A stretch of DNA of 64,000 nucleotides from NCBI GenBank assembly GCA_027491335.1, contig JAIXWJ010000025.1:1-64000 (forward strand), given 5' to 3'. Each line of letters opens with the position of its first letter. Position 1 is the first letter of the stretch. The notes beneath the pieces were generated by a model that was given only the letters and a program-made list of their open reading frames with translations, did not search any database and was not told where the DNA came from. The translations under genes were made by a program, and so were the position numbers. Origin of the DNA: Actinomycetes bacterium (lineage in GTDB: Bacteria > Actinomycetota > Acidimicrobiia > Acidimicrobiales > Ilumatobacteraceae). This document shows, one piece after another, positions 1 through 64,000 of this stretch.

Positions 1-1304
1 CCGAGATGGAGCCCATCACCTGGCCCGAGTTCGCCAACGTGCACCCGTACGCCGCCGAGGACGAGACCGAGGGTTATCGGACTCTCATCGACGATCTCGA
101 GCGAATGCTCGTCGTGGTCACCGGATACGACGCCGTGAGCCTGCAGCCGAACGCCGGAAGTCAGGGCGAGTTCGCCGGGTTGCTGGCGATCCGGGCCTAC
201 CACCGCAGTCGCGGAGACATGGATCGCATCGTCTGTCTCATTCCCTCCAGCGCTCACGGCACCAATGCGGCCAGTGCCGTCATGGCGGGCATGTCGGTGG
301 TCGTGGTGGCCTGTGATGCCGGCGGCAACGTCGACATCGACGACCTGCGAACCAAGGTGGCCGAGGCGGGTCATCGATTGGCGGCGATCATGGTCACCTA
401 TCCGTCCACGCACGGTGTCTTCGAGGACCACATCACCGAGATCTGTCGGGTCGTGCACGACGGAGGCGGGCAGGTGTACGTGGACGGAGCGAATCTGAAC
501 GCTCTGGTGGGGTTGGCGCGGCCTGGCGTGTTCGGAGCCGACGTCAGCCATCTGAATCTGCACAAGACGTTCTGCATTCCCCATGGTGGTGGTGGCCCCG
601 GTGTTGGCCCGGTCGCGGTGCGTTCCCACCTTGCACCGTTCCTGCCCGGTCATCCGTTGGCGATGGACTCTCCCGTCGGACCGGTGTCGGCGGCTCCCTT
701 CGGTTCGGCCGGGATTCTTCCGATCTCGTGGGCCTACGTTCGGTTGATGGGAGCGCGCGGATTGCGCACCGCCACCGAGATGGCCATCGTCAACGCCAAC
801 TACGTCGCCCGACGCCTCGACGCGCACTTCCCGATCCTCTACACCGGGGCGAACGGTCACGTGGCGCACGAGTGCATCATCGACCTCCGTCCCATCACCA
901 AGGAGACGGGTGTCACGGTGGACGACGTGGCCAAGCGATTGATGGATCATGGTTTCCACGCCCCCACCATGAGTTTCCCCGTGGCCGGAACGCTGATGAT
1001 CGAGCCGACCGAGAGCGAGACGAAGGCCGAACTCGATCGCTTCTGCGACGCGATGGTGGCCATTCGCGTGGAGATCGATCAGATCGCCAACGGCGAAATC
1101 GCGGTGGACGAGAGTCCCTTGCGACACGCGCCGCACATGGTCGCGGACCTGGTGGGCGAATGGCAGCGGGCCTATGCCCGCACGGCCGGACACCCCGGAT
1201 CATCGGCTTATCACGCGCCGGTCGGACGAATCGATGCGGCCTATGGTGACCGCAATCTCGTCTGCACGTGCGAACCGCTGGAGTCCTACGCCTCCTCGCG
1301 TTGA
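1..1304 (+). CDS. gcvP: Glycine dehydrogenase (decarboxylating), P protein, C-terminal part (5' truncated by window edge)
   Basis: This is the PLP enzyme of the glycine cleavage system, which decarboxylates glycine and loads the aminomethyl group onto the GcvH lipoyl arm. The reading frame is open to the window edge. The Met at base 6 aligns with an internal Met of full-length GcvP (a TWPEF block follows), so it is not taken as the start. Visible landmarks are [10 protein letters not shown], the aspartate in VYVDGAN and the PLP-lysine block [16 protein letters not shown], with the lysine about 187 codons after base 6. It ends just before a small unknown gene. gcvT and gcvH lie nearby on the other strand. 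Whether the whole gene is one chain or a split gcvPA/gcvPB cannot be seen here. Confidence 0.95.
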
Positions 1305-1313
1305 TAGCGCCGA

Positions 1314-1319
1314 TAGTTT
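1314..1319 (+). promoter_or_regulatory. Putative leaderless -10 box (TAGTTT) for the 1326 gene
   Basis: TAGTTT lies 6 nt before the ATG at 1326. That spacing puts the transcription start on the start codon itself. No Shine-Dalgarno sequence is visible, and the same arrangement recurs across the window. Confidence 0.5.
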
Positions 1320-1325
1320 GCGCAC

Positions 1326-1793
1326 ATGGCCGTCGACGAGAGTTCGCCCAAGTCAAACGATTCCGGTGCCACGGGAGGCATGCCCGGTGTGGCCGATCTG
1401 CTTTCTCTGCTCGGTGGTGCCTCGCCGCTGATTGCCGTCGGTCGCGTGGTCGAAACGGTCACCCAGGTGGCCGGAGAGATCGTGAAGTCGATCGCCACGT
1501 TGAACGACACCATGAACGAACTCAATCGCGTCGCGCACCGGGTGAACGATCTGCTGGACGAGATCGAAGGTCCGATCAAGGAGATCGTGCCCACGGTGCA
1601 AGCGACCGTGAAGCAGGCCCGCGGCACGTTGAAGAAGGTCGATGGTGTGATCGGTCAGGTCGGAACTCTGCCGGCCGACGTCACCAAGGCCGTGTCGACA
1701 TTGGGCGATCTGGCCGGACGACTCGCACCGCTCACTCAATTCGCGGAGATGGCCGGCGGAATGTTCGGGATGAAGTCGACGCCATCCAGCTGA
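1326..1793 (+). CDS. Unknown 155-residue amphipathic helical protein
   Basis: I do not recognise the family. After a Ser/Gly-rich N-terminus of about 25 residues, the chain is almost entirely predicted amphipathic helix (roughly residues 35-150) with heptad-like Val/Ile/Leu spacing, ending in a Gly/Met-rich tail. There is no signal peptide, Cys or catalytic motif. The pattern resembles phasin-like or apolipoprotein-like surface-binding helices, but that is only a visual impression. It follows gcvP by 21 nt and probably has its own leaderless promoter. It converges on gcvT with a hairpin between the two stop codons. Confidence 0.75.
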   Translation: MAVDESSPKSNDSGATGGMPGVADLLSLLGGASPLIAVGRVVETVTQVAGEIVKSIATLNDTMNELNRVAHRVNDLLDEIEGPIKEIVPTVQATVKQARGTLKKVDGVIGQVGTLPADVTKAVSTLGDLAGRLAPLTQFAEMAGGMFGMKSTPSS

Positions 1794-1815
1794 CACCCGT
1801 CATCATCCGGGTGTC
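1792..1815. terminator. Bidirectional hairpin between convergent genes
   Basis: GACACCCG (1792-1799) and CGGGTGTC (1808-1815) form a perfect 8-bp stem with an 8-nt loop. It lies between the stop codon of the 1326 gene and the stop of gcvT. No U tract follows on either strand, so an intrinsic terminator of the U-less actinobacterial type is a guess. Confidence 0.5.
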
Positions 1816-1820
1816 GCCGG

Positions 1821-2879
1821 TCATCGTTTCGCGATGAACGGGGTGGGAACGATTCGTCCCGCGAGTTCACTCCCCCGAACGTCGATGGTGATCTCGTCGC
1901 CCGGTCGGCACTCGGGCGACATCAAGGCCAGCGCGATTCCATGTCCGAGGATCGGAGAGAAGTTGCCACTGGTGACGACTCCCACATCCGTGGGTCCGTT
2001 CGTTCCCGCCCGTCGCACGACGCACTCGGCTCGCGGAGGGCGACGTCCCTCGGTGGCGATACCGCGCAGAACGCGCGCCACGCCCCGTTCCTTTTCGGCC
2101 AGAAGCGCGGGTCGGCCGATGAAGTCCCCCTTGGTCCACGAGACGACCCATTCGAGATCGGCTTGCAGCGGGGAGATTCCCGGCCCCAGTTCGTGACCGT
2201 GCAAGGGAAGGGCCGCCTCGAGACGCAATGTGTCCCGGGCCCCCAGACCGGCCGGAAGTATTCCCGCTGCGAGTATCGCCTTCCACAACGTGGCGGCCAT
2301 GGGGGCCGGAACGGCGATCTCCAACCCGGCTTCGCCGGTGTACCCGGTGCCGGCCACGGTGCACGGCGTGTCGTTCCACTGGCAGGTGGCGACGCGGAAG
2401 CGACCCACGGCGGCGGCCTCGGGGAAGAACGTGGCGACTCGCTCGCGCGCCTGCGGGCCCTGCACGGCGATCACGGCTCGCGATGTCGTGGTGTCCTCTC
2501 CCCCGATGGCGGCGATCACGCGATCGGTGTTGGAGGCGTTCGGCATGACGTCGAACGTCCGCTCGTCGACCCACCACACGATGATGTCGTCGAGCACCGA
2601 TGCATCCGACGGATCGAGCAAGTGCGTGTACTGGGCGCGCCCCGGTTCGATTTTGTGCAAATCGTTGGTGAACGCGTTCTGCAAACGATCGAGTGCGTCG
2701 GCTCCGTGCACGCGAACCGTGCCGAGGTGGGACACGTCGAACGCGACCGCCGATTCGCGACACGCCAGATGCTCGGCGAGAGTGCCGGTTTCGTACTGGA
2801 GTGGCATGTCCCATCCACCGAACGGCGTCAGGCGCGCTCCAAGGGCGCGATGTTCGGCGTCGAGCGGCGAAACCTTCAT
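1821..2879 (-). CDS. gcvT: Aminomethyltransferase, glycine cleavage T protein
   Basis: It transfers the one-carbon unit from the GcvH-bound aminomethyl group to tetrahydrofolate and releases ammonia. The 352 residues match the usual family length. The N-terminal block RLTPFGGWDMPLQY, the CDVSH-like segment (FDVSHLG), the folate-site GTGYTGEAGLE and GARDTLRLEA near residue 215 are all typical. The C-terminal barrel domain is complete. It starts 12 nt after the stop of the upstream MerR gene and is probably co-transcribed with it from the promoter at 3406-3434. That would make the MerR protein a candidate regulator of glycine cleavage (inference). Confidence 0.96.
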   Translation of the reverse strand: MKVSPLDAEHRALGARLTPFGGWDMPLQYETGTLAEHLACRESAVAFDVSHLGTVRVHGADALDRLQNAFTNDLHKIEPGRAQYTHLLDPSDASVLDDIIVWWVDERTFDVMPNASNTDRVIAAIGGEDTTTSRAVIAVQGPQARERVATFFPEAAAVGRFRVATCQWNDTPCTVAGTGYTGEAGLEIAVPAPMAATLWKAILAAGILPAGLGARDTLRLEAALPLHGHELGPGISPLQADLEWVVSWTKGDFIGRPALLAEKERGVARVLRGIATEGRRPPRAECVVRRAGTNGPTDVGVVTSGNFSPILGHGIALALMSPECRPGDEITIDVRGSELAGRIVPTPFIAKR

Positions 2880-2891
2880 GCCGTGACCGGA

Positions 2892-3356
2892 TCAGACCGC
2901 GCGACGTCGGGCGGTCTCGTCGTTCTCGCTCAAGGCGGGATACAGCTCGACGATGCGGCCATCGACCTGATCCTTCACTTGTGCCAGTGGCAACAAGTTG
3001 AGGACGCCTTGACCCCGTCGCACGACGTCGATGAGTTCGTCGCCCTGACAAAGAACGACGGACGAACCGTTGATGACGAGGTGCGCCGACGTGAGGTCGG
3101 CGTCGACGTTGTCGCGCAGGTAACGAAAGACCTCGCGCACGGACTCCAGACGGATGCCGGCATCCAGAAGGCTCTTGACCATGCGCAGTTCGAGAAGATT
3201 GCGATATCCGTAATGACGACGAGACCCGCTTCCGGTGGCGTCGGCCAACGACGGACGGACGAGGTCGGTGCGCGCCCAGTAATCCAGTTGGCGATACGTG
3301 ATGCCGACGATGTCGGCGGCCTGCTTGCCGGTGAAGGCTGTCTGGTTGTTGCTCAT
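2892..3356 (-). CDS. MerR-family transcriptional regulator (Rv1830-like)
   Basis: The N-terminal winged helix (about residues 8-80) begins TGKQAADIVGITYRQLDYWAR and contains the SRRHYGYRN wing and a LLELRMVKSLLDAG helix, as in MerR proteins. The C-terminal half is a short effector or dimer domain without metal-binding Cys. The ATG at 3356 is preferred over an in-frame upstream start at 3434, because GGAG lies 5-8 nt upstream and the promoter and palindrome would otherwise be inside the gene. Position next to the FtsR-type regulator, the DUF151 nuclease and the gcv genes matches the mycobacterial Rv1828-Rv1830 order. A palindrome at the predicted transcription start suggests autoregulation. 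Confidence 0.9.
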   Translation of the reverse strand: MSNNQTAFTGKQAADIVGITYRQLDYWARTDLVRPSLADATGSGSRRHYGYRNLLELRMVKSLLDAGIRLESVREVFRYLRDNVDADLTSAHLVINGSSVVLCQGDELIDVVRRGQGVLNLLPLAQVKDQVDGRIVELYPALSENDETARRRAV

Positions 3357-3382
3357 GGTCGCTCCACTGCCTTGGGTGACAC

Positions 3383-3398
3383 CGGTGTAGTTACACCG
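3383..3398. promoter_or_regulatory. Candidate MerR operator palindrome
   Basis: CGGTGTA-GT-TACACCG is a perfect 7+2+7 inverted repeat. It begins right where transcription from the -10 box at 3406-3411 should start and ends 26 nt before the merR start codon, so a bound dimer would block initiation or early elongation. Confidence 0.55.
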
Positions 3399-3405
3399 CC
3401 GTGGC

Positions 3406-3434
3406 AGGGTACGGCTGGACTCCCCGAGCGTCAA
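3406..3434 (-). promoter_or_regulatory. Sigma-A-type promoter for merR-gcvT
   Basis: On the minus strand TTGACG (3429-3434) and TACCCT (3406-3411) are separated by exactly 17 nt. This is the best -35/-10 pair I found in the window. The predicted start near 3399 adjoins the palindrome at 3383-3398. Confidence 0.6.
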
Positions 3435-3520
3435 CGTTCACCACGTTGGCCGTCCATCGGCCCTGCTCAGCGAGCGGTCCCGATGAGCGAACTCCGCTCG
3501 CCCATGGTCGACCCGGTCGT

Positions 3521-4060
3521 TCAGGGCTTGAAGTCGTCGGGGTTGATGTTCTCGATGAAGTCGCGAAACTCGCCCAGCAGCTCGGACTCGTCGACCGTCT
3601 CCAGTTCGGCGGCCAAACCGTCGGCATCGTCGCCGTCGTCATCCGTGGAATCGCCGAGGTCGGCGAACTTGCCCGCATCGTCGATCACGGCGGTCGTGCA
3701 CTGGATGTGGGTTCCGGTGCGCACGGCGACGGCCACCGCATCGGACGGTCGACACGACACCTTGACGACGCCGGTGCGAGTTTGGAGCACCAACTCGGCG
3801 TGGAACACGCCATCGATCACGTCGGTGATGAGCACCTTGTCGATGATCGCGCCGAGTGCGCCGAGAAGATCGACGATGAGGTCGTGCGTCAGTGGTCGCG
3901 GCGGTTCGAGTCCGTCGAGGGCCCATTGGATGCTGGCCGCCTCGGGCTTGCCGATGTAGATGGGAAGAACTCGTCGATCTCCGTCGCGTTCGCGCAGGAT
4001 GACCACGGGGGTGTTGCCCACCACCTCGACGCGCACACCGATGAGTTCGAGGTCGACCAT
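3521..4060 (-). CDS. Bifunctional nuclease family protein (DUF151)
   Basis: The 179-residue protein is a DUF151 / bifunctional nuclease domain. The N-terminal VELIGVRVE-like strand, VLPIYIGKPEAASIQWAL, HDLIVDLLGALGA and CRPSDAVAVAVRTG are the family's diagnostic blocks. The last 45 residues are acidic (DDDGDDADG) and probably disordered. Members have been linked to nuclease activity and to defence responses in plants; the bacterial role is unclear. The order FtsR-type MerR, this gene, second MerR is the same as Rv1828-Rv1829-Rv1830. A TACGCT box 6 nt before the ATG suggests it can be transcribed leaderless, apart from the upstream genes. Confidence 0.9.
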   Translation of the reverse strand: MVDLELIGVRVEVVGNTPVVILRERDGDRRVLPIYIGKPEAASIQWALDGLEPPRPLTHDLIVDLLGALGAIIDKVLITDVIDGVFHAELVLQTRTGVVKVSCRPSDAVAVAVRTGTHIQCTTAVIDDAGKFADLGDSTDDDGDDADGLAAELETVDESELLGEFRDFIENINPDDFKP

Positions 4061-4066
4061 GCGCCG

Positions 4067-4072
4067 AGCGTA
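4067..4072 (-). promoter_or_regulatory. Putative leaderless -10 box (TACGCT) for the DUF151 gene
   Basis: TACGCT on the minus strand ends 6 nt before the ATG at 4060. No Shine-Dalgarno sequence is present. Confidence 0.5.
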
Positions 4073-4151
4073 GCCCCTGTCGTGTGGCCCGGCGCATCGG
4101 TCGACGACGTCCGGACATTCGTCGGGGACGCTCGTCGACGTCCGTCGAGCG

Positions 4152-4233
4152 GCGACCCGTTATCCGTTGTCGCGGAGCGAACCGTTATCTGTTGTCGCGG
4201 AGCGACCCGTTATCTGTTGTCGCGGAGCGACCC
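4152..4233. repeat. 25-bp tandem repeat (3.3 copies) spanning the stop of the FtsR-type gene
   Basis: Copies start at 4152, 4177 and 4202, with a partial fourth at 4227; the period is exactly 25 bp. Each copy repeats the last codons of the adjacent gene (residues LRDNR) plus its TAA stop, so extra copies of the gene end lie downstream of the real stop at 4210. Each copy also holds the hairpin GTCGC-GGA-GCGAC. Copies differ at one or two positions. Confidence 0.85.
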
Positions 4234-5073
4234 GAGGGCCCGCGCGAGCAGGATGGCGCGCAAGCGCGATCCGAGATCGGACAGATCATCGAGCAAGTCG
4301 TTCGATTCCGTGCGTGATTCGGGTGAGCGGCGACGCAACACCGGAAGAACGCGTTGTTCGAAGAGACCGGCCTCGCGTTCGGCCGAGGTCTTCCACGCCT
4401 TCAGGTGACGAATGTCGATTCCGGCGTCCGCGAAGCCCTTTGCGACTTCGGCGATGGCCAGGTCGTGCTCGTCGTACAGGCCTTGACCGCCATGGGCCGC
4501 CACCATGCCGTACCGCTCCAACTCCACCAATCCGTCGGCGTCCAAACCCGACAAGGTCAGGATTTCCTCACGGCTGTAGGTGGCCGGGCGTCCCACGGCG
4601 TCGGAGGGATCCGGCGGTGCCGGTCGCTTGGGGGCCTTGTCGGCGATGGAGGGCACGGCCTTGATGATGCGCGCCGCGGGATGACCCTTCGAGGGCTTGG
4701 CGTCGTGCGACGCGGGTTCGACGGTCGTGTCACTGGGGACGTCGTCGGCGGAAGGCGGCTCGGGCAACACGACGTTCTTGATGCCCCGGGGCGTGTCACG
4801 TTCGATGCCGGCCGGCGGTGTGTCGAGACGGTCCTTGATCACGCGCAGCGGGAGGAACTTTTCCTTCTGTTCGCGCAGGATGTACTTCAGGCGATCGACG
4901 TCGTCCTCGTAGAACTTGCGATAACCCGACGCGGTGCGCTCGGGAACGATCAGACCTTGACTCTCGAGGAACCGGATCTTGGAAATCGTCACGTCGGGGA
5001 ACTCTTCGAGCAACAGACCGAGCACCTCGCCGATGGAAAGGTAGGGACGCTCCGAAGCCGACTTGTTGCTCAT
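4210..5073 (-). CDS. ftsR: MerR-family regulator, FtsR / Rv1828 type
   Basis: The N-terminal MerR winged helix (about residues 10-80) reads LSIGEVLGLLLEEFPDVTISKIRFLE followed by SGYRKFYEDDVDRLKYIL, the hallmark of the Rv1828/FtsR family. FtsR is known in Corynebacterium to activate ftsZ, and Rv1828 is essential in M. tuberculosis. A proline- and acid-rich linker (about residues 85-175) leads to a C-terminal helical domain with YSREEIL and DADGLVELERYGM. It lies between the FHA gene (10-nt gap) and DUF151, as in mycobacteria. Its 3' end, including the stop codon, is duplicated three times downstream. Confidence 0.88.
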   Translation of the reverse strand: MSNKSASERPYLSIGEVLGLLLEEFPDVTISKIRFLESQGLIVPERTASGYRKFYEDDVDRLKYILREQKEKFLPLRVIKDRLDTPPAGIERDTPRGIKNVVLPEPPSADDVPSDTTVEPASHDAKPSKGHPAARIIKAVPSIADKAPKRPAPPDPSDAVGRPATYSREEILTLSGLDADGLVELERYGMVAAHGGQGLYDEHDLAIAEVAKGFADAGIDIRHLKAWKTSAEREAGLFEQRVLPVLRRRSPESRTESNDLLDDLSDLGSRLRAILLARALGSLRDNR

Positions 5074-5083
5074 GATTCCGTGT

Positions 5084-5569
5084 TCATGCTTCGTTCGATG
5101 GACCGAGGTAGATCAAACGGAAACGACCGATCTGGATCTCGTCACCCTGCTGAAGAACGGTGGACTCCACCGGCTTCTGATTCACGTAGGTTCCGTTCAG
5201 CGATCCGGCGTCACGCAACACGTATTCGGATCCCTGACGCGAGATCTCTGCATGCCGACGCGACACCGAGATGTCGTCGAGGCTGATGTCGCTGTCGGGG
5301 TGGCGGCCGAGTTTGGTGATCGCGTTCGCCAGCACGAATCGATCGCCGGCTTGGGGTCCACTACGAACCATCAAGGTTCCGGCGGTGTCGGGCAGCGTGC
5401 GAAGGTCGACCGAGGCGTTGTCCTGCGGTCCGAGCGCGTCCTGGAGCGGGTCCACCTTGGCGATCACGACGGTCTTGTCACCGTCCACCGACAGCGCGTT
5501 TCCGCACGAACTGCAGAAGTACGCGTCCTCTTGATTCTTGTGTCCGCATTTGGTGCAGAAATTCGCCAC
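5084..5569 (-). CDS. FHA-domain protein with N-terminal zinc ribbon (GarA position)
   Basis: Residues 1-25 form a zinc ribbon (C5, C8, C19, C22). A phosphothreonine-binding FHA domain occupies about residues 68-150, with the GRHPDSDI, SRRHAEI and LNGTYVN motifs that make up the binding face. The place between gcvH and the FtsR-type gene is that of GarA, the kinase-controlled switch of 2-oxoglutarate and glutamate metabolism in mycobacteria. GarA's N-terminal phosphorylation motif (ETTS) is not present here; the zinc ribbon stands in its place, so control by internal phosphopeptide binding may not apply. Its stop is one base before gcvH's, so translation is likely coupled. Confidence 0.88.
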   Translation of the reverse strand: MANFCTKCGHKNQEDAYFCSSCGNALSVDGDKTVVIAKVDPLQDALGPQDNASVDLRTLPDTAGTLMVRSGPQAGDRFVLANAITKLGRHPDSDISLDDISVSRRHAEISRQGSEYVLRDAGSLNGTYVNQKPVESTVLQQGDEIQIGRFRLIYLGPSNEA

Positions 5570-5570
5570 G

Positions 5571-5951
5571 TCAGGCTCCGATCAAAGCGGAGTAATCGGC
5601 GGCCGACATCAGGTGCGACGTGTCGATGGAACCCGCCGCCGTGATCTCGCAGATCCAACCGGCTCCGTACGGGTCCGAGTTCAACAAGGAAGGATCGGAG
5701 TCGAGATCGGCGTTCACCGCGGTGACGGTTCCCGAGACCGGCGCGTAGATGTCGGACACGGACTTGGTGGATTCGACCTCGCTGAACGAGTCGCCCACCG
5801 ACACTGCCATTCCGGTGTTCGGCGCTTGCACGTACACCACGTCGCCCAAGGCGTCCTGAGCGAAGTCGGTGATACCGATGCGCGCCACCGATCCGTCGAT
5901 GCGAACCCACTCGTGGTCTTTCGAATACAGGAGATCGGCGGGAACGCTCAT
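5571..5951 (-). CDS. gcvH: Glycine cleavage system H protein
   Basis: This lipoyl carrier shuttles the aminomethyl group between GcvP, GcvT and the L protein. The 126 residues cover the whole family length. The lipoylation site is K63 in SEVESTKSVSDIYAP, the N-terminal KDHEWVR and the GDVVYVQAP strand are conserved, and the C-terminal helix with the usual Y-xx-L-I-G end is present. It lies 12 nt after the pgsA-like gene and just before the FHA gene. The same gcvH-FHA-MerR order occurs in mycobacteria. Confidence 0.97.
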   Translation of the reverse strand: MSVPADLLYSKDHEWVRIDGSVARIGITDFAQDALGDVVYVQAPNTGMAVSVGDSFSEVESTKSVSDIYAPVSGTVTAVNADLDSDPSLLNSDPYGAGWICEITAAGSIDTSHLMSAADYSALIGA

Positions 5952-5963
5952 ACGGGCACCAAT

Positions 5964-6599
5964 CTAGTCGTCGATGGAGGCGGGTTCGCGTGGTTCTCGA
6001 CCCCTTCCGCGCATGCTCCGTCGAATCGTCGGAACGTACGCGATGGCCGTGTAGTAACTGAGGGCCAGTCCGATCGGTCCGGCCACCCAGGCGAAGGCCT
6101 CGAAGAAGTCCCGGACCCCGATCGCGCTGTTTCCCATCACGAATCCGGGGAAGGTGAACATCAGCAGGAAGGTGGCCCACTTGCCGAGATACGTGACGTC
6201 GAACCGCTCCATGCCGAAAAACAGTTTGAGCACGGCGACGGTGGCACCGAAGGAGATCTCCCGAACGAGCACCGCGACGCAGAACCACCACGGCGCCGAC
6301 CCGTCGATCATGATGCAGACGATGGCGACGATGAACATCAATCGGTCGGCAGTGGGGTCGAAAATCTTGCCGAACTCGCTGACCTGTCCGAAACGTCGGG
6401 CGACCCAGCCGTCCACCCAGTCGGTGGCGCCCAGAAGACCGAGCAGCCAGGCCGCGTAAGCCCGATCGTCGCGTCCGAGCAGCAACCACACGAAAATCGG
6501 CAGGCACAACAAACGAATCAGGGTGATCAGGTTGGGCCAGGTGGCGATCCCGAGATCTTCTCGTCGGCCAGCACGTCGAATATCAGGCTCGGTCGTCAC
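5964..6599 (-). CDS. pgsA: CDP-alcohol phosphatidyltransferase, CDP-diacylglycerol-glycerol-3-phosphate type
   Basis: This is an integral membrane enzyme of phospholipid synthesis, most likely making phosphatidylglycerol phosphate. The catalytic motif D-x2-D-G-x2-A-R-x8-G-x3-D-x3-D is complete (D60, D63, G64, A67, R68, G77, D81, D85). About six hydrophobic segments follow the N-terminal amphipathic stretch, and the C-terminus is basic then acidic. It starts with GTG behind an AGAGG ribosome-binding site. Its place upstream of gcvH recalls pgsA2 (Rv1822). A second family member lies at 52409-53092; phosphatidylinositol chemistry fits that one better. Confidence 0.88.
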   Translation of the reverse strand: MTTEPDIRRAGRREDLGIATWPNLITLIRLLCLPIFVWLLLGRDDRAYAAWLLGLLGATDWVDGWVARRFGQVSEFGKIFDPTADRLMFIVAIVCIMIDGSAPWWFCVAVLVREISFGATVAVLKLFFGMERFDVTYLGKWATFLLMFTFPGFVMGNSAIGVRDFFEAFAWVAGPIGLALSYYTAIAYVPTIRRSMRGRGREPREPASIDD

Positions 6600-6694
6600 C
6601 GAAGATCCTCTCGTCGTGCCCCCGTGATTCCACGTTCGAACGCTACATCAGGGCGCCTCGTCGGGGGTCGTGGGACGACACGACCGACGACGTC

Positions 6695-6700
6695 TAGTCT
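6695..6700 (+). promoter_or_regulatory. Putative leaderless -10 box (TAGTCT) for the SDR gene
   Basis: TAGTCT ends 6 nt before the ATG at 6707 in the divergent gap with pgsA. No Shine-Dalgarno sequence is visible. Confidence 0.5.
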
Positions 6701-6706
6701 CGCGAC

Positions 6707-7528
6707 ATGAGCAACGTGCGTGGGGGTCTACTCGACGGCCAAGTGGTCATCGTGACGGGTGCGGGGTCGGGAATGGGAGCCGCGTTCGCCCGCCGACTGT
6801 CGAACGACGGCGCCCACGTGGTCGTGAACGACGTCGACGAGGTCGCGGCCGGTGAGGTGGCCAGGGAGATCGGCGGCGAGGTCGCGGTTTTCGACGTGGC
6901 CGACTCCTCGGGTTTCGACGCGGCGGTGGATCGGATCGTCGCGCATCACGGTCGGCTGGACGTGATGATCAACAACGCCGGCATCGCTCCCCCGCGTGAC
7001 GAGGCCCGGACGATGCTGAACTATGCGAACCAGGCCAAGCGAATGGAAGGCCGACTGTCCGAGTTGGAACCCGTCGACTACACGGTCGGTTTGAGCGACG
7101 AACACTGGGACCGCATGATTCGGGTGCACCTGTACGGCACCTTTCACGGAACACGCGCCGCGTTGCGACACATGACCCCGCGCCGCTCGGGCTCGATCGT
7201 GAACATCTCGTCGATCCTCGGACTTCGACCGGCGCCCGGCGCGCCCCATTACAGCGCGGCCAAAGCGGGCATCATCGCCCTCACGAAGTCCACCGCTCAG
7301 GAGGTGGCTCCGTTCGGCGTTCGCGTGAACGCCGTGTGTCCCGGCTGGGTGGACACTCCGTTGTTGGCGCCCTTCGACGAGATCACGCGCGCGGCGATCG
7401 TCATGCAGACGCCCGTGGGACGCATGGCCCGACCGGAGGAGCTCGCCGAGGTGGTGCGGTTCCTCGCCGGACCGGAGTCCTCGTACTGCGTGGGTGAGGT
7501 CTTCCCGGTCTCGGGAGGTTGGGTCTGA
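6707..7528 (+). CDS. Short-chain dehydrogenase/reductase (SDR), NAD(P)-dependent
   Basis: This is a classical SDR of 273 residues. It has the cofactor loop GAGSGMG (about residues 19-25), NNAG, the catalytic serine in NISSILG and the YSAAK catalytic Tyr/Lys pair, then PGWVDTPL. Acidic residues after the second strand (NDVDE) favour NAD over NADP. An insert of about 25 residues after NNAGIAPPRDE precedes the active-site Ser and probably shapes the substrate pocket. The substrate cannot be told. Its TGA overlaps the ATG of the HIT gene, so the two are translationally coupled. Confidence 0.88.
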   Translation: MSNVRGGLLDGQVVIVTGAGSGMGAAFARRLSNDGAHVVVNDVDEVAAGEVAREIGGEVAVFDVADSSGFDAAVDRIVAHHGRLDVMINNAGIAPPRDEARTMLNYANQAKRMEGRLSELEPVDYTVGLSDEHWDRMIRVHLYGTFHGTRAALRHMTPRRSGSIVNISSILGLRPAPGAPHYSAAKAGIIALTKSTAQEVAPFGVRVNAVCPGWVDTPLLAPFDEITRAAIVMQTPVGRMARPEELAEVVRFLAGPESSYCVGEVFPVSGGWV

Positions 7529-7947
7529 TGCCGACCGTCTTCACGCACATCATCGACGGTCGTATTCCCGGCACCTTCGTGTGGCGCGACGAACGATGCG
7601 TCGCTTTCATGTCGATCAATCCGATGGCGCCCGGTCACACCCTCGTGGTCCCCATCGCCGAGGTCGATCACTGGGTGGACGGTGACCCGGATCTGATCGC
7701 GCATCTGTTCGAGGTGACTCGGATCATCGGAGTGGCCCAGAAGGTGGCCTTCGGTTGCGAGCGAGTCGGAGTGATCCTGGCCGGCTACGAGGTGCCCCAC
7801 ACGCACGTGCACGTGATCCCCACCAACGACATGCGCGAGCTGTCCTTCGCGAACGCCGCCAGCAGTGTCGATCGTGCCGATCTGGAATCCGCGGCGGAGG
7901 CCATTCGCGTGGAGTTGCGACGTTCGGGTCACGAACAGGTGGTCTGA
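7528..7947 (+). CDS. HIT-family (histidine triad) nucleotide hydrolase/transferase
   Basis: The 139-residue HIT protein carries the triad HTHVHVIP near residue 90 and the N-terminal FMSINPMAPGHTLVVP block of the Hint/HinT branch. Such proteins hydrolyse AMP-linked phosphoramidates or acyl-adenylates. The ATG at 7528 overlaps the SDR stop (TGATG); an upstream TTG at 7519 is less likely. The stop codon sits in a hairpin shared with the convergent SRAP gene. Confidence 0.87.
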   Translation: MPTVFTHIIDGRIPGTFVWRDERCVAFMSINPMAPGHTLVVPIAEVDHWVDGDPDLIAHLFEVTRIIGVAQKVAFGCERVGVILAGYEVPHTHVHVIPTNDMRELSFANAASSVDRADLESAAEAIRVELRRSGHEQVV

Positions 7948-7959
7948 TCGGAGCGATCA
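7945..7959. terminator. Compact hairpin joining two convergent stop codons
   Basis: TGATCG-GAG-CGATCA is a perfect 6-bp stem with a 3-nt loop. The TGA of the HIT gene and the TGA of the SRAP gene (read on the minus strand) form the outer ends of the palindrome. It could serve as a shared terminator. Confidence 0.45.
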
Positions 7960-8676
7960 CACGGCTTCGATGAGCGTTGGATCGTTGTTGCGAACGGAGT
8001 TCACCGCCGTGCCCACGTCACGAGGTTCCAGGATCCCCTCGTCGGCGGGCACCATCAACTCGACGAGTCGGTCGGTCGCCGTGCCGCCCGGCCCGACCGT
8101 CAGCCAGTCGCTCCAGTCGTCCTCCTCGAGGATCACCGGCATTCGGTCGTGGATGGGCGACATCGTGGAGTTGGCCGCGGTGGTGATGACGCAGCAGGAG
8201 TGCAGGACCGGAACTTCGTCACCGGCCATTGGGTCGCGCCATGACGCCCACAGTCCCGCCACGGCGAGCGGGCGCCCATCGCGCCGCGTGACGTAGACCG
8301 GTCGCTTGGGCGCTTTGGGGCCCCGGGGGTCGATGCCGACGGTTCGCCATTCGTAGAAACCGTCCATGGGAATGATGCAACGTTTCGTCGGAACGGACGA
8401 CCGGAAGGAGGGCTTCTCCAACACGGTCTCGGAACGAGCATTGATGAGACGAGCGGCTCCGGTCGCGTCCTTGGCCCAGTGCGGAACGAGCCCCCACTGG
8501 AAGCGTCCGAGTCGTCGGGTTCCCTTGCTGTCGAGGGCCACGGCCATGATCCGCGAGGTTGGTGGCACGTTGTAGTTCGGGAGGAATCCGTCGAAGAGGG
8601 TCGGTGACGGTGGCTCAGCTCCGAAGACCTCGGCGACCGCGTCGGGTGAGGTGAGCGACGTGAATCGTCCGCACAT
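7957..8676 (-). CDS. SRAP-domain DNA-protein crosslink protein (YedK/HMCES family)
   Basis: SRAP proteins cap abasic sites in single-stranded DNA through the N-terminal cysteine. That residue is Cys2 here (MCGRFTS), which fixes the start at 8676. The other active-site blocks are visible: LINARSETV (Asn), PMDGFYEW (Glu) and IHDRMPVIL (His). Length (239 residues) is normal. A TACCGT box 7 nt before the ATG suggests a leaderless transcript. Confidence 0.93.
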   Translation of the reverse strand: MCGRFTSLTSPDAVAEVFGAEPPSPTLFDGFLPNYNVPPTSRIMAVALDSKGTRRLGRFQWGLVPHWAKDATGAARLINARSETVLEKPSFRSSVPTKRCIIPMDGFYEWRTVGIDPRGPKAPKRPVYVTRRDGRPLAVAGLWASWRDPMAGDEVPVLHSCCVITTAANSTMSPIHDRMPVILEEDDWSDWLTVGPGGTATDRLVELMVPADEGILEPRDVGTAVNSVRNNDPTLIEAV

Positions 8677-8683
8677 GGGTGTC

Positions 8684-8689
8684 ACGGTA
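8684..8689 (-). promoter_or_regulatory. Putative leaderless -10 box (TACCGT) for the SRAP gene
   Basis: TACCGT on the minus strand ends 7 nt before the ATG at 8676. Confidence 0.45.
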
Positions 8690-8763
8690 ACCGCAATCGG
8701 GTGACCGCGATCCCGCTCTAGTACGGTGACGTCCGTTGTTCGAACCCACCCAGGAGGAACCTC

Positions 8764-9978
8764 ATGTCGCCCACGGCCACCGACGCCACCAACGCTCCGG
8801 TCGATCTCGGATTCGCGGCTTTCGATGCCGACAACCACTACTACGAAGCCGAGGACGCGTTCACCCGACACATTCCCCGCGACATGGCCAAGCGTTGCAT
8901 GCAGTGGGCCGAGATCGACGGCAAGAGGCGACTGTTGGTCGGGGGTCGAGTCAACCGATTCATTCCGAACCCCACGTTCGATCCGGTGTCCAAGCCCGGT
9001 GCGCTCGACGCCTATTTCCGCGGGCAAGTGGCCGGAGACGACATGCGCAAGTTGTTCGGTGAGCTCGATCCCATCAGCCCCGCCTATCGCGACCGTGACG
9101 CCCGCGTCGCGTTGATGCGCCAACAGGGGTTGGAGGGCGCGATGTTCTTCCCCACGTTGGCCGTCGGCATGGAGGAATCACTGCGTCACGATCCGGTCGC
9201 TTTGTGCGCGGCTTTTCGCGCCTTCAATCGTTGGTTGGAAGAAGATTGGGGTTTCGCGTATCAGGACATGATTTACGCCGCCCCCTACATCACCTTGACC
9301 GATCCTCAGTGGGCGGTCGAGGAAGCGGACTGGGCGATCTCCAAGGGCGTGAAGGTTGTCGTCATGCGCACGTCGCCGGCAATCGACCCCGCCGGTGGTA
9401 CCCGCTCCCCCGGCGACTCCATCTTCGACCCGTTCTGGGCCCGTCTGGCCGAGGCCAACGTCGCGGTGGCGTTCCACTCCGGTGACGCCGGTTACGGCAA
9501 GTACATCGACGATTGGGAGCCCTTCGGCGACTTCGAGGCGTTCAAGTCATCTCCCATGCGCGTCATGACGAGCGATCGCGCACCATTCGACATGTTCGCC
9601 GTTCTGGTGTGCCATGGCGTGTTCACTCGTCATCCGAAGTTGCGCACGGCATCCATCGAAGCCGGCGCCGATTGGGTGCCGAACCTGGTGAAGAAATTCA
9701 AGAAGGCCTATTCGCAGCAGCCGTTCATGTTCGCCAAGGATCCGGTGGAGCAGTTCCGCGAGCACGTGTGGGTGGCTCCGTTCTACGAGGACGACATCGA
9801 CCTGTTGGCCGAGGTTCTCGGCGACGATCGTCTGTTGTTCGGTAGCGACTTCCCGCATGCCGAAGGTCTGGCGGTTCCCACCCGATTCGTTCACGACATC
9901 GCTGGCTTCTCGCCCGAAGCCGTCCGACGGGTGATGCGCGACAACGCGCGCGAGTTCCTCGCGTTGGGCGGAGCCTGA
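8764..9978 (+). CDS. Amidohydrolase family 2 protein (PF04909-type TIM barrel)
   Basis: The 404-residue protein belongs to the metal-dependent amidohydrolase-2 group (decarboxylases and hydrolases such as ACMSD). The N-terminal metal strand FDADNHYYE, a mid-chain AFHSGDAG, an ASIEAGADW strand and the last metal aspartate in LLFGSDFPHAEG are present. It has a strong ribosome-binding site (AGGAGG) 6 nt before the ATG. It is followed after 2 nt by a second amidohydrolase whose metal residues are partly missing, so the two may form one heteromeric enzyme (inference). The substrate is unknown. Confidence 0.85.
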   Translation: MSPTATDATNAPVDLGFAAFDADNHYYEAEDAFTRHIPRDMAKRCMQWAEIDGKRRLLVGGRVNRFIPNPTFDPVSKPGALDAYFRGQVAGDDMRKLFGELDPISPAYRDRDARVALMRQQGLEGAMFFPTLAVGMEESLRHDPVALCAAFRAFNRWLEEDWGFAYQDMIYAAPYITLTDPQWAVEEADWAISKGVKVVVMRTSPAIDPAGGTRSPGDSIFDPFWARLAEANVAVAFHSGDAGYGKYIDDWEPFGDFEAFKSSPMRVMTSDRAPFDMFAVLVCHGVFTRHPKLRTASIEAGADWVPNLVKKFKKAYSQQPFMFAKDPVEQFREHVWVAPFYEDDIDLLAEVLGDDRLLFGSDFPHAEGLAVPTRFVHDIAGFSPEAVRRVMRDNAREFLALGGA

Positions 9979-9980
9979 TC

Positions 9981-10868
9981 ATGGTGATGCCGAACGTCGG
10001 CCCCGGTGGTCTGGGGATCATCGAAACCATGATGGGGTTCCCCGATCCCGACCCGCGACGTCTGTACGAGTTCTTCCGCGGAAACATCCGCGACAAGGAG
10101 AGCAAGGAGACGATGTTCCCGGTCGAGTACTTGTTCAAGCAGAACGTTCCCGGAGCGCTGACCGAGGACATCGATCCCGTGGAGGTGGCCATCAACACCA
10201 TGGATCACTTCGGCATCGATCGTTCCATGATCGGCATCGAGGGTGACCCCGGTCTGCGAGCACTGACCGAGTATCCCGAGCGATTCATTCCCTCGTGCAG
10301 TGCCGATGCCAACAACGGTGTCGATGAAGTGCGCAAGATTCGTCGTCTTCACGACGAGCACGGATTGAAGGCGGTGGGCACGTTCCCCGCCGGATGCACA
10401 CCCCAGGTGCCCATCGACCACGCTCGTTGGTATCCGATCTACTCGGTGTGCGCCGAGTTGGGTATCCCGATCTTCATCTGCGCCGGAATCCCCGGACCCC
10501 GGGTTCCGAGCATGTGTCAGCACGTGGAGTTGCTCGACATCGTGTGTTACGACTTCCCCGAACTCAAGATCGTGACTCGACACGGCTGCCAGCCCTGGAC
10601 GGAGTTGATGGTGAAGCTGATGTTGAAGTGGCCCAACCTCTACTACTCCACCAGTGCGTTCGCGCCCAAGCACTACGACCCGCGCATCATCGATTACGCG
10701 AACACCCGTGGTGCCGATCGCGTGATCTACGCGGGCTACTGGCCGATGGGGCTCACCTACGAGCGCATCATGGGTGACATGCCCCACGTTCCTTTCAAGG
10801 ATCACGTGTGGCCCAAGTTCCTGCGCGAGAACGCTTTGGCGGTGCTGGGTCTTCCCGACGTGCAATGA
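9981..10868 (+). CDS. Amidohydrolase family 2 paralogue with degenerate metal site
   Basis: The fold is the same as that of the upstream gene, judged by the barrel pattern (IDRSMIGIEGDPG, ERFIPSCSADANN, GIPIFICAGIPGPRVP, LKIVTRHGC). The N-terminal D-x-D/N-H strand is absent, and the final GSDFPH block reads YAGYWPMG, so the last metal-binding Asp is lost. At 295 residues it is shorter than its neighbour. It sits 2 nt behind that gene, and its own stop overlaps the ATG of the serine hydrolase. A non-catalytic or altered partner subunit is a reasonable reading, but the true substrate and activity are unknown. Confidence 0.8.
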   Translation: MVMPNVGPGGLGIIETMMGFPDPDPRRLYEFFRGNIRDKESKETMFPVEYLFKQNVPGALTEDIDPVEVAINTMDHFGIDRSMIGIEGDPGLRALTEYPERFIPSCSADANNGVDEVRKIRRLHDEHGLKAVGTFPAGCTPQVPIDHARWYPIYSVCAELGIPIFICAGIPGPRVPSMCQHVELLDIVCYDFPELKIVTRHGCQPWTELMVKLMLKWPNLYYSTSAFAPKHYDPRIIDYANTRGADRVIYAGYWPMGLTYERIMGDMPHVPFKDHVWPKFLRENALAVLGLPDVQ

Positions 10869-12055
10869 CGCGTGCCGTGCCGAAGACGTGGGGGTTCGTT
10901 GTCGGTGGGTTAGCGACAGTTTTGATTTCGATGTTTTTCCCGCTGGATGGAACGAGGTCGATTGCCGCCTCCGAGATCGGCGAATTCGTCGGAACATCGG
11001 GAGGCGGAAGCGCGAGTTCGGGTGCTCGGCTTTTCGCGGCGAACCTTTTCGTGGAGATCATCGCCTCCCAAGTTCTCGAAAAAGACGGGGACGCGGTCTC
11101 GGTGGGAGTTGTCGACGTGGGCGGGGTCCCGTTCGGGTCGGTGCGGCAACGCGGTTCGGCCGAACCCGCTCTGACGATCGACACGCCGTTTCGTATGGCC
11201 AGCGTCAGCAAGACGGTCACCGCCACGGTGGTCCTTGGGCTGGTCGACGACGGGTTGCTCTCGCTCGATGATCGGCCGGTCGCCGCACTTTTGGATCGTC
11301 GTGGGGTGTCGTGCGGCATCGAGGGACTTTCCGACATTCGGGTGCGCGATCTGTTGGCCCACACCTCCGGGTTCGACTCGGGAAGGGAGTGGTTCTTCGA
11401 CGAGGTGGTGGACGACACCCGGGAGCTCCTCGGCCGATTCTGCTCGAGCGGCCTGCGCACATTGCCCGGCGCCTCCTATCGCTATAGCAACCTCAACTAT
11501 CTGCTTCTGGGTTGGTTGATCGAGGACGTGACGGGCACGACGTACGCCGCAGCGGTCGATTCGTTACTCCTCGAACCGAACGATCTTGAGTCGTTTTCTT
11601 TTCGGACAGCATCGGCGCTTCAATCGGCTGAGCCGACCTATTACATCGACCCCGGATCGAATTACATGGAGTTACTGGGCGCCGCGGGCGCATGGTCATC
11701 GTCGGCAATCGATCTGGCTCGATTCGCACGGATTCTGCGGGCGAGTGAAGTGGATCGTGGTCCGTTGAGTTCCCGGATGTGGGCGGCGATGCGAACTCCG
11801 ATGAGACTCTCTTCCGGAGGCTCCTCCTGGAGTTACGGACTCGGCTTGCGCCTGTTCTCCGGTGGCAGTTGGGGTCACACGGGTTCCATCGAATCGATCA
11901 AGGCGCTCATGATCGGACTCCCCGATGGCGGTTCGGTGGCGGTGTTGGTTGATGGCGATCGGCCGGAGAGAACCGACGACTTGATCGAGATCGTGGCCGA
12001 GGCGTGGTGGATGACGCATCACGTGGGCTTCTTGATCGCGATCCCGCCCACGTGA
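10865..12055 (+). CDS. Exported serine hydrolase, beta-lactamase-related (class C fold)
   Basis: The 396-residue protein has an N-terminal membrane or signal segment (about residues 8-27) and a beta-lactamase/DD-peptidase-like domain. The nucleophile motif is SVSKT (S-x-x-K), the second is YSN and the third is HTG near the C-terminus. These proteins are usually esterases or peptidases rather than true beta-lactamases. The ATG at 10865 overlaps the amidohydrolase stop (ATGA), which is preferred to an upstream in-frame start. It ends at a double palindrome shared with the convergent thioesterase. Confidence 0.85.
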   Translation: MTRAVPKTWGFVVGGLATVLISMFFPLDGTRSIAASEIGEFVGTSGGGSASSGARLFAANLFVEIIASQVLEKDGDAVSVGVVDVGGVPFGSVRQRGSAEPALTIDTPFRMASVSKTVTATVVLGLVDDGLLSLDDRPVAALLDRRGVSCGIEGLSDIRVRDLLAHTSGFDSGREWFFDEVVDDTRELLGRFCSSGLRTLPGASYRYSNLNYLLLGWLIEDVTGTTYAAAVDSLLLEPNDLESFSFRTASALQSAEPTYYIDPGSNYMELLGAAGAWSSSAIDLARFARILRASEVDRGPLSSRMWAAMRTPMRLSSGGSSWSYGLGLRLFSGGSWGHTGSIESIKALMIGLPDGGSVAVLVDGDRPERTDDLIEIVAEAWWMTHHVGFLIAIPPT

Positions 12056-12072
12056 GTCACGCGTGAATCACG
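12051..12072. terminator. Two tandem 11-bp palindromes between convergent genes
   Basis: CGTGA-g-TCACG (12051-12061) is followed directly by CGTGA-a-TCACG (12062-12072). The TGA stop of the serine hydrolase lies in the first and the stop of the thioesterase in the second. It may be a bidirectional terminator or a protein-binding site. Confidence 0.45.
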
Positions 12073-12541
12073 GCCGTGGGGCCGAGACGCTGTAGGTCAG
12101 CGAGCCGCGGGCCAGATGCTTGCCCGACGTGCGACCATGAACGTTCGCCTCGCAGAAAACGATCGATCGACCGCGCTTCACGACGACACCCTCGGCGACG
12201 GCATCCTCCTTCACGAGTGCGGATAGATATTGCACGTGCATGTCGATCGTGCTGTAGCCGATCTCCGGTCCATAGGCCGAACCGATGGCGGGCACGACGA
12301 CGGCGTCGATGAGCGTGGCGATGGCGCCCCCATGAACGATGCCCATCGGCTGTTCGAGTTCCGGCTTGAACGGCAACACCATCCGGCAGTAGTCGAGACG
12401 GACGGCCTCCACGCGCAGACCGACGAGCTTGGGGAAATAGACCCGGTCCCATTGCCCGAAGCGCAGCCAACGTTCCGCGACATCGGCCGAAAGCTCCGCG
12501 AACTCGTCTTCCTTGTGATTCATGGGCTCGGTGTGATTCAT
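12068..12541 (-). CDS. Hotdog-fold thioesterase (PaaI/YdiI-like)
   Basis: The 157-residue single hotdog domain has the helix block PMGIVHGGAIATLIDAV typical of PaaI-type acyl-CoA thioesterases (the HGG turn and a following Asp). It ends with SLTYSV. The likely substrate is an acyl- or aryl-CoA. The N-terminus is duplicated: MNHTEP is followed by MNHKED, because an 18-bp segment carrying the start codon is repeated. The first ATG (12541) is chosen since a CACAGT box lies 6 nt upstream; the second is at 12523. Confidence 0.85.
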   Translation of the reverse strand: MNHTEPMNHKEDEFAELSADVAERWLRFGQWDRVYFPKLVGLRVEAVRLDYCRMVLPFKPELEQPMGIVHGGAIATLIDAVVVPAIGSAYGPEIGYSTIDMHVQYLSALVKEDAVAEGVVVKRGRSIVFCEANVHGRTSGKHLARGSLTYSVSAPRP

Positions 12542-12574
12542 GGGGACACTGTGTCACGCGCGCCCCCGTTGGGG

Positions 12575-12580
12575 CAGAAT
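12575..12580 (+). promoter_or_regulatory. Putative leaderless -10 box (CAGAAT) for nagA
   Basis: CAGAAT ends 6 nt before the GTG at 12587 and supports that start codon. It deviates from TANNNT at the first position. Confidence 0.35.
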
Positions 12581-12586
12581 GCGCGG

Positions 12587-13699
12587 GTGGAGCGGATTCG
12601 TCACGATCGGGTGTTGTTGCCCGAAGGGGGTCTGGGTCCGGCGACGATCACCGTGGATGATGGTCGAATCGTGGCCGTCGAGCCGGCGGACTCCGGCACA
12701 CCTCGCACGATCGGTTCGTCGACGGGCTCGATCCTGGCACCGGCCTTCGTGGATCTGCAGGTGAACGGCGTCGACGATGTCGATGTGTGGTCGAGCGCGC
12801 TCGAGAGTGACGACGAGCGCTGGGATCGGTTGGAGCAAATGCTCATCGATCGCGGAGTGGGCACGTGGTGCCCGACGCTCGTGACCGCGTCGGCCGGCAA
12901 GTACGCCCCGGCGATGGCGTATCTGGCGAGCCGAACGCGTCGCGCGGATCGCCCCGACGCTGCCGGTGTCCATCTCGAGGGGCCGTTTCTCGGGTCGTCG
13001 ACCGGAGCTCATCGAGCCGAGTTGGTGGAACCCCCGACGCGGGACTTCTTCGACGCGTTACCGAACACTCCCATCATCGTCACTATGGGTGCCGAGCACG
13101 AGAACTCTGCGAACGTGATCGGCGAGCTCGTTCGTCGCGGCGCGGTGGTCTCGATCGGTCACACGCGCCCGGAACGCCGTGGTTACGAGGATGCGGTCGC
13201 GGCGGGCGCCCGCATGGTGACGCACGTGCACAACGCGATGAGCGGCATGGCACACCGAGACCCCGGCTTGGCAACGTGGGCGTTGAACGACGATCGCGTG
13301 GTGGTTGGTCTCATCGCCGACGGAGTGCATGTTCATCCCGACATCGTGCTCCTGACGTTTCGTTCCAAGCCGGACGCGGTCGCCCTGGTCACCGATTCGG
13401 TGGCATGGCGAAGCGGTCGCGCCGGTCCGGTGCGCATGACGCTCGTCGACGGAGCCCCACGCCTGCCCGACGGCACGTTGGCGGGGAGCGCCACCACCAT
13501 GTCGGACAGCCTGCGGGTGTGTCGTTCCTCCGGAGTGCCTCTGGAGGATGCGTTGCGGGCCGCGACGTCGACGCCGGCGCGGGTGATCGGCCGAGGAGAC
13601 GTGGGATCCATCCGCGTGGGTGCCCGCGCCGATCTGGTGTCGTTGAACGACGATCTCGACGTGGTGGGTGTCTGGCTCGGCGGGGCACGACTGCGTTGA
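12587..13699 (+). CDS. nagA: N-acetylglucosamine-6-phosphate deacetylase
   Basis: This metal-dependent deacetylase converts GlcNAc-6-P to glucosamine-6-P, in amino-sugar or cell-wall recycling. The 370 residues are standard. Key blocks are PAFVDLQVNG, GVHLEGPFL with the metal Glu, SIGHTRPE, the HVHNAMSGMAHRDPG block, GLIADGVHVH and the catalytic aspartate in ALVTDSV. The GTG start at 12587 is chosen over a long upstream frame that is antisense to the thioesterase. No nagB or transporter lies beside it. Confidence 0.9.
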   Translation: MERIRHDRVLLPEGGLGPATITVDDGRIVAVEPADSGTPRTIGSSTGSILAPAFVDLQVNGVDDVDVWSSALESDDERWDRLEQMLIDRGVGTWCPTLVTASAGKYAPAMAYLASRTRRADRPDAAGVHLEGPFLGSSTGAHRAELVEPPTRDFFDALPNTPIIVTMGAEHENSANVIGELVRRGAVVSIGHTRPERRGYEDAVAAGARMVTHVHNAMSGMAHRDPGLATWALNDDRVVVGLIADGVHVHPDIVLLTFRSKPDAVALVTDSVAWRSGRAGPVRMTLVDGAPRLPDGTLAGSATTMSDSLRVCRSSGVPLEDALRAATSTPARVIGRGDVGSIRVGARADLVSLNDDLDVVGVWLGGARLR

Positions 13700-13714
13700 T
13701 TTCGCCTCGGTCGC

Positions 13715-13720
13715 TACCCT
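13715..13720 (+). promoter_or_regulatory. Putative leaderless -10 box (TACCCT) for the 13728 gene
   Basis: TACCCT ends 7 nt before the ATG at 13728. Confidence 0.45.
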
Positions 13721-13727
13721 GACCGCC

Positions 13728-14123
13728 ATGCAGATCGTGTCGGCCCTTTTCGTGGAGAACTTCGCCATGCGTCAGGCCCCCGGGCCGAGCACCCGTATCG
13801 ACATCACGGGAGCCATGTTCTCCATGGCTTCCCCCTCGCCGGTACCGGTGACGCTCGACCCGCACCTGATCGCTCTCATCCATTGCGCGCCCCATCAGAG
13901 CGGCGCCGGGGTCTTCGAGGTCGTTTTCCGTCGGGGAATGAACGAACAGGACGAGCAAATCGCGCGCAACGTGAGCCCATTCACCGTGGAGCCCGGCAAG
14001 TTCACCTATCGCCTCGTGAAGGCCGAATTGGAGTTCACCGAGTACGGCCAGATCTTCGCTCATTGCCGGGTGGATCATGGCCCCTGGCACTTGGTGCCCT
14101 TCACACTGTTGCCTCCGGCCTGA
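13728..14123 (+). CDS. Unknown 131-residue protein, predicted beta-rich
   Basis: I do not recognise this with certainty. It starts MQIVSALFVENF and alternates short hydrophobic strands (RIDITGAMFSM, LIALIHC, VFEVVFR, FTYRLVKAELEFTEYG, AHCRVD). The pattern suggests a compact beta-sandwich, loosely like small DUF6941-type proteins. There is no signal, membrane segment or catalytic motif. Its last codons and TGA are copied in a 23-bp tandem array that fills the gap to tkt. Confidence 0.7.
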   Translation: MQIVSALFVENFAMRQAPGPSTRIDITGAMFSMASPSPVPVTLDPHLIALIHCAPHQSGAGVFEVVFRRGMNEQDEQIARNVSPFTVEPGKFTYRLVKAELEFTEYGQIFAHCRVDHGPWHLVPFTLLPPA

Positions 14124-14197
14124 TCCGGCTGTTGCCTCCGGCCGGAACCGGCTTATGCCCGCTACCTGAACCGGCTTTTGTCTACGGCCCGACCCGC
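14106..14197. repeat. 23-bp tandem repeat (4 copies) starting inside the 3' end of the 13728 gene
   Basis: Units run 14106-14128, 14129-14151, 14152-14174 and 14175-14197. The first holds the final codons and TGA of the gene. Unit 2 is nearly identical to unit 1; units 3 and 4 are increasingly diverged, keeping the CCGG-CTT/CTG joint. This gradient suggests duplication outward from the gene end with decay of the older copies. Confidence 0.8.
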
Positions 14198-14225
14198 GAA
14201 GATCAGGTCGTCGGGACCCGCGGAT

Positions 14226-14231
14226 TACAGT
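14226..14231 (+). promoter_or_regulatory. Putative leaderless -10 box (TACAGT) for tkt
   Basis: TACAGT ends 6 nt before the GTG at 14238 and decides that start; no spaced Shine-Dalgarno sequence is available. Confidence 0.5.
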
Positions 14232-14237
14232 CGGAGT

Positions 14238-16199
14238 GTGCCGACTTCACTGGATCCGACCACCGATCGCGCCGCCGTCGATATTGCTCGCGGCTTGGCC
14301 ATGGATGCCCCGTTGGCGGTCAAGAGCGGGCATCAAGGCACCGCGATGTCGTTGGCGCCGTTGGCTCATGTTCTGTACAGCCGGGTCATGAAGCACGATC
14401 CGTCGGATCCTTTCTGGGCCGATCGTGATCGCTTCGTGTTGTCGGCGGGGCACGCGTCGATCCTGCAGTATTCGATGCTCTTCCTGCAGGGCTACGGATT
14501 GACGCTCGACGATCTGAAGGCGTTCCGCCAGTGGGGCTCGGCGACCCCCGGACACCCCGAAGCCGGTCACACACCCGGCGTCGAGGTCACCACCGGTCCG
14601 CTCGGACAAGGAATCGCCAACGCGGTGGGTCTGGCGATGGCCGAACGTCATGTGCGCGCGCGATTCGGATCCGACGTGTGTGATCACCACACGTGGGTGA
14701 TCGCCGGCGACGGATGTTTGATGGAGGGTGTCAGTCACGAGGCGGCATCCTTCGCCGGACACCAGAAGTTGTCCCGCCTCGTGGTGGTGTTCGACGACAA
14801 CGGCATCACCATCGATGGGGGCACGGGCCTCACGTGCAGTGACGATGTCGCCAAGCGATTCGAGTCCTACGGCTGGTCGGTGCGGTCACTCGGCGAGATC
14901 GGCGAGGACCTCGACGCGTTGGAGACGGCGCTCGTCGAAGCGCGTGACTCGGACGACGAGCGACCGAAGTTGCTGATCCTGCGCACCAAGGTCGGCGTTC
15001 CCTCTCCCGACTGGACCGGCAAGCACGAGGCGCACGGCAACCCGTTCACGGCCGAACACGTGTCGCGCACCAAGGCCGTCATGGGCATTCCCGACGAGCC
15101 GTTCTGGGCGCCGGACTCCGTGTTGGCGACCGTTCGCGCGGCCGCCCAGCGCTGTCGGGCCGAACGTGAAGCGTGGACGGCGCGCGTCGCCGGTCGTTCC
15201 GAATGGAACACTTTCGTGAAGGGACCGAGTGCCGGGTGGTCCGACGCGCTCCCGACCTTCGAACTCGGCGAGTCGATCGCCACGCGAGTGGCGATCCAGA
15301 AGGCCTTCGACGGCGTTCTGGCCGCGGTCCCCGGACTCGTCTCGGGGTCGGCCGACCTCACCGGCAACACCGGCACGAAGTTGTCGGGTCAAAGCGCCGC
15401 CTCCCCCGCCACTCCCGACGGACGTCAGGTGTACTACGGCATTCGCGAGCACGCCATGGGATCGATCATGGTGGGCATGGCCCTCCACGGTGGTTTGTTG
15501 CCGGTGGGTGGAACGTTCTTCGTGTTCTTCGACTACATGAAGCCTCCGGTACGGCTGGCGGCGTTGTCGCGTGCGAAGTGCATCTTCGTCTTCAGTCACG
15601 ATTCGGTCGGTGTCGGAGAGGACGGCCCCACTCACCAGCCCATCGAGCATCTGGCCGCGTTGCGCGCCATTCCCGATCTGCAGGTGATTCGGCCGTGCGA
15701 TGCCAACGAGACGTCGCAGGCGTTGCGCGCGGCGATCGAGCACGATGGACCGACGGCATTGGTGCTCAGTCGACAGAATCTTCCCGTCGTCTCCGATGGA
15801 AGTGCCGTGACGTTGGGCGCCGGAGTGCTGCGCGAGGGTGCGGACGTGTGCCTCGTGGCCACGGGTAGCGAGGTGGCGGTGGCGCTGGCGGCCGCCGACC
15901 GCTTGGCCGAGTCGGGTATCTCGTCGCGCGTCGTGACCATGCCATCGTGGGACCGATTCGAAGCCACGCGGCGTTCGGATCGCGCGCGCGCCGAGGCGAT
16001 TCTTCCGAGCACCATGAAGACCGTCTCCATCGAGGCCGGAGCCACGCTCGGTTGGCACAAGTACGCCGACGAGTGCGTCGGGATCGATCGCTTCGGGGCG
16101 AGTGCTCCCGGTGGTGTGGCGTTGACCAATCTGGGCATCGAAGCCGGCAACGTGGTGAGCGTCGTCGAGGAGCTTCTCGGACGCGGAGCCTCGAACTGA
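14238..16199 (+). CDS. tkt: Transketolase
   Basis: This thiamine-diphosphate enzyme of the pentose phosphate pathway moves two-carbon units between sugar phosphates. The 653 residues cover the full length: the substrate loop KSGHQGTAMSLAP, the ThDP/Mg motif from GDGCLMEG to FDDN, and the pyrimidine domain with YGIREHAMG and GEDGPTHQPIEH. The GTG start is set by homology of the following residues and by the leaderless box. Transaldolase follows after 5 nt, so the two form an operon for the non-oxidative branch. Confidence 0.97.
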   Translation: MPTSLDPTTDRAAVDIARGLAMDAPLAVKSGHQGTAMSLAPLAHVLYSRVMKHDPSDPFWADRDRFVLSAGHASILQYSMLFLQGYGLTLDDLKAFRQWGSATPGHPEAGHTPGVEVTTGPLGQGIANAVGLAMAERHVRARFGSDVCDHHTWVIAGDGCLMEGVSHEAASFAGHQKLSRLVVVFDDNGITIDGGTGLTCSDDVAKRFESYGWSVRSLGEIGEDLDALETALVEARDSDDERPKLLILRTKVGVPSPDWTGKHEAHGNPFTAEHVSRTKAVMGIPDEPFWAPDSVLATVRAAAQRCRAEREAWTARVAGRSEWNTFVKGPSAGWSDALPTFELGESIATRVAIQKAFDGVLAAVPGLVSGSADLTGNTGTKLSGQSAASPATPDGRQVYYGIREHAMGSIMVGMALHGGLLPVGGTFFVFFDYMKPPVRLAALSRAKCIFVFSHDSVGVGEDGPTHQPIEHLAALRAIPDLQVIRPCDANETSQALRAAIEHDGPTALVLSRQNLPVVSDGSAVTLGAGVLREGADVCLVATGSEVAVALAAADRLAESGISSRVVTMPSWDRFEATRRSDRARAEAILPSTMKTVSIEAGATLGWHKYADECVGIDRFGASAPGGVALTNLGIEAGNVVSVVEELLGRGASN

Positions 16200-16204
16200 G
16201 CGAC

Positions 16205-17311
16205 ATGTCGAACAGCGATCGTCTCCGTCGTCTGCACTCCGAGCAGGATCAGAGTCCGTGGCTCGACAATCTGCGCCGAGATCTGATCGTCGGCGGCGGT
16301 TTGGCCGCCGTGCGAGATTCGGGCATTCGTGGTCTCACGTCGAACCCCACCATCTTTCAGAAGGCCATTCAAGGCTCGGCCGACTACGACGAGCAATTCG
16401 CATCGTTGCGTGCGTCCGGACATTCCGTGATCGAAAGTTATTGGGAGATGGTTCTCACCGACATTCGAGGCGCTCTCGATGTGTTCGCTCCCCTGCACGA
16501 GTCCAGTGAAGGGCGCGATGGTTTCGTGAGCGTGGAGGTGGATCCGAATCTGGCCCACGACGGTGAGGGCACCCTCCACGCGGCGCGGGCTTTGTGGGAC
16601 AAGGTGGATCGACCGAATCTGATGGTCAAGATCCCCGGCACCGTCGAGGGCCTGCCGGCCATCAGGCGCATGATCGCCGAGGGTCGCAACGTGAACGTGA
16701 CCCTGATCTTCGGTCTCGACCGTTACCAGAAGGTGATGGACGCCTACATCGAGGGTCTCGAGGATCGAGTGGCGTCCGGACTGGATGTCTCGCGCGTCTC
16801 CAGTGTCGCCTCGTTCTTCATCAGTCGTGTGGACAGTGAGGTCGACAAGCGGCTCGAGGCCGTGGGAACGCCGGCCGCGCACGCCGAGCGGGGCAAGGCG
16901 GCCGTGGCCCAGGCGAAGTTGGCCTACGAGGCGTTCGGTCGCACCTTCTCCGGACCGCGGTGGGAGGCACTGGCCGCTCGCGGAGCGCGGGTGCAGCGTC
17001 CTTTGTGGGCGTCGACCAGCACCAAGAACGCGGCCTATCCCGACACTCTGTACGTCGACGAACTCATCGGGCCGTTCACCGTGAACACTCTTCCCGATGC
17101 CACCGTCGATGCGTTCGCCGACCACGGCACCGTCGCTCGTCGAGTCGACGCCGACGTCGACGAGAGCCACCGCGTGTGGTCGGCCCTTCCCGCTCTCGGA
17201 GTGGACATGAACGATGTGGCGACACAACTCGAGGCCGAAGGTGTGGCCTCGTTCCGCAAGAGTTTCGACGAATTGCTCGACGCTCTGAGCGCCAAGCAAC
17301 TGTCGCTCTGA
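16205..17311 (+). CDS. tal: Transaldolase
   Basis: It transfers a dihydroxyacetone unit between sugar phosphates. The Schiff-base lysine is K142 in LMVKIPGT. GLTSNPTIF, SVEVDP, NVNVTLIFG, ASFFISRVD and RPLWASTSTKN are all conserved, and the 368-residue length is that of the actinobacterial tal form. It begins 5 nt after tkt without a clear ribosome-binding site, which suggests coupling. It converges on a small gene with only a 1-nt gap. Confidence 0.96.
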   Translation: MSNSDRLRRLHSEQDQSPWLDNLRRDLIVGGGLAAVRDSGIRGLTSNPTIFQKAIQGSADYDEQFASLRASGHSVIESYWEMVLTDIRGALDVFAPLHESSEGRDGFVSVEVDPNLAHDGEGTLHAARALWDKVDRPNLMVKIPGTVEGLPAIRRMIAEGRNVNVTLIFGLDRYQKVMDAYIEGLEDRVASGLDVSRVSSVASFFISRVDSEVDKRLEAVGTPAAHAERGKAAVAQAKLAYEAFGRTFSGPRWEALAARGARVQRPLWASTSTKNAAYPDTLYVDELIGPFTVNTLPDATVDAFADHGTVARRVDADVDESHRVWSALPALGVDMNDVATQLEAEGVASFRKSFDELLDALSAKQLSL

Positions 17312-17312
17312 T

Positions 17313-17540
17313 TCAGTCGCCGATCAGGTGGATGGCCTTCTCGATGGATCGTCGCGCCTGAGACAGGGTTTTGTCGATGGCCGGTCGTCCTCGACGTCGC
17401 GCCGACGCCTCGCGGAGCACGTCGAACTGAACATCATCCAATCGGGACAAGACCTCGCGCAGATCCGACGCGATCTGGTCGAGTCGTTCGCGTTGACGCG
17501 GATCGAGTTCGTCGGATTCCTCGGGGGGTTCGGAGATCAT
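17313..17540 (-). CDS. Unknown 75-residue acidic/basic helical protein
   Basis: I do not recognise this small protein. It is charged and helical, with no Cys and no membrane segment (an ERLDQIASDLREVLSRL helix, then a basic SARRRGRPAIDKTLSQARR stretch). Its ATG overlaps the glcF TGA (ATGA), so it is translated after glcF as the last gene of that transcript. Its stop lies 1 nt from the tal stop on the other strand. Confidence 0.65.
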   Translation of the reverse strand: MISEPPEESDELDPRQRERLDQIASDLREVLSRLDDVQFDVLREASARRRGRPAIDKTLSQARRSIEKAIHLIGD

Positions 17541-18766
17541 GGGCGGTTTCCTTCGGCATCGGTGGGCAGGATCGTGTCGCGGACGATGTCGACCGGGTGA
17601 CGCATGGGCAGGCCCGCCGCCGCGAGGAACATGGAGCAACCCGGATTGGCCGACGCGACCATGATGTCGTGACGTCCGGCTCTGGCGGCGTCGATGGCGG
17701 CGTCGATGGCGGCCACCTTGCGGTCCCGGACATCCTCGGCGAGTCGCGGATGAAGGGTCGAGTACGCGCCTCCGGCACCGCAGCACAATCCGTCATCGGT
17801 CAACTCGATCACGGTGGCCCGGTCGCGCAGGACGCGTCGCGTGGCGCCGTGCACCTTTTGCACGTGCCGATGGTGGCACGGGTCCTGGATGACGACGGTG
17901 GGCTTCTCGGGTCGCGTCGGTGCCAGGAGCGCGGCCGTGTCGGCCGAATCCATGAGTTCGGCCAGCCACTCCACCGCGTCCACCACTCGCTCGGAAAAGG
18001 CCCTCGCCTCGGCGGTGCCGATCAACCGACCGTATTCCTTCATGGCGGCCCCACATCCGGCCGAGTCCACGATGATCGGTGCTTCGCCGGGCATGGAACG
18101 CATGGTGCGTTCGGCCAATTCGATGCTCTCCTCGTGCATGCCCGCGTGGGTGTGCAAGGCCCCGCAACAGGAACCTTCTCGACTCGGGATTCCGTGGCGG
18201 AGCCCGACACGTTCGGCGAGTTCGGCGACGGAACGATGTGTTCGACGTTGCCACGCGTCCATCACGCAGCCCGTCAGGATCCAAACGTCCGGCTCGGTGG
18301 TGGTGCCGCGTAGGGGTTCTTCGTTGCGCCAACTCAAGAGAGGCAGGCCGAGGCGACGCGGAACGAGACGCACACGTTGAGCCAGGGCGAGGAGCGGTCG
18401 TGACCACAGAAGAAGTCGGTGATGTCGCAGGAGCCTCAGACCGACGCGAAGCCAACGCGGGCTCACGCGACCGTCGTGGGCGAGGTCGGACTTGGCTCCC
18501 TCAATCATGCGCCCGTACGGAACGCCGCTCGGACACGCGGGCTCGCAGGCGCGACATTGGATGCAGGTGTCGAGGAAACTCACCGAGTCGGCATCCAGTT
18601 CGAGGAGCCCTTCGGTGACCCCCTTCATGATGGCGATGCGTCCGCGAGGTGACAGGGCCTCTTCGCCCGTGACGCGAAACGTGGGGCAATGCGGGAGACA
18701 AAGACCACAACCCACGCACGTGGCGATGTCATCGGGCGACACGGAAGCGAGTCGGTTCGACGTCAC
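17537..18766 (-). CDS. glcF: Glycolate oxidase iron-sulfur subunit
   Basis: It is the electron-transfer subunit that works with GlcD and GlcE in oxidising glycolate to glyoxylate at the membrane. Two 4Fe-4S motifs are near the N-terminus (CVGCGLCLPHCP from residue 17 and CIQCRACEPACP). Two CCG-type cysteine-rich motifs follow (GSCCGALHTHAG and GLCCGAGGAY). The GTG at 18766 is preferred to a much longer frame because it follows a TACCGT box by 6 nt and places the first cluster at the normal distance. It is separated from glcE by an APH-type kinase and a divergent gene. Confidence 0.92.
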   Translation of the reverse strand: MTSNRLASVSPDDIATCVGCGLCLPHCPTFRVTGEEALSPRGRIAIMKGVTEGLLELDADSVSFLDTCIQCRACEPACPSGVPYGRMIEGAKSDLAHDGRVSPRWLRVGLRLLRHHRLLLWSRPLLALAQRVRLVPRRLGLPLLSWRNEEPLRGTTTEPDVWILTGCVMDAWQRRTHRSVAELAERVGLRHGIPSREGSCCGALHTHAGMHEESIELAERTMRSMPGEAPIIVDSAGCGAAMKEYGRLIGTAEARAFSERVVDAVEWLAELMDSADTAALLAPTRPEKPTVVIQDPCHHRHVQKVHGATRRVLRDRATVIELTDDGLCCGAGGAYSTLHPRLAEDVRDRKVAAIDAAIDAARAGRHDIMVASANPGCSMFLAAAGLPMRHPVDIVRDTILPTDAEGNRP

Positions 18767-18772
18767 GACATC

Positions 18773-18778
18773 ACGGTA
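18773..18778 (-). promoter_or_regulatory. Putative leaderless -10 box (TACCGT) for glcF
   Basis: TACCGT on the minus strand ends 6 nt before the GTG at 18766 and supports that start. Confidence 0.5.
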
Positions 18779-18826
18779 GTCGCATCGCGGAGAGTCCGGC
18801 GGAAGCGTTCGCTCGTCGAAACCGCA

Positions 18827-18832
18827 TAAGGT
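18827..18832 (+). promoter_or_regulatory. Putative leaderless -10 box (TAAGGT) for the 18839 gene
   Basis: TAAGGT ends 6 nt before the ATG at 18839. With the glcF box it makes a divergent pair in a 72-nt gap. Confidence 0.5.
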
Positions 18833-18838
18833 TTGGGC

Positions 18839-19564
18839 ATGCCCAGCACACCGGACTTTCTCGCGGCGGTTCGCACCAGCACCGACGAGTTGCGTCGCCT
18901 CGCTCGTTCCACCCATGACACCATCGTTCCGGACTGCCCCGGTTGGTTGGGCCGCGACGTGGTGGCCCACTTGGGCCGTGTCTACGCGAGCGTCACCGCC
19001 ATCGTCGACGCTCGGGCCTCGGGGCCGGTGGATCCGGGTGACACGGGAGTCGCTCCGGTGGGAGCGGCGATCATGGAGTGGATCGACGAACGTTGTGAGG
19101 CCATGATCGAGGCGATCTCGGGTATCGCACCCGACGAGCGGGTCTGGACGTGGTCGGACGACCACACCGGCGGTTTCTACCACCGACGAATGGCCCATGA
19201 GACCGCGGTGCACGTGTGCGATCTTCAGCGGGCGATCGCCGTCACCGTCACGATGGACCGCGATCTGGCGTGCGATGGAATCGACGAGGCCTACGGTCTG
19301 ATCCTGCCCTTCGGTATGAAGCGACGGAACCGCGAGTTCCCGTCCTTTACCCTTCACCTCCACTGCACCGACGGCCCGGGCGAATGGATGATCGTCCCCC
19401 GCGGAGACACCGTGGAGGTGCGACACGAACATGCCAAGGGCGACGTGGCGTGGCGTGGTCCCGCGGTGGGCCTGCTGTTGGCCGCCTGGGGACGACGTCA
19501 CACGGGAGTGGTGGGTTTCGGAGATCCGCGCGCGTCCGAGGAGTGGTCCAGCCTCGGAGTGTGA
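18839..19564 (+). CDS. Maleylpyruvate isomerase family (mycothiol-dependent type, DinB-like) protein
   Basis: The 241-residue protein has the layout of the mycothiol-dependent maleylpyruvate isomerase N-terminal domain: VPDCPGWLGRDVVAHLGR near the start (the metal-binding His of H-L-G) and MAHETAVHVCDLQRA (H-E-x3-H) near residue 120. A C-terminal SCP2-like region includes WRGPAVGLLLAAWGR. Enzymes of this group use mycothiol for isomerisation or S-transfer; the substrate is unknown. The presence of mshC in the window supports mycothiol use. ATG 18839 is chosen over a TTG six bases upstream because of the leaderless box. Confidence 0.85.
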   Translation: MPSTPDFLAAVRTSTDELRRLARSTHDTIVPDCPGWLGRDVVAHLGRVYASVTAIVDARASGPVDPGDTGVAPVGAAIMEWIDERCEAMIEAISGIAPDERVWTWSDDHTGGFYHRRMAHETAVHVCDLQRAIAVTVTMDRDLACDGIDEAYGLILPFGMKRRNREFPSFTLHLHCTDGPGEWMIVPRGDTVEVRHEHAKGDVAWRGPAVGLLLAAWGRRHTGVVGFGDPRASEEWSSLGV

Positions 19565-19590
19565 TCGGTCCTCGATCGTCCGCCATCCGT

Positions 19591-20532
19591 TCAGGCGGCG
19601 ATCCAGGGTCGAGCGTCGGATCCCGCCCAGTAGCCGACACGCTTCTCCGCTTCGTTCGCGGCGGTGGGGTCGGTGATCGATGCGCGCACGCGCATCACGG
19701 TGGCCACCAGCAACCGCAGCTCGGCGATTCCACGCGCCAGAACGTCGTCGGTGAGGTCGCCGCCGTATCCGTGGGCGAATTCGGAGTACGTGCCCGGTCG
19801 TCCTCCCCAGCGATCCTCCCACCGCAGAAGTGGCGCGTGGTCCCACTCCGGGCGCGACAGTGCCAACAAGTCCCAATCCAGAACGACGGTGCGACCGGAG
19901 CGACGTTCCACCACCACGTTGCCCGGATGCAAATCACCGTGAACGACCACCGCGTCATCGAGTGACTCGCGAAGGTGCGGCAGAACCCACTGGAGTCGCT
20001 CGTGCGCCGAACGCAGGACGCTCAGCCGCGCGGGTGCGAGGCTCGCGGCGAGGTCGTCGAGTGTCGCGGCCACGTCCCACCAGGAGAATCCCCCGGCGAC
20101 GGGCAGCGGATGAATGGCCGACAGTCGGCTCGGGTCGACGCCGTGCAGTTCGCGGGCCATTCGTCCCACCATGGCCCAGTCGGGCTGCGCCGAGGGGTCG
20201 TGGTCGATGTGTTCCCAGGTGGTCGCCCAGAGCTCGGGATCTATGTCGGGCTCGACGAACGAACGAAGGTCGTACGGCGCGGGAACGGCAAGCCCCAGAT
20301 CGGTGAGAGCTCGGGAAACGTTCAGCGCCACCACGGGGTCGGTCGTCGGTCGACAAATCCGGATCGCGCACGGGCCGGCTCGATAGACGGCGTTCATGCT
20401 CGTTCGTTCGAGACGCGGTTCGGGAAGGTCCAGGTGAGCGGCGACACGACGAGCCAATTGGTCGACACGTTCGATTCGAGTGGGATCGCCCGCGAGCACG
20501 GGAGACGCGACGAGAGGTTCGGTGGCCGCCAT
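19591..20532 (-). CDS. Aminoglycoside phosphotransferase (APH)-family small-molecule kinase
   Basis: This protein-kinase-like fold enzyme has the catalytic loop VVHGDLHPGNVVV and the metal motif VLDWDLL (D-W-D). The N-lobe is short. Family members phosphorylate antibiotics, choline, homoserine or sugars; nothing here shows which, and resistance should not be assumed. The ATG at 20532 begins 7 nt after the glcE stop; a GTG at 20565 would overlap glcE. Its place inside the glycolate oxidase cluster is unusual. Confidence 0.82.
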   Translation of the reverse strand: MAATEPLVASPVLAGDPTRIERVDQLARRVAAHLDLPEPRLERTSMNAVYRAGPCAIRICRPTTDPVVALNVSRALTDLGLAVPAPYDLRSFVEPDIDPELWATTWEHIDHDPSAQPDWAMVGRMARELHGVDPSRLSAIHPLPVAGGFSWWDVAATLDDLAASLAPARLSVLRSAHERLQWVLPHLRESLDDAVVVHGDLHPGNVVVERRSGRTVVLDWDLLALSRPEWDHAPLLRWEDRWGGRPGTYSEFAHGYGGDLTDDVLARGIAELRLLVATVMRVRASITDPTAANEAEKRVGYWAGSDARPWIAA

Positions 20533-20539
20533 CGCTCGA

Positions 20540-21466
20540 TCAACGGCCCGGCAGGTTTCCGGCACCGGGATTCAGGCGTCGATCGGGGTCGAACGACGCC
20601 CACAAGCGTCGATGAATCTCGATGATGGCAGGGTCGTTGGTGCGCTCGGGCTGCATCTCGTCGGAGTGGATCACCCCGACTCCGACCTCGGCCACCACTC
20701 GCCCGGCTCGTGCGGACACGTGATCGAAGACCTGGCTCGGTGTCACGGACCAACGGTGCGGTCGATCACTCGGGTTCGGCTCGTCGTCCACTTCCTCCGA
20801 CACGAGTCCGTGTCGACGCAAGTCGAGCACGGTGGAGTCGATGTCGCTGGGGTGACCTTCCAGACACACCAACGCGTGGCGCCCGTCCCACAGGATCGAT
20901 GACGGGCGATACAGACGCGTGATCAGTTCCATGATTCTCGTGGTCGACATGTCGTCGATGCGGAACCAGCGTGTCGCCAGTGGAATGGGCCGGGTTCGCA
21001 ACGTCACCTCGGCCAGTGCGCCGAGTCGACCGTGCGAGCCGACGACGAGGCGACACAGGTCGAAGCCACTCACGTTCTTCACCGTCGGTCCACCACCTTT
21101 CACCACGTTCCCTCGACCGTCGACCAGATGCACCTCGAGCAACGACTCGCGAAGGTGACCGCGACCGAGACGCAGGTGATCGTTCCAGCCGGTGGCCAAG
21201 GCCCCTCCCACGGTTCCCGATCCGTGACGGCGTTGGCCGAGGTTGACGTACTGGCCGCGCGCGCGCAGAGTCGCGTCGAGCTCCGCCACGGGCGTCCCCG
21301 CTCCACAGGAGACCGTCATCTCGTCGGGTTGGAACGACCAGACACCGGCGGGAGCGTTCACGATGCGAACCGAATCGGGTGCCGTGACGCGCGAGCCGGC
21401 GCCTCGGATCCAGACCTCTCCGATCGCGCCGATCTCCTCGGCGAAGGAGGCCGCGCGAGCGCTCAC
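20540..21466 (-). CDS. glcE: Glycolate oxidase FAD-binding subunit GlcE
   Basis: This is a shorter paralogue of GlcD with a PP-loop FAD domain. Conserved blocks are VNAPAG, CGAGTPVAELDATLRARGQY, GSGTVGGALATGWN and GPTVKNVSGFDLCRLVVGSHGRLG. A terminal segment FDPDRRLNPG matches the end of this family. The GTG at 21466 overlaps the glcD stop (GTGA), so the subunits are translationally coupled. Confidence 0.92.
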   Translation of the reverse strand: MSARAASFAEEIGAIGEVWIRGAGSRVTAPDSVRIVNAPAGVWSFQPDEMTVSCGAGTPVAELDATLRARGQYVNLGQRRHGSGTVGGALATGWNDHLRLGRGHLRESLLEVHLVDGRGNVVKGGGPTVKNVSGFDLCRLVVGSHGRLGALAEVTLRTRPIPLATRWFRIDDMSTTRIMELITRLYRPSSILWDGRHALVCLEGHPSDIDSTVLDLRRHGLVSEEVDDEPNPSDRPHRWSVTPSQVFDHVSARAGRVVAEVGVGVIHSDEMQPERTNDPAIIEIHRRLWASFDPDRRLNPGAGNLPGR

Positions 21467-22884
21467 ACCCACAGTCCCTCGACATGTGCGTGAGCGTCAC
21501 CGCATCCGGAGGGGCTGGGGAGAACCTTGAATGGATTGGCCAGACCCAAGGGGTCGAACGCCGATCGCATCCAACCTTGGGCTTCCAGGTCGAGATCGGA
21601 AAAGAGGAGAGGCATGTAATCGCGCTTCTCGAGTCCGATTCCATGTTCGCCCGAGAGGACTCCCCCATGCGCCACGCTGACTTCCACGATGGCGGCACCG
21701 GCGCGATGAACGCGTTCGAGCACGCCGGGTTCGCGCTTGTCGAAGACGAGCAATGGATGCAGATTGCCGTCGCCGGCGTGGAAGACGTTGAGCACGAGAA
21801 GGTCCTGTTCGGCGGCGATGCGATACACGTGGTCGAGGACATCGGACAGGTGACGACGTGGAACGACGGTGTCGTGCAAGTAGTAATTCGGCTTGATTCG
21901 CGCGATTGCGCCGAACGCGTTCTTGCGTCCTTTCCAGAGCAATGCACGTTCGGCTTCGTCGCGCGCGACCCTCACCGTGCGCGCGCCATGCTCTCGTCCG
22001 ATGCGCTCGACGGTCTCGGCATCGGTCGCCACGGCCGCGGGTGCACCGGCGATCTCCACCAACAGTGCGGCCGCCGCATCGGTGGGCAGACCGGCGTGGA
22101 TGTACGCCTCGACCGCCTGCAGACACAGGCGGTCCATCATCTCGAGAGCGGCGGGAACCATGCCCGCCGCGATGATCGCACTCACGGTGTCGGTGCCCGC
22201 GCGCACGGTGTCGAAATCGAGCAACATCGTGCGCACGTCGGTGGGATCCGGGGTCAGACGCACGCAGATCGCGGTCGTGATTCCGAACATTCCCTCACTC
22301 CCGACGAACGCTCCCCGCAGATCGAGGCCGTCCGGTTCGGGTTCCTCGCCGCCGAGGCGAACGAGTGATCCATCGCTCAGAACCACGTCGCACGCGAGAA
22401 CGTGTGCCGAGGTGACACCCTCGGCGAGACAGTGCGGACCACCCGAGTTGTTGGCCACGTTCCCGCCGATGGAGCAACTCTGTTGACTGCTCGGATCCGG
22501 TGCGAAATGCAGGCCCCAGCGAGATACGTGGCGTGTGAGGTCCAGATTCAGCACGCCGGGTTCCACCCACGCCAGCCGCGCCACATGGTCGACATCCAGG
22601 ATCCGGTTCATCTTGGTGGTGCACACGACGACCGCGCCACCGATCGGAGTGGCTCCACCAGCGAGGCCGGTTCCGGCTCCGCGGGCGACGAACGCGACGT
22701 CGTGTGCGCGGCACACGTCGACGATCCGACGCACGTCGTCCGCCGTGCTCGGATAACAGATCGCTCCCGCTTGGCCCACCAGATTGGAGGCGTCGTGACC
22801 GGCGAGCATCAGCTCGGTCGCGTTGTCGCGCACCGAGTCGGGCCCGATCGCCGACCGCAACGCGTCGAGCAGGCCGCTCGTCAT
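21463..22884 (-). CDS. glcD: Glycolate oxidase subunit GlcD (FAD-linked)
   Basis: This is the catalytic FAD subunit for glycolate (or D-lactate-like 2-hydroxyacid) oxidation. The FAD-binding domain has YPSTADDVRRIVDVC, RGAGTGLAGGATP and NVANNSGGPHCLAEGVT. The C-terminal substrate domain carries HAGDGNLHPLLV and SGEHGIGLEKRDY. The 473 residues are full length. It is first of glcD-glcE-kinase and is itself coupled to an upstream small membrane-protein gene by a 4-bp overlap. Confidence 0.94.
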   Translation of the reverse strand: MTSGLLDALRSAIGPDSVRDNATELMLAGHDASNLVGQAGAICYPSTADDVRRIVDVCRAHDVAFVARGAGTGLAGGATPIGGAVVVCTTKMNRILDVDHVARLAWVEPGVLNLDLTRHVSRWGLHFAPDPSSQQSCSIGGNVANNSGGPHCLAEGVTSAHVLACDVVLSDGSLVRLGGEEPEPDGLDLRGAFVGSEGMFGITTAICVRLTPDPTDVRTMLLDFDTVRAGTDTVSAIIAAGMVPAALEMMDRLCLQAVEAYIHAGLPTDAAAALLVEIAGAPAAVATDAETVERIGREHGARTVRVARDEAERALLWKGRKNAFGAIARIKPNYYLHDTVVPRRHLSDVLDHVYRIAAEQDLLVLNVFHAGDGNLHPLLVFDKREPGVLERVHRAGAAIVEVSVAHGGVLSGEHGIGLEKRDYMPLLFSDLDLEAQGWMRSAFDPLGLANPFKVLPSPSGCGDAHAHVEGLWV

Positions 22885-23276
22885 GGGCGACGACGGTTGC
22901 CGCGACGATGTCGACGTCCCGAGGGTTCGTCGACCTGACGCAACACGATCACTCGACTGGCGGCCACCGGTGTGCCATCGACCAGAACGGAATCACCCGG
23001 AGCAACAGGATCGATGGAGGTTCCCGAATCGAGGTGATCGATGCGACCATCGCGACGAGCGCGAAGTTCGGCCTCGCGATCGCGCATCGCCTCGCGTCCC
23101 TCGCGGAACGCCGCTTGCACGTTGCCGAGTCGTGAGCGCGTGGCTTCGGCCGCGCGGCCCGCAACTTTCACGGGACCCATCGCTCCGATGGTGCGCTTCA
23201 CCCGTCGGCCCGCGAACAACACGCCACCGATTCCGGCGACGATGCCCGAGACGAACCAGAAGAGTCGCTTGATCAT
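22881..23276 (-). CDS. Small single-pass membrane protein of unknown function
   Basis: A 131-residue protein with one N-terminal membrane helix (about residues 5-22: FWFVSGIVAGIGGVLF), a basic helical cytoplasmic part and an Arg-rich tail. Many actinobacteria have a similar small gene beside a DUF948 gene near rarA and alaS, which is the case here for the upstream gene. Function is unknown. It overlaps both neighbours by 4 bp. Confidence 0.75.
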   Translation of the reverse strand: MIKRLFWFVSGIVAGIGGVLFAGRRVKRTIGAMGPVKVAGRAAEATRSRLGNVQAAFREGREAMRDREAELRARRDGRIDHLDSGTSIDPVAPGDSVLVDGTPVAASRVIVLRQVDEPSGRRHRRGNRRRP

Positions 23277-23743
23277 CCGCGCCCCCGTCGTCCACGACGC
23301 GAGTCGTCCACGACCACCAGGTGCTGGCCGGTCGTCGCGCGTCGCTCGATCTCGCGCGTCTCGCGACTCTCTCGACGGCGCAGTCGCCGAGCCGCGCGGC
23401 TGGTTCCGGTGGCCAGTGCCGTCGCTTTGATGACGGGTGCCGAAAGGGCCAGTCGGGCCACGCGACCGGACGAGGCCACCGCGTCGGAGATCGCCTCGGC
23501 GGAACCCAGGACCCGATCGAATCGGTCGAGGTCGTGGCGAGCCTCCTCCACCGCGTCACGCGCCTCGTCGGTGGACGCGCGCAGTTCGGCCAACAGAGGA
23601 CGGGTCTCGTGGCGCAGATCGGTCAACTCGCTGCGCAGGATGCGCAACGTGTCGAGCACCCTCATGAGAACCACGATGAGGGCGGCGAAGCCGATCGTGA
23701 GAAGCACCGCGGCCAGAACGATGGCCAACTCCCCCGCGCTCAT
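23273..23743 (-). CDS. DUF948-like membrane-anchored coiled-coil protein
   Basis: An N-terminal membrane helix (about residues 5-27) is followed by a long coiled coil with regular heptads (RILRSELTDLRHETRPLLAELRASTDEARDAV is the start of it, in part), then a basic tail. This is the arrangement of DUF948 proteins found next to rarA and alaS in actinobacteria. A strong AGGAGG site lies 6 nt before the ATG. The role is unknown. Confidence 0.8.
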   Translation of the reverse strand: MSAGELAIVLAAVLLTIGFAALIVVLMRVLDTLRILRSELTDLRHETRPLLAELRASTDEARDAVEEARHDLDRFDRVLGSAEAISDAVASSGRVARLALSAPVIKATALATGTSRAARRLRRRESRETREIERRATTGQHLVVVDDSRRGRRGRG

Positions 23744-23759
23744 GCCAAACCTCCTGCGG

Positions 23760-25061
23760 TCATGATGAATGTTCCTCTCCGTCGACGCGTCGATTCTCGC
23801 TCATTCGCCGTTCCACCTCGCGCTCGCGCCCGTGATGACTCGGCTCGTACCACACCCGGTCGACCAGCACATCGGGGAGATACTGCTGATCCACCCAACC
23901 GGATTCCTCGTCATGAGGGTACCGGTACCCGACGCCATGCCCGATTTCGGAGGCACTCGAATAATGAGCATCGCGTAGGTGGGCCGGCACCTCTCCGACC
24001 GAACCATTACGAATGTCCGTACGCACGTTCCAGATCGCCAGGGCCGCCCGGTTGCTCTTGGGGGCGGTGGCGAGGTGGATCGCGGCCTGGCTCAAGTTGA
24101 GCTGGGCCTCCGGGAGACCCACGTGTTCGACGGCGTGAGCCGCGGCCACGGCGACCAACAATGCGGTGGGATCGGCCAGGCCCACGTCCTCGCTGGCGAA
24201 GATGATCATGCGCCGAGCGATGAACCGCGCGTCGTCGCCGGCTTCGAGCATCCGCCCCAAGTAGTAGACCGCCGCCTGGGGGTCGCTTCCGCGCATGCTC
24301 TTGATGAAGGCGCTGACGATGTCGTAGTGGTCGTCGCGGCCGTAGCGCAGGGCGCTGGTACCGAGCGCGGCTTCGACGTGATCCAGGTCCACCGCGTTCG
24401 GATGGGCGAGCGCGGCGGCCACCTCGAGAGACGTGAGCACCTGTCGGCCGTCACCTCCGGCGCGATCGACGAGCAACTCGATGGCGTCCTCGTTGGCCGT
24501 CGTTCCGATGGCCGAGAGTCCACGTCGCACGAGCGTGGCCACGGCATCTCGCGACAACGGTTCCAGACGGAACAGCGTGCTGCGTGAACGCAGTGGTGCG
24601 TTCACCTCGAAAAAGGGATTCTCGGTGGTCGCTCCGATCAAGGTCAACGTTCCGTCTTCGACCGCCGGCAGGAGCGCATCCTGCTGAGCCTTGGAGAATC
24701 GATGGATTTCGTCGAGGAACAAGATGGTTCCTTGCCCATGCATGCCCAGTCGCTGACGCGCTTCCTCGATGACCTCGCGCACATCCTTCACGCCGGCGGT
24801 CACGGCGCTCAGTTGGGCGAAGTGCCGTCGTGTCGTTCCGGCCACGGCCAGGGCCAACGTGGTCTTGCCGGTTCCCGGCGGACCCCAGAAGATCGCGCTG
24901 CTCAACTTGTCCTGTTCGACGAGACGGCGCAATGGTCGGCCGGGCCCGACGAGGTGTTCCTGCCCGACCACGTCGTCGATCGACGATGGACGCATACGGG
25001 CGGCCAGTGGCGCCTGCTCGCGCAACCGCTCCTCGGCGGCGGCGCTGAAGAGGTCGCTCAC
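23760..25061 (-). CDS. rarA: Replication-associated recombination protein A (AAA+ ATPase)
   Basis: RarA/MgsA acts at stalled replication forks and on single-stranded gaps. Walker A is GPPGTGKTT, Walker B is LFLDEIHRF, sensor 1 is GATTENPFFEVN and the C-terminal tetramerisation region includes YGRDDHYDIVSAFIKSMRGSDPQAA. The GTG at 25061 overlaps the NUDIX stop (GTGA), so a longer upstream frame is rejected. The protein is 433 residues. Confidence 0.95.
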   Translation of the reverse strand: MSDLFSAAAEERLREQAPLAARMRPSSIDDVVGQEHLVGPGRPLRRLVEQDKLSSAIFWGPPGTGKTTLALAVAGTTRRHFAQLSAVTAGVKDVREVIEEARQRLGMHGQGTILFLDEIHRFSKAQQDALLPAVEDGTLTLIGATTENPFFEVNAPLRSRSTLFRLEPLSRDAVATLVRRGLSAIGTTANEDAIELLVDRAGGDGRQVLTSLEVAAALAHPNAVDLDHVEAALGTSALRYGRDDHYDIVSAFIKSMRGSDPQAAVYYLGRMLEAGDDARFIARRMIIFASEDVGLADPTALLVAVAAAHAVEHVGLPEAQLNLSQAAIHLATAPKSNRAALAIWNVRTDIRNGSVGEVPAHLRDAHYSSASEIGHGVGYRYPHDEESGWVDQQYLPDVLVDRVWYEPSHHGREREVERRMSENRRVDGEEHSS

Positions 25062-25513
25062 GGGAGGATCCGCGAAAACGCGCGGGCGTAGGCGTCGCGC
25101 CGGAACTCGACCACGTGAGCCACGAGGTGATGCGGGTCCATCCAGCGCCATGCGCCGAACTCGTGCATGTCGGGTCGAGGCTCGACCTCATCATCGAGAA
25201 CTCCGAACAGGAACCACTTCTGGATCTGTCCGCGACGCTTGTGACCCTCGTGAGTTCGCTCGCGAATGTGTGGTGGCCACTCGTAGGCGATCCACTCCGG
25301 CAATTCGAGCACGAGTCGCACGTGCTCGATGGTGAGTCCGGTCTCCTCGCGCAGTTCGCGCCACGCCGCTTCCACGGGCTCCTCGCCGGTGTCCAGCCCA
25401 CCCTGGGGCAACTGCCAGGCACCCGGAGTGTCGACTCGTTCGAACGCCATGATGTCGCCGTTCTCACGACGAACGATCAGCGCGACTCCGGCGCGGAACT
25501 GTTGGGTACCCAT
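25058..25513 (-). CDS. rppH: NUDIX hydrolase, RNA pyrophosphohydrolase-like
   Basis: The Nudix box runs from GGLDTGEEP to REETGL within a QLPQGGLD context typical of RppH, which removes pyrophosphate from mRNA 5' ends or from dinucleoside polyphosphates. The later WFLFGV and EFGAWRWMDP blocks match RppH too. It lies between aspS (9-nt gap) and rarA (4-bp overlap). Actinobacterial members of this subgroup are less studied, so the exact substrate is inferred. Confidence 0.85.
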   Translation of the reverse strand: MGTQQFRAGVALIVRRENGDIMAFERVDTPGAWQLPQGGLDTGEEPVEAAWRELREETGLTIEHVRLVLELPEWIAYEWPPHIRERTHEGHKRRGQIQKWFLFGVLDDEVEPRPDMHEFGAWRWMDPHHLVAHVVEFRRDAYARAFSRILP

Positions 25514-25522
25514 GAGCCGCGA

Positions 25523-27277
25523 TCAGGTCTTGGGTGGGAGCGTTCGGATACCGAGTTCGTCCAGTTGCTTGGCCTCGGCGCGCGTGGGCGCGTTGGTCAT
25601 CGGATCCTGGCCACTTTGGGTCTTGGGGAACGCGATGACCTCGCGGATGTTCTCCTCGCCGGCCAGGATCGCCACCAGACGATCGAGACCGAAGGCGAAG
25701 CCTCCGTGCGGCGGTGCGCCGTACGTGAAGGGCTTCAGGAAGAAGCCGAACTTGCGGTTCGCCTCCTCCTCGCTGATGCCGAGAGCCGTGAACACCTTGC
25801 GCTGCATTTCGGGTTCGTGGATACGGATGCTTCCCGACCCCAGTTCCCATCCGTTGAGCACGAGGTCGTACGCCAGGGCGCGCACCGACATGGGGTCGGT
25901 TTCGAACTTGTCCATGTCGTCGGGATGCGGACGGCAGAACGGATGGTGACCCGGCTTGGGTCGCCCGGATTCCTTGTCGACACCCACGAACAACGGGAAC
26001 TCGACGACCCACACGTAGCGATACGGACCCTGATGCACGGGCGGACGGCCGAGGTCGTTGCGCAGCTGCCCGAGCACCTCGCAGGTGGTCATCCATTCGT
26101 CGGCGACGATGAGAATGAGGTCACCGGTCTCGGCGCCGAACGTGGACGTGAGAGCGCTCTGCTCGGCTTCGGTGAGGAACTTGGCCACCGGTGACTCGTA
26201 GCCCTCGGCGGTCTTCTTCAGCCACACGAGACCCTTGGCGCCCATCTTCTTGGCCTTGTCGGTGAGCTGATCGAGTTTGTTGCGACCGAACTCCTCGGCG
26301 CGGCCGGACGCCTTGATTCCCTTGATGCTGGTGGCTCCGGCGAAGGCCTTGAACTCGGTGGCGGAAAAGATGGACGTCAGCTCGTGCAATTCCATTCCGA
26401 ATCGCAGGTCGGGCTTGTCGACGCCGAAACGATCCATTGCGTCGCGCCACGTGATGCGCTCGATCGGGGACGGGCGCTCGCCGGTGACGGCTTCGGCCGC
26501 CGATAGAACGGCTTCACTGATCGCGGCCAGCACGTCATCCTGATTCACGAAGCTCATCTCGGCGTCGAGCTGCATGAATTCGTACTGACGGTCAGCGCGC
26601 AGGTCCTCGTCGCGCAGACAACGCGCGATCTGGTAGTAGCGGTCGATTCCGGCCACCATGAGCAACTGCTTGAACAATTGCGGGCTCTGCGGAAGCGCGT
26701 AGAACGAGCCGGGCTCTTTGCGCGACGGCACCAGGAACTCGCGCGCGCCCTCGGGCGTGGAGGGAACGAGCATCGGAGTCTCGACCTCCACGAAACCTTG
26801 GCGTTCCATGGCCGATCGCACCGCGGAGTTCACCTTGGCGCGGGTGCGAATGTTGCGCTGCATGCGCTCGCGGCGAATGTCGAGGTAGCGATACTGCAAA
26901 CGCACGTTCTCGTCCACTTCGTCGGCGCGCTGATCGACGGGGAACGGCGGCGGCTCGGCCGAGCGAAGCACCTCCACGACGCACTCGCCGATCTCCACCG
27001 TGCCGGTGGCGATGTTGCCGTTCACCGTGCCTTCGGGTCGCGGACGAACGACGCCCGTCACTCGCACCACGTACTCACTGCGCACATCGACTCCGTTGTC
27101 GATGACGCACTGAACGATGCCGGTGTGATCGCGCAAGTCGACGAACGCCAACTTGTCGCCGTGCTCGCGACGCTTGGCGACCCAACCGCACACCGAGACG
27201 GTGGTGCCGATGAGGCCGTCACCGATCTCCGCGCACATGTGGGTTCGCATTGACGTCTGACGATTCGATGTGCTCAT
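25523..27277 (-). CDS. aspS: Aspartate-tRNA ligase (bacterial type, probably non-discriminating)
   Basis: The class II synthetase has an N-terminal OB anticodon domain, motif 2 around FRDEDLRADRQYEFMQLD, the bacterial GAD insertion and motif 3 FGLDRLV. The OB-fold carries KRREHGD with His39 (the position where discriminating AspRS has Leu), a known marker of enzymes that also charge tRNA-Asn. The organism may then use GatCAB for Asn-tRNA (inference). It overlaps hisS by 4 bp. Confidence 0.96.
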   Translation of the reverse strand: MSTSNRQTSMRTHMCAEIGDGLIGTTVSVCGWVAKRREHGDKLAFVDLRDHTGIVQCVIDNGVDVRSEYVVRVTGVVRPRPEGTVNGNIATGTVEIGECVVEVLRSAEPPPFPVDQRADEVDENVRLQYRYLDIRRERMQRNIRTRAKVNSAVRSAMERQGFVEVETPMLVPSTPEGAREFLVPSRKEPGSFYALPQSPQLFKQLLMVAGIDRYYQIARCLRDEDLRADRQYEFMQLDAEMSFVNQDDVLAAISEAVLSAAEAVTGERPSPIERITWRDAMDRFGVDKPDLRFGMELHELTSIFSATEFKAFAGATSIKGIKASGRAEEFGRNKLDQLTDKAKKMGAKGLVWLKKTAEGYESPVAKFLTEAEQSALTSTFGAETGDLILIVADEWMTTCEVLGQLRNDLGRPPVHQGPYRYVWVVEFPLFVGVDKESGRPKPGHHPFCRPHPDDMDKFETDPMSVRALAYDLVLNGWELGSGSIRIHEPEMQRKVFTALGISEEEANRKFGFFLKPFTYGAPPHGGFAFGLDRLVAILAGEENIREVIAFPKTQSGQDPMTNAPTRAEAKQLDELGIRTLPPKT

Positions 27278-28527
27278 GACAGGACTTTCCTCAATGTGGT
27301 GATCAGTTCGGTGCGGGGGATGCTGGTTTGCTCTCCCCCGTCGCGCAGGGGTCGAACGACCGCCGTTCCGGCGGCGGCCTCGTCGGAGCCGATGATGACC
27401 GCGACGCTGGCACCGCTGCGGTCGGCGGCCTTCATTTGGCTCTTCATGGAACGATTCTCGAAAGCTCGATCGGCGCTGATTCCGGCGGCGCGAAGTTGAT
27501 CGGTGACGGTGAGGGCGTGCAGTCCCCCGGTGGTGTCGACGACGAACACGTCGACACCTTGTTCGTGGGCGGCGAACACGCCTTCGTCGTCGCAGGCGAG
27601 CAACGTGCGATCGAGACCGATGGCGAAACCGACGCCCGGTGTGGCCGGGCCACCGAGGTCTTCGACCAGCCCGTCGTAGCGACCGCCACCACCGAGTGCG
27701 TTCTGCGCCGAGTCGAGGGTTCCACCGACGTATTCGAAGGTGGTGAGTCGGTAGTAATCGAGTCCCCGAACGAGGCGCTCGTTCACGACGAAGGGAATGT
27801 CGAGGGCGCGAAGTCCGTCGAGCACCGCGGCGAAGCTGGCGCGCGCGGTCTCGCTGTGGAAGTCGGCGATGCGTGGCGCCGACGCGATCACGTCGGCATC
27901 CGCCGGACGTTTGGAGTCGAGGACCCGCAAGGGGTTCTTGGACAGGGTGACGCGGCTCTCGGGAGTGAGGCGATCGATGTTGGCCTCGAAATACTCGCGC
28001 AGTGCCGCCACGAAGGCCGTGCGGTCGGCCGGCTCACCGAGGCTGTTCACCATCAACGTGACCTGGCCGAGTCCGAGCGTCCGGAAGAAGCGCCACCCGA
28101 GAGCGATCACTTCGACGTCGAGGTACGGGTCGTCCGGTCCCAGTACCTCGATGCCCACCTGGTCGAACTGGCGGTAACGCCCACGCTGGGGTTTCTCGTA
28201 ACGGAAATTCGGGCCGGCGTACCAGACCTTCCAGGGAGTGGCCGGTCGATGTTGGACGAAGGCGCGACACACACTGGCCGTCTGTTCGGGGCGCAGGGCC
28301 ACGTGGCGCTCTCCCTTGTCGACGAAGTCGTACATCTCCTTGGTGACCACGTCCGTGGCTTCGCCGACGCGATGGAAGACGCCGATGTCCTCCAGGAGAG
28401 GGGGAACCACCTGTCCGTATCCGGCGGCCGAGACCGTCTCATCGAAGGTGCGCACGAATCGCCTCCAGCGGGCCGACTCGGGGGGCAACACGTCCCGCAT
28501 TCCGGGACTGGTCTGGAACTCGGGCAC
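27274..28527 (-). CDS. hisS: Histidine-tRNA ligase
   Basis: The 417-residue class II synthetase shows the GMRDVLPPES N-terminus, motif 2 around FRYEKPQRGRYRQFDQVG, LVRGLDYYRLTTFEYV and the GGGGRYDGL loop, with a C-terminal anticodon domain. The GTG at 28527 follows a TAGCCT box by 6 nt, consistent with a leaderless transcript for hisS-aspS. Confidence 0.96.
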   Translation of the reverse strand: MPEFQTSPGMRDVLPPESARWRRFVRTFDETVSAAGYGQVVPPLLEDIGVFHRVGEATDVVTKEMYDFVDKGERHVALRPEQTASVCRAFVQHRPATPWKVWYAGPNFRYEKPQRGRYRQFDQVGIEVLGPDDPYLDVEVIALGWRFFRTLGLGQVTLMVNSLGEPADRTAFVAALREYFEANIDRLTPESRVTLSKNPLRVLDSKRPADADVIASAPRIADFHSETARASFAAVLDGLRALDIPFVVNERLVRGLDYYRLTTFEYVGGTLDSAQNALGGGGRYDGLVEDLGGPATPGVGFAIGLDRTLLACDDEGVFAAHEQGVDVFVVDTTGGLHALTVTDQLRAAGISADRAFENRSMKSQMKAADRSGASVAVIIGSDEAAAGTAVVRPLRDGGEQTSIPRTELITTLRKVLS

Positions 28528-28533
28528 GGGCCA

Positions 28534-28539
28534 AGGCTA
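28534..28539 (-). promoter_or_regulatory. Putative leaderless -10 box (TAGCCT) for hisS
   Basis: TAGCCT on the minus strand ends 6 nt before the GTG at 28527. Confidence 0.5.
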
Positions 28540-28549
28540 CCGGCGTCGC

Positions 28550-28568
28550 TCGGGCCGAATTGGCCCGA
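28550..28568 (-). terminator. Hairpin between rel and hisS
   Basis: TCGGGCC (28550-28556) pairs with GGCCCGA (28562-28568) around a 5-nt loop. It lies downstream of the rel stop and just upstream of the hisS -10 box, so it may end the rel transcript. There is no U tract. Confidence 0.45.
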
Positions 28569-28597
28569 ATGATGGTGCCGGAGAGGGTGTGGAGGGC

Positions 28598-30823
28598 CTA
28601 TTCGTCGCCGTCGGGACGACCGGGTACCGATCGGAACGCGTCGTAGACGCCGTCGATGCGTTTGATGGTGCGCAGGACGGATTCCAGATGTCCGGGGTCG
28701 GCCAACTCGAACTCGAAGTGCATCTTGGCCACCCGGTCGCCTCCGGTGTGGGTGCTGCACGCCACGATGTTCACGTGTTGCTCCGACAGTGCGTTGGCGA
28801 CGTCACGCAACAGGCGCGAACGGTCGAGCGCCACCACCTCCACACCGGCACGAAAGACGGTGCCGGTCGAGGAGCCGTCCCATTCGACGTCCACCAATCG
28901 CGACGACTGATCGTCGGCGAAAGAACCGGCGTTGGCACAGTCCGATCGGTGGACGCTGACGCCACGACCCCGAGTGATGAAACCCATGATCTCGTCGCCG
29001 GGCACCGGCGTGCAGCATTTGGAGAGGCGCACGAGCACGTCGTCGAAACCTTCCACGTGGACACCGACGTTGTTGCCCTTGCGACGCAGCTCGGTCGGCC
29101 GGCGAACCGAAGCCGGGAGACGCTCGTCGGAATCGACGGACTGGAACCGCTGCGCCAACCGTTGGGCGACGGCGCGGGCTCCCACGTGACCCTCTCCGAT
29201 GGCCGCGAGAAGAGTGTCGAGATCGGTGTAATTGAGCGCGGCCATCTCGGCCTCGATCTGCGGACCCTCCATGACGCGGTTCACCGGTAGTCGTTCGCGT
29301 CGCAATTCGCGGGTGAGCTCTTCGCGCCCGGCTTCGATCAGGTCTTCGCGACGTTCGCGGGAGAACCACTGCTTGATCTTGTTGCGGGCCTTGGGAGACG
29401 AAACGAACTCGAGCCACTCGCGCGAGGGGCTCGCCGTCTCGACCTTGGAGGTGAAGATCTCGCACGTGTCGCCGCTCTTGAGTTGGTGCGTGAGCGGAAC
29501 GAGTCGTCCGTTCACGCGCGCGCCGATGCAGGCGTTGCCGATCTCGGTGTGAACCGAATACGCGAAGTCGACCGGACACGATCCGAGGGGCAGTGCCACC
29601 ACGCGCCCCTTCGGCGTGAACACGAAGATCTCGTCCTGGTCGAGGTCGGTCTTCAGGTTCTCCATGAACTGCGCCGGATCGACCACCTCGCTCTGCCAGT
29701 CGATGATGCGGTTCAGCCAATCGATGTCGGGAGTCTCGGCGCCGTCCTTGTACGCCCAGTGGGCCGCCACTCCCCACTCGGCGCGCTGGTGCATCTCGCG
29801 CGTGCGGATCTGGATCTCGAGGGGCTTGCCTCCGGGCCCGATGACGGTCGTGTGGAGGCTTTGATAGAGGTTGAACTTGGGCATGGCCACGTAGTCCTTG
29901 AAACGACCCACGATCGGCTTCCAACGCCCGTGAATGCATCCGAGAGCGGCGTAGCAGTCCTTGACCGAATCGACGACCACGCGGATGGCGACGATGTCGA
30001 AGATCTCGTCGAACTCCTTGCCCTTCTGGATCATCTTTTCGTAGATGCTCCACAGGTGCTTTCCGCGTCCGGTGACGTCGGCGTCGATGTTCAACTCGGC
30101 CAGTTGCGCCCGAACGTCGGCCATGGCTTTGGCCAGATAGACGTCGCGCTCCGGGCTTCGGGTGCTGACCAAATGGTCGAGTTCGCTGTATCGCTTGGGG
30201 TACAGCGATGCGAAAGCCAAATCTTCCAGCTGTTGCTTGAGGCCCTGCATGCCGAGTCGATGCGCGAGGGGCGCGTAGATGTCGAGAGTCTCGGACGCGA
30301 TGCGCTGTTGTTTGTCGACGGGCATCGCGGCGATGGTGCGCATGTTGTGCAGGCGGTCGGCCAACTTGATGATGAGAACGCGCAGGTCCTTGGCCATGGC
30401 CACGAGCATCTTGCGCATGGTCGCGGCTTGTTGCGCCTCCTTGGAGTCGAACTGGATCCGCTCGAGCTTCGTGACGCCGTCGACGATGGCGGCCACCTCG
30501 GAGCCGAACTCGCGCTCGACGTCGGCGACCGTGATTTCGGTGTCCTCGACCGCGTCGTGCAACAACGCGGCCGCCACGGTCGTCTCGTCGAGGCCGATGT
30601 CGGCCACGATCTTGGCCACCGCCAAGGGGTGGTTGATGTATCCCTCGCCACTCTTGCGCTTCTGTTGCGAGTGGGCCAGACGGGCGACCTCGAAGGCCTT
30701 GGTCATGGCGGCCGTTCCGGACTTGGGATGCCGACGCCGGAAGGATGCGATCACCGGGGACAACTCGTCGTTGGGCGAACCGCTCTGTCGTCTCCAGGGC
30801 AGGAGTCGGGTCACCGTGGCCAT
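28598..30823 (-). CDS. rel: Bifunctional (p)ppGpp synthetase/hydrolase
   Basis: This stringent-response enzyme of 741 residues has an HD hydrolase domain (INHPLAVAKIVAD, LLHDAVEDTE), a synthetase domain with the RFKDYVAMPKFNLYQSLHT block, a TGS domain (VFTPKGRVVALPLGS) and a C-terminal ACT domain. RFKD fits the R-x-K-D loop of bifunctional Rel enzymes rather than E-x-D-D RelA. A GATAAT box ends 6 nt before the ATG. A small inverted repeat fills the -35/-10 spacer. apt precedes it, as in mycobacteria. Confidence 0.96.
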   Translation of the reverse strand: MATVTRLLPWRRQSGSPNDELSPVIASFRRRHPKSGTAAMTKAFEVARLAHSQQKRKSGEGYINHPLAVAKIVADIGLDETTVAAALLHDAVEDTEITVADVEREFGSEVAAIVDGVTKLERIQFDSKEAQQAATMRKMLVAMAKDLRVLIIKLADRLHNMRTIAAMPVDKQQRIASETLDIYAPLAHRLGMQGLKQQLEDLAFASLYPKRYSELDHLVSTRSPERDVYLAKAMADVRAQLAELNIDADVTGRGKHLWSIYEKMIQKGKEFDEIFDIVAIRVVVDSVKDCYAALGCIHGRWKPIVGRFKDYVAMPKFNLYQSLHTTVIGPGGKPLEIQIRTREMHQRAEWGVAAHWAYKDGAETPDIDWLNRIIDWQSEVVDPAQFMENLKTDLDQDEIFVFTPKGRVVALPLGSCPVDFAYSVHTEIGNACIGARVNGRLVPLTHQLKSGDTCEIFTSKVETASPSREWLEFVSSPKARNKIKQWFSRERREDLIEAGREELTRELRRERLPVNRVMEGPQIEAEMAALNYTDLDTLLAAIGEGHVGARAVAQRLAQRFQSVDSDERLPASVRRPTELRRKGNNVGVHVEGFDDVLVRLSKCCTPVPGDEIMGFITRGRGVSVHRSDCANAGSFADDQSSRLVDVEWDGSSTGTVFRAGVEVVALDRSRLLRDVANALSEQHVNIVACSTHTGGDRVAKMHFEFELADPGHLESVLRTIKRIDGVYDAFRSVPGRPDGDE

Positions 30824-30829
30824 GGGTCC

Positions 30830-30850
30830 ATTATCCCAGCCCGAGGCTGG
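30830..30850 (-). promoter_or_regulatory. rel leaderless promoter with inverted repeat in the spacer
   Basis: GATAAT (30830-30835, minus strand) ends 6 nt before the rel ATG. Directly behind it CCAGCC-CGA-GGCTGG (30836-30850) forms a perfect 6-bp stem. The repeat may be an operator or the end of the apt transcript. Confidence 0.5.
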
Positions 30851-30883
30851 TTCGTGTGCTGTCGTCCGGCGTTTGGTGTTCGT

Positions 30884-31390
30884 TCAGTACGTGATCAGGG
30901 ATTCGACGGGAACGCCGCCGAGCTTGCGACGTCCGTCCAGGAACGCGAGTTCGAGCAGAACTCCGAGTCCGACCACCACGCCACCGAGTCCGGTGACCAG
31001 ACGACACGTGGCCGCGGCCGTGCCACCCGTGGCCAGCACGTCGTCGACGACCAGGATCCGCTCACCGGGATGCACCGCGTCGCGGTGTATCTCCAACTTG
31101 TCGGTGCCGTACTCGAGCTCGTACTCCTCGCGAGCGACCGCCCAGGGCAACTTGCCCGCCTTGCGCACCGGAACGAATCCGGCACCCAATTCCACGGCCA
31201 CCGGAGCGCCCAGGATGAAACCGCGGGCCTCGACCCCCACGACGCGTTCGACACCGAGGGATCGGAAGCGGTCCGCCAGACCGACGATGGCCTCACCGAA
31301 GGCCGGACCGTTGCCGAGCAACGGCGTGATGTCGCGGAAGGTGACGCCGGGCGTGGGGTAATCCTCGATGGCGCGAATCAGGTGTTCCAT
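30884..31390 (-). CDS. apt: Adenine phosphoribosyltransferase
   Basis: A salvage enzyme converting adenine and PRPP to AMP. It has 168 residues, with FRDITPLLGN near the N-terminus, VVGVEARGFILG, and the PRPP-binding loop ILVVDDVLATGGTA. A GAGG site is placed upstream of the ATG. It lies between secF and rel, the order seen in many actinobacteria. Confidence 0.95.
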   Translation of the reverse strand: MEHLIRAIEDYPTPGVTFRDITPLLGNGPAFGEAIVGLADRFRSLGVERVVGVEARGFILGAPVAVELGAGFVPVRKAGKLPWAVAREEYELEYGTDKLEIHRDAVHPGERILVVDDVLATGGTAAATCRLVTGLGGVVVGLGVLLELAFLDGRRKLGGVPVESLITY

Positions 31391-31402
31391 TGCGAGCCTC
31401 GT

Positions 31403-32545
31403 TCAGCGCCGGCGCTTCTTGCGCGGTCGGGGCGGGTGCGTGAGCAACGCCCCCGGAGTGACGTTGGCCGATGGTGCCGTGTGTTCGTCGGCCTGAACCT
31501 GGCGACGAACGTTCTTCAGTCCGCTCGACGTGCCGGTCACGACCATGTGCTCCAACTCCGCGCCGGTCGAGTGCAGGCCCCGAAGATTCTTGAAACGCGG
31601 CTCGCGCTCCTTCAGCACCGCCAACAAGGGCGAGGCCACGAAGATGGAGGAATAGCTGCCGATCGAGAGGCCCACGAGCAACGCCACGGCGAACTCGCGC
31701 AAGGCGACGGCGCCGAACACTCCGGAGCCCAACACGAGCAACGAGATGACGGGAAGCACGGCCGCCAGGCTCGTGTTGAGCGATCGCATCAACACCTGGT
31801 TCATGGAGACGTTGGTGATGTCGGCCATTCCCGTGCGGGTGGCGGCGAAGCGCTCGATGTTGTCCTGCACCTTGTCGAACACCACGATCGTGTCGTACAG
31901 GGAGAATCCGAGAATGGTGAGGAAGGCCACCACGGTTGCCGGGGTCACCTCGAACCTGAAGATCGAGTAGATACCCACGCTGATGAGAACGTCATGGAGC
32001 ATCGCCGCGATGGCGGCCACGGCCATACGCCACTCGAAGCGCCACGCGATGTAGAGCGAGACCAGCACGAGGAACACCACGAGGGCGCGAACGGCCTTCT
32101 CGGTGATGGAGCGACCCCACGACGAGCTGACGGAGCTGACCGACACGTCGTTCACGTCGACTCCGGCGGCCTCGGCCAGGGCCGCTTGAACCGCCGAACG
32201 CACCTCGGTGGTTTGATCCCCCACCTGAATGCGGATGGACTCGACGTCTCCGCTCTTGAGCGTCTGGATCTTGGCGTTGGCCACCTCGACGCCGTTCTCC
32301 TCCACCACGTCCCGGGCTTCGTCGGTGCCGAACGTCGACGAGGCCGGAACCTGCCACGCCACGCCACCTTCGAAGTCGATGCCCAGGTTCAAGCCCGAGG
32401 TGAGCAAAGAAACCAGAGTGACGATCACGAGCAACCCCGAGAAAAGGAACCCGTAGCGACGCCGACCGTAGAAGTCGATGGAGGTCTCTCCGTGGTACAG
32501 CCGTCCGAGGATCCCTCGGCGATTGGCGGGTCGTGTGTCGCTCAT
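31403..32545 (-). CDS. secF: Protein translocase subunit SecF
   Basis: This membrane protein helps SecYEG export using the proton gradient. Six membrane segments, the N-terminal GLNLGIDFEGG motif after helix 1 and the FSLYDTIVVFDKV block in helix 4 are diagnostic. The C-terminal cytoplasmic tail is basic and ends KKRRR-like. The ATG at 32545 overlaps the secD stop (ATGA). Length is 380 residues. Confidence 0.95.
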   Translation of the reverse strand: MSDTRPANRRGILGRLYHGETSIDFYGRRRYGFLFSGLLVIVTLVSLLTSGLNLGIDFEGGVAWQVPASSTFGTDEARDVVEENGVEVANAKIQTLKSGDVESIRIQVGDQTTEVRSAVQAALAEAAGVDVNDVSVSSVSSSWGRSITEKAVRALVVFLVLVSLYIAWRFEWRMAVAAIAAMLHDVLISVGIYSIFRFEVTPATVVAFLTILGFSLYDTIVVFDKVQDNIERFAATRTGMADITNVSMNQVLMRSLNTSLAAVLPVISLLVLGSGVFGAVALREFAVALLVGLSIGSYSSIFVASPLLAVLKEREPRFKNLRGLHSTGAELEHMVVTGTSSGLKNVRRQVQADEHTAPSANVTPGALLTHPPRPRKKRRR

Positions 32546-34197
32546 GCGGCACCTCCGGGAGCGAGTGCGGACGGGTCGACACCGAAGACCCGTCGACGGG
32601 CGATGAAGTTCGAGCGGGCCAACAACAACATGGTCGGTCGCGTGAAGAACCAGGCGACGATCATGTCGCACAATGTGGACAGTCCGAGGAAGAAGGCGAA
32701 ACCACGCACGGACCCCACCGTGAGGTACCACAGCGTGAACGCACCCAGAAGCGACACGATGTCGGCGGCGAGAATCGTTCGCCACGCCGACTTGAATCCA
32801 CGCTCGGCGGAGTTTCGCAGGGTGCGTCCGGACTTGACCTCGTCTTTCAACTTCTCGAAGAAGACCACGTACGAGTCGACGGTGACACCGATGGACACGA
32901 TGATGCCGGCGATTCCGGCCAGGCTGAGGGCCAAGCCGTTGGTGCTGGACAACAACGAGATCACGTTCCACTGGATGACGCCGGAGATGAGCAATCCGGC
33001 CACCACGATCGCGGCCAGGCTGCGGTAGTAGAGCAACATGAACAACAGCACGAGACCAACGCCGATGAGGCCGGAGATGATCGCGGCTCGCAGCGAATCA
33101 CTACCGAGGGTGGGCGACACGGTCTGAACGGCCTGGACCTGCAGTCGCACCGGAAGCGCGCCGCTCTTGAGCACCCGAGCCAAGTCCTTGGCCTCGCCCT
33201 CGGAGAAGCTTCCGGTGATGTCGACGCCACCGGTGAAACTCGGCTGGTTCACACTGGGCGCGGATTGAACGACGCCGTCGAGGACGATGGCCATGCGCCC
33301 CGAGGGGCAGGACGAGTCCTTGGCGAAACAACGTGCGGCTCCACTGTTCCAGAGGTCGGCCCCGGTGGCTCCACCGCGCAACGTGACACGAACTCCCCAG
33401 CCTCCGGCAATGATGTCGGCTTGGGCATCGTTGTTGAAGACCTCACCGGTCGCGAAGGCGGGTCCCAATTGGTAGAACTCGGTGCCGTCGGCGTTCTGCA
33501 CGAAGACGGTGGCGTTCGGGTCGGTCGGGTCCGGCATGTCGGTCGGGAGGGTGACATCGGTGGTCGGTGCCTCGGTTTCCGTCGGAGCGTCGGTCGATGC
33601 CACCGTGGTCGTCGTGGACTGAGCATCGACGGCGGTGGTCGCGGGCGTCGTGGTGGTGTCCGTGGGCAGAGAGGTCACCGTGGCGGGACGCGATGGGCCA
33701 CCGGGAAGTGTGGTCGTGGAGGACGGCAACGTCGTGGCGGCCGTGGCGATCGTCGTCGAGACGTTCGTGGAAGTGGTGGCGTCGCCATTGGGAGTCGCGG
33801 TTGTCGTCGATGACCCGTCATCGACGACGGAATCGGGGGTGTCGATCATCTGGGACAGCAGAACGGGGCGCAGGAGAACCGCTCCGGTGACCTGCACCAA
33901 TTTGATGGCCTCGTCCTGGTTGTCCACACCGGGAAGGTTGACCACGATCGCGTCGCCCTGACGGATGATCTCGGGCTCGGCCACGCCGAGGGAGTCGACG
34001 CGTTCGCGAATTCGCTCGACGGCGAGGTCGAGGCTCTCCGAGTTGTACTCGCCGACGGGCTCTTGGGTGACCGACACGCCACCTTGAAGGTCGAGTCCGA
34101 GGGACGGTTCGTTCCCGGCGACGAGGTTGCCGGCCAACGAGCCGAACACCACGATCAACAGACCGAACAGAGTGAAAGCGAGACGACGACGTGTCAT
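32542..34197 (-). CDS. secD: Protein translocase subunit SecD with a Thr-rich insertion
   Basis: The export-assisting RND-like protein has GLDLQGG after the first membrane helix, the P1 periplasmic domain, FTGGVDITG-like SF(S)EGEAKDLARVLKSGALPV and the C-terminal six-helix core with GVTVDSYVVFFEKLKDE. Within P1, residues about 119-228 are a low-complexity stretch rich in Thr, Ser, Pro and Ala, with runs of four Thr, which standard SecD lacks. The reading frame stays open and the flanks are normal, so this is an insertion, not an error. It could be a glycosylated linker (inference). Confidence 0.94.
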   Translation of the reverse strand: MTRRRLAFTLFGLLIVVFGSLAGNLVAGNEPSLGLDLQGGVSVTQEPVGEYNSESLDLAVERIRERVDSLGVAEPEIIRQGDAIVVNLPGVDNQDEAIKLVQVTGAVLLRPVLLSQMIDTPDSVVDDGSSTTTATPNGDATTSTNVSTTIATAATTLPSSTTTLPGGPSRPATVTSLPTDTTTTPATTAVDAQSTTTTVASTDAPTETEAPTTDVTLPTDMPDPTDPNATVFVQNADGTEFYQLGPAFATGEVFNNDAQADIIAGGWGVRVTLRGGATGADLWNSGAARCFAKDSSCPSGRMAIVLDGVVQSAPSVNQPSFTGGVDITGSFSEGEAKDLARVLKSGALPVRLQVQAVQTVSPTLGSDSLRAAIISGLIGVGLVLLFMLLYYRSLAAIVVAGLLISGVIQWNVISLLSSTNGLALSLAGIAGIIVSIGVTVDSYVVFFEKLKDEVKSGRTLRNSAERGFKSAWRTILAADIVSLLGAFTLWYLTVGSVRGFAFFLGLSTLCDMIVAWFFTRPTMLLLARSNFIARRRVFGVDPSALAPGGAA

Positions 34198-34207
34198 GGG
34201 AAACCGA

Positions 34208-34570
34208 TCATTCCGACGCGGGGGTCGTGGGTTCGGTGGGCTCGCCACCGGCGGGCTCCTCGGCGGGATTGACCCGACGCAGGAGCGCGTTGCGCGAGAT
34301 TCGGATCTCGACGTTCTCGGCGATCTCGAGCCACACGATGTCGCCGTCCATGGCGGTCACGAAGCCGTAGAGGCCCGAGTTGGTGATGATCTCGTCGTCG
34401 ACGGTGATCGCTTGCTGGAGTTCCTGCTGAGCGCGAAGCCGCTTGCGCTGCGGACGAATCATCAAGAAGTACATGGCCAGACCGATGAGGGCCATGAACC
34501 CGAACGTGAAGAGGGCACTTCCGCCGCTGTTCTGCTCGGCGGTGGCGATGAGGGAAGCGAAATTCGACAT
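34208..34570 (-). CDS. yajC: Preprotein translocase subunit YajC
   Basis: A single membrane helix (about residues 18-38) is followed by MIRPQRKRLRAQQELQQAITVDDEI (only in part diagnostic: the RPQxKR block), then a beta domain with GLYGFVTAMDGD. It ends in an acidic Pro/Thr/Glu tail. AAGGA precedes the ATG. It sits with secD-secF in the usual tgt-yajC-secDF order. Confidence 0.93.
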   Translation of the reverse strand: MSNFASLIATAEQNSGGSALFTFGFMALIGLAMYFLMIRPQRKRLRAQQELQQAITVDDEIITNSGLYGFVTAMDGDIVWLEIAENVEIRISRNALLRRVNPAEEPAGGEPTEPTTPASE

Positions 34571-34655
34571 GGTGATCCTTGATCGGAGGGGGTCGGACGA
34601 CCCGCGCAAGCCTAGTCGTCAGCCCCTCGCTTGGGGGTGGCTCGCACGGGCGGGA

Positions 34656-35762
34656 TCAGCCGCCGTTGCCCCACACGTCGAGGATGTCCCGGCGGAGGGT
34701 CGCCATGGTCCCGTTCGTTATGGCCGACCGCATGCGGGCCATCAGATCGAGGGTCCACGCCACGTTGTGCAGGCTCATCAGGCGAGACCCGGTGGGCTCG
34801 TTGACCTGCAACAGGTGGCGCAGGTACCCCCGGGTGTGGCGTTGGCACACCTCGCAACGACACTCGGGATCCAACGGCGAGTCGTCGAGGGCGTTCTTGG
34901 CGTTCTTGATGTGCACCTTGCCACGGCTGGTGAGAGCCGTGCCGTGGCGCCCGAGGCGGGTCTGCATCACGCAGTCGAATTGATCGACGCCCAACGACAC
35001 CGCCTCCACGAGAGACGCCGGATCGCCCACTCCCATCAGATAGCGGGGACGATCGTGGGGCAAGTGTTCGAGCGCGGCCGCCAGAGCCGGCAACATTTCG
35101 GCCCGAGTCTCGCCGACGGACAACCCGCCGATGCCATAACCGTCGAACTCGAGCTCGGCCGTTCGTCGAGCGCTCTCGGCGCGCATCACGGGAGAGATAC
35201 CGCCCTGCACGATTCCGAACAAGGCTTGATCCGGGCGACGATGAGCCGCTCTGGCTCGCTTGGCCCATGCCGAGGTCCGTTCGAGAGCCAGACGAATCAC
35301 CGGCTCGGGTGAGGGCAACGGTGGACACACATCGAGGACCATCTGAATGTCGGCTCCGAGAAGTTCCTGTGTGGCGACGGCCGACTCGGGTGTGAATCGA
35401 TGCTTGCTCCCGTCGTACGTGGAGGCGAACGTGACTCCTTCGTCGTCGACCTTGGGTTCGAGGGAGAACACTTGGAACCCACCGGAGTCGGTGAGGGTGA
35501 GTCCGCCCCAACCCGCGAATTTTCCGAGACCTCCGAAACGCGCCACCACGTCGGCTCCGGGTCGCAACATGAGGTGATACGTGTTGCCCAGAACGATTCG
35601 GGCACCCAAACGTTCGTAGTCGGCGGCGCTCAGGTACTTGATCGCACCACGGGTGCCCACGGGCATGAAACAGGGAAACTCGTAGCTTCCGTTGGCCGTG
35701 GTGGCCACACCGGTGCGCGCGGCGCCATCGGTGGCGGTGATGTCGAGAGTGACGGGGTGCAT
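34656..35762 (-). CDS. tgt: Queuine tRNA-ribosyltransferase (TGT)
   Basis: It exchanges guanine-34 of certain tRNAs for the queuosine precursor. DSGGFQVFSL holds the active-site Asp, IGGLSVGE and HYLMGVG-like RYLMGVGDP follow, and the zinc site C-x-C-x2-C with a later His (CRCEVCQRHTRGYLRHL) is complete. The 368-residue length is normal. queA lies directly upstream, so the pair forms a queuosine unit. Confidence 0.95.
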   Translation of the reverse strand: MHPVTLDITATDGAARTGVATTANGSYEFPCFMPVGTRGAIKYLSAADYERLGARIVLGNTYHLMLRPGADVVARFGGLGKFAGWGGLTLTDSGGFQVFSLEPKVDDEGVTFASTYDGSKHRFTPESAVATQELLGADIQMVLDVCPPLPSPEPVIRLALERTSAWAKRARAAHRRPDQALFGIVQGGISPVMRAESARRTAELEFDGYGIGGLSVGETRAEMLPALAAALEHLPHDRPRYLMGVGDPASLVEAVSLGVDQFDCVMQTRLGRHGTALTSRGKVHIKNAKNALDDSPLDPECRCEVCQRHTRGYLRHLLQVNEPTGSRLMSLHNVAWTLDLMARMRSAITNGTMATLRRDILDVWGNGG

Positions 35763-35764
35763 GA

Positions 35765-36775
35765 TCAGTGGTCGTGGGCGTGACGATCGAGGAGCATCGC
35801 ATCACCGAACGACAGGAAACGGTATCGCCGTTCGATGGCCTCACGGTAGATGTCTCGCCACACCGGTCCGACGAAGGCCTCGATCATCATCAACAACGTG
35901 GTTCGAGGCATGTGAAAGTTGGTCATCATCAGGTCGACCACCTTCCATTCGTAGCCGCGATGGATGAACAGGTTGGTGCGACCGCTCTGGCGACCGCTCG
36001 TGAACGTGCTCTCGAGGGCCCGGACGGCGGTGGTGCCGACGGCGATCACTCGCTCGGCTCGGTTCACCTCTTCGATGGTCTCGTCCGGAACCGAGTACAA
36101 CTCGGTGTGGATCTGATGCTGCAAGGGGTCGTCCGTGCCGATGGGTCGGAAGGTGTCGAGGCCCACGACCAACTCCACCCGCGCCAATCGAGCACCACGC
36201 TCTTGAATCAGATCGAGAAGGTTCGCGGTGAAGTGGAGTCCGGCGGTGGGTGCGGCCGCCGAGGCGGGGCGACGCGAGTAGACGGTCTGATACCGCTCGT
36301 TGGCGCCGGAGTCGGAGGTGATGTAAGGCGGAAGTGGAAGTGAACCGATGCGGTCGAGCAACGCCATCGGTTGACCGTCATCGTGCAGACGAACGTCGAA
36401 GGTGTCACCGTCGTCGCGTCGACCGATGAACGTGGCAACATCGTTGCCGGCCTCGTCGAGGAGGGTCTCGTTCGGGCGAAGTTTGGCCGCGGGCCGAACC
36501 AACGCCGACCACACTCCTCCGTCGGTCATCTCGAGCAGAAGAACCTCCACGGCACCGCCACTCCCCCGACGCAATCGAAGACGGGCGGGAATCACTCGGG
36601 TGTCGTTGACGACCAACACGTCGCCGGGTCGAACCAACTCGGCGAGGTCCCGCACGTGACGATGATGCAGTCGATCCCCGCCGTCGACCAGCAGACGCGC
36701 CGAATCGCGGGGTTCGACGGGCTCTTGAGCGATGAGTTCGTCGGGGAGTTCGTAATCGAAGTCGGAAATGTGCAC
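35765..36775 (-). CDS. queA: S-adenosylmethionine:tRNA ribosyltransferase-isomerase
   Basis: QueA adds the epoxycyclopentane ring in queuosine synthesis. The N-terminal FDYELPDELIAQEP and DSARLLV, the central YQTVYSR-P-ASAAAPTAGLHFT (with a break in the family signature PGAVAAPTAGLHF) and the C-terminal MTNFHMPRTTLLMMIEAF blocks are characteristic. It starts with GTG 3 nt after the ruvB stop and ends 2 nt before tgt. Confidence 0.94.
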   Translation of the reverse strand: MHISDFDYELPDELIAQEPVEPRDSARLLVDGGDRLHHRHVRDLAELVRPGDVLVVNDTRVIPARLRLRRGSGGAVEVLLLEMTDGGVWSALVRPAAKLRPNETLLDEAGNDVATFIGRRDDGDTFDVRLHDDGQPMALLDRIGSLPLPPYITSDSGANERYQTVYSRRPASAAAPTAGLHFTANLLDLIQERGARLARVELVVGLDTFRPIGTDDPLQHQIHTELYSVPDETIEEVNRAERVIAVGTTAVRALESTFTSGRQSGRTNLFIHRGYEWKVVDLMMTNFHMPRTTLLMMIEAFVGPVWRDIYREAIERRYRFLSFGDAMLLDRHAHDH

Positions 36776-36778
36776 GGT

Positions 36779-37801
36779 TCAGGTGAAGAGGTCGGGTTGG
36801 GTGGCAGGTGGAGTGAGCCCGATGTGGGACCACGCCGCGGGCATGGCGACGCGGCCGCGAGGCGTGCGCGCGATCATGCCCTGCTGAATCAAAAAGGGTT
36901 CGTACACGTCCTCGACGGTCTCAGGTTGTTCCCCCACACCGATGGCCAAGGTGGTGAGTCCGACCGGACCTCCGTTGAACTGCGAACACAACGCCGACAG
37001 GAGCGAACGGTCGACCTTGTCGAGGCCACGTTGATCCACGCCGAAAATGGCGAGTCCCTCGTCGGCGACGGATCCGGTGATGCGACCGCTGTCGCGCACC
37101 TCGGCGAAATCCCGGACACGGCGAAGAAGTCGGTTCGCGATGCGCGGCGTTCCTCGGCTGCGGCGAGCGATCTCGTGGCAGCCCTCGTCGTCGATGTCGA
37201 CCGACAGAATGGTGGCCGCGCGACGAACGATGGCGGTGAGTTCGTCGTCGTCGTAATAGTCGAGACGCGCGACCAAGCCGAACCGATCGCGGAGCGGACC
37301 GGTGATCATGCCCGTTCGTGTGGTGGCACCGACCAGCGTGAATCGTGGAAGTGCCAATCGAATGCTGGACGCGGCCGGACCCTTGCCCACCACGATGTCC
37401 AATTGGAAGTCCTCCATCGCGGGATACAGGATCTCTTCGACCGTGCGGCCGAGTCGATGGATTTCGTCGATGAACAACACGTCCGAGGGTTCGAGCTTGG
37501 TGAGGATCGCGGCCAGATCTCCGGCCCGCTCCAGGGCCGGCCCGGATGTGATGTGCAGTCGGACCCCCATCTCGGCGGCGATGATTCCCGACAAGGTCGT
37601 TTTGCCCAGACCGGGAGGGCCGGCGAACAAGAGGTGATCGACGGCTTCGCCACGACGTCTGGCGGCTTCGAGCACGATGCCGAGCTTTTCCTTCAACTCG
37701 CGTTGACCGACGAACTCCTCGAGGTGCTTGGGGCGCAGACCCGCCTCGTCGGACTCCTCGATGGGATTCTCCAACTTGGGGTCGAGGAACTCCTCACGCA
37801 C
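36779..37801 (-). CDS. ruvB: Holliday junction branch-migration helicase RuvB
   Basis: The AAA+ motor of the RuvABC resolvasome: Walker [11 protein letters not shown], Walker [10 protein letters not shown], sensor [18 protein letters not shown] and the C-terminal winged helix with [18 protein letters not shown]. The GTG at 37801 gives a 340-residue protein overlapping ruvA by 8 bp; an earlier in-frame ATG would lie deep in ruvA. Confidence 0.96.
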
Positions 37802-38384
37802 GGCGCACCCCCAACAATCCGAGCGCTTCGCGCAACATGGTTGCGGCGTCGGTGGCGGGCAGCGTGCGCAGAGCATCACGCACTTCGCTGTCGCTGTATC
37901 CGAGTCCGATCAAGGCCTCGCGCACGTCGGAGATGACGGTGGACCCCGTGTTGCCGTCGTTGATGGTCGTCAGGACGGGCAACGAGAGTCGATTCTTCAA
38001 CTCGATCAGAAGTCGTTCGGCCGTCTTCTTGCCGACACCGGGCACCAAGGTGAGCGCGCCAACGTCCGACGAGGCGACGATGTCGACGAGCGTCGACGGC
38101 GAATGCGTCGACAGGATCGCCATGGCGAGTGCGGGCCCGACTCCATGAGTGGCGATGAGAGTCTGGAAGGTCGACTTCTCGTCGCGAGTCTGAAAGCCGA
38201 ACAGCGTTTGCTGATCCTCGCGGATGTGATGATGCACGTGGAGGAAAGCCGGTGACGTGGGCTCCAGTTCGGCCAGGCATCGTGGCGACACGTGCACGAT
38301 GTATCCGACGCCACCGGCCTCTATCAGGGCCGTGCCATCGGGCGACCGCTCGAGGACCGTTCCGCGAAGTGATCCGATCATCAT
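37794..38384 (-). CDS. ruvA: Holliday junction branch-migration complex subunit RuvA
   Basis: The 196-residue protein has the N-terminal OB fold ([17 protein letters not shown]), the tandem helix-hairpin-helix region ([14 protein letters not shown] and [17 protein letters not shown]) and the C-terminal RuvB-binding domain. The ATG overlaps the ruvC stop; a second in-frame ATG follows immediately. Confidence 0.96.
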
Positions 38385-38941
38385 CCGGCCTTTCGACGAC
38401 TACGAGCGCGCCCGTGGATGTCGGGAGCGCCGGCGGCGATCAAGCGTTGATGAACGGGCCCGATCGCGAGGTGGCACAGAGCCAGGGCCGCGGCGTCGGC
38501 GGCGTCGGCGGGTTTGGGAGCGACGCTCAGTCCGAGTCGAGCTTGGACCATCTTTTGCACCTGTTCCTTGCCGGCGCCTCCCCAACCCGTGACCGCTTCT
38601 TTCACCTGGTTCGGGGTGTACTGAACGACCGTGCAGCCGGCCGCATGAGCGAGCGCCAGGGCCAATCCGCTCGCTTGACCGACGCTCATCGCCGTGCGCA
38701 CGTTGACCTGGAAGAAAACCTGTTCGACCGCCACGCTGGTGGGGCGGAACTCCTCGAGAACTTCGGAGAGATCCTGATGCAGACGAGCCAATCGAGCCGG
38801 CAGGGAATCCTGGACCGGTGTGCGCAACACGCCCAAGGACACCACATCGATGGAGGGTCCGCGGGCGTCGAGGACCGCGTAACCGCATCGGGTCAGCCCC
38901 GGGTCGATACCCAGCACCCGCTGGGTGCTCCCTACGAACAT
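38381..38941 (-). CDS. ruvC: Crossover junction endodeoxyribonuclease RuvC
   Basis: The RNase H-fold resolvase has catalytic acidic residues in VLGIDPGLTRCGY, VAVEQVFF and near the C-terminal DAADAAALALCH. The ATG at 38941 is chosen because a TATGAT box ends 7 nt before it; another ATG at 38953 would lie inside that box. The 186-residue length is normal. Confidence 0.94.
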   Translation of the reverse strand: MFVGSTQRVLGIDPGLTRCGYAVLDARGPSIDVVSLGVLRTPVQDSLPARLARLHQDLSEVLEEFRPTSVAVEQVFFQVNVRTAMSVGQASGLALALAHAAGCTVVQYTPNQVKEAVTGWGGAGKEQVQKMVQARLGLSVAPKPADAADAAALALCHLAIGPVHQRLIAAGAPDIHGRARSRRKAG

Positions 38942-38948
38942 GCGTACG

Positions 38949-38954
38949 ATCATA
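38949..38954 (-). promoter_or_regulatory. Putative leaderless -10 box (TATGAT) for ruvCAB
   Basis: TATGAT on the minus strand ends 7 nt before the ATG at 38941. It is the box closest to the consensus TATAAT in this series. Confidence 0.5.
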
Positions 38955-38994
38955 CCGAGCCACGACCGGTGCGTGGGGACGGTGCCCCGAACGG

Positions 38995-39444
38995 TCAGGG
39001 CTTGCCGATGGCGGCGGTGATCTCCTGCACCGACCGGTACGTCACACCCGCAAGGGCGCGGTGCACGTACGAGAGACGACCATCGGCGCCCACCACGAAC
39101 ACGCTCCGACGCGGGAAACCCAAGGGACCCAGGGTTCCGTAGGCGGCCGCGACGCTCTTGTCCACGTCGGACAGCAACGGGAATCGAAAGCCGTGCTTGG
39201 AGGCGAAGGCCTCGTGGCTCGCGACATCCTGCGCCGAGATGCCGACGATGGCCGCATCCAGACTCTCGAACTCCTCGAACTCGTTGTTGTACGAGTTCAG
39301 TTGCTTCGTGCACACCGGAGTGTCGTCGCCCGGGTAGAACGCGATCACGAGCGGCTTGCCAGCGAAGTCCGAGAGCGAATAGTTGCGCCCTCCCGTACCG
39401 GGAAGGGTGAATGCGGGGGCCAGATCTCCGACTTTGATGCTCAT
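38995..39444 (-). CDS. Peroxiredoxin (AhpE/Bcp-like, single Cys)
   Basis: This thiol peroxidase of 149 residues has peroxidatic C45 in [10 protein letters not shown]. No other cysteine is present, so the resolving thiol must come from a partner or a low-molecular-weight thiol such as mycothiol (inference). [13 protein letters not shown] and the [10 protein letters not shown] strand are typical. A TAGGGT box ends 6 nt before the ATG. Confidence 0.9.
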
Positions 39445-39450
39445 GACGCG

Positions 39451-39456
39451 ACCCTA
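39451..39456 (-). promoter_or_regulatory. Putative leaderless -10 box (TAGGGT) for the peroxiredoxin gene
   Basis: TAGGGT on the minus strand ends 6 nt before the ATG at 39444. Confidence 0.5.
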
Positions 39457-39473
39457 ACGCATGTCACGCGCGT

Positions 39474-39543
39474 GTCATGCCAACGGCTTCATGACACGTC
39501 AGCCGACCGCTTCATGACACGTCAGCCAACGGCTTCCATGATC
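39474..39543. repeat. 23-24-bp tandem repeat (3 copies) spanning the yebC stop
   Basis: Copies are 39474-39497, 39498-39520 and 39521-39543; the last holds the final codons and TGA of yebC. On the coding strand each has the core GCTGACGTGTCA or a close variant. A near-palindrome of 22 bp with one mismatch (39460-39481) lies at the far end. The same core occurs in the array at 46.6 kb. Confidence 0.8.
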
Positions 39544-40268
39544 TCATCGCTGATGTCGAAGTTGGCATAGACGTCCTGGACGTCGTCGTTGTCTTCCAAG
39601 GCTTCCATCACCTTCAGGATCTTGCGGGCGGTCTCGGCGTCGGTCACGTCGATGGTGGTGGACGACACCATGGTCGACTCCGCCGACATCACGGTCAAAC
39701 CGGCCGATTCCAAGGCCGTCTTCACGTCGTAGACCGCCGAGGGTTCGGTCAGGATCTTCCACGCGGAACCGTCACGACTGATGTCGTCGGCTCCGGCATC
39801 CAGTGCGGCCATCATCACGTCGTCTTCGGCGGCGGCGCCATCGACGTAGATGACTCCCCGACGGCTGAACTGCCAACCGACCGCACCGGGCTCGGCCATG
39901 GCGCCGCCGAGCTTGTTGAAGATGTTGCGAATGTCGGCACCGGTTCGGTTGCGATTGTCGGTGAGGGTGTCGACCATCATCGCGACTCCTCCGGGTGCGT
40001 ACCCCTCGTACGTGATCGACTCGTAGCTGTCGCCCTGAGCCTCACCGCTTCCTCGCTTGACGGCGCGATCAATCGCGTCGTTGGTCATCTGAGCGGCCTT
40101 GGCCTTTTGCACGACGGTGCGAAGCGATGCGTTCGACGCGAGGTCTCCCCCACCTTCGCGGGCGGCCACCTCGATCTGTCGCGCGATCTTGGCGAACAGC
40201 TTGCCGCGCGCCTTGTCCGCGGCGCCCTTCTTGTGTTTGATCGTTGCCCATTTGGAATGTCCGGACAT
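39522..40268 (-). CDS. yebC: YebC/PmpR family protein (translation/transcription factor)
   Basis: The N-terminus MSGHSKWATIKHKKGAAD and the block VDTLTDNRNRT are diagnostic. YebC proteins were described as regulators and more recently as ribosome-associated factors for proline-rich stretches. The 248-residue length is usual. GAGGTGAACC gives a ribosome-binding site; pdxT ends 3 nt upstream. Its 3' end including the stop is duplicated downstream. Confidence 0.95.
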   Translation of the reverse strand: MSGHSKWATIKHKKGAADKARGKLFAKIARQIEVAAREGGGDLASNASLRTVVQKAKAAQMTNDAIDRAVKRGSGEAQGDSYESITYEGYAPGGVAMMVDTLTDNRNRTGADIRNIFNKLGGAMAEPGAVGWQFSRRGVIYVDGAAAEDDVMMAALDAGADDISRDGSAWKILTEPSAVYDVKTALESAGLTVMSAESTMVSSTTIDVTDAETARKILKVMEALEDNDDVQDVYANFDISDEIMEAVG

Positions 40269-40271
40269 GGT

Positions 40272-40895
40272 TCACCTCACCTGGTCTCGACTGGTCACAC
40301 CGCTGCTCGACGCGTCGCGCACCATATCGGCGAAAAGCCGATGGATGCGATCGTCGTTCGTCAGTTCGGGATGAAAGGACGCCGCCATCACCGTGCCCTG
40401 CCGAACGAGAACGGGAACACCCTCGTGACGGGCCAGCACGTCGACGTCGGGTCCGACCTCCTCGATCCGCGGAGCGCGAATGAACACCGCATGGAACGCA
40501 GAATCGAAGCCGTCGACGTCGATATCGGTTTCGAAGGAATCCACCTGTCGTCCGTAGCCGTTGCGGCGAACGACGATGTCGATGGACTTCAACGCGATTT
40601 GATCGGCGCGGCCGTCGAGGATCCGGTCGGACAGAAGGATCATCCCGGCGCACGTGCCGAAAACGGGGTGGCCCGCCGAGATGAACTCGCTCAAGGGACC
40701 GAGCAGATCGTACGAACGCAGAAGATTCGACATCGTCGTGCTTTCCCCACCGGGAAGGATCAAACCGTCGAGGCCCTCCAGATCACTCGGCAAACGAACC
40801 GGACGTCCGACGACGTCGAGGGACGTCAGAAGATCAAGATGGGCGGCGAACGCCCCTTGAAGAGCGAGCACCCCGATCGTCGACGACACGTTCAC
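40272..40895 (-). CDS. pdxT: Pyridoxal 5'-phosphate synthase glutaminase subunit
   Basis: The class I glutaminase supplies ammonia to PdxS. GVLALQGAFAAHLD, PGGESTTM, the nucleophile in GTCAGMILL and the catalytic pair in FHPELT are all present. It starts with GTG after a GAGG site and is 207 residues long. pdxS lies 27 nt upstream. Confidence 0.95.
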   Translation of the reverse strand: MNVSSTIGVLALQGAFAAHLDLLTSLDVVGRPVRLPSDLEGLDGLILPGGESTTMSNLLRSYDLLGPLSEFISAGHPVFGTCAGMILLSDRILDGRADQIALKSIDIVVRRNGYGRQVDSFETDIDVDGFDSAFHAVFIRAPRIEEVGPDVDVLARHEGVPVLVRQGTVMAASFHPELTNDDRIHRLFADMVRDASSSGVTSRDQVR

Positions 40896-40922
40896 CTGGG
40901 GGCCTCGATACCGACACGATCG

Positions 40923-41813
40923 TCACCAACCGCGTTCGGCGTAACGCTGATTGATTTCGTCCATTCCGATTCCGGTCATCGGAGCGCCCAAACCGCGCGA
41001 AACCTTGGCCAGAATGTCCGGGTTGTCGAAGTGCGTCGTGGCCTCGACGATGGCCTTGGCGCGCGGAGCGGGATGATCGCTCTTGAAAATGCCCGACCCG
41101 ACGAAGACGGCCTCGGCACCCAACTGCATGGCCAGAGCGGCGTCGGCCGGAGTCGCGAGTCCACCGGCGCAGAACAACGGCACGGGAAGCTTTCCGGTCT
41201 CGGCGATCTCCTGGATCAGAGTGAGCGGCGCCTGGAGCTTTTTGGCCCAATCGAACAACTCGGCCGAGTCGGCCGTGCCGATGCGACGGATGTCGCCCAG
41301 GATCGAGCGCAGGTGACGCACGGCTTCGACGACGTTGCCGGTGCCGGCTTCGCCCTTGGAACGAATCATGCAGGCGCCTTCGCTGATGCGACGCAACGCC
41401 TCACCGAGGTTGGTGGCCCCGCACACGAAGGGCACGACGAACTTGAACTTGTCGATGTGATGGGCCTCGTCGGCGGGCGTGAGCACTTCGCTCTCGTCGA
41501 TGAAGTCCACACCGAGCGACTGAAGAATCTGGGCCTCGACGAAATGTCCGATACGAGCCTTGGCCATCACGGGGATGGACACCGCGGCCTGAATTCCCTC
41601 GATCATTTCCGGATCGCTCATGCGCGCCACGCCACCATCACGGCGAATGTCGGCGGGGACCCGTTCAAGGGCCATGACCGCGCATGCTCCGGCGTCCTCG
41701 GCGATCTTGGCTTGTTCGGGGGTGACGACGTCCATGATGACGCCACCCTTCAACATCTCGGCCAGACCCCGCTTGACGGGAATCGAGCCAACGGAGGACG
41801 AAGTTGCGGACAT
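40923..41813 (-). CDS. pdxS: Pyridoxal 5'-phosphate synthase lyase subunit
   Basis: This barrel makes PLP from ribose 5-phosphate, glyceraldehyde 3-phosphate and ammonia. [28 protein letters not shown], the active-site Lys of VMAKARIGH and [16 protein letters not shown] are strictly conserved. The 296-residue protein follows a TAGCCT box by 7 nt. PLP is the cofactor of GcvP. Confidence 0.97.
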
Positions 41814-41820
41814 GGGGGTC

Positions 41821-41826
41821 AGGCTA
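41821..41826 (-). promoter_or_regulatory. Putative leaderless -10 box (TAGCCT) for pdxS
   Basis: TAGCCT on the minus strand ends 7 nt before the ATG at 41813. Confidence 0.5.
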
Positions 41827-41864
41827 ACCGTGACGGCCCGTTGGGGCCGAGGCAGATTCTGTGA

Positions 41865-42980
41865 TCAGGGCCACGCGACGGCGTCGAGGGTGCCACCGGC
41901 GGGAACGGTGACCGCTTGACCCTCGCGGATAAGTTCCACCCACGTGCGTCCGGGGGTGAGTCCGATCGAGCCTCCGTCGGCATCACGGAGGTTCCACGGC
42001 GACAGGTTGTCGGCCCGGTTCCAGGTGCCCTCGACCAGCTTGCCTCCGGAGTAGATCCACGCTCGACCGGTGCCGACGGTCTGGGCTTCGGGACTGCGCG
42101 GGTCGGCCGGGCTGGCCTTGTATTCGCACTCGATGACCACGACGTTGTCGAAGGCCACCTGATCGCCGTTGGCATCGGAGTGGACCTTGGCATCGTGGAA
42201 CCGCAGGAACTTGGCCGCGGTGGCATCCCACTGCCATGCCGCGCGCATCGAACCATCCATGGTCAGCTTCAGGCCAACCACGTCCGTGCCCACTGGCGCG
42301 CTCGCCCCGTCGCGGTATTCGAACTGCGCGGGCGGGGTGCCACCACGACCGGCGTCGAGGGCCCAGATGTTGGTGGTCTTGCTGAAAAGGTTGTGGGGAG
42401 CCTTCTTGTCGGTGGATCGGAAGAATCCGCCACCGTTGCTGGCCGCTGACGCGCTCATGTTCACCAAGGTCGACTTGTTGATGGCCGTGGTCACCGCCGC
42501 GTTGCCACCGCTCCACAGAAGCAACGGCTTGTTGAGCGACGTCAGCAGATCGATGTCCTGGGTGCGACCGGAGCGCAAGGGTCCCACGGGGTCGGATCCG
42601 TTCGAATGGAAAACGGCCGCGAAGCGCGTCCACTTTTCCACGTTCTCCTCGTAGACGATGTCGGCACTGTTCAACCCGCTCTGGGGACGAGCACCCGGAT
42701 GGTTGTCGATCTTGGCGGCGATGGCCGGGCGCGTGGCAGCGGCCTCATCCGTGACGGGCAGGCCCGTGAGCGGCATGACCGGAACCGGGATGGTGGTCGT
42801 GGTGGTCGCGGCCAACGTCGTGGGAACCTCGGTCGTGGTGGCCTCGGGCGCACTGGTGGGGGCCGCCGTGGTGGTGTCGGTGTCGGAGGATCCTCCCCCG
42901 CATGCGGCCAGAGCGAGTCCGGCCACGACGAGCGCGGTGAGGACGCGAGGAAGTTTCGTGCGCGTGTTCTCGAAGTTCAT
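41865..42980 (-). CDS. DUF3048 (YerB-like) lipoprotein
   Basis: A signal peptide ends at the lipobox LALAACGG (Cys near residue 27). A Thr/Ala-rich linker with up to five Thr in a row runs to about residue 68. The DUF3048 domain follows, with MPLTGLPV, RPAIAAKIDNHPGARPQSGL, YEENVEKWTRFAAVFHS, VGPLRSGR and a C-terminal strand region. YerB-like proteins are secreted and of unknown function. A GAAGGAG site lies inside the htpX 3' end. Confidence 0.9.
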   Translation of the reverse strand: MNFENTRTKLPRVLTALVVAGLALAACGGGSSDTDTTTAAPTSAPEATTTEVPTTLAATTTTTIPVPVMPLTGLPVTDEAAATRPAIAAKIDNHPGARPQSGLNSADIVYEENVEKWTRFAAVFHSNGSDPVGPLRSGRTQDIDLLTSLNKPLLLWSGGNAAVTTAINKSTLVNMSASAASNGGGFFRSTDKKAPHNLFSKTTNIWALDAGRGGTPPAQFEYRDGASAPVGTDVVGLKLTMDGSMRAAWQWDATAAKFLRFHDAKVHSDANGDQVAFDNVVVIECEYKASPADPRSPEAQTVGTGRAWIYSGGKLVEGTWNRADNLSPWNLRDADGGSIGLTPGRTWVELIREGQAVTVPAGGTLDAVAWP

Positions 42981-42982
42981 GG

Positions 42983-43888
42983 TCAGAGCTCCTTCAGCAA
43001 GGCGATACGGGTGTCGAGCGGCGGATGGGTGTCGAACATTCGGTGGAACCAGCCAAGTCGCCCTTCGTCACGAACACCCGACAGCGGCTGCTCGATCCAG
43101 AGATGCGCGGTGGCCATGCTCGCCGAATGGGTGGTGGTCGTGTCCGCCTTCAACTTCTCCAAAGCGGAGATCAAACCGGGTGGATACCGCGTCATCTGAC
43201 AAGCCGATGTGTCGGCCAAGGTTTCACGGCGACGACTGAGGGCCGCTTGCATCGCCTTGGCCACGATGGGGGCCACGATCAGCAAGACGATTCCGATGAT
43301 GGCCAACGGGTTCGAGCCATTCTGGCGATCGCCATCCCGACTGACGCGTCCACCGTTCCACCACATCATGCGGATCGACAAGTCGGTCACGATCGCGACG
43401 GTTCCCACCAGAACCACGGCGATGGTGGACACGAGGATGTCGTAGTTGCGAATGTGCGAAAGCTCGTGAGCGATCACGCCCTCAAGCTCGACGCGATTCA
43501 TCTTTTCCAAGAGGCCGGTGGTCACGGCGATCGCGGCATGCTGCGGATTCCGTCCGGTGGCGAATGCGTTCGGCGCCGGATCCTCGATGATGTACACCCC
43601 GGGCTTGGGAAGACCACCCGCGATGCAGAGACCCTCGACCAGGTTGTGGAGGCGCTGGTACGTCGCGGGGTCGGCGGGAACCGCGCGGCTCACGCGCAGG
43701 GCGATGCGATCGGATTTCCAGTACGAGACGCCCGCGGTGATGGCCGCGATGACGAACGCGATGATGGTCGGGAGCAATCCACCGCCGATCAGGGCGCCCA
43801 CGACCATTCCGATCGCCACCGTGACGAGAACGAACACGACGATGAGAACCACGCTGCGGCGCTTGTTGGAGCGAATCTCGTCGAACAC
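42983..43888 (-). CDS. htpX: M48 family zinc metalloprotease HtpX-like
   Basis: This membrane protease of about 301 residues has two N-terminal membrane helices, the zinc motif GVIAHELSHIRNYD, two further helices and the third ligand Glu in SRRRETLADTSA. It probably degrades misfolded membrane proteins. The GTG at 43888 lies 2 nt after the lemA stop; longer frames overlap lemA. lemA-htpX pairs are common. Confidence 0.92.
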   Translation of the reverse strand: MFDEIRSNKRRSVVLIVVFVLVTVAIGMVVGALIGGGLLPTIIAFVIAAITAGVSYWKSDRIALRVSRAVPADPATYQRLHNLVEGLCIAGGLPKPGVYIIEDPAPNAFATGRNPQHAAIAVTTGLLEKMNRVELEGVIAHELSHIRNYDILVSTIAVVLVGTVAIVTDLSIRMMWWNGGRVSRDGDRQNGSNPLAIIGIVLLIVAPIVAKAMQAALSRRRETLADTSACQMTRYPPGLISALEKLKADTTTTHSASMATAHLWIEQPLSGVRDEGRLGWFHRMFDTHPPLDTRIALLKEL

Positions 43889-43890
43889 GA

Positions 43891-44442
43891 TCAGAACTTC
43901 ACTTGAGGAGCGACGCGAGCGCCGTCCTCGGCCTCGAAGAACTCCCGGCGGGAGAAGGAGCCGAACTTGGCGACGATGAGCGTGGGGAAGGTGTCCAACT
44001 TGTTGTGATAGCCGAGGACACTGTCGTTGTAGAACTGGCGCGCATAGGCCACGCGACCTTCGGTGGCGCTCAATTCCTCCTGCAGGGCGAGGAAGTTCTG
44101 GTTGGCCTTCAGATCCGGGTAGGCCTCGGACAACGCGAACAATTGTCGCAGTGCTCCGCTCACCATGTTGTCGGCGGTGGCTTGTGATCCGGGCGTGGGA
44201 GCAGCGGACATGGCGGCCGAACGGGCTTGGATGACCGCGTCGAACGTCTTTTGCTCGTGGGTCGCGTAACCCTTCACGGTCTCGACCAGATTGGGGATCA
44301 GGTCGAGGCGACGCTTCAACTGAACGTCGACCTGGGACCAGGCGTTGTCCACCTGATTGCGGCTGCGCACGAGTCCGTTGTAGAGAACGATGCCGATGAT
44401 GGCCACCAGCACGACGATGCCGATGATGATGCCGATTGTCAT
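43891..44442 (-). CDS. lemA: LemA family protein
   Basis: One N-terminal membrane helix (about residues 2-22) is followed by the LemA helical bundle: LVRSRNQVDNAWSQVDVQLKRR (in part), IPNLVETVKGYA, LFALSEAYPDLKANQNF and YNDSVLGYHNKLDTFP. The family function is unknown. ATG 44442 overlaps the stop of the upstream glycosyltransferase by 4 bp. Confidence 0.93.
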   Translation of the reverse strand: MTIGIIIGIVVLVAIIGIVLYNGLVRSRNQVDNAWSQVDVQLKRRLDLIPNLVETVKGYATHEQKTFDAVIQARSAAMSAAPTPGSQATADNMVSGALRQLFALSEAYPDLKANQNFLALQEELSATEGRVAYARQFYNDSVLGYHNKLDTFPTLIVAKFGSFSRREFFEAEDGARVAPQVKF

Positions 44443-45644
44443 TTGACCAGCATACGGCGAATCGAGTTGCTGGCGAGGGCACGCAAGCGAACCGCGATCG
44501 ACCACCAACGACGCAATCTTCCGATGCGCGGAGCCGACGCGATCGACTCATGGTCCTCCAGCACCCGTCGGTAGATCTCTTCGTAGCGTCGCGCGAGATT
44601 GTTCATCGAGAACTCGCGAGCCCGCACCGCACCCGCGCGCACCAGATCGCCGGCCATCGAGGGGTCGTCGAGCACCTTGCGCAGACCCGCTTCGAGCGCA
44701 TCGACGTTGGCGGGCTCGACGAGCACCGCGTCCACCGAGTCGGTGGCGACGTTCATGTAGCCGTCGAGGGCACTGGCGACGATCGGAGTGTTGGCCGCCA
44801 TGGCCTCGATGAGAACCACCCCGAAACTCTCGCCTCCCAACGACGGCGCGCAGAACACCGCGGCTTGCCGCAAGCGGGAGGCTTTCTCCACGTCGGAGAT
44901 GCGTCCGAGCCATTGGATGCGCGCGTCGCCGGCCCACTCACGCTTGAGTCGATCGGTCTCGGGGCCGTCGGACGCGATCCACAGATCCACGTCGTCGGGC
45001 AGGGTGGCGTGCGCCTTCAACAAATACTCCAGACCCTTGCGAGGTTCGTGGCGTCCGCAAAAGAAGATGGCCCGACGGGACGCCGGTGCCTCGCCGGGAA
45101 CGGGGGCGAAACGCTCGATCTCCACGCCGTTCGGGAGAATCTCGTAGTCGCCACCGAGGTACCTCTCGGCGAGCAGGACCGCGTCCTTGGAGACCGCGAC
45201 TCGATGTTCGATCGCGGCCGCGAATGCCTTCAAAGGTGCGTTCAGATACTTGTAACTAGCGCTCTCTCCGGCGGCGTGGAAAGTGGCGACGATCGGGGCC
45301 ATTTGCATCACGAGGGACGTGAACGTCGGTCCGGGAGACAAAGGCTCATGCAGATGCAAGATGTCGAATTCCTCGTCCTTCAGAACTCGAATGGTCCGCA
45401 GCGAGGCGGACGGATCCGGGGCCAAGGGGGCGACCGATCCGTTGGCGGCGGTGGGCAGCGAATCGCCCAGCGGAGTGACGAAGGTGTCCGGCGGAGCCCC
45501 ATCGCACGGGCCGAGAACGCGCACTTCGTGGCCCATGCGCCGAAGTTCGCGAGCCAAACCCATGACCTGGCCTTGCACCCCGCCGGGGGTGGTGAGGCTG
45601 TAGGGACAGAGAATGCCGATGCGGAGGCGTTCGGTCGACGGCAC
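44439..45644 (-). CDS. GT4 glycosyltransferase, PimA-like
   Basis: The 401-residue GT-B fold protein has an N-terminal PGGVQGQVMGLARELRRMGHEV block, FDILHLHEPLSPGP, VATFHAAGES and the donor-site GRHEPRKGLEYLL and SLGGESFGVVLIEAMAANTP with the E-x7-E pattern. These match phosphatidyl-myo-inositol mannosyltransferase PimA. In mycobacteria pimA follows pgsA1 and the PatA acyltransferase. Here those genes lie at 51.4-53.1 kb, separated by an accessory insert. The substrate is inferred from this context. Confidence 0.85.
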   Translation of the reverse strand: MPSTERLRIGILCPYSLTTPGGVQGQVMGLARELRRMGHEVRVLGPCDGAPPDTFVTPLGDSLPTAANGSVAPLAPDPSASLRTIRVLKDEEFDILHLHEPLSPGPTFTSLVMQMAPIVATFHAAGESASYKYLNAPLKAFAAAIEHRVAVSKDAVLLAERYLGGDYEILPNGVEIERFAPVPGEAPASRRAIFFCGRHEPRKGLEYLLKAHATLPDDVDLWIASDGPETDRLKREWAGDARIQWLGRISDVEKASRLRQAAVFCAPSLGGESFGVVLIEAMAANTPIVASALDGYMNVATDSVDAVLVEPANVDALEAGLRKVLDDPSMAGDLVRAGAVRAREFSMNNLARRYEEIYRRVLEDHESIASAPRIGRLRRWWSIAVRLRALASNSIRRMLVK

Positions 45645-45701
45645 GGTTACTCAAGATACCGATCATTCCCCGCACTACCGTGCCGACATATCGCGACGGC
45701 A

Positions 45702-45707
45702 TAACGT
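45702..45707 (+). promoter_or_regulatory. Putative leaderless -10 box (TAACGT) for the LLM gene
   Basis: TAACGT ends 6 nt before the ATG at 45714. Confidence 0.5.
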
Positions 45708-45713
45708 GACGGA

Positions 45714-46637
45714 ATGTCGTTCGCCAACACTTCGAAAGATTCCCTTCCGGCCCTCTCTATCGTGGCCTCTCCCGGCAAGCGTCGAGCGATCATCGACCTC
45801 GCGCGCGAGGCGGAGATTCTCGGTTTCCCGGCCTTGGCGTGTCCGAGTCTTGGTGGGGCCCTCGGTCTGTGCGTCAGCCTCGCTCATGAGACCCGGGACA
45901 TTCGCTTCTACACCGCGATCCAAGGAATCTACGGAAACTCCATCGGCGAGATCGGCTCGTTGGCGAGTCACACCCACGAATTGTCGGGTGGGCGATTCGC
46001 GTTGGGGCTCGGTGTCAGTCATGAGCCGATGGTGCGGCGCACCGGCGCCACCATGGGACCGCCGTTGAGCGACATGCGCGGTTTCGTGGAATCACTTCGA
46101 GCCAACGCGAAGTACGGCGGCGAGTTGCCGCCCATTTACGTCGCCGCACTACGCGATCGCATGTTGAATCTCGCGTGCGAGATCGGAGAAGGTGCTCTCT
46201 GGGCGAACGCGAGTTTCGGGCACACGACGAAGCAGGTGAACCTGGTTTCCGAATCCGGTCGTGGAGAAGACTTCTACTTGGCCAACATGATTCCGACGGT
46301 CATCGACGAGGACGTCGCCGCCGCGGCCGCGATCAACCGCCGAACCATGACCACCTACGTGCGTCTTCCGAACTATCGCAACTATTGGAAGGCCGCCGGA
46401 TACGTCGAAGAGATGGAACGCATCGAGCTGGCGTTGGCCGAGAAGCGCGTGGACGATCTCGAGTCGATCATGAGCGACGAGTGGCTCGCCGATTGCACCC
46501 TGTTCGGAACACCGCGCACGGTGTTGGAGGGCTTCGAACGTTGGAAGTCGATCGGCGTCCAGCCGATCGCGGTGATGTCGAGCACGAGTGGTGGACAGGT
46601 GAAGGCCATCGGCCAACTCTTCGACTTGTACCGCTGA
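45714..46637 (+). CDS. LLM class (F420-dependent type) flavin oxidoreductase
   Basis: The 307-residue TIM barrel belongs to the luciferase-like monooxygenase group, with REAEILGFPALACPS, the GNSIGEIGSLASHTHELSGGRFALGLG strand region (part) and PPIYVAALRDRML. Actinobacterial members mostly use F420H2. The presence of an F420:NADP oxidoreductase gene supports F420 in this organism. The substrate is unknown. Its 3' end is the start of a tandem repeat shared with the convergent ABC permease gene. Confidence 0.87.
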   Translation: MSFANTSKDSLPALSIVASPGKRRAIIDLAREAEILGFPALACPSLGGALGLCVSLAHETRDIRFYTAIQGIYGNSIGEIGSLASHTHELSGGRFALGLGVSHEPMVRRTGATMGPPLSDMRGFVESLRANAKYGGELPPIYVAALRDRMLNLACEIGEGALWANASFGHTTKQVNLVSESGRGEDFYLANMIPTVIDEDVAAAAAINRRTMTTYVRLPNYRNYWKAAGYVEEMERIELALAEKRVDDLESIMSDEWLADCTLFGTPRTVLEGFERWKSIGVQPIAVMSSTSGGQVKAIGQLFDLYR

Positions 46638-46700
46638 CGTCCCAGCAGTACCGAATGCTGACGTGTCAGCCGTACCGAATGCTGACGTGTCAGCCGAGCC
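46623..46700. repeat. 24-bp tandem repeat between two convergent stop codons
   Basis: Two near-identical 24-bp units (46644-46667 and 46668-46691) follow a diverged unit holding the end and TGA of the LLM gene. The second unit runs into the stop of the ABC permease (46690). Each unit contains the palindrome GCTGAC-GT-GTCAGC (46657-46670 and 46681-46694). The core GCTGACGTGTCA also occurs in the yebC array. Confidence 0.8.
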
Positions 46701-47877
46701 TCAACGTCTCCAGAGGCTCCAGCCGAGCGGCGCGTCGAGCCGGATACAAACCCGCCATGACCGAGATGGTGATGGCCAACACGATTCCGGCCGGAGCCAA
46801 CCACGGTGCCATCACGAACACCCAGCCGGCGATGGACGCGCCAACGAAGATGGACAGCATTCCCAACAGCACACCGCACACTCCCCCGATGACACCGACC
46901 ACGATGGCCTCCAGGAGAAACTGAACGGCGATGATGCGGCGGGTGTGTCCCAGTGCGCGCCGAATTCCGATCTCGCTCGATCGTTGGATCACCGAAATCG
47001 ACATCACGTTGGCGATTCCCAAACCGCCGACGATGATCGCCAACAGTCCCATGGACACCACGATCAACTGGAGTTGGCGATCCGACTGGGCCGCCAGTTC
47101 GAGAGCCTCGCTCTTCACGTCGGTCTTGACCTCGTCGGGTCCGCCGAGGCTGATGGCGGTGGTCAGGGCATCGGCCGATTCGTCCACTCGCGCGGGGTCG
47201 ACGCGCGCGTAGATCTTGTTCGGCAAGATGTCGTCGTCGAGGAAGTCGTTCTCGGCACTGGCGAACGGAATGAACACCGCGGTGTCGAAGCCGGGTTCCA
47301 GCTGCACCGAGTCGAGGATGCCGACCACGGTGTAGTCGAATCCTCCGACGTCGATGGTGCGCAATTCCTCGGGCAGGACTCCGAACTCCCGAGCCAATCC
47401 GACTCCGATCACCGCGGTGCGGGCCCCCGACTCCTCGTCGAAAAGGTTCAACCATCGACCGGAGACCAGCGGAACCTCGAGCACATCGGGCAGGACTGCG
47501 CTGGCGGCCACCACCGGGATGGGAACCGTTTCGTACTTCTCTCGTGCCTCTTCGTAGGGGGTGACGATGATGTTGGTGAGCTCCACGATCGGTGCGACCG
47601 CTTCGACGGTGGTGACGGTCAGCGCTCGCTCGACGACGTCCTTGGGCAGGGTGGGATCCTGTCCGCCGAAGGAACTCGATGCCGATGCCTCGACCAAGTT
47701 CGTACCCAGCTCGGCCACCTTGGCCTTGAGGTCTCCCTTGGCCGAATCGGTCAGGCCGACCGCGGCGATGATGGCCGCCACGCCGATCATCGGACCGAGA
47801 AGAAGCAGCAACGTTCGCACCTTGCGGGCGAGGAGTCCGACCATCGCGACTCGAACGAGATCCCGAAAGACGCTCAT
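46690..47877 (-). CDS. ABC transporter permease, MacB/FtsX type
   Basis: The 395-residue protein has an N-terminal membrane helix, a large extracytoplasmic MacB-type core domain (about residues 45-265) and three C-terminal membrane helices of the FtsX domain (GLLAIIVGGLGIANVM, SSEIGIRRALGHTRR). These transporters work mechanically on substrates outside the membrane. It is the last gene of a lipoprotein-adaptor-ATPase-permease operon and overlaps the ATPase gene by 4 bp. Confidence 0.92.
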   Translation of the reverse strand: MSVFRDLVRVAMVGLLARKVRTLLLLLGPMIGVAAIIAAVGLTDSAKGDLKAKVAELGTNLVEASASSSFGGQDPTLPKDVVERALTVTTVEAVAPIVELTNIIVTPYEEAREKYETVPIPVVAASAVLPDVLEVPLVSGRWLNLFDEESGARTAVIGVGLAREFGVLPEELRTIDVGGFDYTVVGILDSVQLEPGFDTAVFIPFASAENDFLDDDILPNKIYARVDPARVDESADALTTAISLGGPDEVKTDVKSEALELAAQSDRQLQLIVVSMGLLAIIVGGLGIANVMSISVIQRSSEIGIRRALGHTRRIIAVQFLLEAIVVGVIGGVCGVLLGMLSIFVGASIAGWVFVMAPWLAPAGIVLAITISVMAGLYPARRAARLEPLETLRLG

Positions 47878-48563
47878 CGCAGGACCTCGTCGCTCACGAT
47901 GCGCCCGTCGAGCATGGAGACCTTGCGCGCCGCGGAGTTGGCGATGCCGTTGTCGTGGGTGACGATCACGACCGCGCGTTCGTCGGACTGCAGGCCGGCC
48001 AGGATCTCCATCACGTTGGCCGCGTTGCGGGTGTCGAGGGCTCCGGTTGGTTCGTCGGCCAACAGAATCTTGGGTTGCGTTACGAGGGCTCGTGCCAGCG
48101 CCACGCGTTGTTGCTCGCCGCCGGACAGTTGTACCGGACGATGGTCGGCTCGATGTCCGAGTCCGACACGTTCGAGTGATTCCAGGGAACGCTCGCGCCG
48201 TTCGGCGGGCTTGAGGTCGCGATACAGCAAGGCCGTTTCCACGTTTCCGAGGGCATCCAGATGGGGAATCAAATGGAACTGCTGGAACACGAAGCCGATG
48301 CTTTGACCGCGAACGTGGGTTCGCGCACCATCGGCCAGCCCCGTCACCTCGGTGCCTCCCACCGTGATGGACCCCGATGTTGGCGAATCGAGACATCCGA
48401 GTAGTCCGAGCATCGTGGACTTGCCGCTACCGGACGGTCCGACGATGGACACGAAGTCACCGGCGTGGATGGACAACGACACGTCGCGCAGTGCCCAGAC
48501 CATGGCGTCTCCCGATCCGTAGCAACGGGACACACCGTCGAGACGCATCAAGACTTCGGTCAT
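47874..48563 (-). CDS. ABC transporter ATP-binding protein, MacB/LolD type
   Basis: Walker A is GPSGSGKST, the signature LSGGEQQRVALARAL, Walker B ILLADEPTGALD and the switch His is in VIVTHDNG. The length (about 229 residues) is that of stand-alone MacB/LolD ATPases. The ATG at 48563 is chosen; a GTG four codons upstream would overlap the adaptor stop. Confidence 0.93.
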   Translation of the reverse strand: MTEVLMRLDGVSRCYGSGDAMVWALRDVSLSIHAGDFVSIVGPSGSGKSTMLGLLGCLDSPTSGSITVGGTEVTGLADGARTHVRGQSIGFVFQQFHLIPHLDALGNVETALLYRDLKPAERRERSLESLERVGLGHRADHRPVQLSGGEQQRVALARALVTQPKILLADEPTGALDTRNAANVMEILAGLQSDERAVVIVTHDNGIANSAARKVSMLDGRIVSDEVLR

Positions 48564-48567
48564 GGTG

Positions 48568-50718
48568 TCAGCCACCTTCGGTGTCGGCGGCGGGAGACCC
48601 CGATTCGATGTCGACGATCACCAACTCGTCGCCCTCGAGACCTTGCTTGATCTCGGCCCACTCGCCGTCGATGAGTCCGATGACCACCGGAAGACGCGTG
48701 ATCGTGCCCTTGTCGTTCACGATTCGCACGATGTCACCATCGGCCGATCGCAACACCGAGGCAACGGGCACGACGAGTGCGTCCTTCACCTCGGCGAGGG
48801 TGACGTCGATCGACACCGTCGCTCCATCCACCGCGGCGAACTCGCCTTGCACTTCGACGGTTCCTTCGTACGACTCCTCGCCTTGGGGTCCGACCGTCGC
48901 GCTGTCGTCGAGAGCGGAAATCACCCCGGGCAGAACCTGTCCCCCGACCGTGAGATCCACCGACACCGCTTGGCCCACCTCGAGTTCGGCTCGATCGGAT
49001 GGGCTGACCTTCATGGTGATCGTGAACTGCGGTTCGGTGAGATTCAGCATCACCGCTCCCTGCAACACGAACTCGCCCTCGTCCACCTCGACCGAACCGA
49101 CGCGGGCGGGCCAATCGGCGACGATCATGTCGGACGGCTCGAACACCACGTCGTCATTGATGAAGTTCACCGGAATGGTCACGGATGAAGTCCCGCGACG
49201 CATGATCACGGTCCCGGTGAGAACGTCGAAGTCGGTTCCGTTTAGCGTGGTGCCACCGATCTGATAGTTCACCGATGTGTCCTCGGTGACCGGCGAATCG
49301 GCCACAATCCGGAACGATCCCGAACGTCCCTCGGCCACGGTTCCGCCCCCGAGAAGCGTCATCTCGGGAAGATCCGCGCTTTCGATGGTGACCGAGACAC
49401 TCTTGGCCTCTCCGAGGGAGTACTCGGCGGGGCGACCGCCGGTCGGGGCATCGGGAAGCAACGTGAAGACGAGTGTTTCGTCCGGCTCCACGGCGTCGTC
49501 GCGTCGCGCCTGAATCTGGATCTGCGTGCTGCGGGTACCGGCCGGAATGGAATAGACGTCGTCGTCGGGGAGCAAGTAATCGGCGTCCCCGGTGGAGGTT
49601 CCGGACAAGGAGACCTCGAAGTCCAGATCACGATTCGACTCGACCGTGGAGCGGACCGTGAACGTGACGGTGCCGCCCTCGTCGACGGATTGGTTGCTGG
49701 CCGTCACGGTGAGGCGCGGATCGAGGTCGGAGCCGTTGGCTTCGATGACCGTGCGAACCTGGTTGGTGGGGCCGACGTCGTAGTCGGGATCGGTTCCGAA
49801 CTGCTCGGTGAGAGTGATGGTCAGATCCTCCTCGTCCTCGATCACGTTGTCGACGAAGATGTCCGCACTGAAGGTCACCGAGGTTTGTCCGGCGGGCAGA
49901 GTGACGTTGCCCAGGATCTCGCTGTAGTCGTCGCCGTCCAGAGGGTCGTCGCCCTCGGTCGCATCGCCCCCGGTGGCGATGGCGATCACGAGGTTCGACG
50001 TGGGGGCGGCCGATGCGGTCACGGTGTAGGTGATGCTCTCGCCTTCGTTCACCCGCGTCTTGTTGGTGGAGATGGCGATCACCGGCAAGGCCACTCGGGG
50101 GTGCAAGCCCGATCCCGACGTGGATGGAACGGCGGGGGTGACGGTGAACGCGACGGTGTTGGCTCGACCCACGTTGTAGGCCGACGGATTGGACAGAAGG
50201 CTCACGGTGAGCGTTTCGTCTCCCTCGGGTGTGGCTCCTCCGTAGGCGCGGGATTGCTGCCACTGTGCGAGCGCCCGCCTGGTTTCCTCGGTGAACAGCT
50301 CGTCCGGACGCGCGATGTCGAATCCGGCGGCCACCAGAACGTTCTCCAACTGCTTCACGTCGGGTCCGACGCTGCCCACCGACAAGCGACGGTAGAACGA
50401 GAAATCCCCCGCCACGGCCACCGATGCTCGGCCGTCGAGAGCCAGGATCGCGTCTCCCTCTTCGATGGTGTCGCCATCTTCGACGTTGATGAAACTGACC
50501 TTTCCGTCGACGGCGGAGTTGATCTTGCGAGTCTCGTCGCGACGCACCTCGCCGCTCACGGTGAGCACGTCCTGCAGATCGCGACGTTCCACGAGACGTG
50601 GAGTGATCAACAGGGTGGAATCGGACTCTCCGCCACCACCGGAGAACCCGAAGATGGCCACGACCACCAACACGACCGCCCCGAGGGCGGCACCGATGAT
50701 CTTGATACGAGTATTCAC
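48568..50718 (-). CDS. Membrane-fusion adaptor with peptidoglycan-binding domain and Calx-beta array
   Basis: This 716-residue adaptor has a membrane helix (about 5-25) and the first half of an HlyD/MacA-type lipoyl-barrel (about 42-104). A peptidoglycan-binding domain (about 112-158, with GPDVKQLENVL and LFTEETRRALAQWQ) follows. Next come a half Calx-beta unit (about 165-195), full Calx-beta domains (about 211-328 and 335-448) and another half unit (about 450-530). The second barrel half (ADWPARVGSVEVDEGEFVLQ) and a membrane-proximal part follow. Calx-beta signatures are VNEGESITYTV, EDEEDLTITL, VDEGGTVTFTV and VEPDETLVFTL. The GTG has GGGGAA upstream. The Calx-beta block takes the place of the usual coiled-coil hairpin, so contact with an outer partner may be replaced by wall binding. 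The substrate is unknown. Confidence 0.88.
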   Translation of the reverse strand: MNTRIKIIGAALGAVVLVVVAIFGFSGGGGESDSTLLITPRLVERRDLQDVLTVSGEVRRDETRKINSAVDGKVSFINVEDGDTIEEGDAILALDGRASVAVAGDFSFYRRLSVGSVGPDVKQLENVLVAAGFDIARPDELFTEETRRALAQWQQSRAYGGATPEGDETLTVSLLSNPSAYNVGRANTVAFTVTPAVPSTSGSGLHPRVALPVIAISTNKTRVNEGESITYTVTASAAPTSNLVIAIATGGDATEGDDPLDGDDYSEILGNVTLPAGQTSVTFSADIFVDNVIEDEEDLTITLTEQFGTDPDYDVGPTNQVRTVIEANGSDLDPRLTVTASNQSVDEGGTVTFTVRSTVESNRDLDFEVSLSGTSTGDADYLLPDDDVYSIPAGTRSTQIQIQARRDDAVEPDETLVFTLLPDAPTGGRPAEYSLGEAKSVSVTIESADLPEMTLLGGGTVAEGRSGSFRIVADSPVTEDTSVNYQIGGTTLNGTDFDVLTGTVIMRRGTSSVTIPVNFINDDVVFEPSDMIVADWPARVGSVEVDEGEFVLQGAVMLNLTEPQFTITMKVSPSDRAELEVGQAVSVDLTVGGQVLPGVISALDDSATVGPQGEESYEGTVEVQGEFAAVDGATVSIDVTLAEVKDALVVPVASVLRSADGDIVRIVNDKGTITRLPVVIGLIDGEWAEIKQGLEGDELVIVDIESGSPAADTEGG

Positions 50719-50735
50719 GTGTTCCCCACTTCCGC

Positions 50736-51419
50736 CTATCCGTTCTCGATGGCGTCGTTGATTCCGGTCTCGGACAAGCACTGGTCGATGTCACGATCGT
50801 CGAGGCCACCGTCGGCGGACTCGAAACGAGTCGGGTTGATCAGTCCTTGAGCGTCCACCGAGGTTTCGATCTTCCACCCACGCTTCTTCAAACAGTCGCT
50901 CAACAACTTGAAGGCGACGTTGCGTTCCTCGATTTGCTCGGGGGTGAGCGACGTGCGCGTCGACTCGACCTCGTTCAGCACGTTGATGATGTCGCTACGA
51001 GCGGCGCATTTCTGAATGATCTCCAGATACGCCGGATCCTGATACGCCGGATTGTTCGGATCCTGCAGGTTGCCCCGAATCGTCTCCCCGGAATCCTCGA
51101 TGCACCCTTGGAACTCGGCGTAGGCGTCGAACAACTTCAGTTCCGCGGGTCGGTCGTCCTGATTCAGCGGGATCGTGTCGGACGATTCTTCGGATGACGG
51201 GGATTCCGTACCGGACGGATCGTCGGCGGCCGGAGCGGTGGTGGCCGAGGCTTTCATGGCGGCGACCGCTTCGGGCGACATGACCTGAATGTCGTCGGCG
51301 TCTCTCAGGACGATGGTCGTGTCGGCCGACCCACCACATGCGAACAGGCCGACCGAAGCCACCACGACCGTTGCCAGGAGCCCCGATGAGATGGGCCATG
51401 AAGAAGTGGACGTGGACAT
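50736..51419 (-). CDS. Cys-rich lipoprotein encoded with the ABC exporter
   Basis: A signal peptide ends in the lipobox VGLFACGG (C28). A disordered Ser/Thr/Pro/acidic linker (about 55-90) leads to a helical domain with four cysteines (C106, C138, C176, C214), which could form two disulfides. I do not recognise the domain. It lies 17 nt upstream of the adaptor and is the first gene of the export operon, so it may be a periplasmic accessory or substrate receptor (inference). Confidence 0.82.
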   Translation of the reverse strand: MSTSTSSWPISSGLLATVVVASVGLFACGGSADTTIVLRDADDIQVMSPEAVAAMKASATTAPAADDPSGTESPSSEESSDTIPLNQDDRPAELKLFDAYAEFQGCIEDSGETIRGNLQDPNNPAYQDPAYLEIIQKCAARSDIINVLNEVESTRTSLTPEQIEERNVAFKLLSDCLKKRGWKIETSVDAQGLINPTRFESADGGLDDRDIDQCLSETGINDAIENG

Positions 51420-51447
51420 CCGTACCCCGATACGCACGATCGTCAGC

Positions 51448-52404
51448 CTAGGCGTCGATGTCGGCCGTGGGGTCGGTGGGCGGAACTTCGAACGGATAAC
51501 CGGGATCCGATGGCCAGTTCGGTTGGAGCAAATGCCATTGTTCGGGCGCGCGCGAGATGAGCTGTTCCAATTCCTTGGCGACCAACGATGTGATGCGCGC
51601 GACATCGGCGCGCAGGCGTCCCTCGCGTTCGCACGGCACGGGAGGCCGAATCACGCCGAGATGACCGTCGCGTCGATCGGTGAAGTACACCGCGGTGGGC
51701 AGCAACGCGGCTCCGGTGCGCAGAGCCAGGGTGGCGGGACCCGCGGGCATGAGCGTGGTCTCGCCGAAAAAGCGCGTCGGAATGCCACCGCCGGTGATGT
51801 CTCGGTCGCACAACAGGCACAACACCTCGTTCGCACGAAGGGCGTTGAGCGCCGCCGATCCCGCATCGGGGCCGACCGGGATGACCTTCATGCCGAACTT
51901 CTCTCGCAGATCGACGAACCACTCGAACAACTCGGGTGGTTCGAGTGGTTCGACGACCACTGTCATTTTGTTTCCCAGATCGGCGGCCCATCGACCCGCC
52001 CATTCCCATCCTCCGAGGTGGGGCAACGCGAGGATCGCACCGTTTCCACGATCGAGGGCCGGCATGAGGTACTCGTCGTAACCCTCCACCCTGAACGAGT
52101 CGGCCACCTGCCGAGCCGACAACCCCGGGAGGCGGAAACTCTCCACGTAGTAGCGGGCGTAACTGTCGAAGACCTTCTGCGTGAGCCGGCGTATCTGCCA
52201 GTCGGAGGCCGAGGGCACGACTCGTCGCATGTGGCGCTCGACCATGAGTCGCTTGTCCCGCATGGCGATGGAGGCGGGAGCACCGAGTGCCGCGCCGACC
52301 ACGGCCGATAACGCGGTGGGGACGCCCTTCGACAACAGGGAACCCAATTTGTACGCACCGACGGTCAAAGAGTCGGTGATCTCCTGGCGGGGAGACCGGG
52401 ACAC
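51448..52404 (-). CDS. Lysophospholipid/lauroyl-type acyltransferase, PatA-like (HtrB family)
   Basis: The 318-residue LPLAT domain has the catalytic block LPHLGGWEWAGRW (H-x4-E pattern) and IPVGPDAGSAALNALRANEVLCLLCDRD (part), then a RFFGETTLMPAGPATLA block. In mycobacteria the gene between pgsA1 and pimA is the PIM acyltransferase PatA (Rv2611c). This one directly follows a pgsA1-like gene (4-nt gap), supporting that role. It starts with GTG. Confidence 0.87.
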   Translation of the reverse strand: MSRSPRQEITDSLTVGAYKLGSLLSKGVPTALSAVVGAALGAPASIAMRDKRLMVERHMRRVVPSASDWQIRRLTQKVFDSYARYYVESFRLPGLSARQVADSFRVEGYDEYLMPALDRGNGAILALPHLGGWEWAGRWAADLGNKMTVVVEPLEPPELFEWFVDLREKFGMKVIPVGPDAGSAALNALRANEVLCLLCDRDITGGGIPTRFFGETTLMPAGPATLALRTGAALLPTAVYFTDRRDGHLGVIRPPVPCEREGRLRADVARITSLVAKELEQLISRAPEQWHLLQPNWPSDPGYPFEVPPTDPTADIDA

Positions 52405-52408
52405 GCGG

Positions 52409-53092
52409 TCAGCGCAGACGCGACGTCATGCGCGCGCGACGACCGAGTCGCGCCGAGCGACGACTCTGCCGACGGGAACGACGCTGTTCGATCTTGGCCG
52501 CGGTTACCGGTGCCACCGCCGCTTGGCGCCAGACTTTGACGAAGCGTTGCACCGCGGTGACCGAGGTGAGGATCAGCATGATCCACATGATCGGAAGCAG
52601 CAGAACCGGGAACAGCAGACCGAGGCACAACAGGATGATGCGCTCCGCACGTTCCATGATGCCGCCCTTGGCGGACAGTCCGAGCGACTCGGCCTTGGCG
52701 CGTTCGTAGGAGATGACGGAACTCACTGCCGAGACGGCCAACGGGAGAATGGCGGTCTTGGGCGAGTGCTCGTTCGTGAAGTACCAGGCGACTCCGCCGA
52801 AAAGAAGTGCATCGGTGACGCGATCGACGACCGAGTCGAAGAAGGCGCCTCGTTGGCTGGAGGTGTTGGAAGCCTTGGCCAAGGCCCCATCCAGCAGGTC
52901 GGGCAGGGCGGCCAGGATCACCAGGAGAAGTCCCAGAGGCAGGTAGCCGGCTCCGATGGCCACGGCGGCACCGATCGCGATCACCATTCCCGCGATCGTC
53001 AGGTGGTCGGGAGTCATGCGGGTGCGACGCAGGCCGTCACCGAGAGGCTTGACGGCCTTGTCGACCGAACTACGCAGGTGGCCGTCGAACAT
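52409..53092 (-). CDS. CDP-alcohol phosphatidyltransferase, PgsA1/phosphatidylinositol phosphate synthase-like
   Basis: The catalytic motif is D65-x2-D68-G69-x2-A72-x9-G82-x3-D86-x3-D90, with K73 in place of the usual Arg after the Ala. Five to six membrane segments are visible, followed by a very basic tail of about 45 residues. The neighbourhood (thrS, HIT, this gene, PatA-like) is that of M. tuberculosis pgsA1, which makes phosphatidylinositol phosphate, so the same role is likely here. A TAGACT box ends 6 nt before the ATG. Confidence 0.87.
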   Translation of the reverse strand: MFDGHLRSSVDKAVKPLGDGLRRTRMTPDHLTIAGMVIAIGAAVAIGAGYLPLGLLLVILAALPDLLDGALAKASNTSSQRGAFFDSVVDRVTDALLFGGVAWYFTNEHSPKTAILPLAVSAVSSVISYERAKAESLGLSAKGGIMERAERIILLCLGLLFPVLLLPIMWIMLILTSVTAVQRFVKVWRQAAVAPVTAAKIEQRRSRRQSRRSARLGRRARMTSRLR

Positions 53093-53098
53093 GCTCTC

Positions 53099-53104
53099 AG
53101 TCTA
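53099..53104 (-). promoter_or_regulatory. Putative leaderless -10 box (TAGACT) for the pgsA1-like gene
   Basis: TAGACT on the minus strand ends 6 nt before the ATG at 53092. Confidence 0.5.
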
Positions 53105-53178
53105 GGAAGATGGCTCCCACGAGGTGGGTGAATCGGGTGCGAAGGCCCGACACGCAGGCACGGAGCCCTCTCGAAACA

Positions 53179-53679
53179 TCAACTCGGCAGGTCGTCCCAC
53201 TTCTCGAGGTTCTCCTCGACGAAGTGCTCCTTCACGGATCCATCGACCGCATCGACCAGAACGAGACCACGACGCAGAGGCGGATCCTCGTTCGAGTAGC
53301 AGAGAACACGCCACGTCGGGCGGCTTCTGATCCCCCGCCACACTTGTTGCGCGGACGCGTGACCCACCGCGAATCCGACGGCCGCGCCGGCCGCGGCCAA
53401 GGCTCCTTGCTCGTCGATGCTCATCCGCCAGCCGGAGAGGATGGAGAACAGTCCGATGCCGACGAGAAGCACGGCTCCGGCGACGAGACCGTCGTTCACC
53501 GTCGTCGAATCACCGGAGGTCAGGTTCCACACGAGGACCAGTGCACCCGAGATCACATAGATGATTCCCGGAATACGGCGTCGACTGTTGTCCGGAAAGC
53601 GGTACTCGGCCCGATTCTCGACCGCGTTGAGATCATCGGGAAGGGTGTCTCTGATCTCGGAGGAAAGGTTCTCATCCAT
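53179..53679 (-). CDS. Unknown two-helix membrane protein
   Basis: I do not recognise this 166-residue protein. It has a charged N-terminus, two hydrophobic segments (about residues 37-54 and 63-82), a weakly hydrophobic Ala/Gly-rich stretch (about 92-106) and a soluble C-terminal part with one Cys and an acidic end. It lies between the HIT and pgsA1-like genes, where mycobacteria have no gene. A TAACCT box 7 nt upstream of the ATG contains the HIT gene's own stop codon. Confidence 0.7.
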   Translation of the reverse strand: MDENLSSEIRDTLPDDLNAVENRAEYRFPDNSRRRIPGIIYVISGALVLVWNLTSGDSTTVNDGLVAGAVLLVGIGLFSILSGWRMSIDEQGALAAAGAAVGFAVGHASAQQVWRGIRSRPTWRVLCYSNEDPPLRRGLVLVDAVDGSVKEHFVEENLEKWDDLPS

Positions 53680-53686
53680 GATGGTC

Positions 53687-53692
53687 AGGTTA
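53687..53692 (-). promoter_or_regulatory. Putative leaderless -10 box (TAACCT) for the 53179 gene
   Basis: TAACCT on the minus strand ends 7 nt before the ATG at 53679. Its TAA is the stop codon of the HIT gene. Confidence 0.4.
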
Positions 53693-54238
53693 GGGGTGGT
53701 GGTCGGTCGATGCCGGATCGGTCACGGAGTCCGAATCACTCAGGGCGGACCGTAGGCGGGCCGCCGTCACGTCGAGGGCCTCGGGAATGGCCTTGGCGTT
53801 CGCGGTGGTGGTGAGGAAATTCGAATCTCCGTGCCACCGAGGCACGACATGAACGTGCAGGTGCTCGTTGACGCTCCCACCGGATGCGGCCCCCATGTTG
53901 ATGCCGACGTTGATCCCGTGGGGCGCGTATTCGCGTCGCACGGCACGACACACGACGGAGACCGTGTTCCATAGCTCCGTGGTTTCTTCGGCCGTGAGGT
54001 CGACGAGATCCGCCACCTGGCGGTACGGCAGAACCAGCGTGTGTCCGACCGAGTACGGATACGCGTTGAGAATGACGAACACGTTGGCGGATCGGTGAAC
54101 GATGTAGGTCTCCTCGTCGGAGAGCCCGGAATCCAGGATGCGCGCGAAGACGCTGGCACCCGGGTTCGACTCCGGGTTCGACTCCGGCAACGACGACAGG
54201 TACTCCCCGCGCCAACCGGCCCAGAGATTCTCGATCAT
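53690..54238 (-). CDS. HIT-family protein, Ap4A phosphorylase-like (Rv2613c type)
   Basis: The triad NEHLHVHVVPRW near residue 130 and the ILNAYPYSVGHTLVLPYR block place it with the long HIT proteins next to thrS, whose mycobacterial member cleaves diadenosine tetraphosphate. Ap4A is a by-product of aminoacyl-tRNA synthetases, so the thrS linkage makes sense. The N-terminus has a small SNPESNP repeat. The ATG overlaps the thrS stop (ATGA). Confidence 0.88.
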   Translation of the reverse strand: MIENLWAGWRGEYLSSLPESNPESNPGASVFARILDSGLSDEETYIVHRSANVFVILNAYPYSVGHTLVLPYRQVADLVDLTAEETTELWNTVSVVCRAVRREYAPHGINVGINMGAASGGSVNEHLHVHVVPRWHGDSNFLTTTANAKAIPEALDVTAARLRSALSDSDSVTDPASTDHHP

Positions 54239-56208
54239 GAGACGATGGGATTCGCGGCGATCTCGTTCGTGACGCGTTCGATGAAGTCGGCCACGGAGAC
54301 GCCTCGTTCGACGTCGGCGCCTCGCGCGTTGACACCCACCGTGGAGGCGGCCACGTCGTCGTCGCCGACCACCAGAACGTAGGGAATCTTCTCCAACTTC
54401 GCGGTACGAATTCTCTTGCCGAGTTGATCGGACGCCTCGACGACGTCGACACGCAAACCGCGACTCGCCAACTCGTGGCGCACCGATTCGGCGTAGGCCT
54501 CGTGGCCATCCGCAACGGGAAGGATCCGAACCTGCAACGGTGCCAGCCACGTGGGAAAGGCTCCGGCGTAGTGCTCGACGAGCACTCCGAAGAATCGCTC
54601 GATGGAGCCGAAGAGGGCCCGATGGAGCATGATCGGGCGCTGACGACTGCCGTCGTTCGAGACGTATTCGAGATCGAAACGCTCGGGCAGGTTGAAGTCG
54701 CACTGAATGGTGGAGAGTTGCCACGTGCGACCGATGGCGTCGCGGACGTGGATGTCGATCTTGGGCCCGTAGAAGGCGGCGTCGCCTTCCTTCACCGAGT
54801 ATTCGAGCCCGTGCGTCACCAACGCCGCTTCCAGAGCGGACGTCGCCTCGGCCCAGATGTCATCGGATCCGACGTACTTGTCGGGGTCCTTCGTGGACAG
54901 ATGGAAGGAGAAGTCGTCGAAGCCGAATGCTCGTAGCACGCTGACGATGAAGTCCAGAAGCGAGATGATCTCGGCTTGGAGTTGTTCGCGCGTGCAATAG
55001 ATGTGGCTGTCGTCCTGAGTGAAGCCACGGATGCGCATCAGGCCGTGAAGGGTTCCGGCTCGTTCGTATCGGTACACCGTGCCGAGCTCGAACAGTCGCA
55101 AGGGCAACTCGCGATAACTGCGCTGACGGCCCCGGAAGATGAGGCAGTGCATCGGGCAGTTCATGGGCTTCGGGTAGTAGGTCCCGTTGTCCATCTCCAT
55201 CGGCGGGTACATGCCGTCGGCATAGAAGTCGAGGTGCCCCGAGGTCTGGAAGAGAGTGGCGTTGGACAGGTGTGGCGTGAACACGAACTGGTATCCACCG
55301 TCCTGATGGCGGGACCGGCTGTAGTCCTCCATCATTTTTCGAACCGTGGCCCCCTTGGGATGCCAAACGGCCAAACCTCCGCCGAGTTCGCTGGGGAACG
55401 AGAGCAGGTCCAATTCGACGGCCAACCGGCGATGGTCGCGCTTCTCCGCTTCCTCCAACCGGTGCAGGTGCTCCTCGAGAGCCGCCTTCGACTCCCAAGC
55501 CGTTCCGTAGATGCGTTGAAGAACCGGACCCTTCTCGTTGCCCCGCCAATAGGCCGAGGAGACCTTCTGCAACTTGAAATGTCCGAGTCGGCCGGTGGAC
55601 GGAACGTGGGGTCCGAGACACAGATCGACGAACTCCGGAGTGTTGCGGTAGAGACTCACCGAGTCCGCGTCGCCGCCAACCTCGCCGTTGTCGGAGCCAT
55701 CGGCGCCACCATCGCGCACGCGACGAATGATCTCGCATTTGTAGGGCTGCTCGTCGAACAGGGTCAAGGCGTCGTCGATGGAGATGATCGAACGCGTGAA
55801 CGGTTGGTCGGCCTTGATGATGGTCCGCATCTCGGCTTCGACGCGCGCGAGGTCATCCTCGGTGAATGTCCGACCACCCAGATCGAAGTCGTAATAGAAA
55901 CCGTTCTCGATCGCCGGTCCGATGGTGTACTTCGCGCCGGGGAAGACGCGAGTGACCGCCTGGGCCATCACATGGGCCGTGGAGTGACGAAGAACGTGGC
56001 GCCCTTCATCGCTGTCGCCGGTCACGATTCGCACTCGGGCACCGTTGGGCAGCGGAGTCGAAAGATCGGTCTCGAGATCGTCGATGACGGCGGCCACGGC
56101 GGCCTTGGCGAGGTTTCGGCTGATCGCCCCCGCCAAATCCAGAACGGTCGTTCCCTCGGCCACCGAACGTTCGGAACCGTCGGGAAGGAGGACACTGATC
56201 TCGGACAT
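54235..56208 (-). CDS. thrS: Threonine-tRNA ligase
   Basis: The 657-residue class II synthetase has an N-terminal TGS domain, an editing domain with HVLRHSTAHVMAQAV and a CLGPHVPSTG-like zinc segment, the catalytic core with MNCPMHCLIF, RYERAGTLHGLMRIRGFTQDD (part) and HRALFGSIERFFGVLVEH, and a C-terminal anticodon domain. A TAAACT box ends 6 nt before the ATG. Confidence 0.97.
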   Translation of the reverse strand: MSEISVLLPDGSERSVAEGTTVLDLAGAISRNLAKAAVAAVIDDLETDLSTPLPNGARVRIVTGDSDEGRHVLRHSTAHVMAQAVTRVFPGAKYTIGPAIENGFYYDFDLGGRTFTEDDLARVEAEMRTIIKADQPFTRSIISIDDALTLFDEQPYKCEIIRRVRDGGADGSDNGEVGGDADSVSLYRNTPEFVDLCLGPHVPSTGRLGHFKLQKVSSAYWRGNEKGPVLQRIYGTAWESKAALEEHLHRLEEAEKRDHRRLAVELDLLSFPSELGGGLAVWHPKGATVRKMMEDYSRSRHQDGGYQFVFTPHLSNATLFQTSGHLDFYADGMYPPMEMDNGTYYPKPMNCPMHCLIFRGRQRSYRELPLRLFELGTVYRYERAGTLHGLMRIRGFTQDDSHIYCTREQLQAEIISLLDFIVSVLRAFGFDDFSFHLSTKDPDKYVGSDDIWAEATSALEAALVTHGLEYSVKEGDAAFYGPKIDIHVRDAIGRTWQLSTIQCDFNLPERFDLEYVSNDGSRQRPIMLHRALFGSIERFFGVLVEHYAGAFPTWLAPLQVRILPVADGHEAYAESVRHELASRGLRVDVVEASDQLGKRIRTAKLEKIPYVLVVGDDDVAASTVGVNARGADVERGVSVADFIERVTNEIAANPIVS

Positions 56209-56214
56209 GCTCCG

Positions 56215-56220
56215 AGTTTA
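56215..56220 (-). promoter_or_regulatory. Putative leaderless -10 box (TAAACT) for thrS
   Basis: TAAACT on the minus strand ends 6 nt before the ATG at 56208. Confidence 0.5.
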
Positions 56221-56223
56221 CGG

Positions 56224-56997
56224 TCAACGACCTGCGTGAGCCTCGGTAATTGCTCCGACCAGACGTGGAAGAGGGTGCGTGGGATCCTGGACGTGCGCCA
56301 CGGATCCGATGTTGACGTCCTCGGACTCCGAGGTGGAACCCGCGTACACGTTTCGATACGTCTGACCGGTCATCTCGCGGATCTCGAACATGACCTCGTC
56401 CATCATCGAACGCCACACGCGATGGGGTTCTCCTTCGGTGGCGTAGCGCTCCGGTCGTACGGGTCGACCGATCGTGATGGAGCAGGAGCCGGACATCTTC
56501 GGTGCCTTGGCGTCCGGAGGCTGAATGATGTCGGTGCCGACGATGCCGACGGGAAAGATCGGACAGCCAATGGTCGTGGCCAATCGAGCCGCACCCGTGC
56601 GACCCTTGTACAAGAATCCGTCGCGGCTTCGCGTTCCCTCGGGAAAGATGCCGAACAACTCACCGCGCTCCAGCACCCGTCGCGCCGCGTCGAGTGCTCC
56701 CTGACTCTTCTCGCCTCCCGATCGGTCGATCGGAATCATGCCCATCATCGGGAAGAGCAATTTGGTTTTCCAGGAATCCATGTACTCGGCCTTGCCGACG
56801 AAAGAAATGTTCCGCGGCACGACGAGCATGAGGAAGGCCGAATCGAGGAACGAGATGTGATTGGGACACAGGATCGCCGGACCGGACGCGGGAAGACGCT
56901 CGAGTCCGGACACCTCGATGTCCCAGACACGTCGGGCGATCGGAGACAACACGCGCCGTGAGCGCTGTTGGGCCTTGCCGGCTCCCTCCGCCTTCAT
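56224..56997 (-). CDS. plsC: 1-acyl-sn-glycerol-3-phosphate acyltransferase (PlsC family)
   Basis: The acyl acceptor motif is CPNHISFLDSAF (N-H-x4-D) and the substrate motif is GIFPEGTRSRDG; VGTDIIQPP follows. The protein has 257 residues and lacks an obvious membrane helix at the N-terminus. It lies upstream of thrS with a 15-nt gap, near the other phospholipid genes. A related acyl acceptor is possible. Confidence 0.88.
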   Translation of the reverse strand: MKAEGAGKAQQRSRRVLSPIARRVWDIEVSGLERLPASGPAILCPNHISFLDSAFLMLVVPRNISFVGKAEYMDSWKTKLLFPMMGMIPIDRSGGEKSQGALDAARRVLERGELFGIFPEGTRSRDGFLYKGRTGAARLATTIGCPIFPVGIVGTDIIQPPDAKAPKMSGSCSITIGRPVRPERYATEGEPHRVWRSMMDEVMFEIREMTGQTYRNVYAGSTSESEDVNIGSVAHVQDPTHPLPRLVGAITEAHAGR

Positions 56998-57070
56998 CGC
57001 CTCGTCCCCCTATGTCGATCCTGTGCACAGAGTAGAGCAATCGAGGGATCGGGATCGGGCGGAGATCACA

Positions 57071-58192
57071 TCAAAGAACGACTCCGAGGAGATTCGCCGA
57101 ATCCCGAACGTCGAGCCCGAGCGCGCTGGCCTCGTCGATGACGGACACGGCCCCGGGTGTGTCCAGGTCGTCGTCCAGCCTCTCACGAACTCGTTCCAGC
57201 ACCGACGCGTCGGGACGGGTTCCCGTCGACCACGCATCGAGACGTTTCCGCGCCCGGGGCATCGCCTCGGAGGTCCATTCCCATTCGCGTCGATACGTGT
57301 TCTCGAGTATCGCCAGCCGAATCGCTCGGGGGTCCCATTCGCGCCGGAGGGCGTCGACGAAGACGAGGTTCCCCAGACTCTTGGACATCTTCGCGCCGTC
57401 CATGAAAACCATCGCGACGTGCATCCAATGCTTCACGAAGGGTGTGCCGGTGGCCGCTTCGCTTTGGGCTCGCTCGCACTCGTGGTGCGGGAAGATGAGA
57501 TCACTGCCTCCACCATGGAGATCGATCGTCTCGCCGAGTTCGCGCAGAGCGAGAGCACTGCATTCGATGTGCCAGCCCGGACGTCCGGCACCCCACATCG
57601 CTTCCCAGGATGGTTCGTCGTCGGCGGACGGGTGCCACAGCACGAAGTCGAGTGGATCGCGCTTGGCCGGATTGTCGACGTCTCCCCCGCGCTCGCGGGC
57701 GAAGGCGATCATCTGCTCGCGCGAGTAATGACTGACCGATCCGAAACTGGGGAACTTGCTCACGTCGAAGTAGACCGAGCCGCCCGAGGTGTACGCGTAT
57801 CCGCGTTCGAGCACCATCCCGATGAAGCCTCGGATGTCGGGAATCGCCGACGACGCGCGGGGTGTGGAGTGAACGGGAAGGGCATTCAGCGCTTCCATGT
57901 CGCGTTCGAACCTCGCCTCTTCCCCGGCGGCCAGATCCAAATAGTGGACACCCAATTGACGGGCCTTGGCGAACAAGGGGTCGTCCACGTCGGTGACGTT
58001 GCGGACGCAGCGAATCTCGTGACCCAGATCGATGAGGCGACGCTGCAGCACGTCGTAGGTCAGAAACGTGGACGCGTGTCCGATGTGGGTCGCGTCGTAC
58101 GGCGTGATGCCACAGGTGTACATGGTCACCAATTGACCCGGTTCGAAGGCCACGACCTCGCGGCGAGACGTGTCGTAGAGGCGCATGCTCAT
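57071..58192 (-). CDS. mshC: Cysteine:1D-myo-inosityl glucosaminide ligase (mycothiol synthesis)
   Basis: MshC is a CysRS-derived ligase that joins cysteine to GlcN-inositol. The N-terminal TMYTCGITPYDATHIGHA is the MshC form (CysRS has CGPTVY). The zinc/cysteine site continues with WHIECSAL and HHECE, and the KMSKS loop is present. The protein is 373 residues, slightly short for the family (about 410), because the C-terminal region is reduced. It supports mycothiol as the main thiol in this organism. The ATG overlaps the stop of the F420 oxidoreductase. Confidence 0.93.
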   Translation of the reverse strand: MSMRLYDTSRREVVAFEPGQLVTMYTCGITPYDATHIGHASTFLTYDVLQRRLIDLGHEIRCVRNVTDVDDPLFAKARQLGVHYLDLAAGEEARFERDMEALNALPVHSTPRASSAIPDIRGFIGMVLERGYAYTSGGSVYFDVSKFPSFGSVSHYSREQMIAFARERGGDVDNPAKRDPLDFVLWHPSADDEPSWEAMWGAGRPGWHIECSALALRELGETIDLHGGGSDLIFPHHECERAQSEAATGTPFVKHWMHVAMVFMDGAKMSKSLGNLVFVDALRREWDPRAIRLAILENTYRREWEWTSEAMPRARKRLDAWSTGTRPDASVLERVRERLDDDLDTPGAVSVIDEASALGLDVRDSANLLGVVL

Positions 58193-58857
58193 CGAACGAT
58201 TTCCTCTCGGATGCCGGTCAGCTTCGGGGCGACGCGAGTCTTGTATCGAACGTTCAATTGCAACAGCACCGCGGTGAACGCCTCGATCGCCGTGGCGTTC
58301 GAAAGTTGCCCCGCATCGAGGGGTCGACAACCGGGAATACGCGACACGATCTCCGAGACGATGCGAAGCGATTCTCGATCGTCCGAACAGATCAACACGT
58401 CGGAATCGATGGGTGCGCCGAGGTGCCCGAGCTCCTTGGCCGGCAGATGATGAAGGGCCGCCACGACCTTGCTGAGAGGTGCGGCGGCCTGGATGTGGGC
58501 GGCCACACTGCCCCGCGGAGGGAGCAACGGCTGGAACTCGCCGGCCACGCGCACCAAAGCGTTGGCCATGCTGATGAGGATCTTGCCCTCGAGTGCCACC
58601 GAGTTCTCTTGAACCGTGGTGGCGGCCGAGTCCCACGGAGTCGCGATGACCACCACGTCGGCCGCGGCGGCGGCGGCGTTGTCACCACCGGTGATCGCCG
58701 ATGCGATCTCGGGATGTTTGGCGGCAATTTCCTGACAGACGTCGACGGCGCGCTCGGCGGACCGGGATCCGATCGTGACGTCGTAGCCGATCGACGCCAA
58801 TCGGGCACCAAGGGCCGATCCGGCCGGACCCGTGCCTCCGAGGATTCCAATGCGCAT
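58189..58857 (-). CDS. fno: F420-dependent NADP oxidoreductase
   Basis: The Rossmann motif MRIGILGGTGPAGSALGARLA and SRSAERA (NADP phosphate-binding) are at the N-terminus, with ADVVVIATPWDSA later. The 222 residues match the single-domain F420H2:NADP oxidoreductase, which moves electrons between F420 and NADP. It is consistent with the LLM gene at 45.7 kb. A CAGGCT box lies 6 nt before the ATG. Transcribed divergently from fabI. Confidence 0.9.
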   Translation of the reverse strand: MRIGILGGTGPAGSALGARLASIGYDVTIGSRSAERAVDVCQEIAAKHPEIASAITGGDNAAAAAADVVVIATPWDSAATTVQENSVALEGKILISMANALVRVAGEFQPLLPPRGSVAAHIQAAAPLSKVVAALHHLPAKELGHLGAPIDSDVLICSDDRESLRIVSEIVSRIPGCRPLDAGQLSNATAIEAFTAVLLQLNVRYKTRVAPKLTGIREEIVR

Positions 58858-58940
58858 GCGTTCAGCCTGACACATTCGCGACGCTGGTATGGGGGTCATC
58901 GGTCGTTGGCGTGGTCTATGTTGGCCCGCGGAGGCTGATC

Positions 58941-59708
58941 ATGGGATTGCTCGAGGGAAAGAAGATCATCGTGACCGGAGTGCTGACCGATGCGTCGCTC
59001 GCGTTCGGTGTGGCTCGGTTGGCTCTCGATGAGGGCGCTTCCGTGATACTGACCGGTGCCGGGCGAGCTCTCAGTCTGACGCAACGAACGGCTCGCAAGT
59101 TGCCCGCGCCCGTCGAGGTGCTCGAACTGGACGTGACGGTCGCCGATCACGTCGAATCCGTTCGCCGAGCCGTGGCCGATTCATGGGGTTCGGTCGATGG
59201 CGTGGTGCACTCGATCGGTTTCGCTCCCGAGGTGTGTCTGGGCGACGATTTCATGGCCGCTCAATGGTCCGACGTGGCGGTCGCCATGCAGATCAGCGCC
59301 TATTCGTACAAGCATTTAGCGGACGTGTTCGCACCGTTGATGGGTCGAGGCAGTGCGTTCGTCGGGCTCGATTTCGACAACACCGTCGCGTGGCCCGCGT
59401 ACAACTGGATGGGAGTCGCCAAGTCGGCTCTCGAAAGCATCAACCGGTACCTCGCCAAGGAGATGGGCCCCCGTGGCATCCGATCCAACCTGGTCGCCGC
59501 CGGTCCCGTGAAGACGATGGCCGCCAAGTCGATCCCCGGATTCAAGAAGTTCGAGGACGTGTGGGACGACCGCGCTCCACTCGGGTGGGACGTGACCGAC
59601 GGCGAGCCGGTCGCCCGCGCCGTGGTGGCCCTACTGTCGGATTGGTTCCCGGCCACCACCGGGTCGATGATCCACGTCGACGGTGGGTATCACGCGATCG
59701 GTGCGTGA
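58941..59708 (+). CDS. fabI: Enoyl-[acyl-carrier-protein] reductase (NADH), FabI/InhA type
   Basis: This SDR-like enzyme performs the last step of fatty acid elongation. It has the FabI-type cofactor region (VTGVLTDASLAFGVARLA), the catalytic YNWMGVAKSALES motif closest to InhA, and NLVAAGPVKTMAAKSIPGF. GGAGG lies 6 nt before the ATG at 58941, so upstream in-frame starts are rejected. Length 255 residues. Confidence 0.94.
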   Translation: MGLLEGKKIIVTGVLTDASLAFGVARLALDEGASVILTGAGRALSLTQRTARKLPAPVEVLELDVTVADHVESVRRAVADSWGSVDGVVHSIGFAPEVCLGDDFMAAQWSDVAVAMQISAYSYKHLADVFAPLMGRGSAFVGLDFDNTVAWPAYNWMGVAKSALESINRYLAKEMGPRGIRSNLVAAGPVKTMAAKSIPGFKKFEDVWDDRAPLGWDVTDGEPVARAVVALLSDWFPATTGSMIHVDGGYHAIGA

Positions 59709-59725
59709 CACCCCCGTCGTTCGGA

Positions 59726-60931
59726 TCAGAGTCCGCTGCGCTCCAGAATGTGGATTCCGCAGGCCGAGCCGAGGCCGATGACGTGGGCCAGTCCCACCTT
59801 GGCATCGGCGATCTGACGATCACCGGCTTCGTTGCGCAGGTGATGGCAGATCTCCCAGATGTTGGCGATTCCGGTGGCCGCGATCGGGTGACCCTTGGAC
59901 TCCAGTCCTCCGGACACGTTCACCGGGGTGGAGCCGGTGCGCCATGTGGCCCCGCTGTTGAAGAAGTCGACCGCTCCGCCCTCGGGGCACAGCATGAGGT
60001 TGTCGTAGTGCACCAATTCGGCGGTGGCGAAACAGTCGTGGAGTTCGACGAGGTCGAGATCCGACGGTGAGACACCAGCCTGCTCGTAGGCGATCTTGGC
60101 GGCATTTCGAGTGAGAGTGTTGACGTCGGGCAGAACCTGGCACGACTCCTGGTACGGGTCCGTCGTGAGCACGGACGCCGACACCTTGATGGCGCGCCGT
60201 TGCTGCTCGAGCGACAGGGTCTTGAGCGTCTCCCCCGAGCACACCACCGCGGCCGCGGCACCGTCGCAGTTCGCCGAGCACATCGGGCGAGTGTTCGGAT
60301 AGGCGATCATCATGTCGTTCATGATCTCGTCGAGGGTGAACTTCTTCTGATACGCCGCCATCGGGTTCAAGACCGAGTGAGCGTGGTTCTTCTCCGAGAT
60401 ACGGGCGAACAGTTCGAACGAGACGCCGCCGTACTTGTGGCCGTACTCCATGCCCACCTGAGCGAACGTTCCGGGCATGGTGTCCGTGCCGATGCGACCG
60501 TCGGTGGGTGCCACGCTGCCGAAGCGGCCCTTGGGCTCCCACTTGTTGCCGTCCTTCTTCGCGCTGCCGCCACCACCGAGCAAACCGGCACCGGCCAACT
60601 TCTCGGCCCCGACCGCCAATCCGAACTTCACTTCGCCGGCCTTGACGGCCATGATCGCCGTGCGCAAAGCGGTGGCGCCGGTGGCGCAGGCGTTGGTCAC
60701 GTTGTAGACCGGGATTCCCGTCTGGCCCACTTGCTTCTGGAGCATCTGACCGAAACTGCCGCCACCCATCAGGTTTCCGGCGGCGAGGACTCCGATGTCG
60801 CGCATGCTGACACCGGCGTCGGTGAGAGCGGCCATGACCGCCTCGGCGCCGAGGTCGACGATGTCCTTGTCGGAATGCTTTCCGAACTTCGTCATCGCGA
60901 TTCCGAGGATCCAGATGTCGTCACTGGCCAT
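59726..60931 (-). CDS. Thiolase-like acetyl-CoA acetyltransferase (SCP-x type)
   Basis: This 401-residue thiolase-fold protein has the nucleophile in NACATGATALR, ELHDCFATAE and the C-terminal SKGHPIAATG His. The lack of a second active-site Cys of the classical CxG type places it in the SCP-x / lipid-transfer group, used in sterol or branched acyl-CoA breakdown. A DUF35 zinc protein gene follows on the same strand, the usual partner of such thiolases. AAAGGAA precedes the ATG. Confidence 0.9.
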   Translation of the reverse strand: MASDDIWILGIAMTKFGKHSDKDIVDLGAEAVMAALTDAGVSMRDIGVLAAGNLMGGGSFGQMLQKQVGQTGIPVYNVTNACATGATALRTAIMAVKAGEVKFGLAVGAEKLAGAGLLGGGGSAKKDGNKWEPKGRFGSVAPTDGRIGTDTMPGTFAQVGMEYGHKYGGVSFELFARISEKNHAHSVLNPMAAYQKKFTLDEIMNDMMIAYPNTRPMCSANCDGAAAAVVCSGETLKTLSLEQQRRAIKVSASVLTTDPYQESCQVLPDVNTLTRNAAKIAYEQAGVSPSDLDLVELHDCFATAELVHYDNLMLCPEGGAVDFFNSGATWRTGSTPVNVSGGLESKGHPIAATGIANIWEICHHLRNEAGDRQIADAKVGLAHVIGLGSACGIHILERSGL

Positions 60932-61009
60932 GATGATTCCTTTGGTCGTTGTTGTTGGGAGATTGTTGCCGGAGATGTGCTGTCGGAAGGTTACGAAACT
61001 CGATCGGGA

Positions 61010-61405
61010 TCAGGCGGCGGGTTCGAAGCCGAAACCGATGGCTTCGGTGCCATCGTCGTCGGTGCCCAGGCTGTAGGTGGCCAGGCGGACCTTCATGCCG
61101 AGCGAAACCTTCTCGGGAGTGGGGTCGACATTGATGACGTTGCCACGCACGCTGGTGCCGGCGCAATCGACGATGCCGGCCACGAAGGGAACCGGAACGC
61201 CGGGGGCCGCGAAGGCCACGATGGTGAAGGACTTCAGGATTCCTTCGGTGGCGATCGGCGCCTTACGGAACTCCGTGCCGAAACAGTTCGCGCACGCGTT
61301 GCGTCGATCGAAGTAGCGCGCGCCGCAGGAGGTGCACTCGTTGGCCACCAGGTGCGGGCGATCGCCGAGTTCGAGGTAATTGACGTGGGGAATCTGGGTC
61401 GACAT
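61010..61405 (-). CDS. DUF35 OB-fold / zinc-ribbon acyl-CoA-associated protein
   Basis: A zinc ribbon (CTSCGARYFDRRNACANC, C-x2-C plus C-x2-C) is followed by an OB-fold domain ending in GFGFEPAA. DUF35 proteins bind acyl-CoA and form a complex with SCP-x type thiolases. The ATG at 61405 follows a GGGAGAG site. Length is 131 residues. It is upstream of the thiolase in the same orientation. Confidence 0.92.
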   Translation of the reverse strand: MSTQIPHVNYLELGDRPHLVANECTSCGARYFDRRNACANCFGTEFRKAPIATEGILKSFTIVAFAAPGVPVPFVAGIVDCAGTSVRGNVINVDPTPEKVSLGMKVRLATYSLGTDDDGTEAIGFGFEPAA

Positions 61406-61437
61406 GTTCTCTCCCGAATCGTGTGGGTGTTCGTACC

Positions 61438-62088
61438 CTAAACCTCGGGATTGCCCGAGGTGAAACCGGCAGGATCGTCGGCCGGCGCCTCCCAATGACC
61501 GACGTGAATCACTTCGTTCGACGAGCGTCGGCCGCGGATGGTCGACGAGCCCGAGGGTCGGTCCTCGGGCGAACGATGACCGATGGCGATGGCCCCCACG
61601 CATTGCATGGCGTCCGGAACCCCGAATCGGCCGAGAGTGTCCCGGGGATTCCCGAAGAGGCCGAAGAGCAAGGCGCCCCACCGACGGTCCTCGCACAACA
61701 GAAGGAGATTCTGGGCCGCCATCGCGGCGTCGGTGAGCCAATACGGGCAGGCCCACGATTCCGGCGTCGACAGCCCGCGATCGATCTTGTCGGCTTGCGA
61801 ATATCGATCCGTGTAGGCCTCGGGGTCGGCCAACACCAGAACGATCTGCGTGCATTCCCGCACGCCGGGAGCTCGGCGTGCGAACCACGTTCCGGCACCG
61901 GAAACTTCGAAGAAGGTGTCCTTGTCCGATCCGTCGAGCACGAGGAAGTGACACCCTTGCGAGTATCCCGCCGAGGGAGCCCGCCGCGCGACGTCGCAGA
62001 CATCGAGGACCTCTCGCAACGTCGGACCGCCGGAGAACTTCCGGGTCATGCGACGACGCCGGATGATGGACGTCAAGTCGTCGGGCAA
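61438..62088 (-). CDS. Nitroreductase family FMN protein
   Basis: The N-terminal RRRRMTRKFSGGP (FMN phosphate contact), ARRAPSAGYSQG, WLTDAAMAAQNLLLLCED and a C-terminal IAIGHRSPED block are typical of the nitroreductase/F420-like FMN fold. The start is uncertain: TTG at 62088, seven nt after the upstream stop, keeps the RRRRM block; an ATG at 62139 would overlap the upstream gene by 47 bp. The substrate is unknown. Confidence 0.82.
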   Translation of the reverse strand: MPDDLTSIIRRRRMTRKFSGGPTLREVLDVCDVARRAPSAGYSQGCHFLVLDGSDKDTFFEVSGAGTWFARRAPGVRECTQIVLVLADPEAYTDRYSQADKIDRGLSTPESWACPYWLTDAAMAAQNLLLLCEDRRWGALLFGLFGNPRDTLGRFGVPDAMQCVGAIAIGHRSPEDRPSGSSTIRGRRSSNEVIHVGHWEAPADDPAGFTSGNPEV

Positions 62089-62092
62089 GGTG

Positions 62093-62749
62093 TCAGCGGC
62101 GTCCCAGCTTGAGAAGATCCTCGGCCATGGTCCAGCCATGGATGATCAAGGAGCCACCGGCCTCGGGCTTCACCTCGGAGAACATCGCGGCGATGTCGGC
62201 GGCGATCTTGTCGGGCTTGGACGACACATGGTCGAGGAATCCGGACTGGCCCTTCTTGGCCACGACGAAAGACTTCTCGTCGTACTGAGCGTCGACGCCG
62301 AAACGACGGGCCAATCGGCGACCCCACGCCCGCTCCTCACCGACGGCGCGATGACCGGGCCGCGGGATCAATTCGCTGAGTTGCTTGAAAGCCTCCAGGC
62401 CATCGGGAGCCACGAAGCGACTACCGACCACCACGTCCTCGTCGGGGAACGCCATCAGGGCCCGGTGGAAGGCCTCGGCCATGAGTCCCTTCAACACCGC
62501 GTCTCGCTTGCCGGTTCGCTTCACGCTGAGCAATCCGATCAGCACGCACGGGGTGCCGCCGATCCGCTCGAGAGTGGAGAACGTGAACCCGTGCAGCTTT
62601 CCCGACTCGGTGGCCGTCGTGCACAGAACCCAGTCCTCCTTGGCGGCGGTGAGTCGGGCGAGATCGAATGAACCACCCATGGTGGCCATCTCTTCGAGTT
62701 CGGCCTCCGAGAGGGCCGCACAATCTCGCGTCTCGACCTCCACCGACAT
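62093..62749 (-). CDS. Unknown 218-residue protein, possibly GNAT-like
   Basis: I do not recognise this family with certainty. It begins with acidic helices (SEAELEEMATMGG), then strands LHGFTFSTLERIGG and PCVLIGLLSVKRTG, and a KGLMAEAFHRAL helix. This order of strands and helices recalls GNAT acetyltransferases but lacks the clear acetyl-CoA loop. An LIIHGWTMAEDLL segment closes it. ATG 62749 is chosen; an in-frame ATG lies upstream at 62794. Confidence 0.6.
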   Translation of the reverse strand: MSVEVETRDCAALSEAELEEMATMGGSFDLARLTAAKEDWVLCTTATESGKLHGFTFSTLERIGGTPCVLIGLLSVKRTGKRDAVLKGLMAEAFHRALMAFPDEDVVVGSRFVAPDGLEAFKQLSELIPRPGHRAVGEERAWGRRLARRFGVDAQYDEKSFVVAKKGQSGFLDHVSSKPDKIAADIAAMFSEVKPEAGGSLIIHGWTMAEDLLKLGRR

Positions 62750-62831
62750 TCGACCCCAGGCTCCCTTTCGGGGGTGATCCCCCGACTCCTTCATTCTGCC
62801 ACTTCGCCCGGTCAGCGAGCGAAACGACCGA

Positions 62832-64000
62832 TCATCGGATGACGCCGACCCCGAAGGCGACCCGGAGCGGAGGGATGACCCGGTCGACGTCCACGGCGAA
62901 CTCGGCCCCCAGTCGCAGCACCCGTGACCCACCGAGGTGGATGAACACCTGCGCTTCGCCGGGATACGCCGACAGGATCTCCTTGAGGGTGGCCACGGTC
63001 TCGGGGTCGAGTGCCACGGCCGGAAGATTGAGCCGGAGTTCCGGGGCGCGAGCGGCCAATGCGAGAGGCGTGAACTCCAGTGCCGACACCGTCATGCGGT
63101 CGTCGCCGGCTTGGCGGTTCACACGAACCTTGACCGCCACGATCGCTTCGTCGGCGATCTTGTGTCCGTGTTGCTGCAGGGTGCGGGTGAAGACCGTGAC
63201 CTCCACACCGCCGTGCAAGTCCTCCACCTGGAGGACCGCCATCGGGTCTCCCTTCTTGGTCACCTTGCGCTCGATCTTGGTGATGATGCCGGCGATGGTG
63301 GCGATGGTTCCGTTCTCGGCCTCCTCCAGCATGGACGTGACGGTGTCGGCGTACCGCCGCAACGAGCCCTCGTGTCCGTACAGCGGATGGTCGCTGATGT
63401 AGAGGCCGAGCAGTTCCTTTTCGAACTTCAACTTCAACGACTGTTCGAATTCGGTATCCGGAATGGGTATGTCGAGGTCGAACCCACCTTGAACCGGATC
63501 GGGCTCGATGGAATCGAAGAGGCTCATCACACCTTGGTCGGCCTCGGCGCGTCGGCCGACCGTGTCGTCGATGATCTGTTCGAAAACGAGCATCAGGCCC
63601 TGTCGGGTGTGGCCCATGGAGTCGAAGGCGCCGGCCTTGATGAAGGACTCGATGCCCTTCTTGTTCAGGCACTCGGTGGGCACGGACATGCAGAAGTCGT
63701 GGAACGACGAGAAAGCACCGTGCTCTTTGCGATGCGCCACGATCTTTTCGCACACCGCCGAACCGACTCCCTTGATCGCGCTCAAGCCGAAGTGAATCAG
63801 CCGGTTCTCTGGATCCGCGGTGAAGTCGACGTCGGAGACGTTGATGTCGGGTTGCTTCACCGTGATGCCGCGCGCGCGAGCGTCGACGAGGTATCCGGCC
63901 GCCTTGTCCAGATTGGCCTTCACGCTGGTGAGTAGGGCCGCGAAGTATTGGACCGGGTAGTTCGCCTTGAGATGGGCCGTCTGGTAGCAGATGTATCCGT
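62832..64000 (-). CDS. dnaE: DNA polymerase III alpha subunit, C-terminal part (5' truncated by window edge)
   Basis: The frame stays open to the window edge and reads HLKANYPVQYFAALLTSV followed by the KAAGYLVDARARGI block of DnaE. The helix-hairpin-helix region with GLSAIKGVG and the OB-fold domain (TIATIAGIITKIERKVTKKGDPMAVL, in part) near the C-terminus are seen, then the C-terminal tail. It is the replicative polymerase's C-terminal part. The GTG near 63923 is internal, not a start. Confidence 0.95.
   Translation of the reverse strand, partial: GYICYQTAHLKANYPVQYFAALLTSVKANLDKAAGYLVDARARGITVKQPDINVSDVDFTADPENRLIHFGLSAIKGVGSAVCEKIVAHRKEHGAFSSFHDFCMSVPTECLNKKGIESFIKAGAFDSMGHTRQGLMLVFEQIIDDTVGRRAEADQGVMSLFDSIEPDPVQGGFDLDIPIPDTEFEQSLKLKFEKELLGLYISDHPLYGHEGSLRRYADTVTSMLEEAENGTIATIAGIITKIERKVTKKGDPMAVLQVEDLHGGVEVTVFTRTLQQHGHKIADEAIVAVKVRVNRQAGDDRMTVSALEFTPLALAARAPELRLNLPAVALDPETVATLKEILSAYPGEAQVFIHLGGSRVLRLGAEFAVDVDRVIPPLRVAFGVGVIR

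Follow-up and report, generated by a model that had tools for sequence, protein, structure and literature searches.

The adaptors of MacB-type pumps in Gram-positive bacteria, including the peptidoglycan-binding YknX, have been reviewed (PMC5985334). That review raises as an open question why tripartite-pump adaptors are retained in bacteria that have no outer membrane (PMC5985334). SpMacA is hexameric and is sized to the gap between membrane and wall (PMC5768738). Our literature search, in which subscription journals are poorly covered, found no paper on Calx-beta in an export adaptor.

The locus described here lies in a stretch of 64,000 nucleotides (the window) from an actinobacterium of the class Acidimicrobiia, a monoderm host, as the preliminary description had held. 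Like MacA, SpMacA (Spr0693), and YknX, its adaptor has a transmembrane (TM) anchor, two lipoyl halves, a barrel, and a membrane-proximal domain; like the YknYZ and Spr0694-0695 operons, its cassette has a separate ATPase and a MacB-like permease. In contrast to these systems, the window adaptor lacks the alpha-hairpin and instead has a peptidoglycan-binding domain (PGBD), a probably split Calx-beta domain, and a Calx-beta arm, while the cassette has an extra lipoprotein gene. BesA is a hairpin-less adaptor. This Borrelia protein (PDB 4kku) matches the lipoyl and barrel parts of the window adaptor, although no arm replaces its hairpin.

Domain layout of the adaptor

The start and stop of the adaptor reading frame were verified exactly. 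From the N terminus to the C terminus, a short N-terminal stretch is followed by the TM segment, lipoyl half 1, the PGBD, the Calx-beta repeats, and finally lipoyl half 2 with the barrel and the membrane-proximal domain (Table 1).

Table 1. Features of the adaptor gene and its cassette (window positions; residues are those of the adaptor)
Feature	Positions	Strand	Remarks
Adaptor gene	48568..50718	(-)	GTG start 50718, stop 48568, 715 aa
N-terminal membrane anchor	50644..50700	(-)	residues 7-25; hydrophobic run in translation
Lipoyl half 1	50413..50607	(-)	residues 38-102; Biotin_lipoyl_2 65-95 and model strands
PG_binding_1 (PGBD)	50248..50382	(-)	residues 113-157; Pfam match, model helices 118-129 and 143-156
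Probable split Calx-beta, strands F-G	50134..50232	(-)	residues 163-195, PEGDETLTVSLLSNPSAYNVGRANTVAFTVTP; F-G profile
Calx-beta repeat 1, complete	49738..50091	(-)	residues 210-327; Pfam, model, repeat profile
Calx-beta repeat 2, complete	49375..49722	(-)	residues 333-448; Pfam, model, repeat profile
Probable split Calx-beta, strands A-E	49144..49374	(-)	residues 449-525, ends in NDDVVF
Conserved junction into lipoyl half 2	49099..49134	(-)	residues 529-540, DMIVADWPARVG
Lipoyl half 2, beta-barrel, membrane-proximal domain	48610..49131	(-)	residues 530-703; HlyD_3, RND_mfp, MacA structures
4-Cys-family lipoprotein, cassette gene 1	50736..51419	(-)	lipobox-like LFAC, four conserved Cys
ABC ATPase, MacB/LolD type	47874..48575	(-)	overlaps adaptor gene end
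MacB_PCD/FtsX permease	46690..47877	(-)	Pfam

The preliminary description had read the gene as a MacA/HlyD-type ABC export adaptor with a PGBD and about 330 residues of Calx-beta between its lipoyl halves. The domain search that it had proposed (PF03160, PF01471, and the HlyD families) returned all of these above the Pfam cutoffs and in that order, and a MacB-type permease and ATPase share the cassette. Two lipoyl half-motifs flank the insert, with Biotin_lipoyl_2 (residues 65-95) at 31.0 bits against a cutoff of 29.8 and HlyD_3 (residues 532-621) at 34.9 bits against 22.2. Calx-beta scored 44.9 bits over three stretches (cutoff, 27). PG_binding_1 (residues 118-156) passed barely, at 23.4 bits against a cutoff of 23, and reached 40.2 bits in the homologue L008. 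The NCBIfam model RND_mfp (TIGR01730) covered residues 532-703 at 66.6 bits, short of its whole-length cutoff of 94.9, a deficit that the foreign insert leads one to expect. In phmmer searches of the PDB, residues 625-712 matched MacA (4dk1 and 4dk0). Its lipoyl and barrel parts make the protein a member of the adaptor family; the hairpin is missing, and a Calx-beta arm stands on a probably split base. Homologues at about 30 to 87% identity keep the layout. The recurrence of this architecture in dozens of genomes led us to reject a frameshift or gene-fusion artifact.

An AlphaFold2 model of the adaptor, built from 14 sequences, had a mean pLDDT of 72 and a pTM of 0.32; thus, the domains are credible and their mutual arrangement is not. 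Three beta-sandwich units appear in the model, with local pLDDT values mostly of 75 to 87 in the Calx region. No alpha-helical hairpin lies between the lipoyl halves, where the only helices are the two of the PGBD; the preliminary description was right in this respect. Foldseek placed human NCX1 at the top of the matches to the model (E = 9.9e-10), followed by MacA of MacAB-TolC (E = 4.8e-09), with BesA next among the first listed. The model strands and the NCX1 match together identify the Calx-beta fold that had been expected from structure prediction. Complete repeat 2 gave no Calx match in the PDB by phmmer. It is therefore the Pfam profile, the joined split domain, and the fold that reveal the likeness to NCX1, and not repeat 2.

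The last repeat and its calcium-ligand positions

The preliminary description had reported Calx-beta repeats over this region. The fold and the region counted stand, although only two repeats are complete, and the third is probably split across the insert, which had been missed. Strand E is the last that repeat 3 contains; the repeat breaks off midway through the Ca-loop motif (NDDVVF), and DMIVADWPARVG then leads into lipoyl half 2; DMIVA, W, P, R, and G of this junction are invariant in 14/14 aligned sequences. Among 39 homologous frames, a count that includes some loci or genomes entered twice, the last repeat always ends at profile position 75 to 86 of 114; almost every other repeat extends to position 111 to 114 (the exceptions include repeats with inserts in L011 and L012). 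Two complete repeats precede it in 29 of these frames, three in 8, and four in 2.

A profile of strands F-G, trained solely on repeats 1 and 2, matched the adaptor at residues 165-190, 294-328, and 411-448. For the segment after the PGBD (residues 163-195, PEGDETLTVSLLSNPSAYNVGRANTVAFTVTP), it scored 19.5 bits, compared to at most 8.5 in 2,800 shuffles; the corresponding segment beat all 2,800 shuffles in 12 of 14 homologues. Elsewhere in the window, the best stretch reached 3.1 bits. Joining the segment to repeat 3 raised the score against our own profile from 45.7 to 65.3 and the Pfam Calx-beta score from 17.7 to 25.2 bits. In 33 of 35 homologues, none of 200 shuffles reached the joined score; in each of the other two, a single shuffle equaled it. 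Searched against the PDB, the joined halves retrieved Na/Ca exchangers and nothing else (E = 0.004). In the AlphaFold2 model, strands occupy residues 167-173 and 187-193, inside this segment. A chance likeness to Calx strands was rejected on the basis of the shuffles and the window control.

Residues 163-195 thus probably supply the strands F-G that repeat 3 lacks, so that the insert would be closed at its base by a split Calx-beta domain, from which two to four complete repeats probably project. The strands before and after the insert would together fit one beta-sandwich, as in the split domains of RTX adhesins, where a beta-sandwich is likewise interrupted by projected domains (PMC12077191). 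The two cases differ in that the RTX domain is Ig-like, belongs to an adhesin, and projects ligand-binding modules, while the window domain is Calx-beta and belongs to an ABC adaptor.

Acid conservation was scored over 33 homologues by NCX1 CBD1 ligand position; these positions were placed on the adaptor through alignments together with what is generally known of CBD1. Equivalents of E385, D421, D447, E451, and E454 are acidic in 73 to 100% of the homologues, while other alignment columns are acidic in 8 to 12% on average, in agreement with the acidic, Ca-binding-like loops noted earlier. Equivalents of D498-D499 are absent from the split domain and partial or mostly missing in the other repeats; full CBD1-type sites are therefore not predicted. 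Compared to CBD1 of NCX1 and Calx, the window repeats share the fold and most acidic Ca-site positions but form a tandem extracellular arm, with the last copy probably split and the C-terminal ligand acids mostly lacking. Within the split domain, D521 and D522 (equivalents of D447/D448) lie on the C-terminal side, and E164, D166, and E167 (equivalents of E451/D453/E454) lie on the N-terminal side, the latter being lost in some families (L035-L040). Calcium, if bound here, would bridge both ends of the insert.

Cassette, relatives, and distribution

The cassette runs lipoprotein, adaptor, ATPase, permease, and distant relatives keep these genes together. The ATPase scored 118 bits for ABC_tran (Pfam), 240 bits for MacB, and 225 bits for LolD (NCBIfam); the permease scored 92.9 bits for MacB_PCD and 61.9 bits for FtsX (Pfam). 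The hallmarks of a MacB-type (type VII) system are thus present: a MacB periplasmic core, an FtsX-like permease, and its own ATPase. The lipoprotein had no Pfam, NCBIfam, or PHROG match, and its model had no PDB match (best E, 1.2). Other Actinomycetota carry relatives of it upstream of their compact PGBD adaptors, which places the cassette layout in a wider actinobacterial system. The 4-Cys family accompanies PGBD adaptors in many Actinomycetota (window 50736-51419; L066:974-1474; L102:3542-4180; and others). One locus (L006:820-2162) carries two tandem 4-Cys lipoprotein genes ahead of the adaptor.

In most members of the genus examined, the cassette lies between patA (51448-52404 in the window) and pimA (44439-45644), beside pgsA. 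Across window positions 44439-53092, it interrupts, together with an oppositely oriented luciferase-like gene (45714-46637), a pgsA-patA ... pimA cluster for PIM-type phospholipid synthesis. Genus member G071 has the patA/pimA cluster with the cassette cleanly missing and the flanking genes joined; the luciferase-like gene alone interrupts that cluster (L113). Conversely, G655 has the cassette without patA/pimA neighbors. Other genera and families carry the cassette at other genomic sites, and no neighbors beyond the four cassette genes were common across the class. This joint presence and absence indicates that the cassette behaves as a unit and that its position is weak information about the substrate.

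Compact lipoyl-PGBD-lipoyl adaptors occur across Actinomycetota (e.g., L066, L073, L078, L086, and L102). Like the window adaptor, they hold a PGBD between the lipoyl halves, and their loci likewise have a related 4-Cys lipoprotein upstream and an ATPase adjoining the adaptor. They differ in lacking Calx-beta, and their ATPases are at most about 52% identical to that of the window and fall outside the Calx clade. The PGBD at the hairpin position, singled out by the preliminary description, is thus not rare. It is the Calx-beta arm that is unusual, PGBD adaptors and the four-gene cassette being common in Actinomycetota.

Other adaptors of the class either have no further insert after the PGBD or carry a coiled coil or second lipoyl-PGBD unit there, and some relatives have a PGBD together with a coiled coil. 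The tandem second unit was observed between the lipoyl halves of adaptors L045, L085, L093, L094, and L099. Within the Calx type, homologues from Microthrix show an extra PGBD-like stretch and weaker further repeats, as read from the sequence, and in two marine Acidimicrobiales homologues the F-G loop of Calx-beta repeat 1 holds an insert of 163 to 198 residues (approximate sites, L011:5961-6449 and L012:2539-3132). This insert, charged, helical, and poor in Pro and Gly, is probably a coiled coil.

An ATPase tree places all 35 Calx-type cassettes in one group with 100/100 support, apart from the compact and coiled-coil types, indicating that the Calx-type cassette has a single origin. The fusion of Calx-beta to an ABC adaptor had been thought rare, and the survey agrees: the Calx type was found in 25 of 296 sampled Acidimicrobiia genomes (E < 1e-50) and, in a 397-genome sample of the phylum, in four genomes, all Acidimicrobiia and none outside the class. 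The architecture is thus neither common nor, as far as the literature search reached, already described. The window's own genus accounts for 21 matching genomes out of 24, its own genome included. When 84,980 species genomes were scanned with patterns that detect close relatives only, Calx-type loci came solely from actinobacteria, mostly labeled Acidimicrobiales or Acidimicrobiia. The Calx-arm design is apparently confined to one actinobacterial group. As a separate observation, G086 encodes two surface proteins of more than 1,400 residues with several Calx-beta repeats, unrelated to adaptors (L101:1711-6654 and 9968-14359).

Possible roles of the arm

Taken as a whole, the explanation that we consider reasonably probable is that this protein serves a MacB-type ABC exporter (type VII, mechanotransmission) as its adaptor and that a wall-facing Calx-beta arm has replaced the alpha-hairpin in it. 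By homology to MacA and SpMacA, the lipoyl, barrel, and membrane-proximal parts would assemble on the permease, and the PGBD between the lipoyl halves would dock on peptidoglycan. The preliminary description had proposed that the adaptor may cross and grip the cell wall, possibly under calcium control. With F-G after the PGBD and A-E ahead of lipoyl half 2, the split Calx-beta domain would hold the two ends of the insert to each other, and two to four whole repeats would project as an arm of variable length. The conserved acids suggest that Ca2+ probably stiffens the repeats; in the split domain, Ca2+ held by acids of both ends could staple the arm shut. The substrate may come from the outer leaflet or from the gap between membrane and wall; the permease, moving at the expense of ATP, would then force it through the ring and into or beyond the wall. 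The lipoprotein is a putative accessory component. A bolder version seems unlikely to us, namely, that extracellular Ca2+ closes the shared-site split base and that the resulting calcium-stapled, length-variable, wall-spanning arm carries the export path or grip through the monoderm wall.

Bacterial surface proteins commonly contain rods of Calx-beta folds, and the arm could be a mere rigid, Ig-like spacer on a split base, without functional calcium binding, its acids serving fold or solubility. The loss of most C-terminal D498-D499 ligand positions and of the N-side acids of the split domain in some families would fit such a spacer. However, the retained acids coincide with the NCX1 ligand set (73 to 100%) and almost no other column is acidic; we consider this alternative somewhat improbable. 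We regard as unlikely a ligand-binding or adhesive projection, with the pump as its anchor or with the arm capturing a wall or external ligand: the projected domains are all the same Calx-beta rods, without a recognizable binding module, and in every case the cassette encodes an ABC exporter in full. There is precedent in RTX adhesins, whose split domains project ligand-binding domains from the main axis (PMC12077191), and the added PGBD-like stretch and repeats in Microthrix and the variable repeat number would also suit a projection.

Two further alternatives concern the cassette as a whole. Its site between patA and pimA, beside pgsA, in most genus members examined could point to export of phosphatidylinositol mannosides or related lipoglycans. 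This is very improbable given G655 and G071, in which cassette and cluster occur separately, and was rejected as a general explanation since the cassette is sited elsewhere in other genera and families. An FtsX-type permease with a predicted wall-binding adaptor might instead form an FtsEX-like signaling device that passes ATP-driven movement to wall enzymes and exports no substrate; MacB_PCD with a lipoyl adaptor is, however, the hallmark of an export assembly, and no hydrolase is present in the cassette, so that we give this proposal little credence.

Under the exporter reading, a putative wall-binding domain and a Calx-beta arm, its base probably split, have taken the place of the segment that contacts an outer-membrane channel in other adaptors. 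Sister lineages show different arrangements at this position: no insert, a coiled coil, or a further lipoyl-PGBD unit. With this natural series, domain deletions can address directly what the insert does, and the predicted split Ca-site allows calcium control to be probed by precise point mutations.
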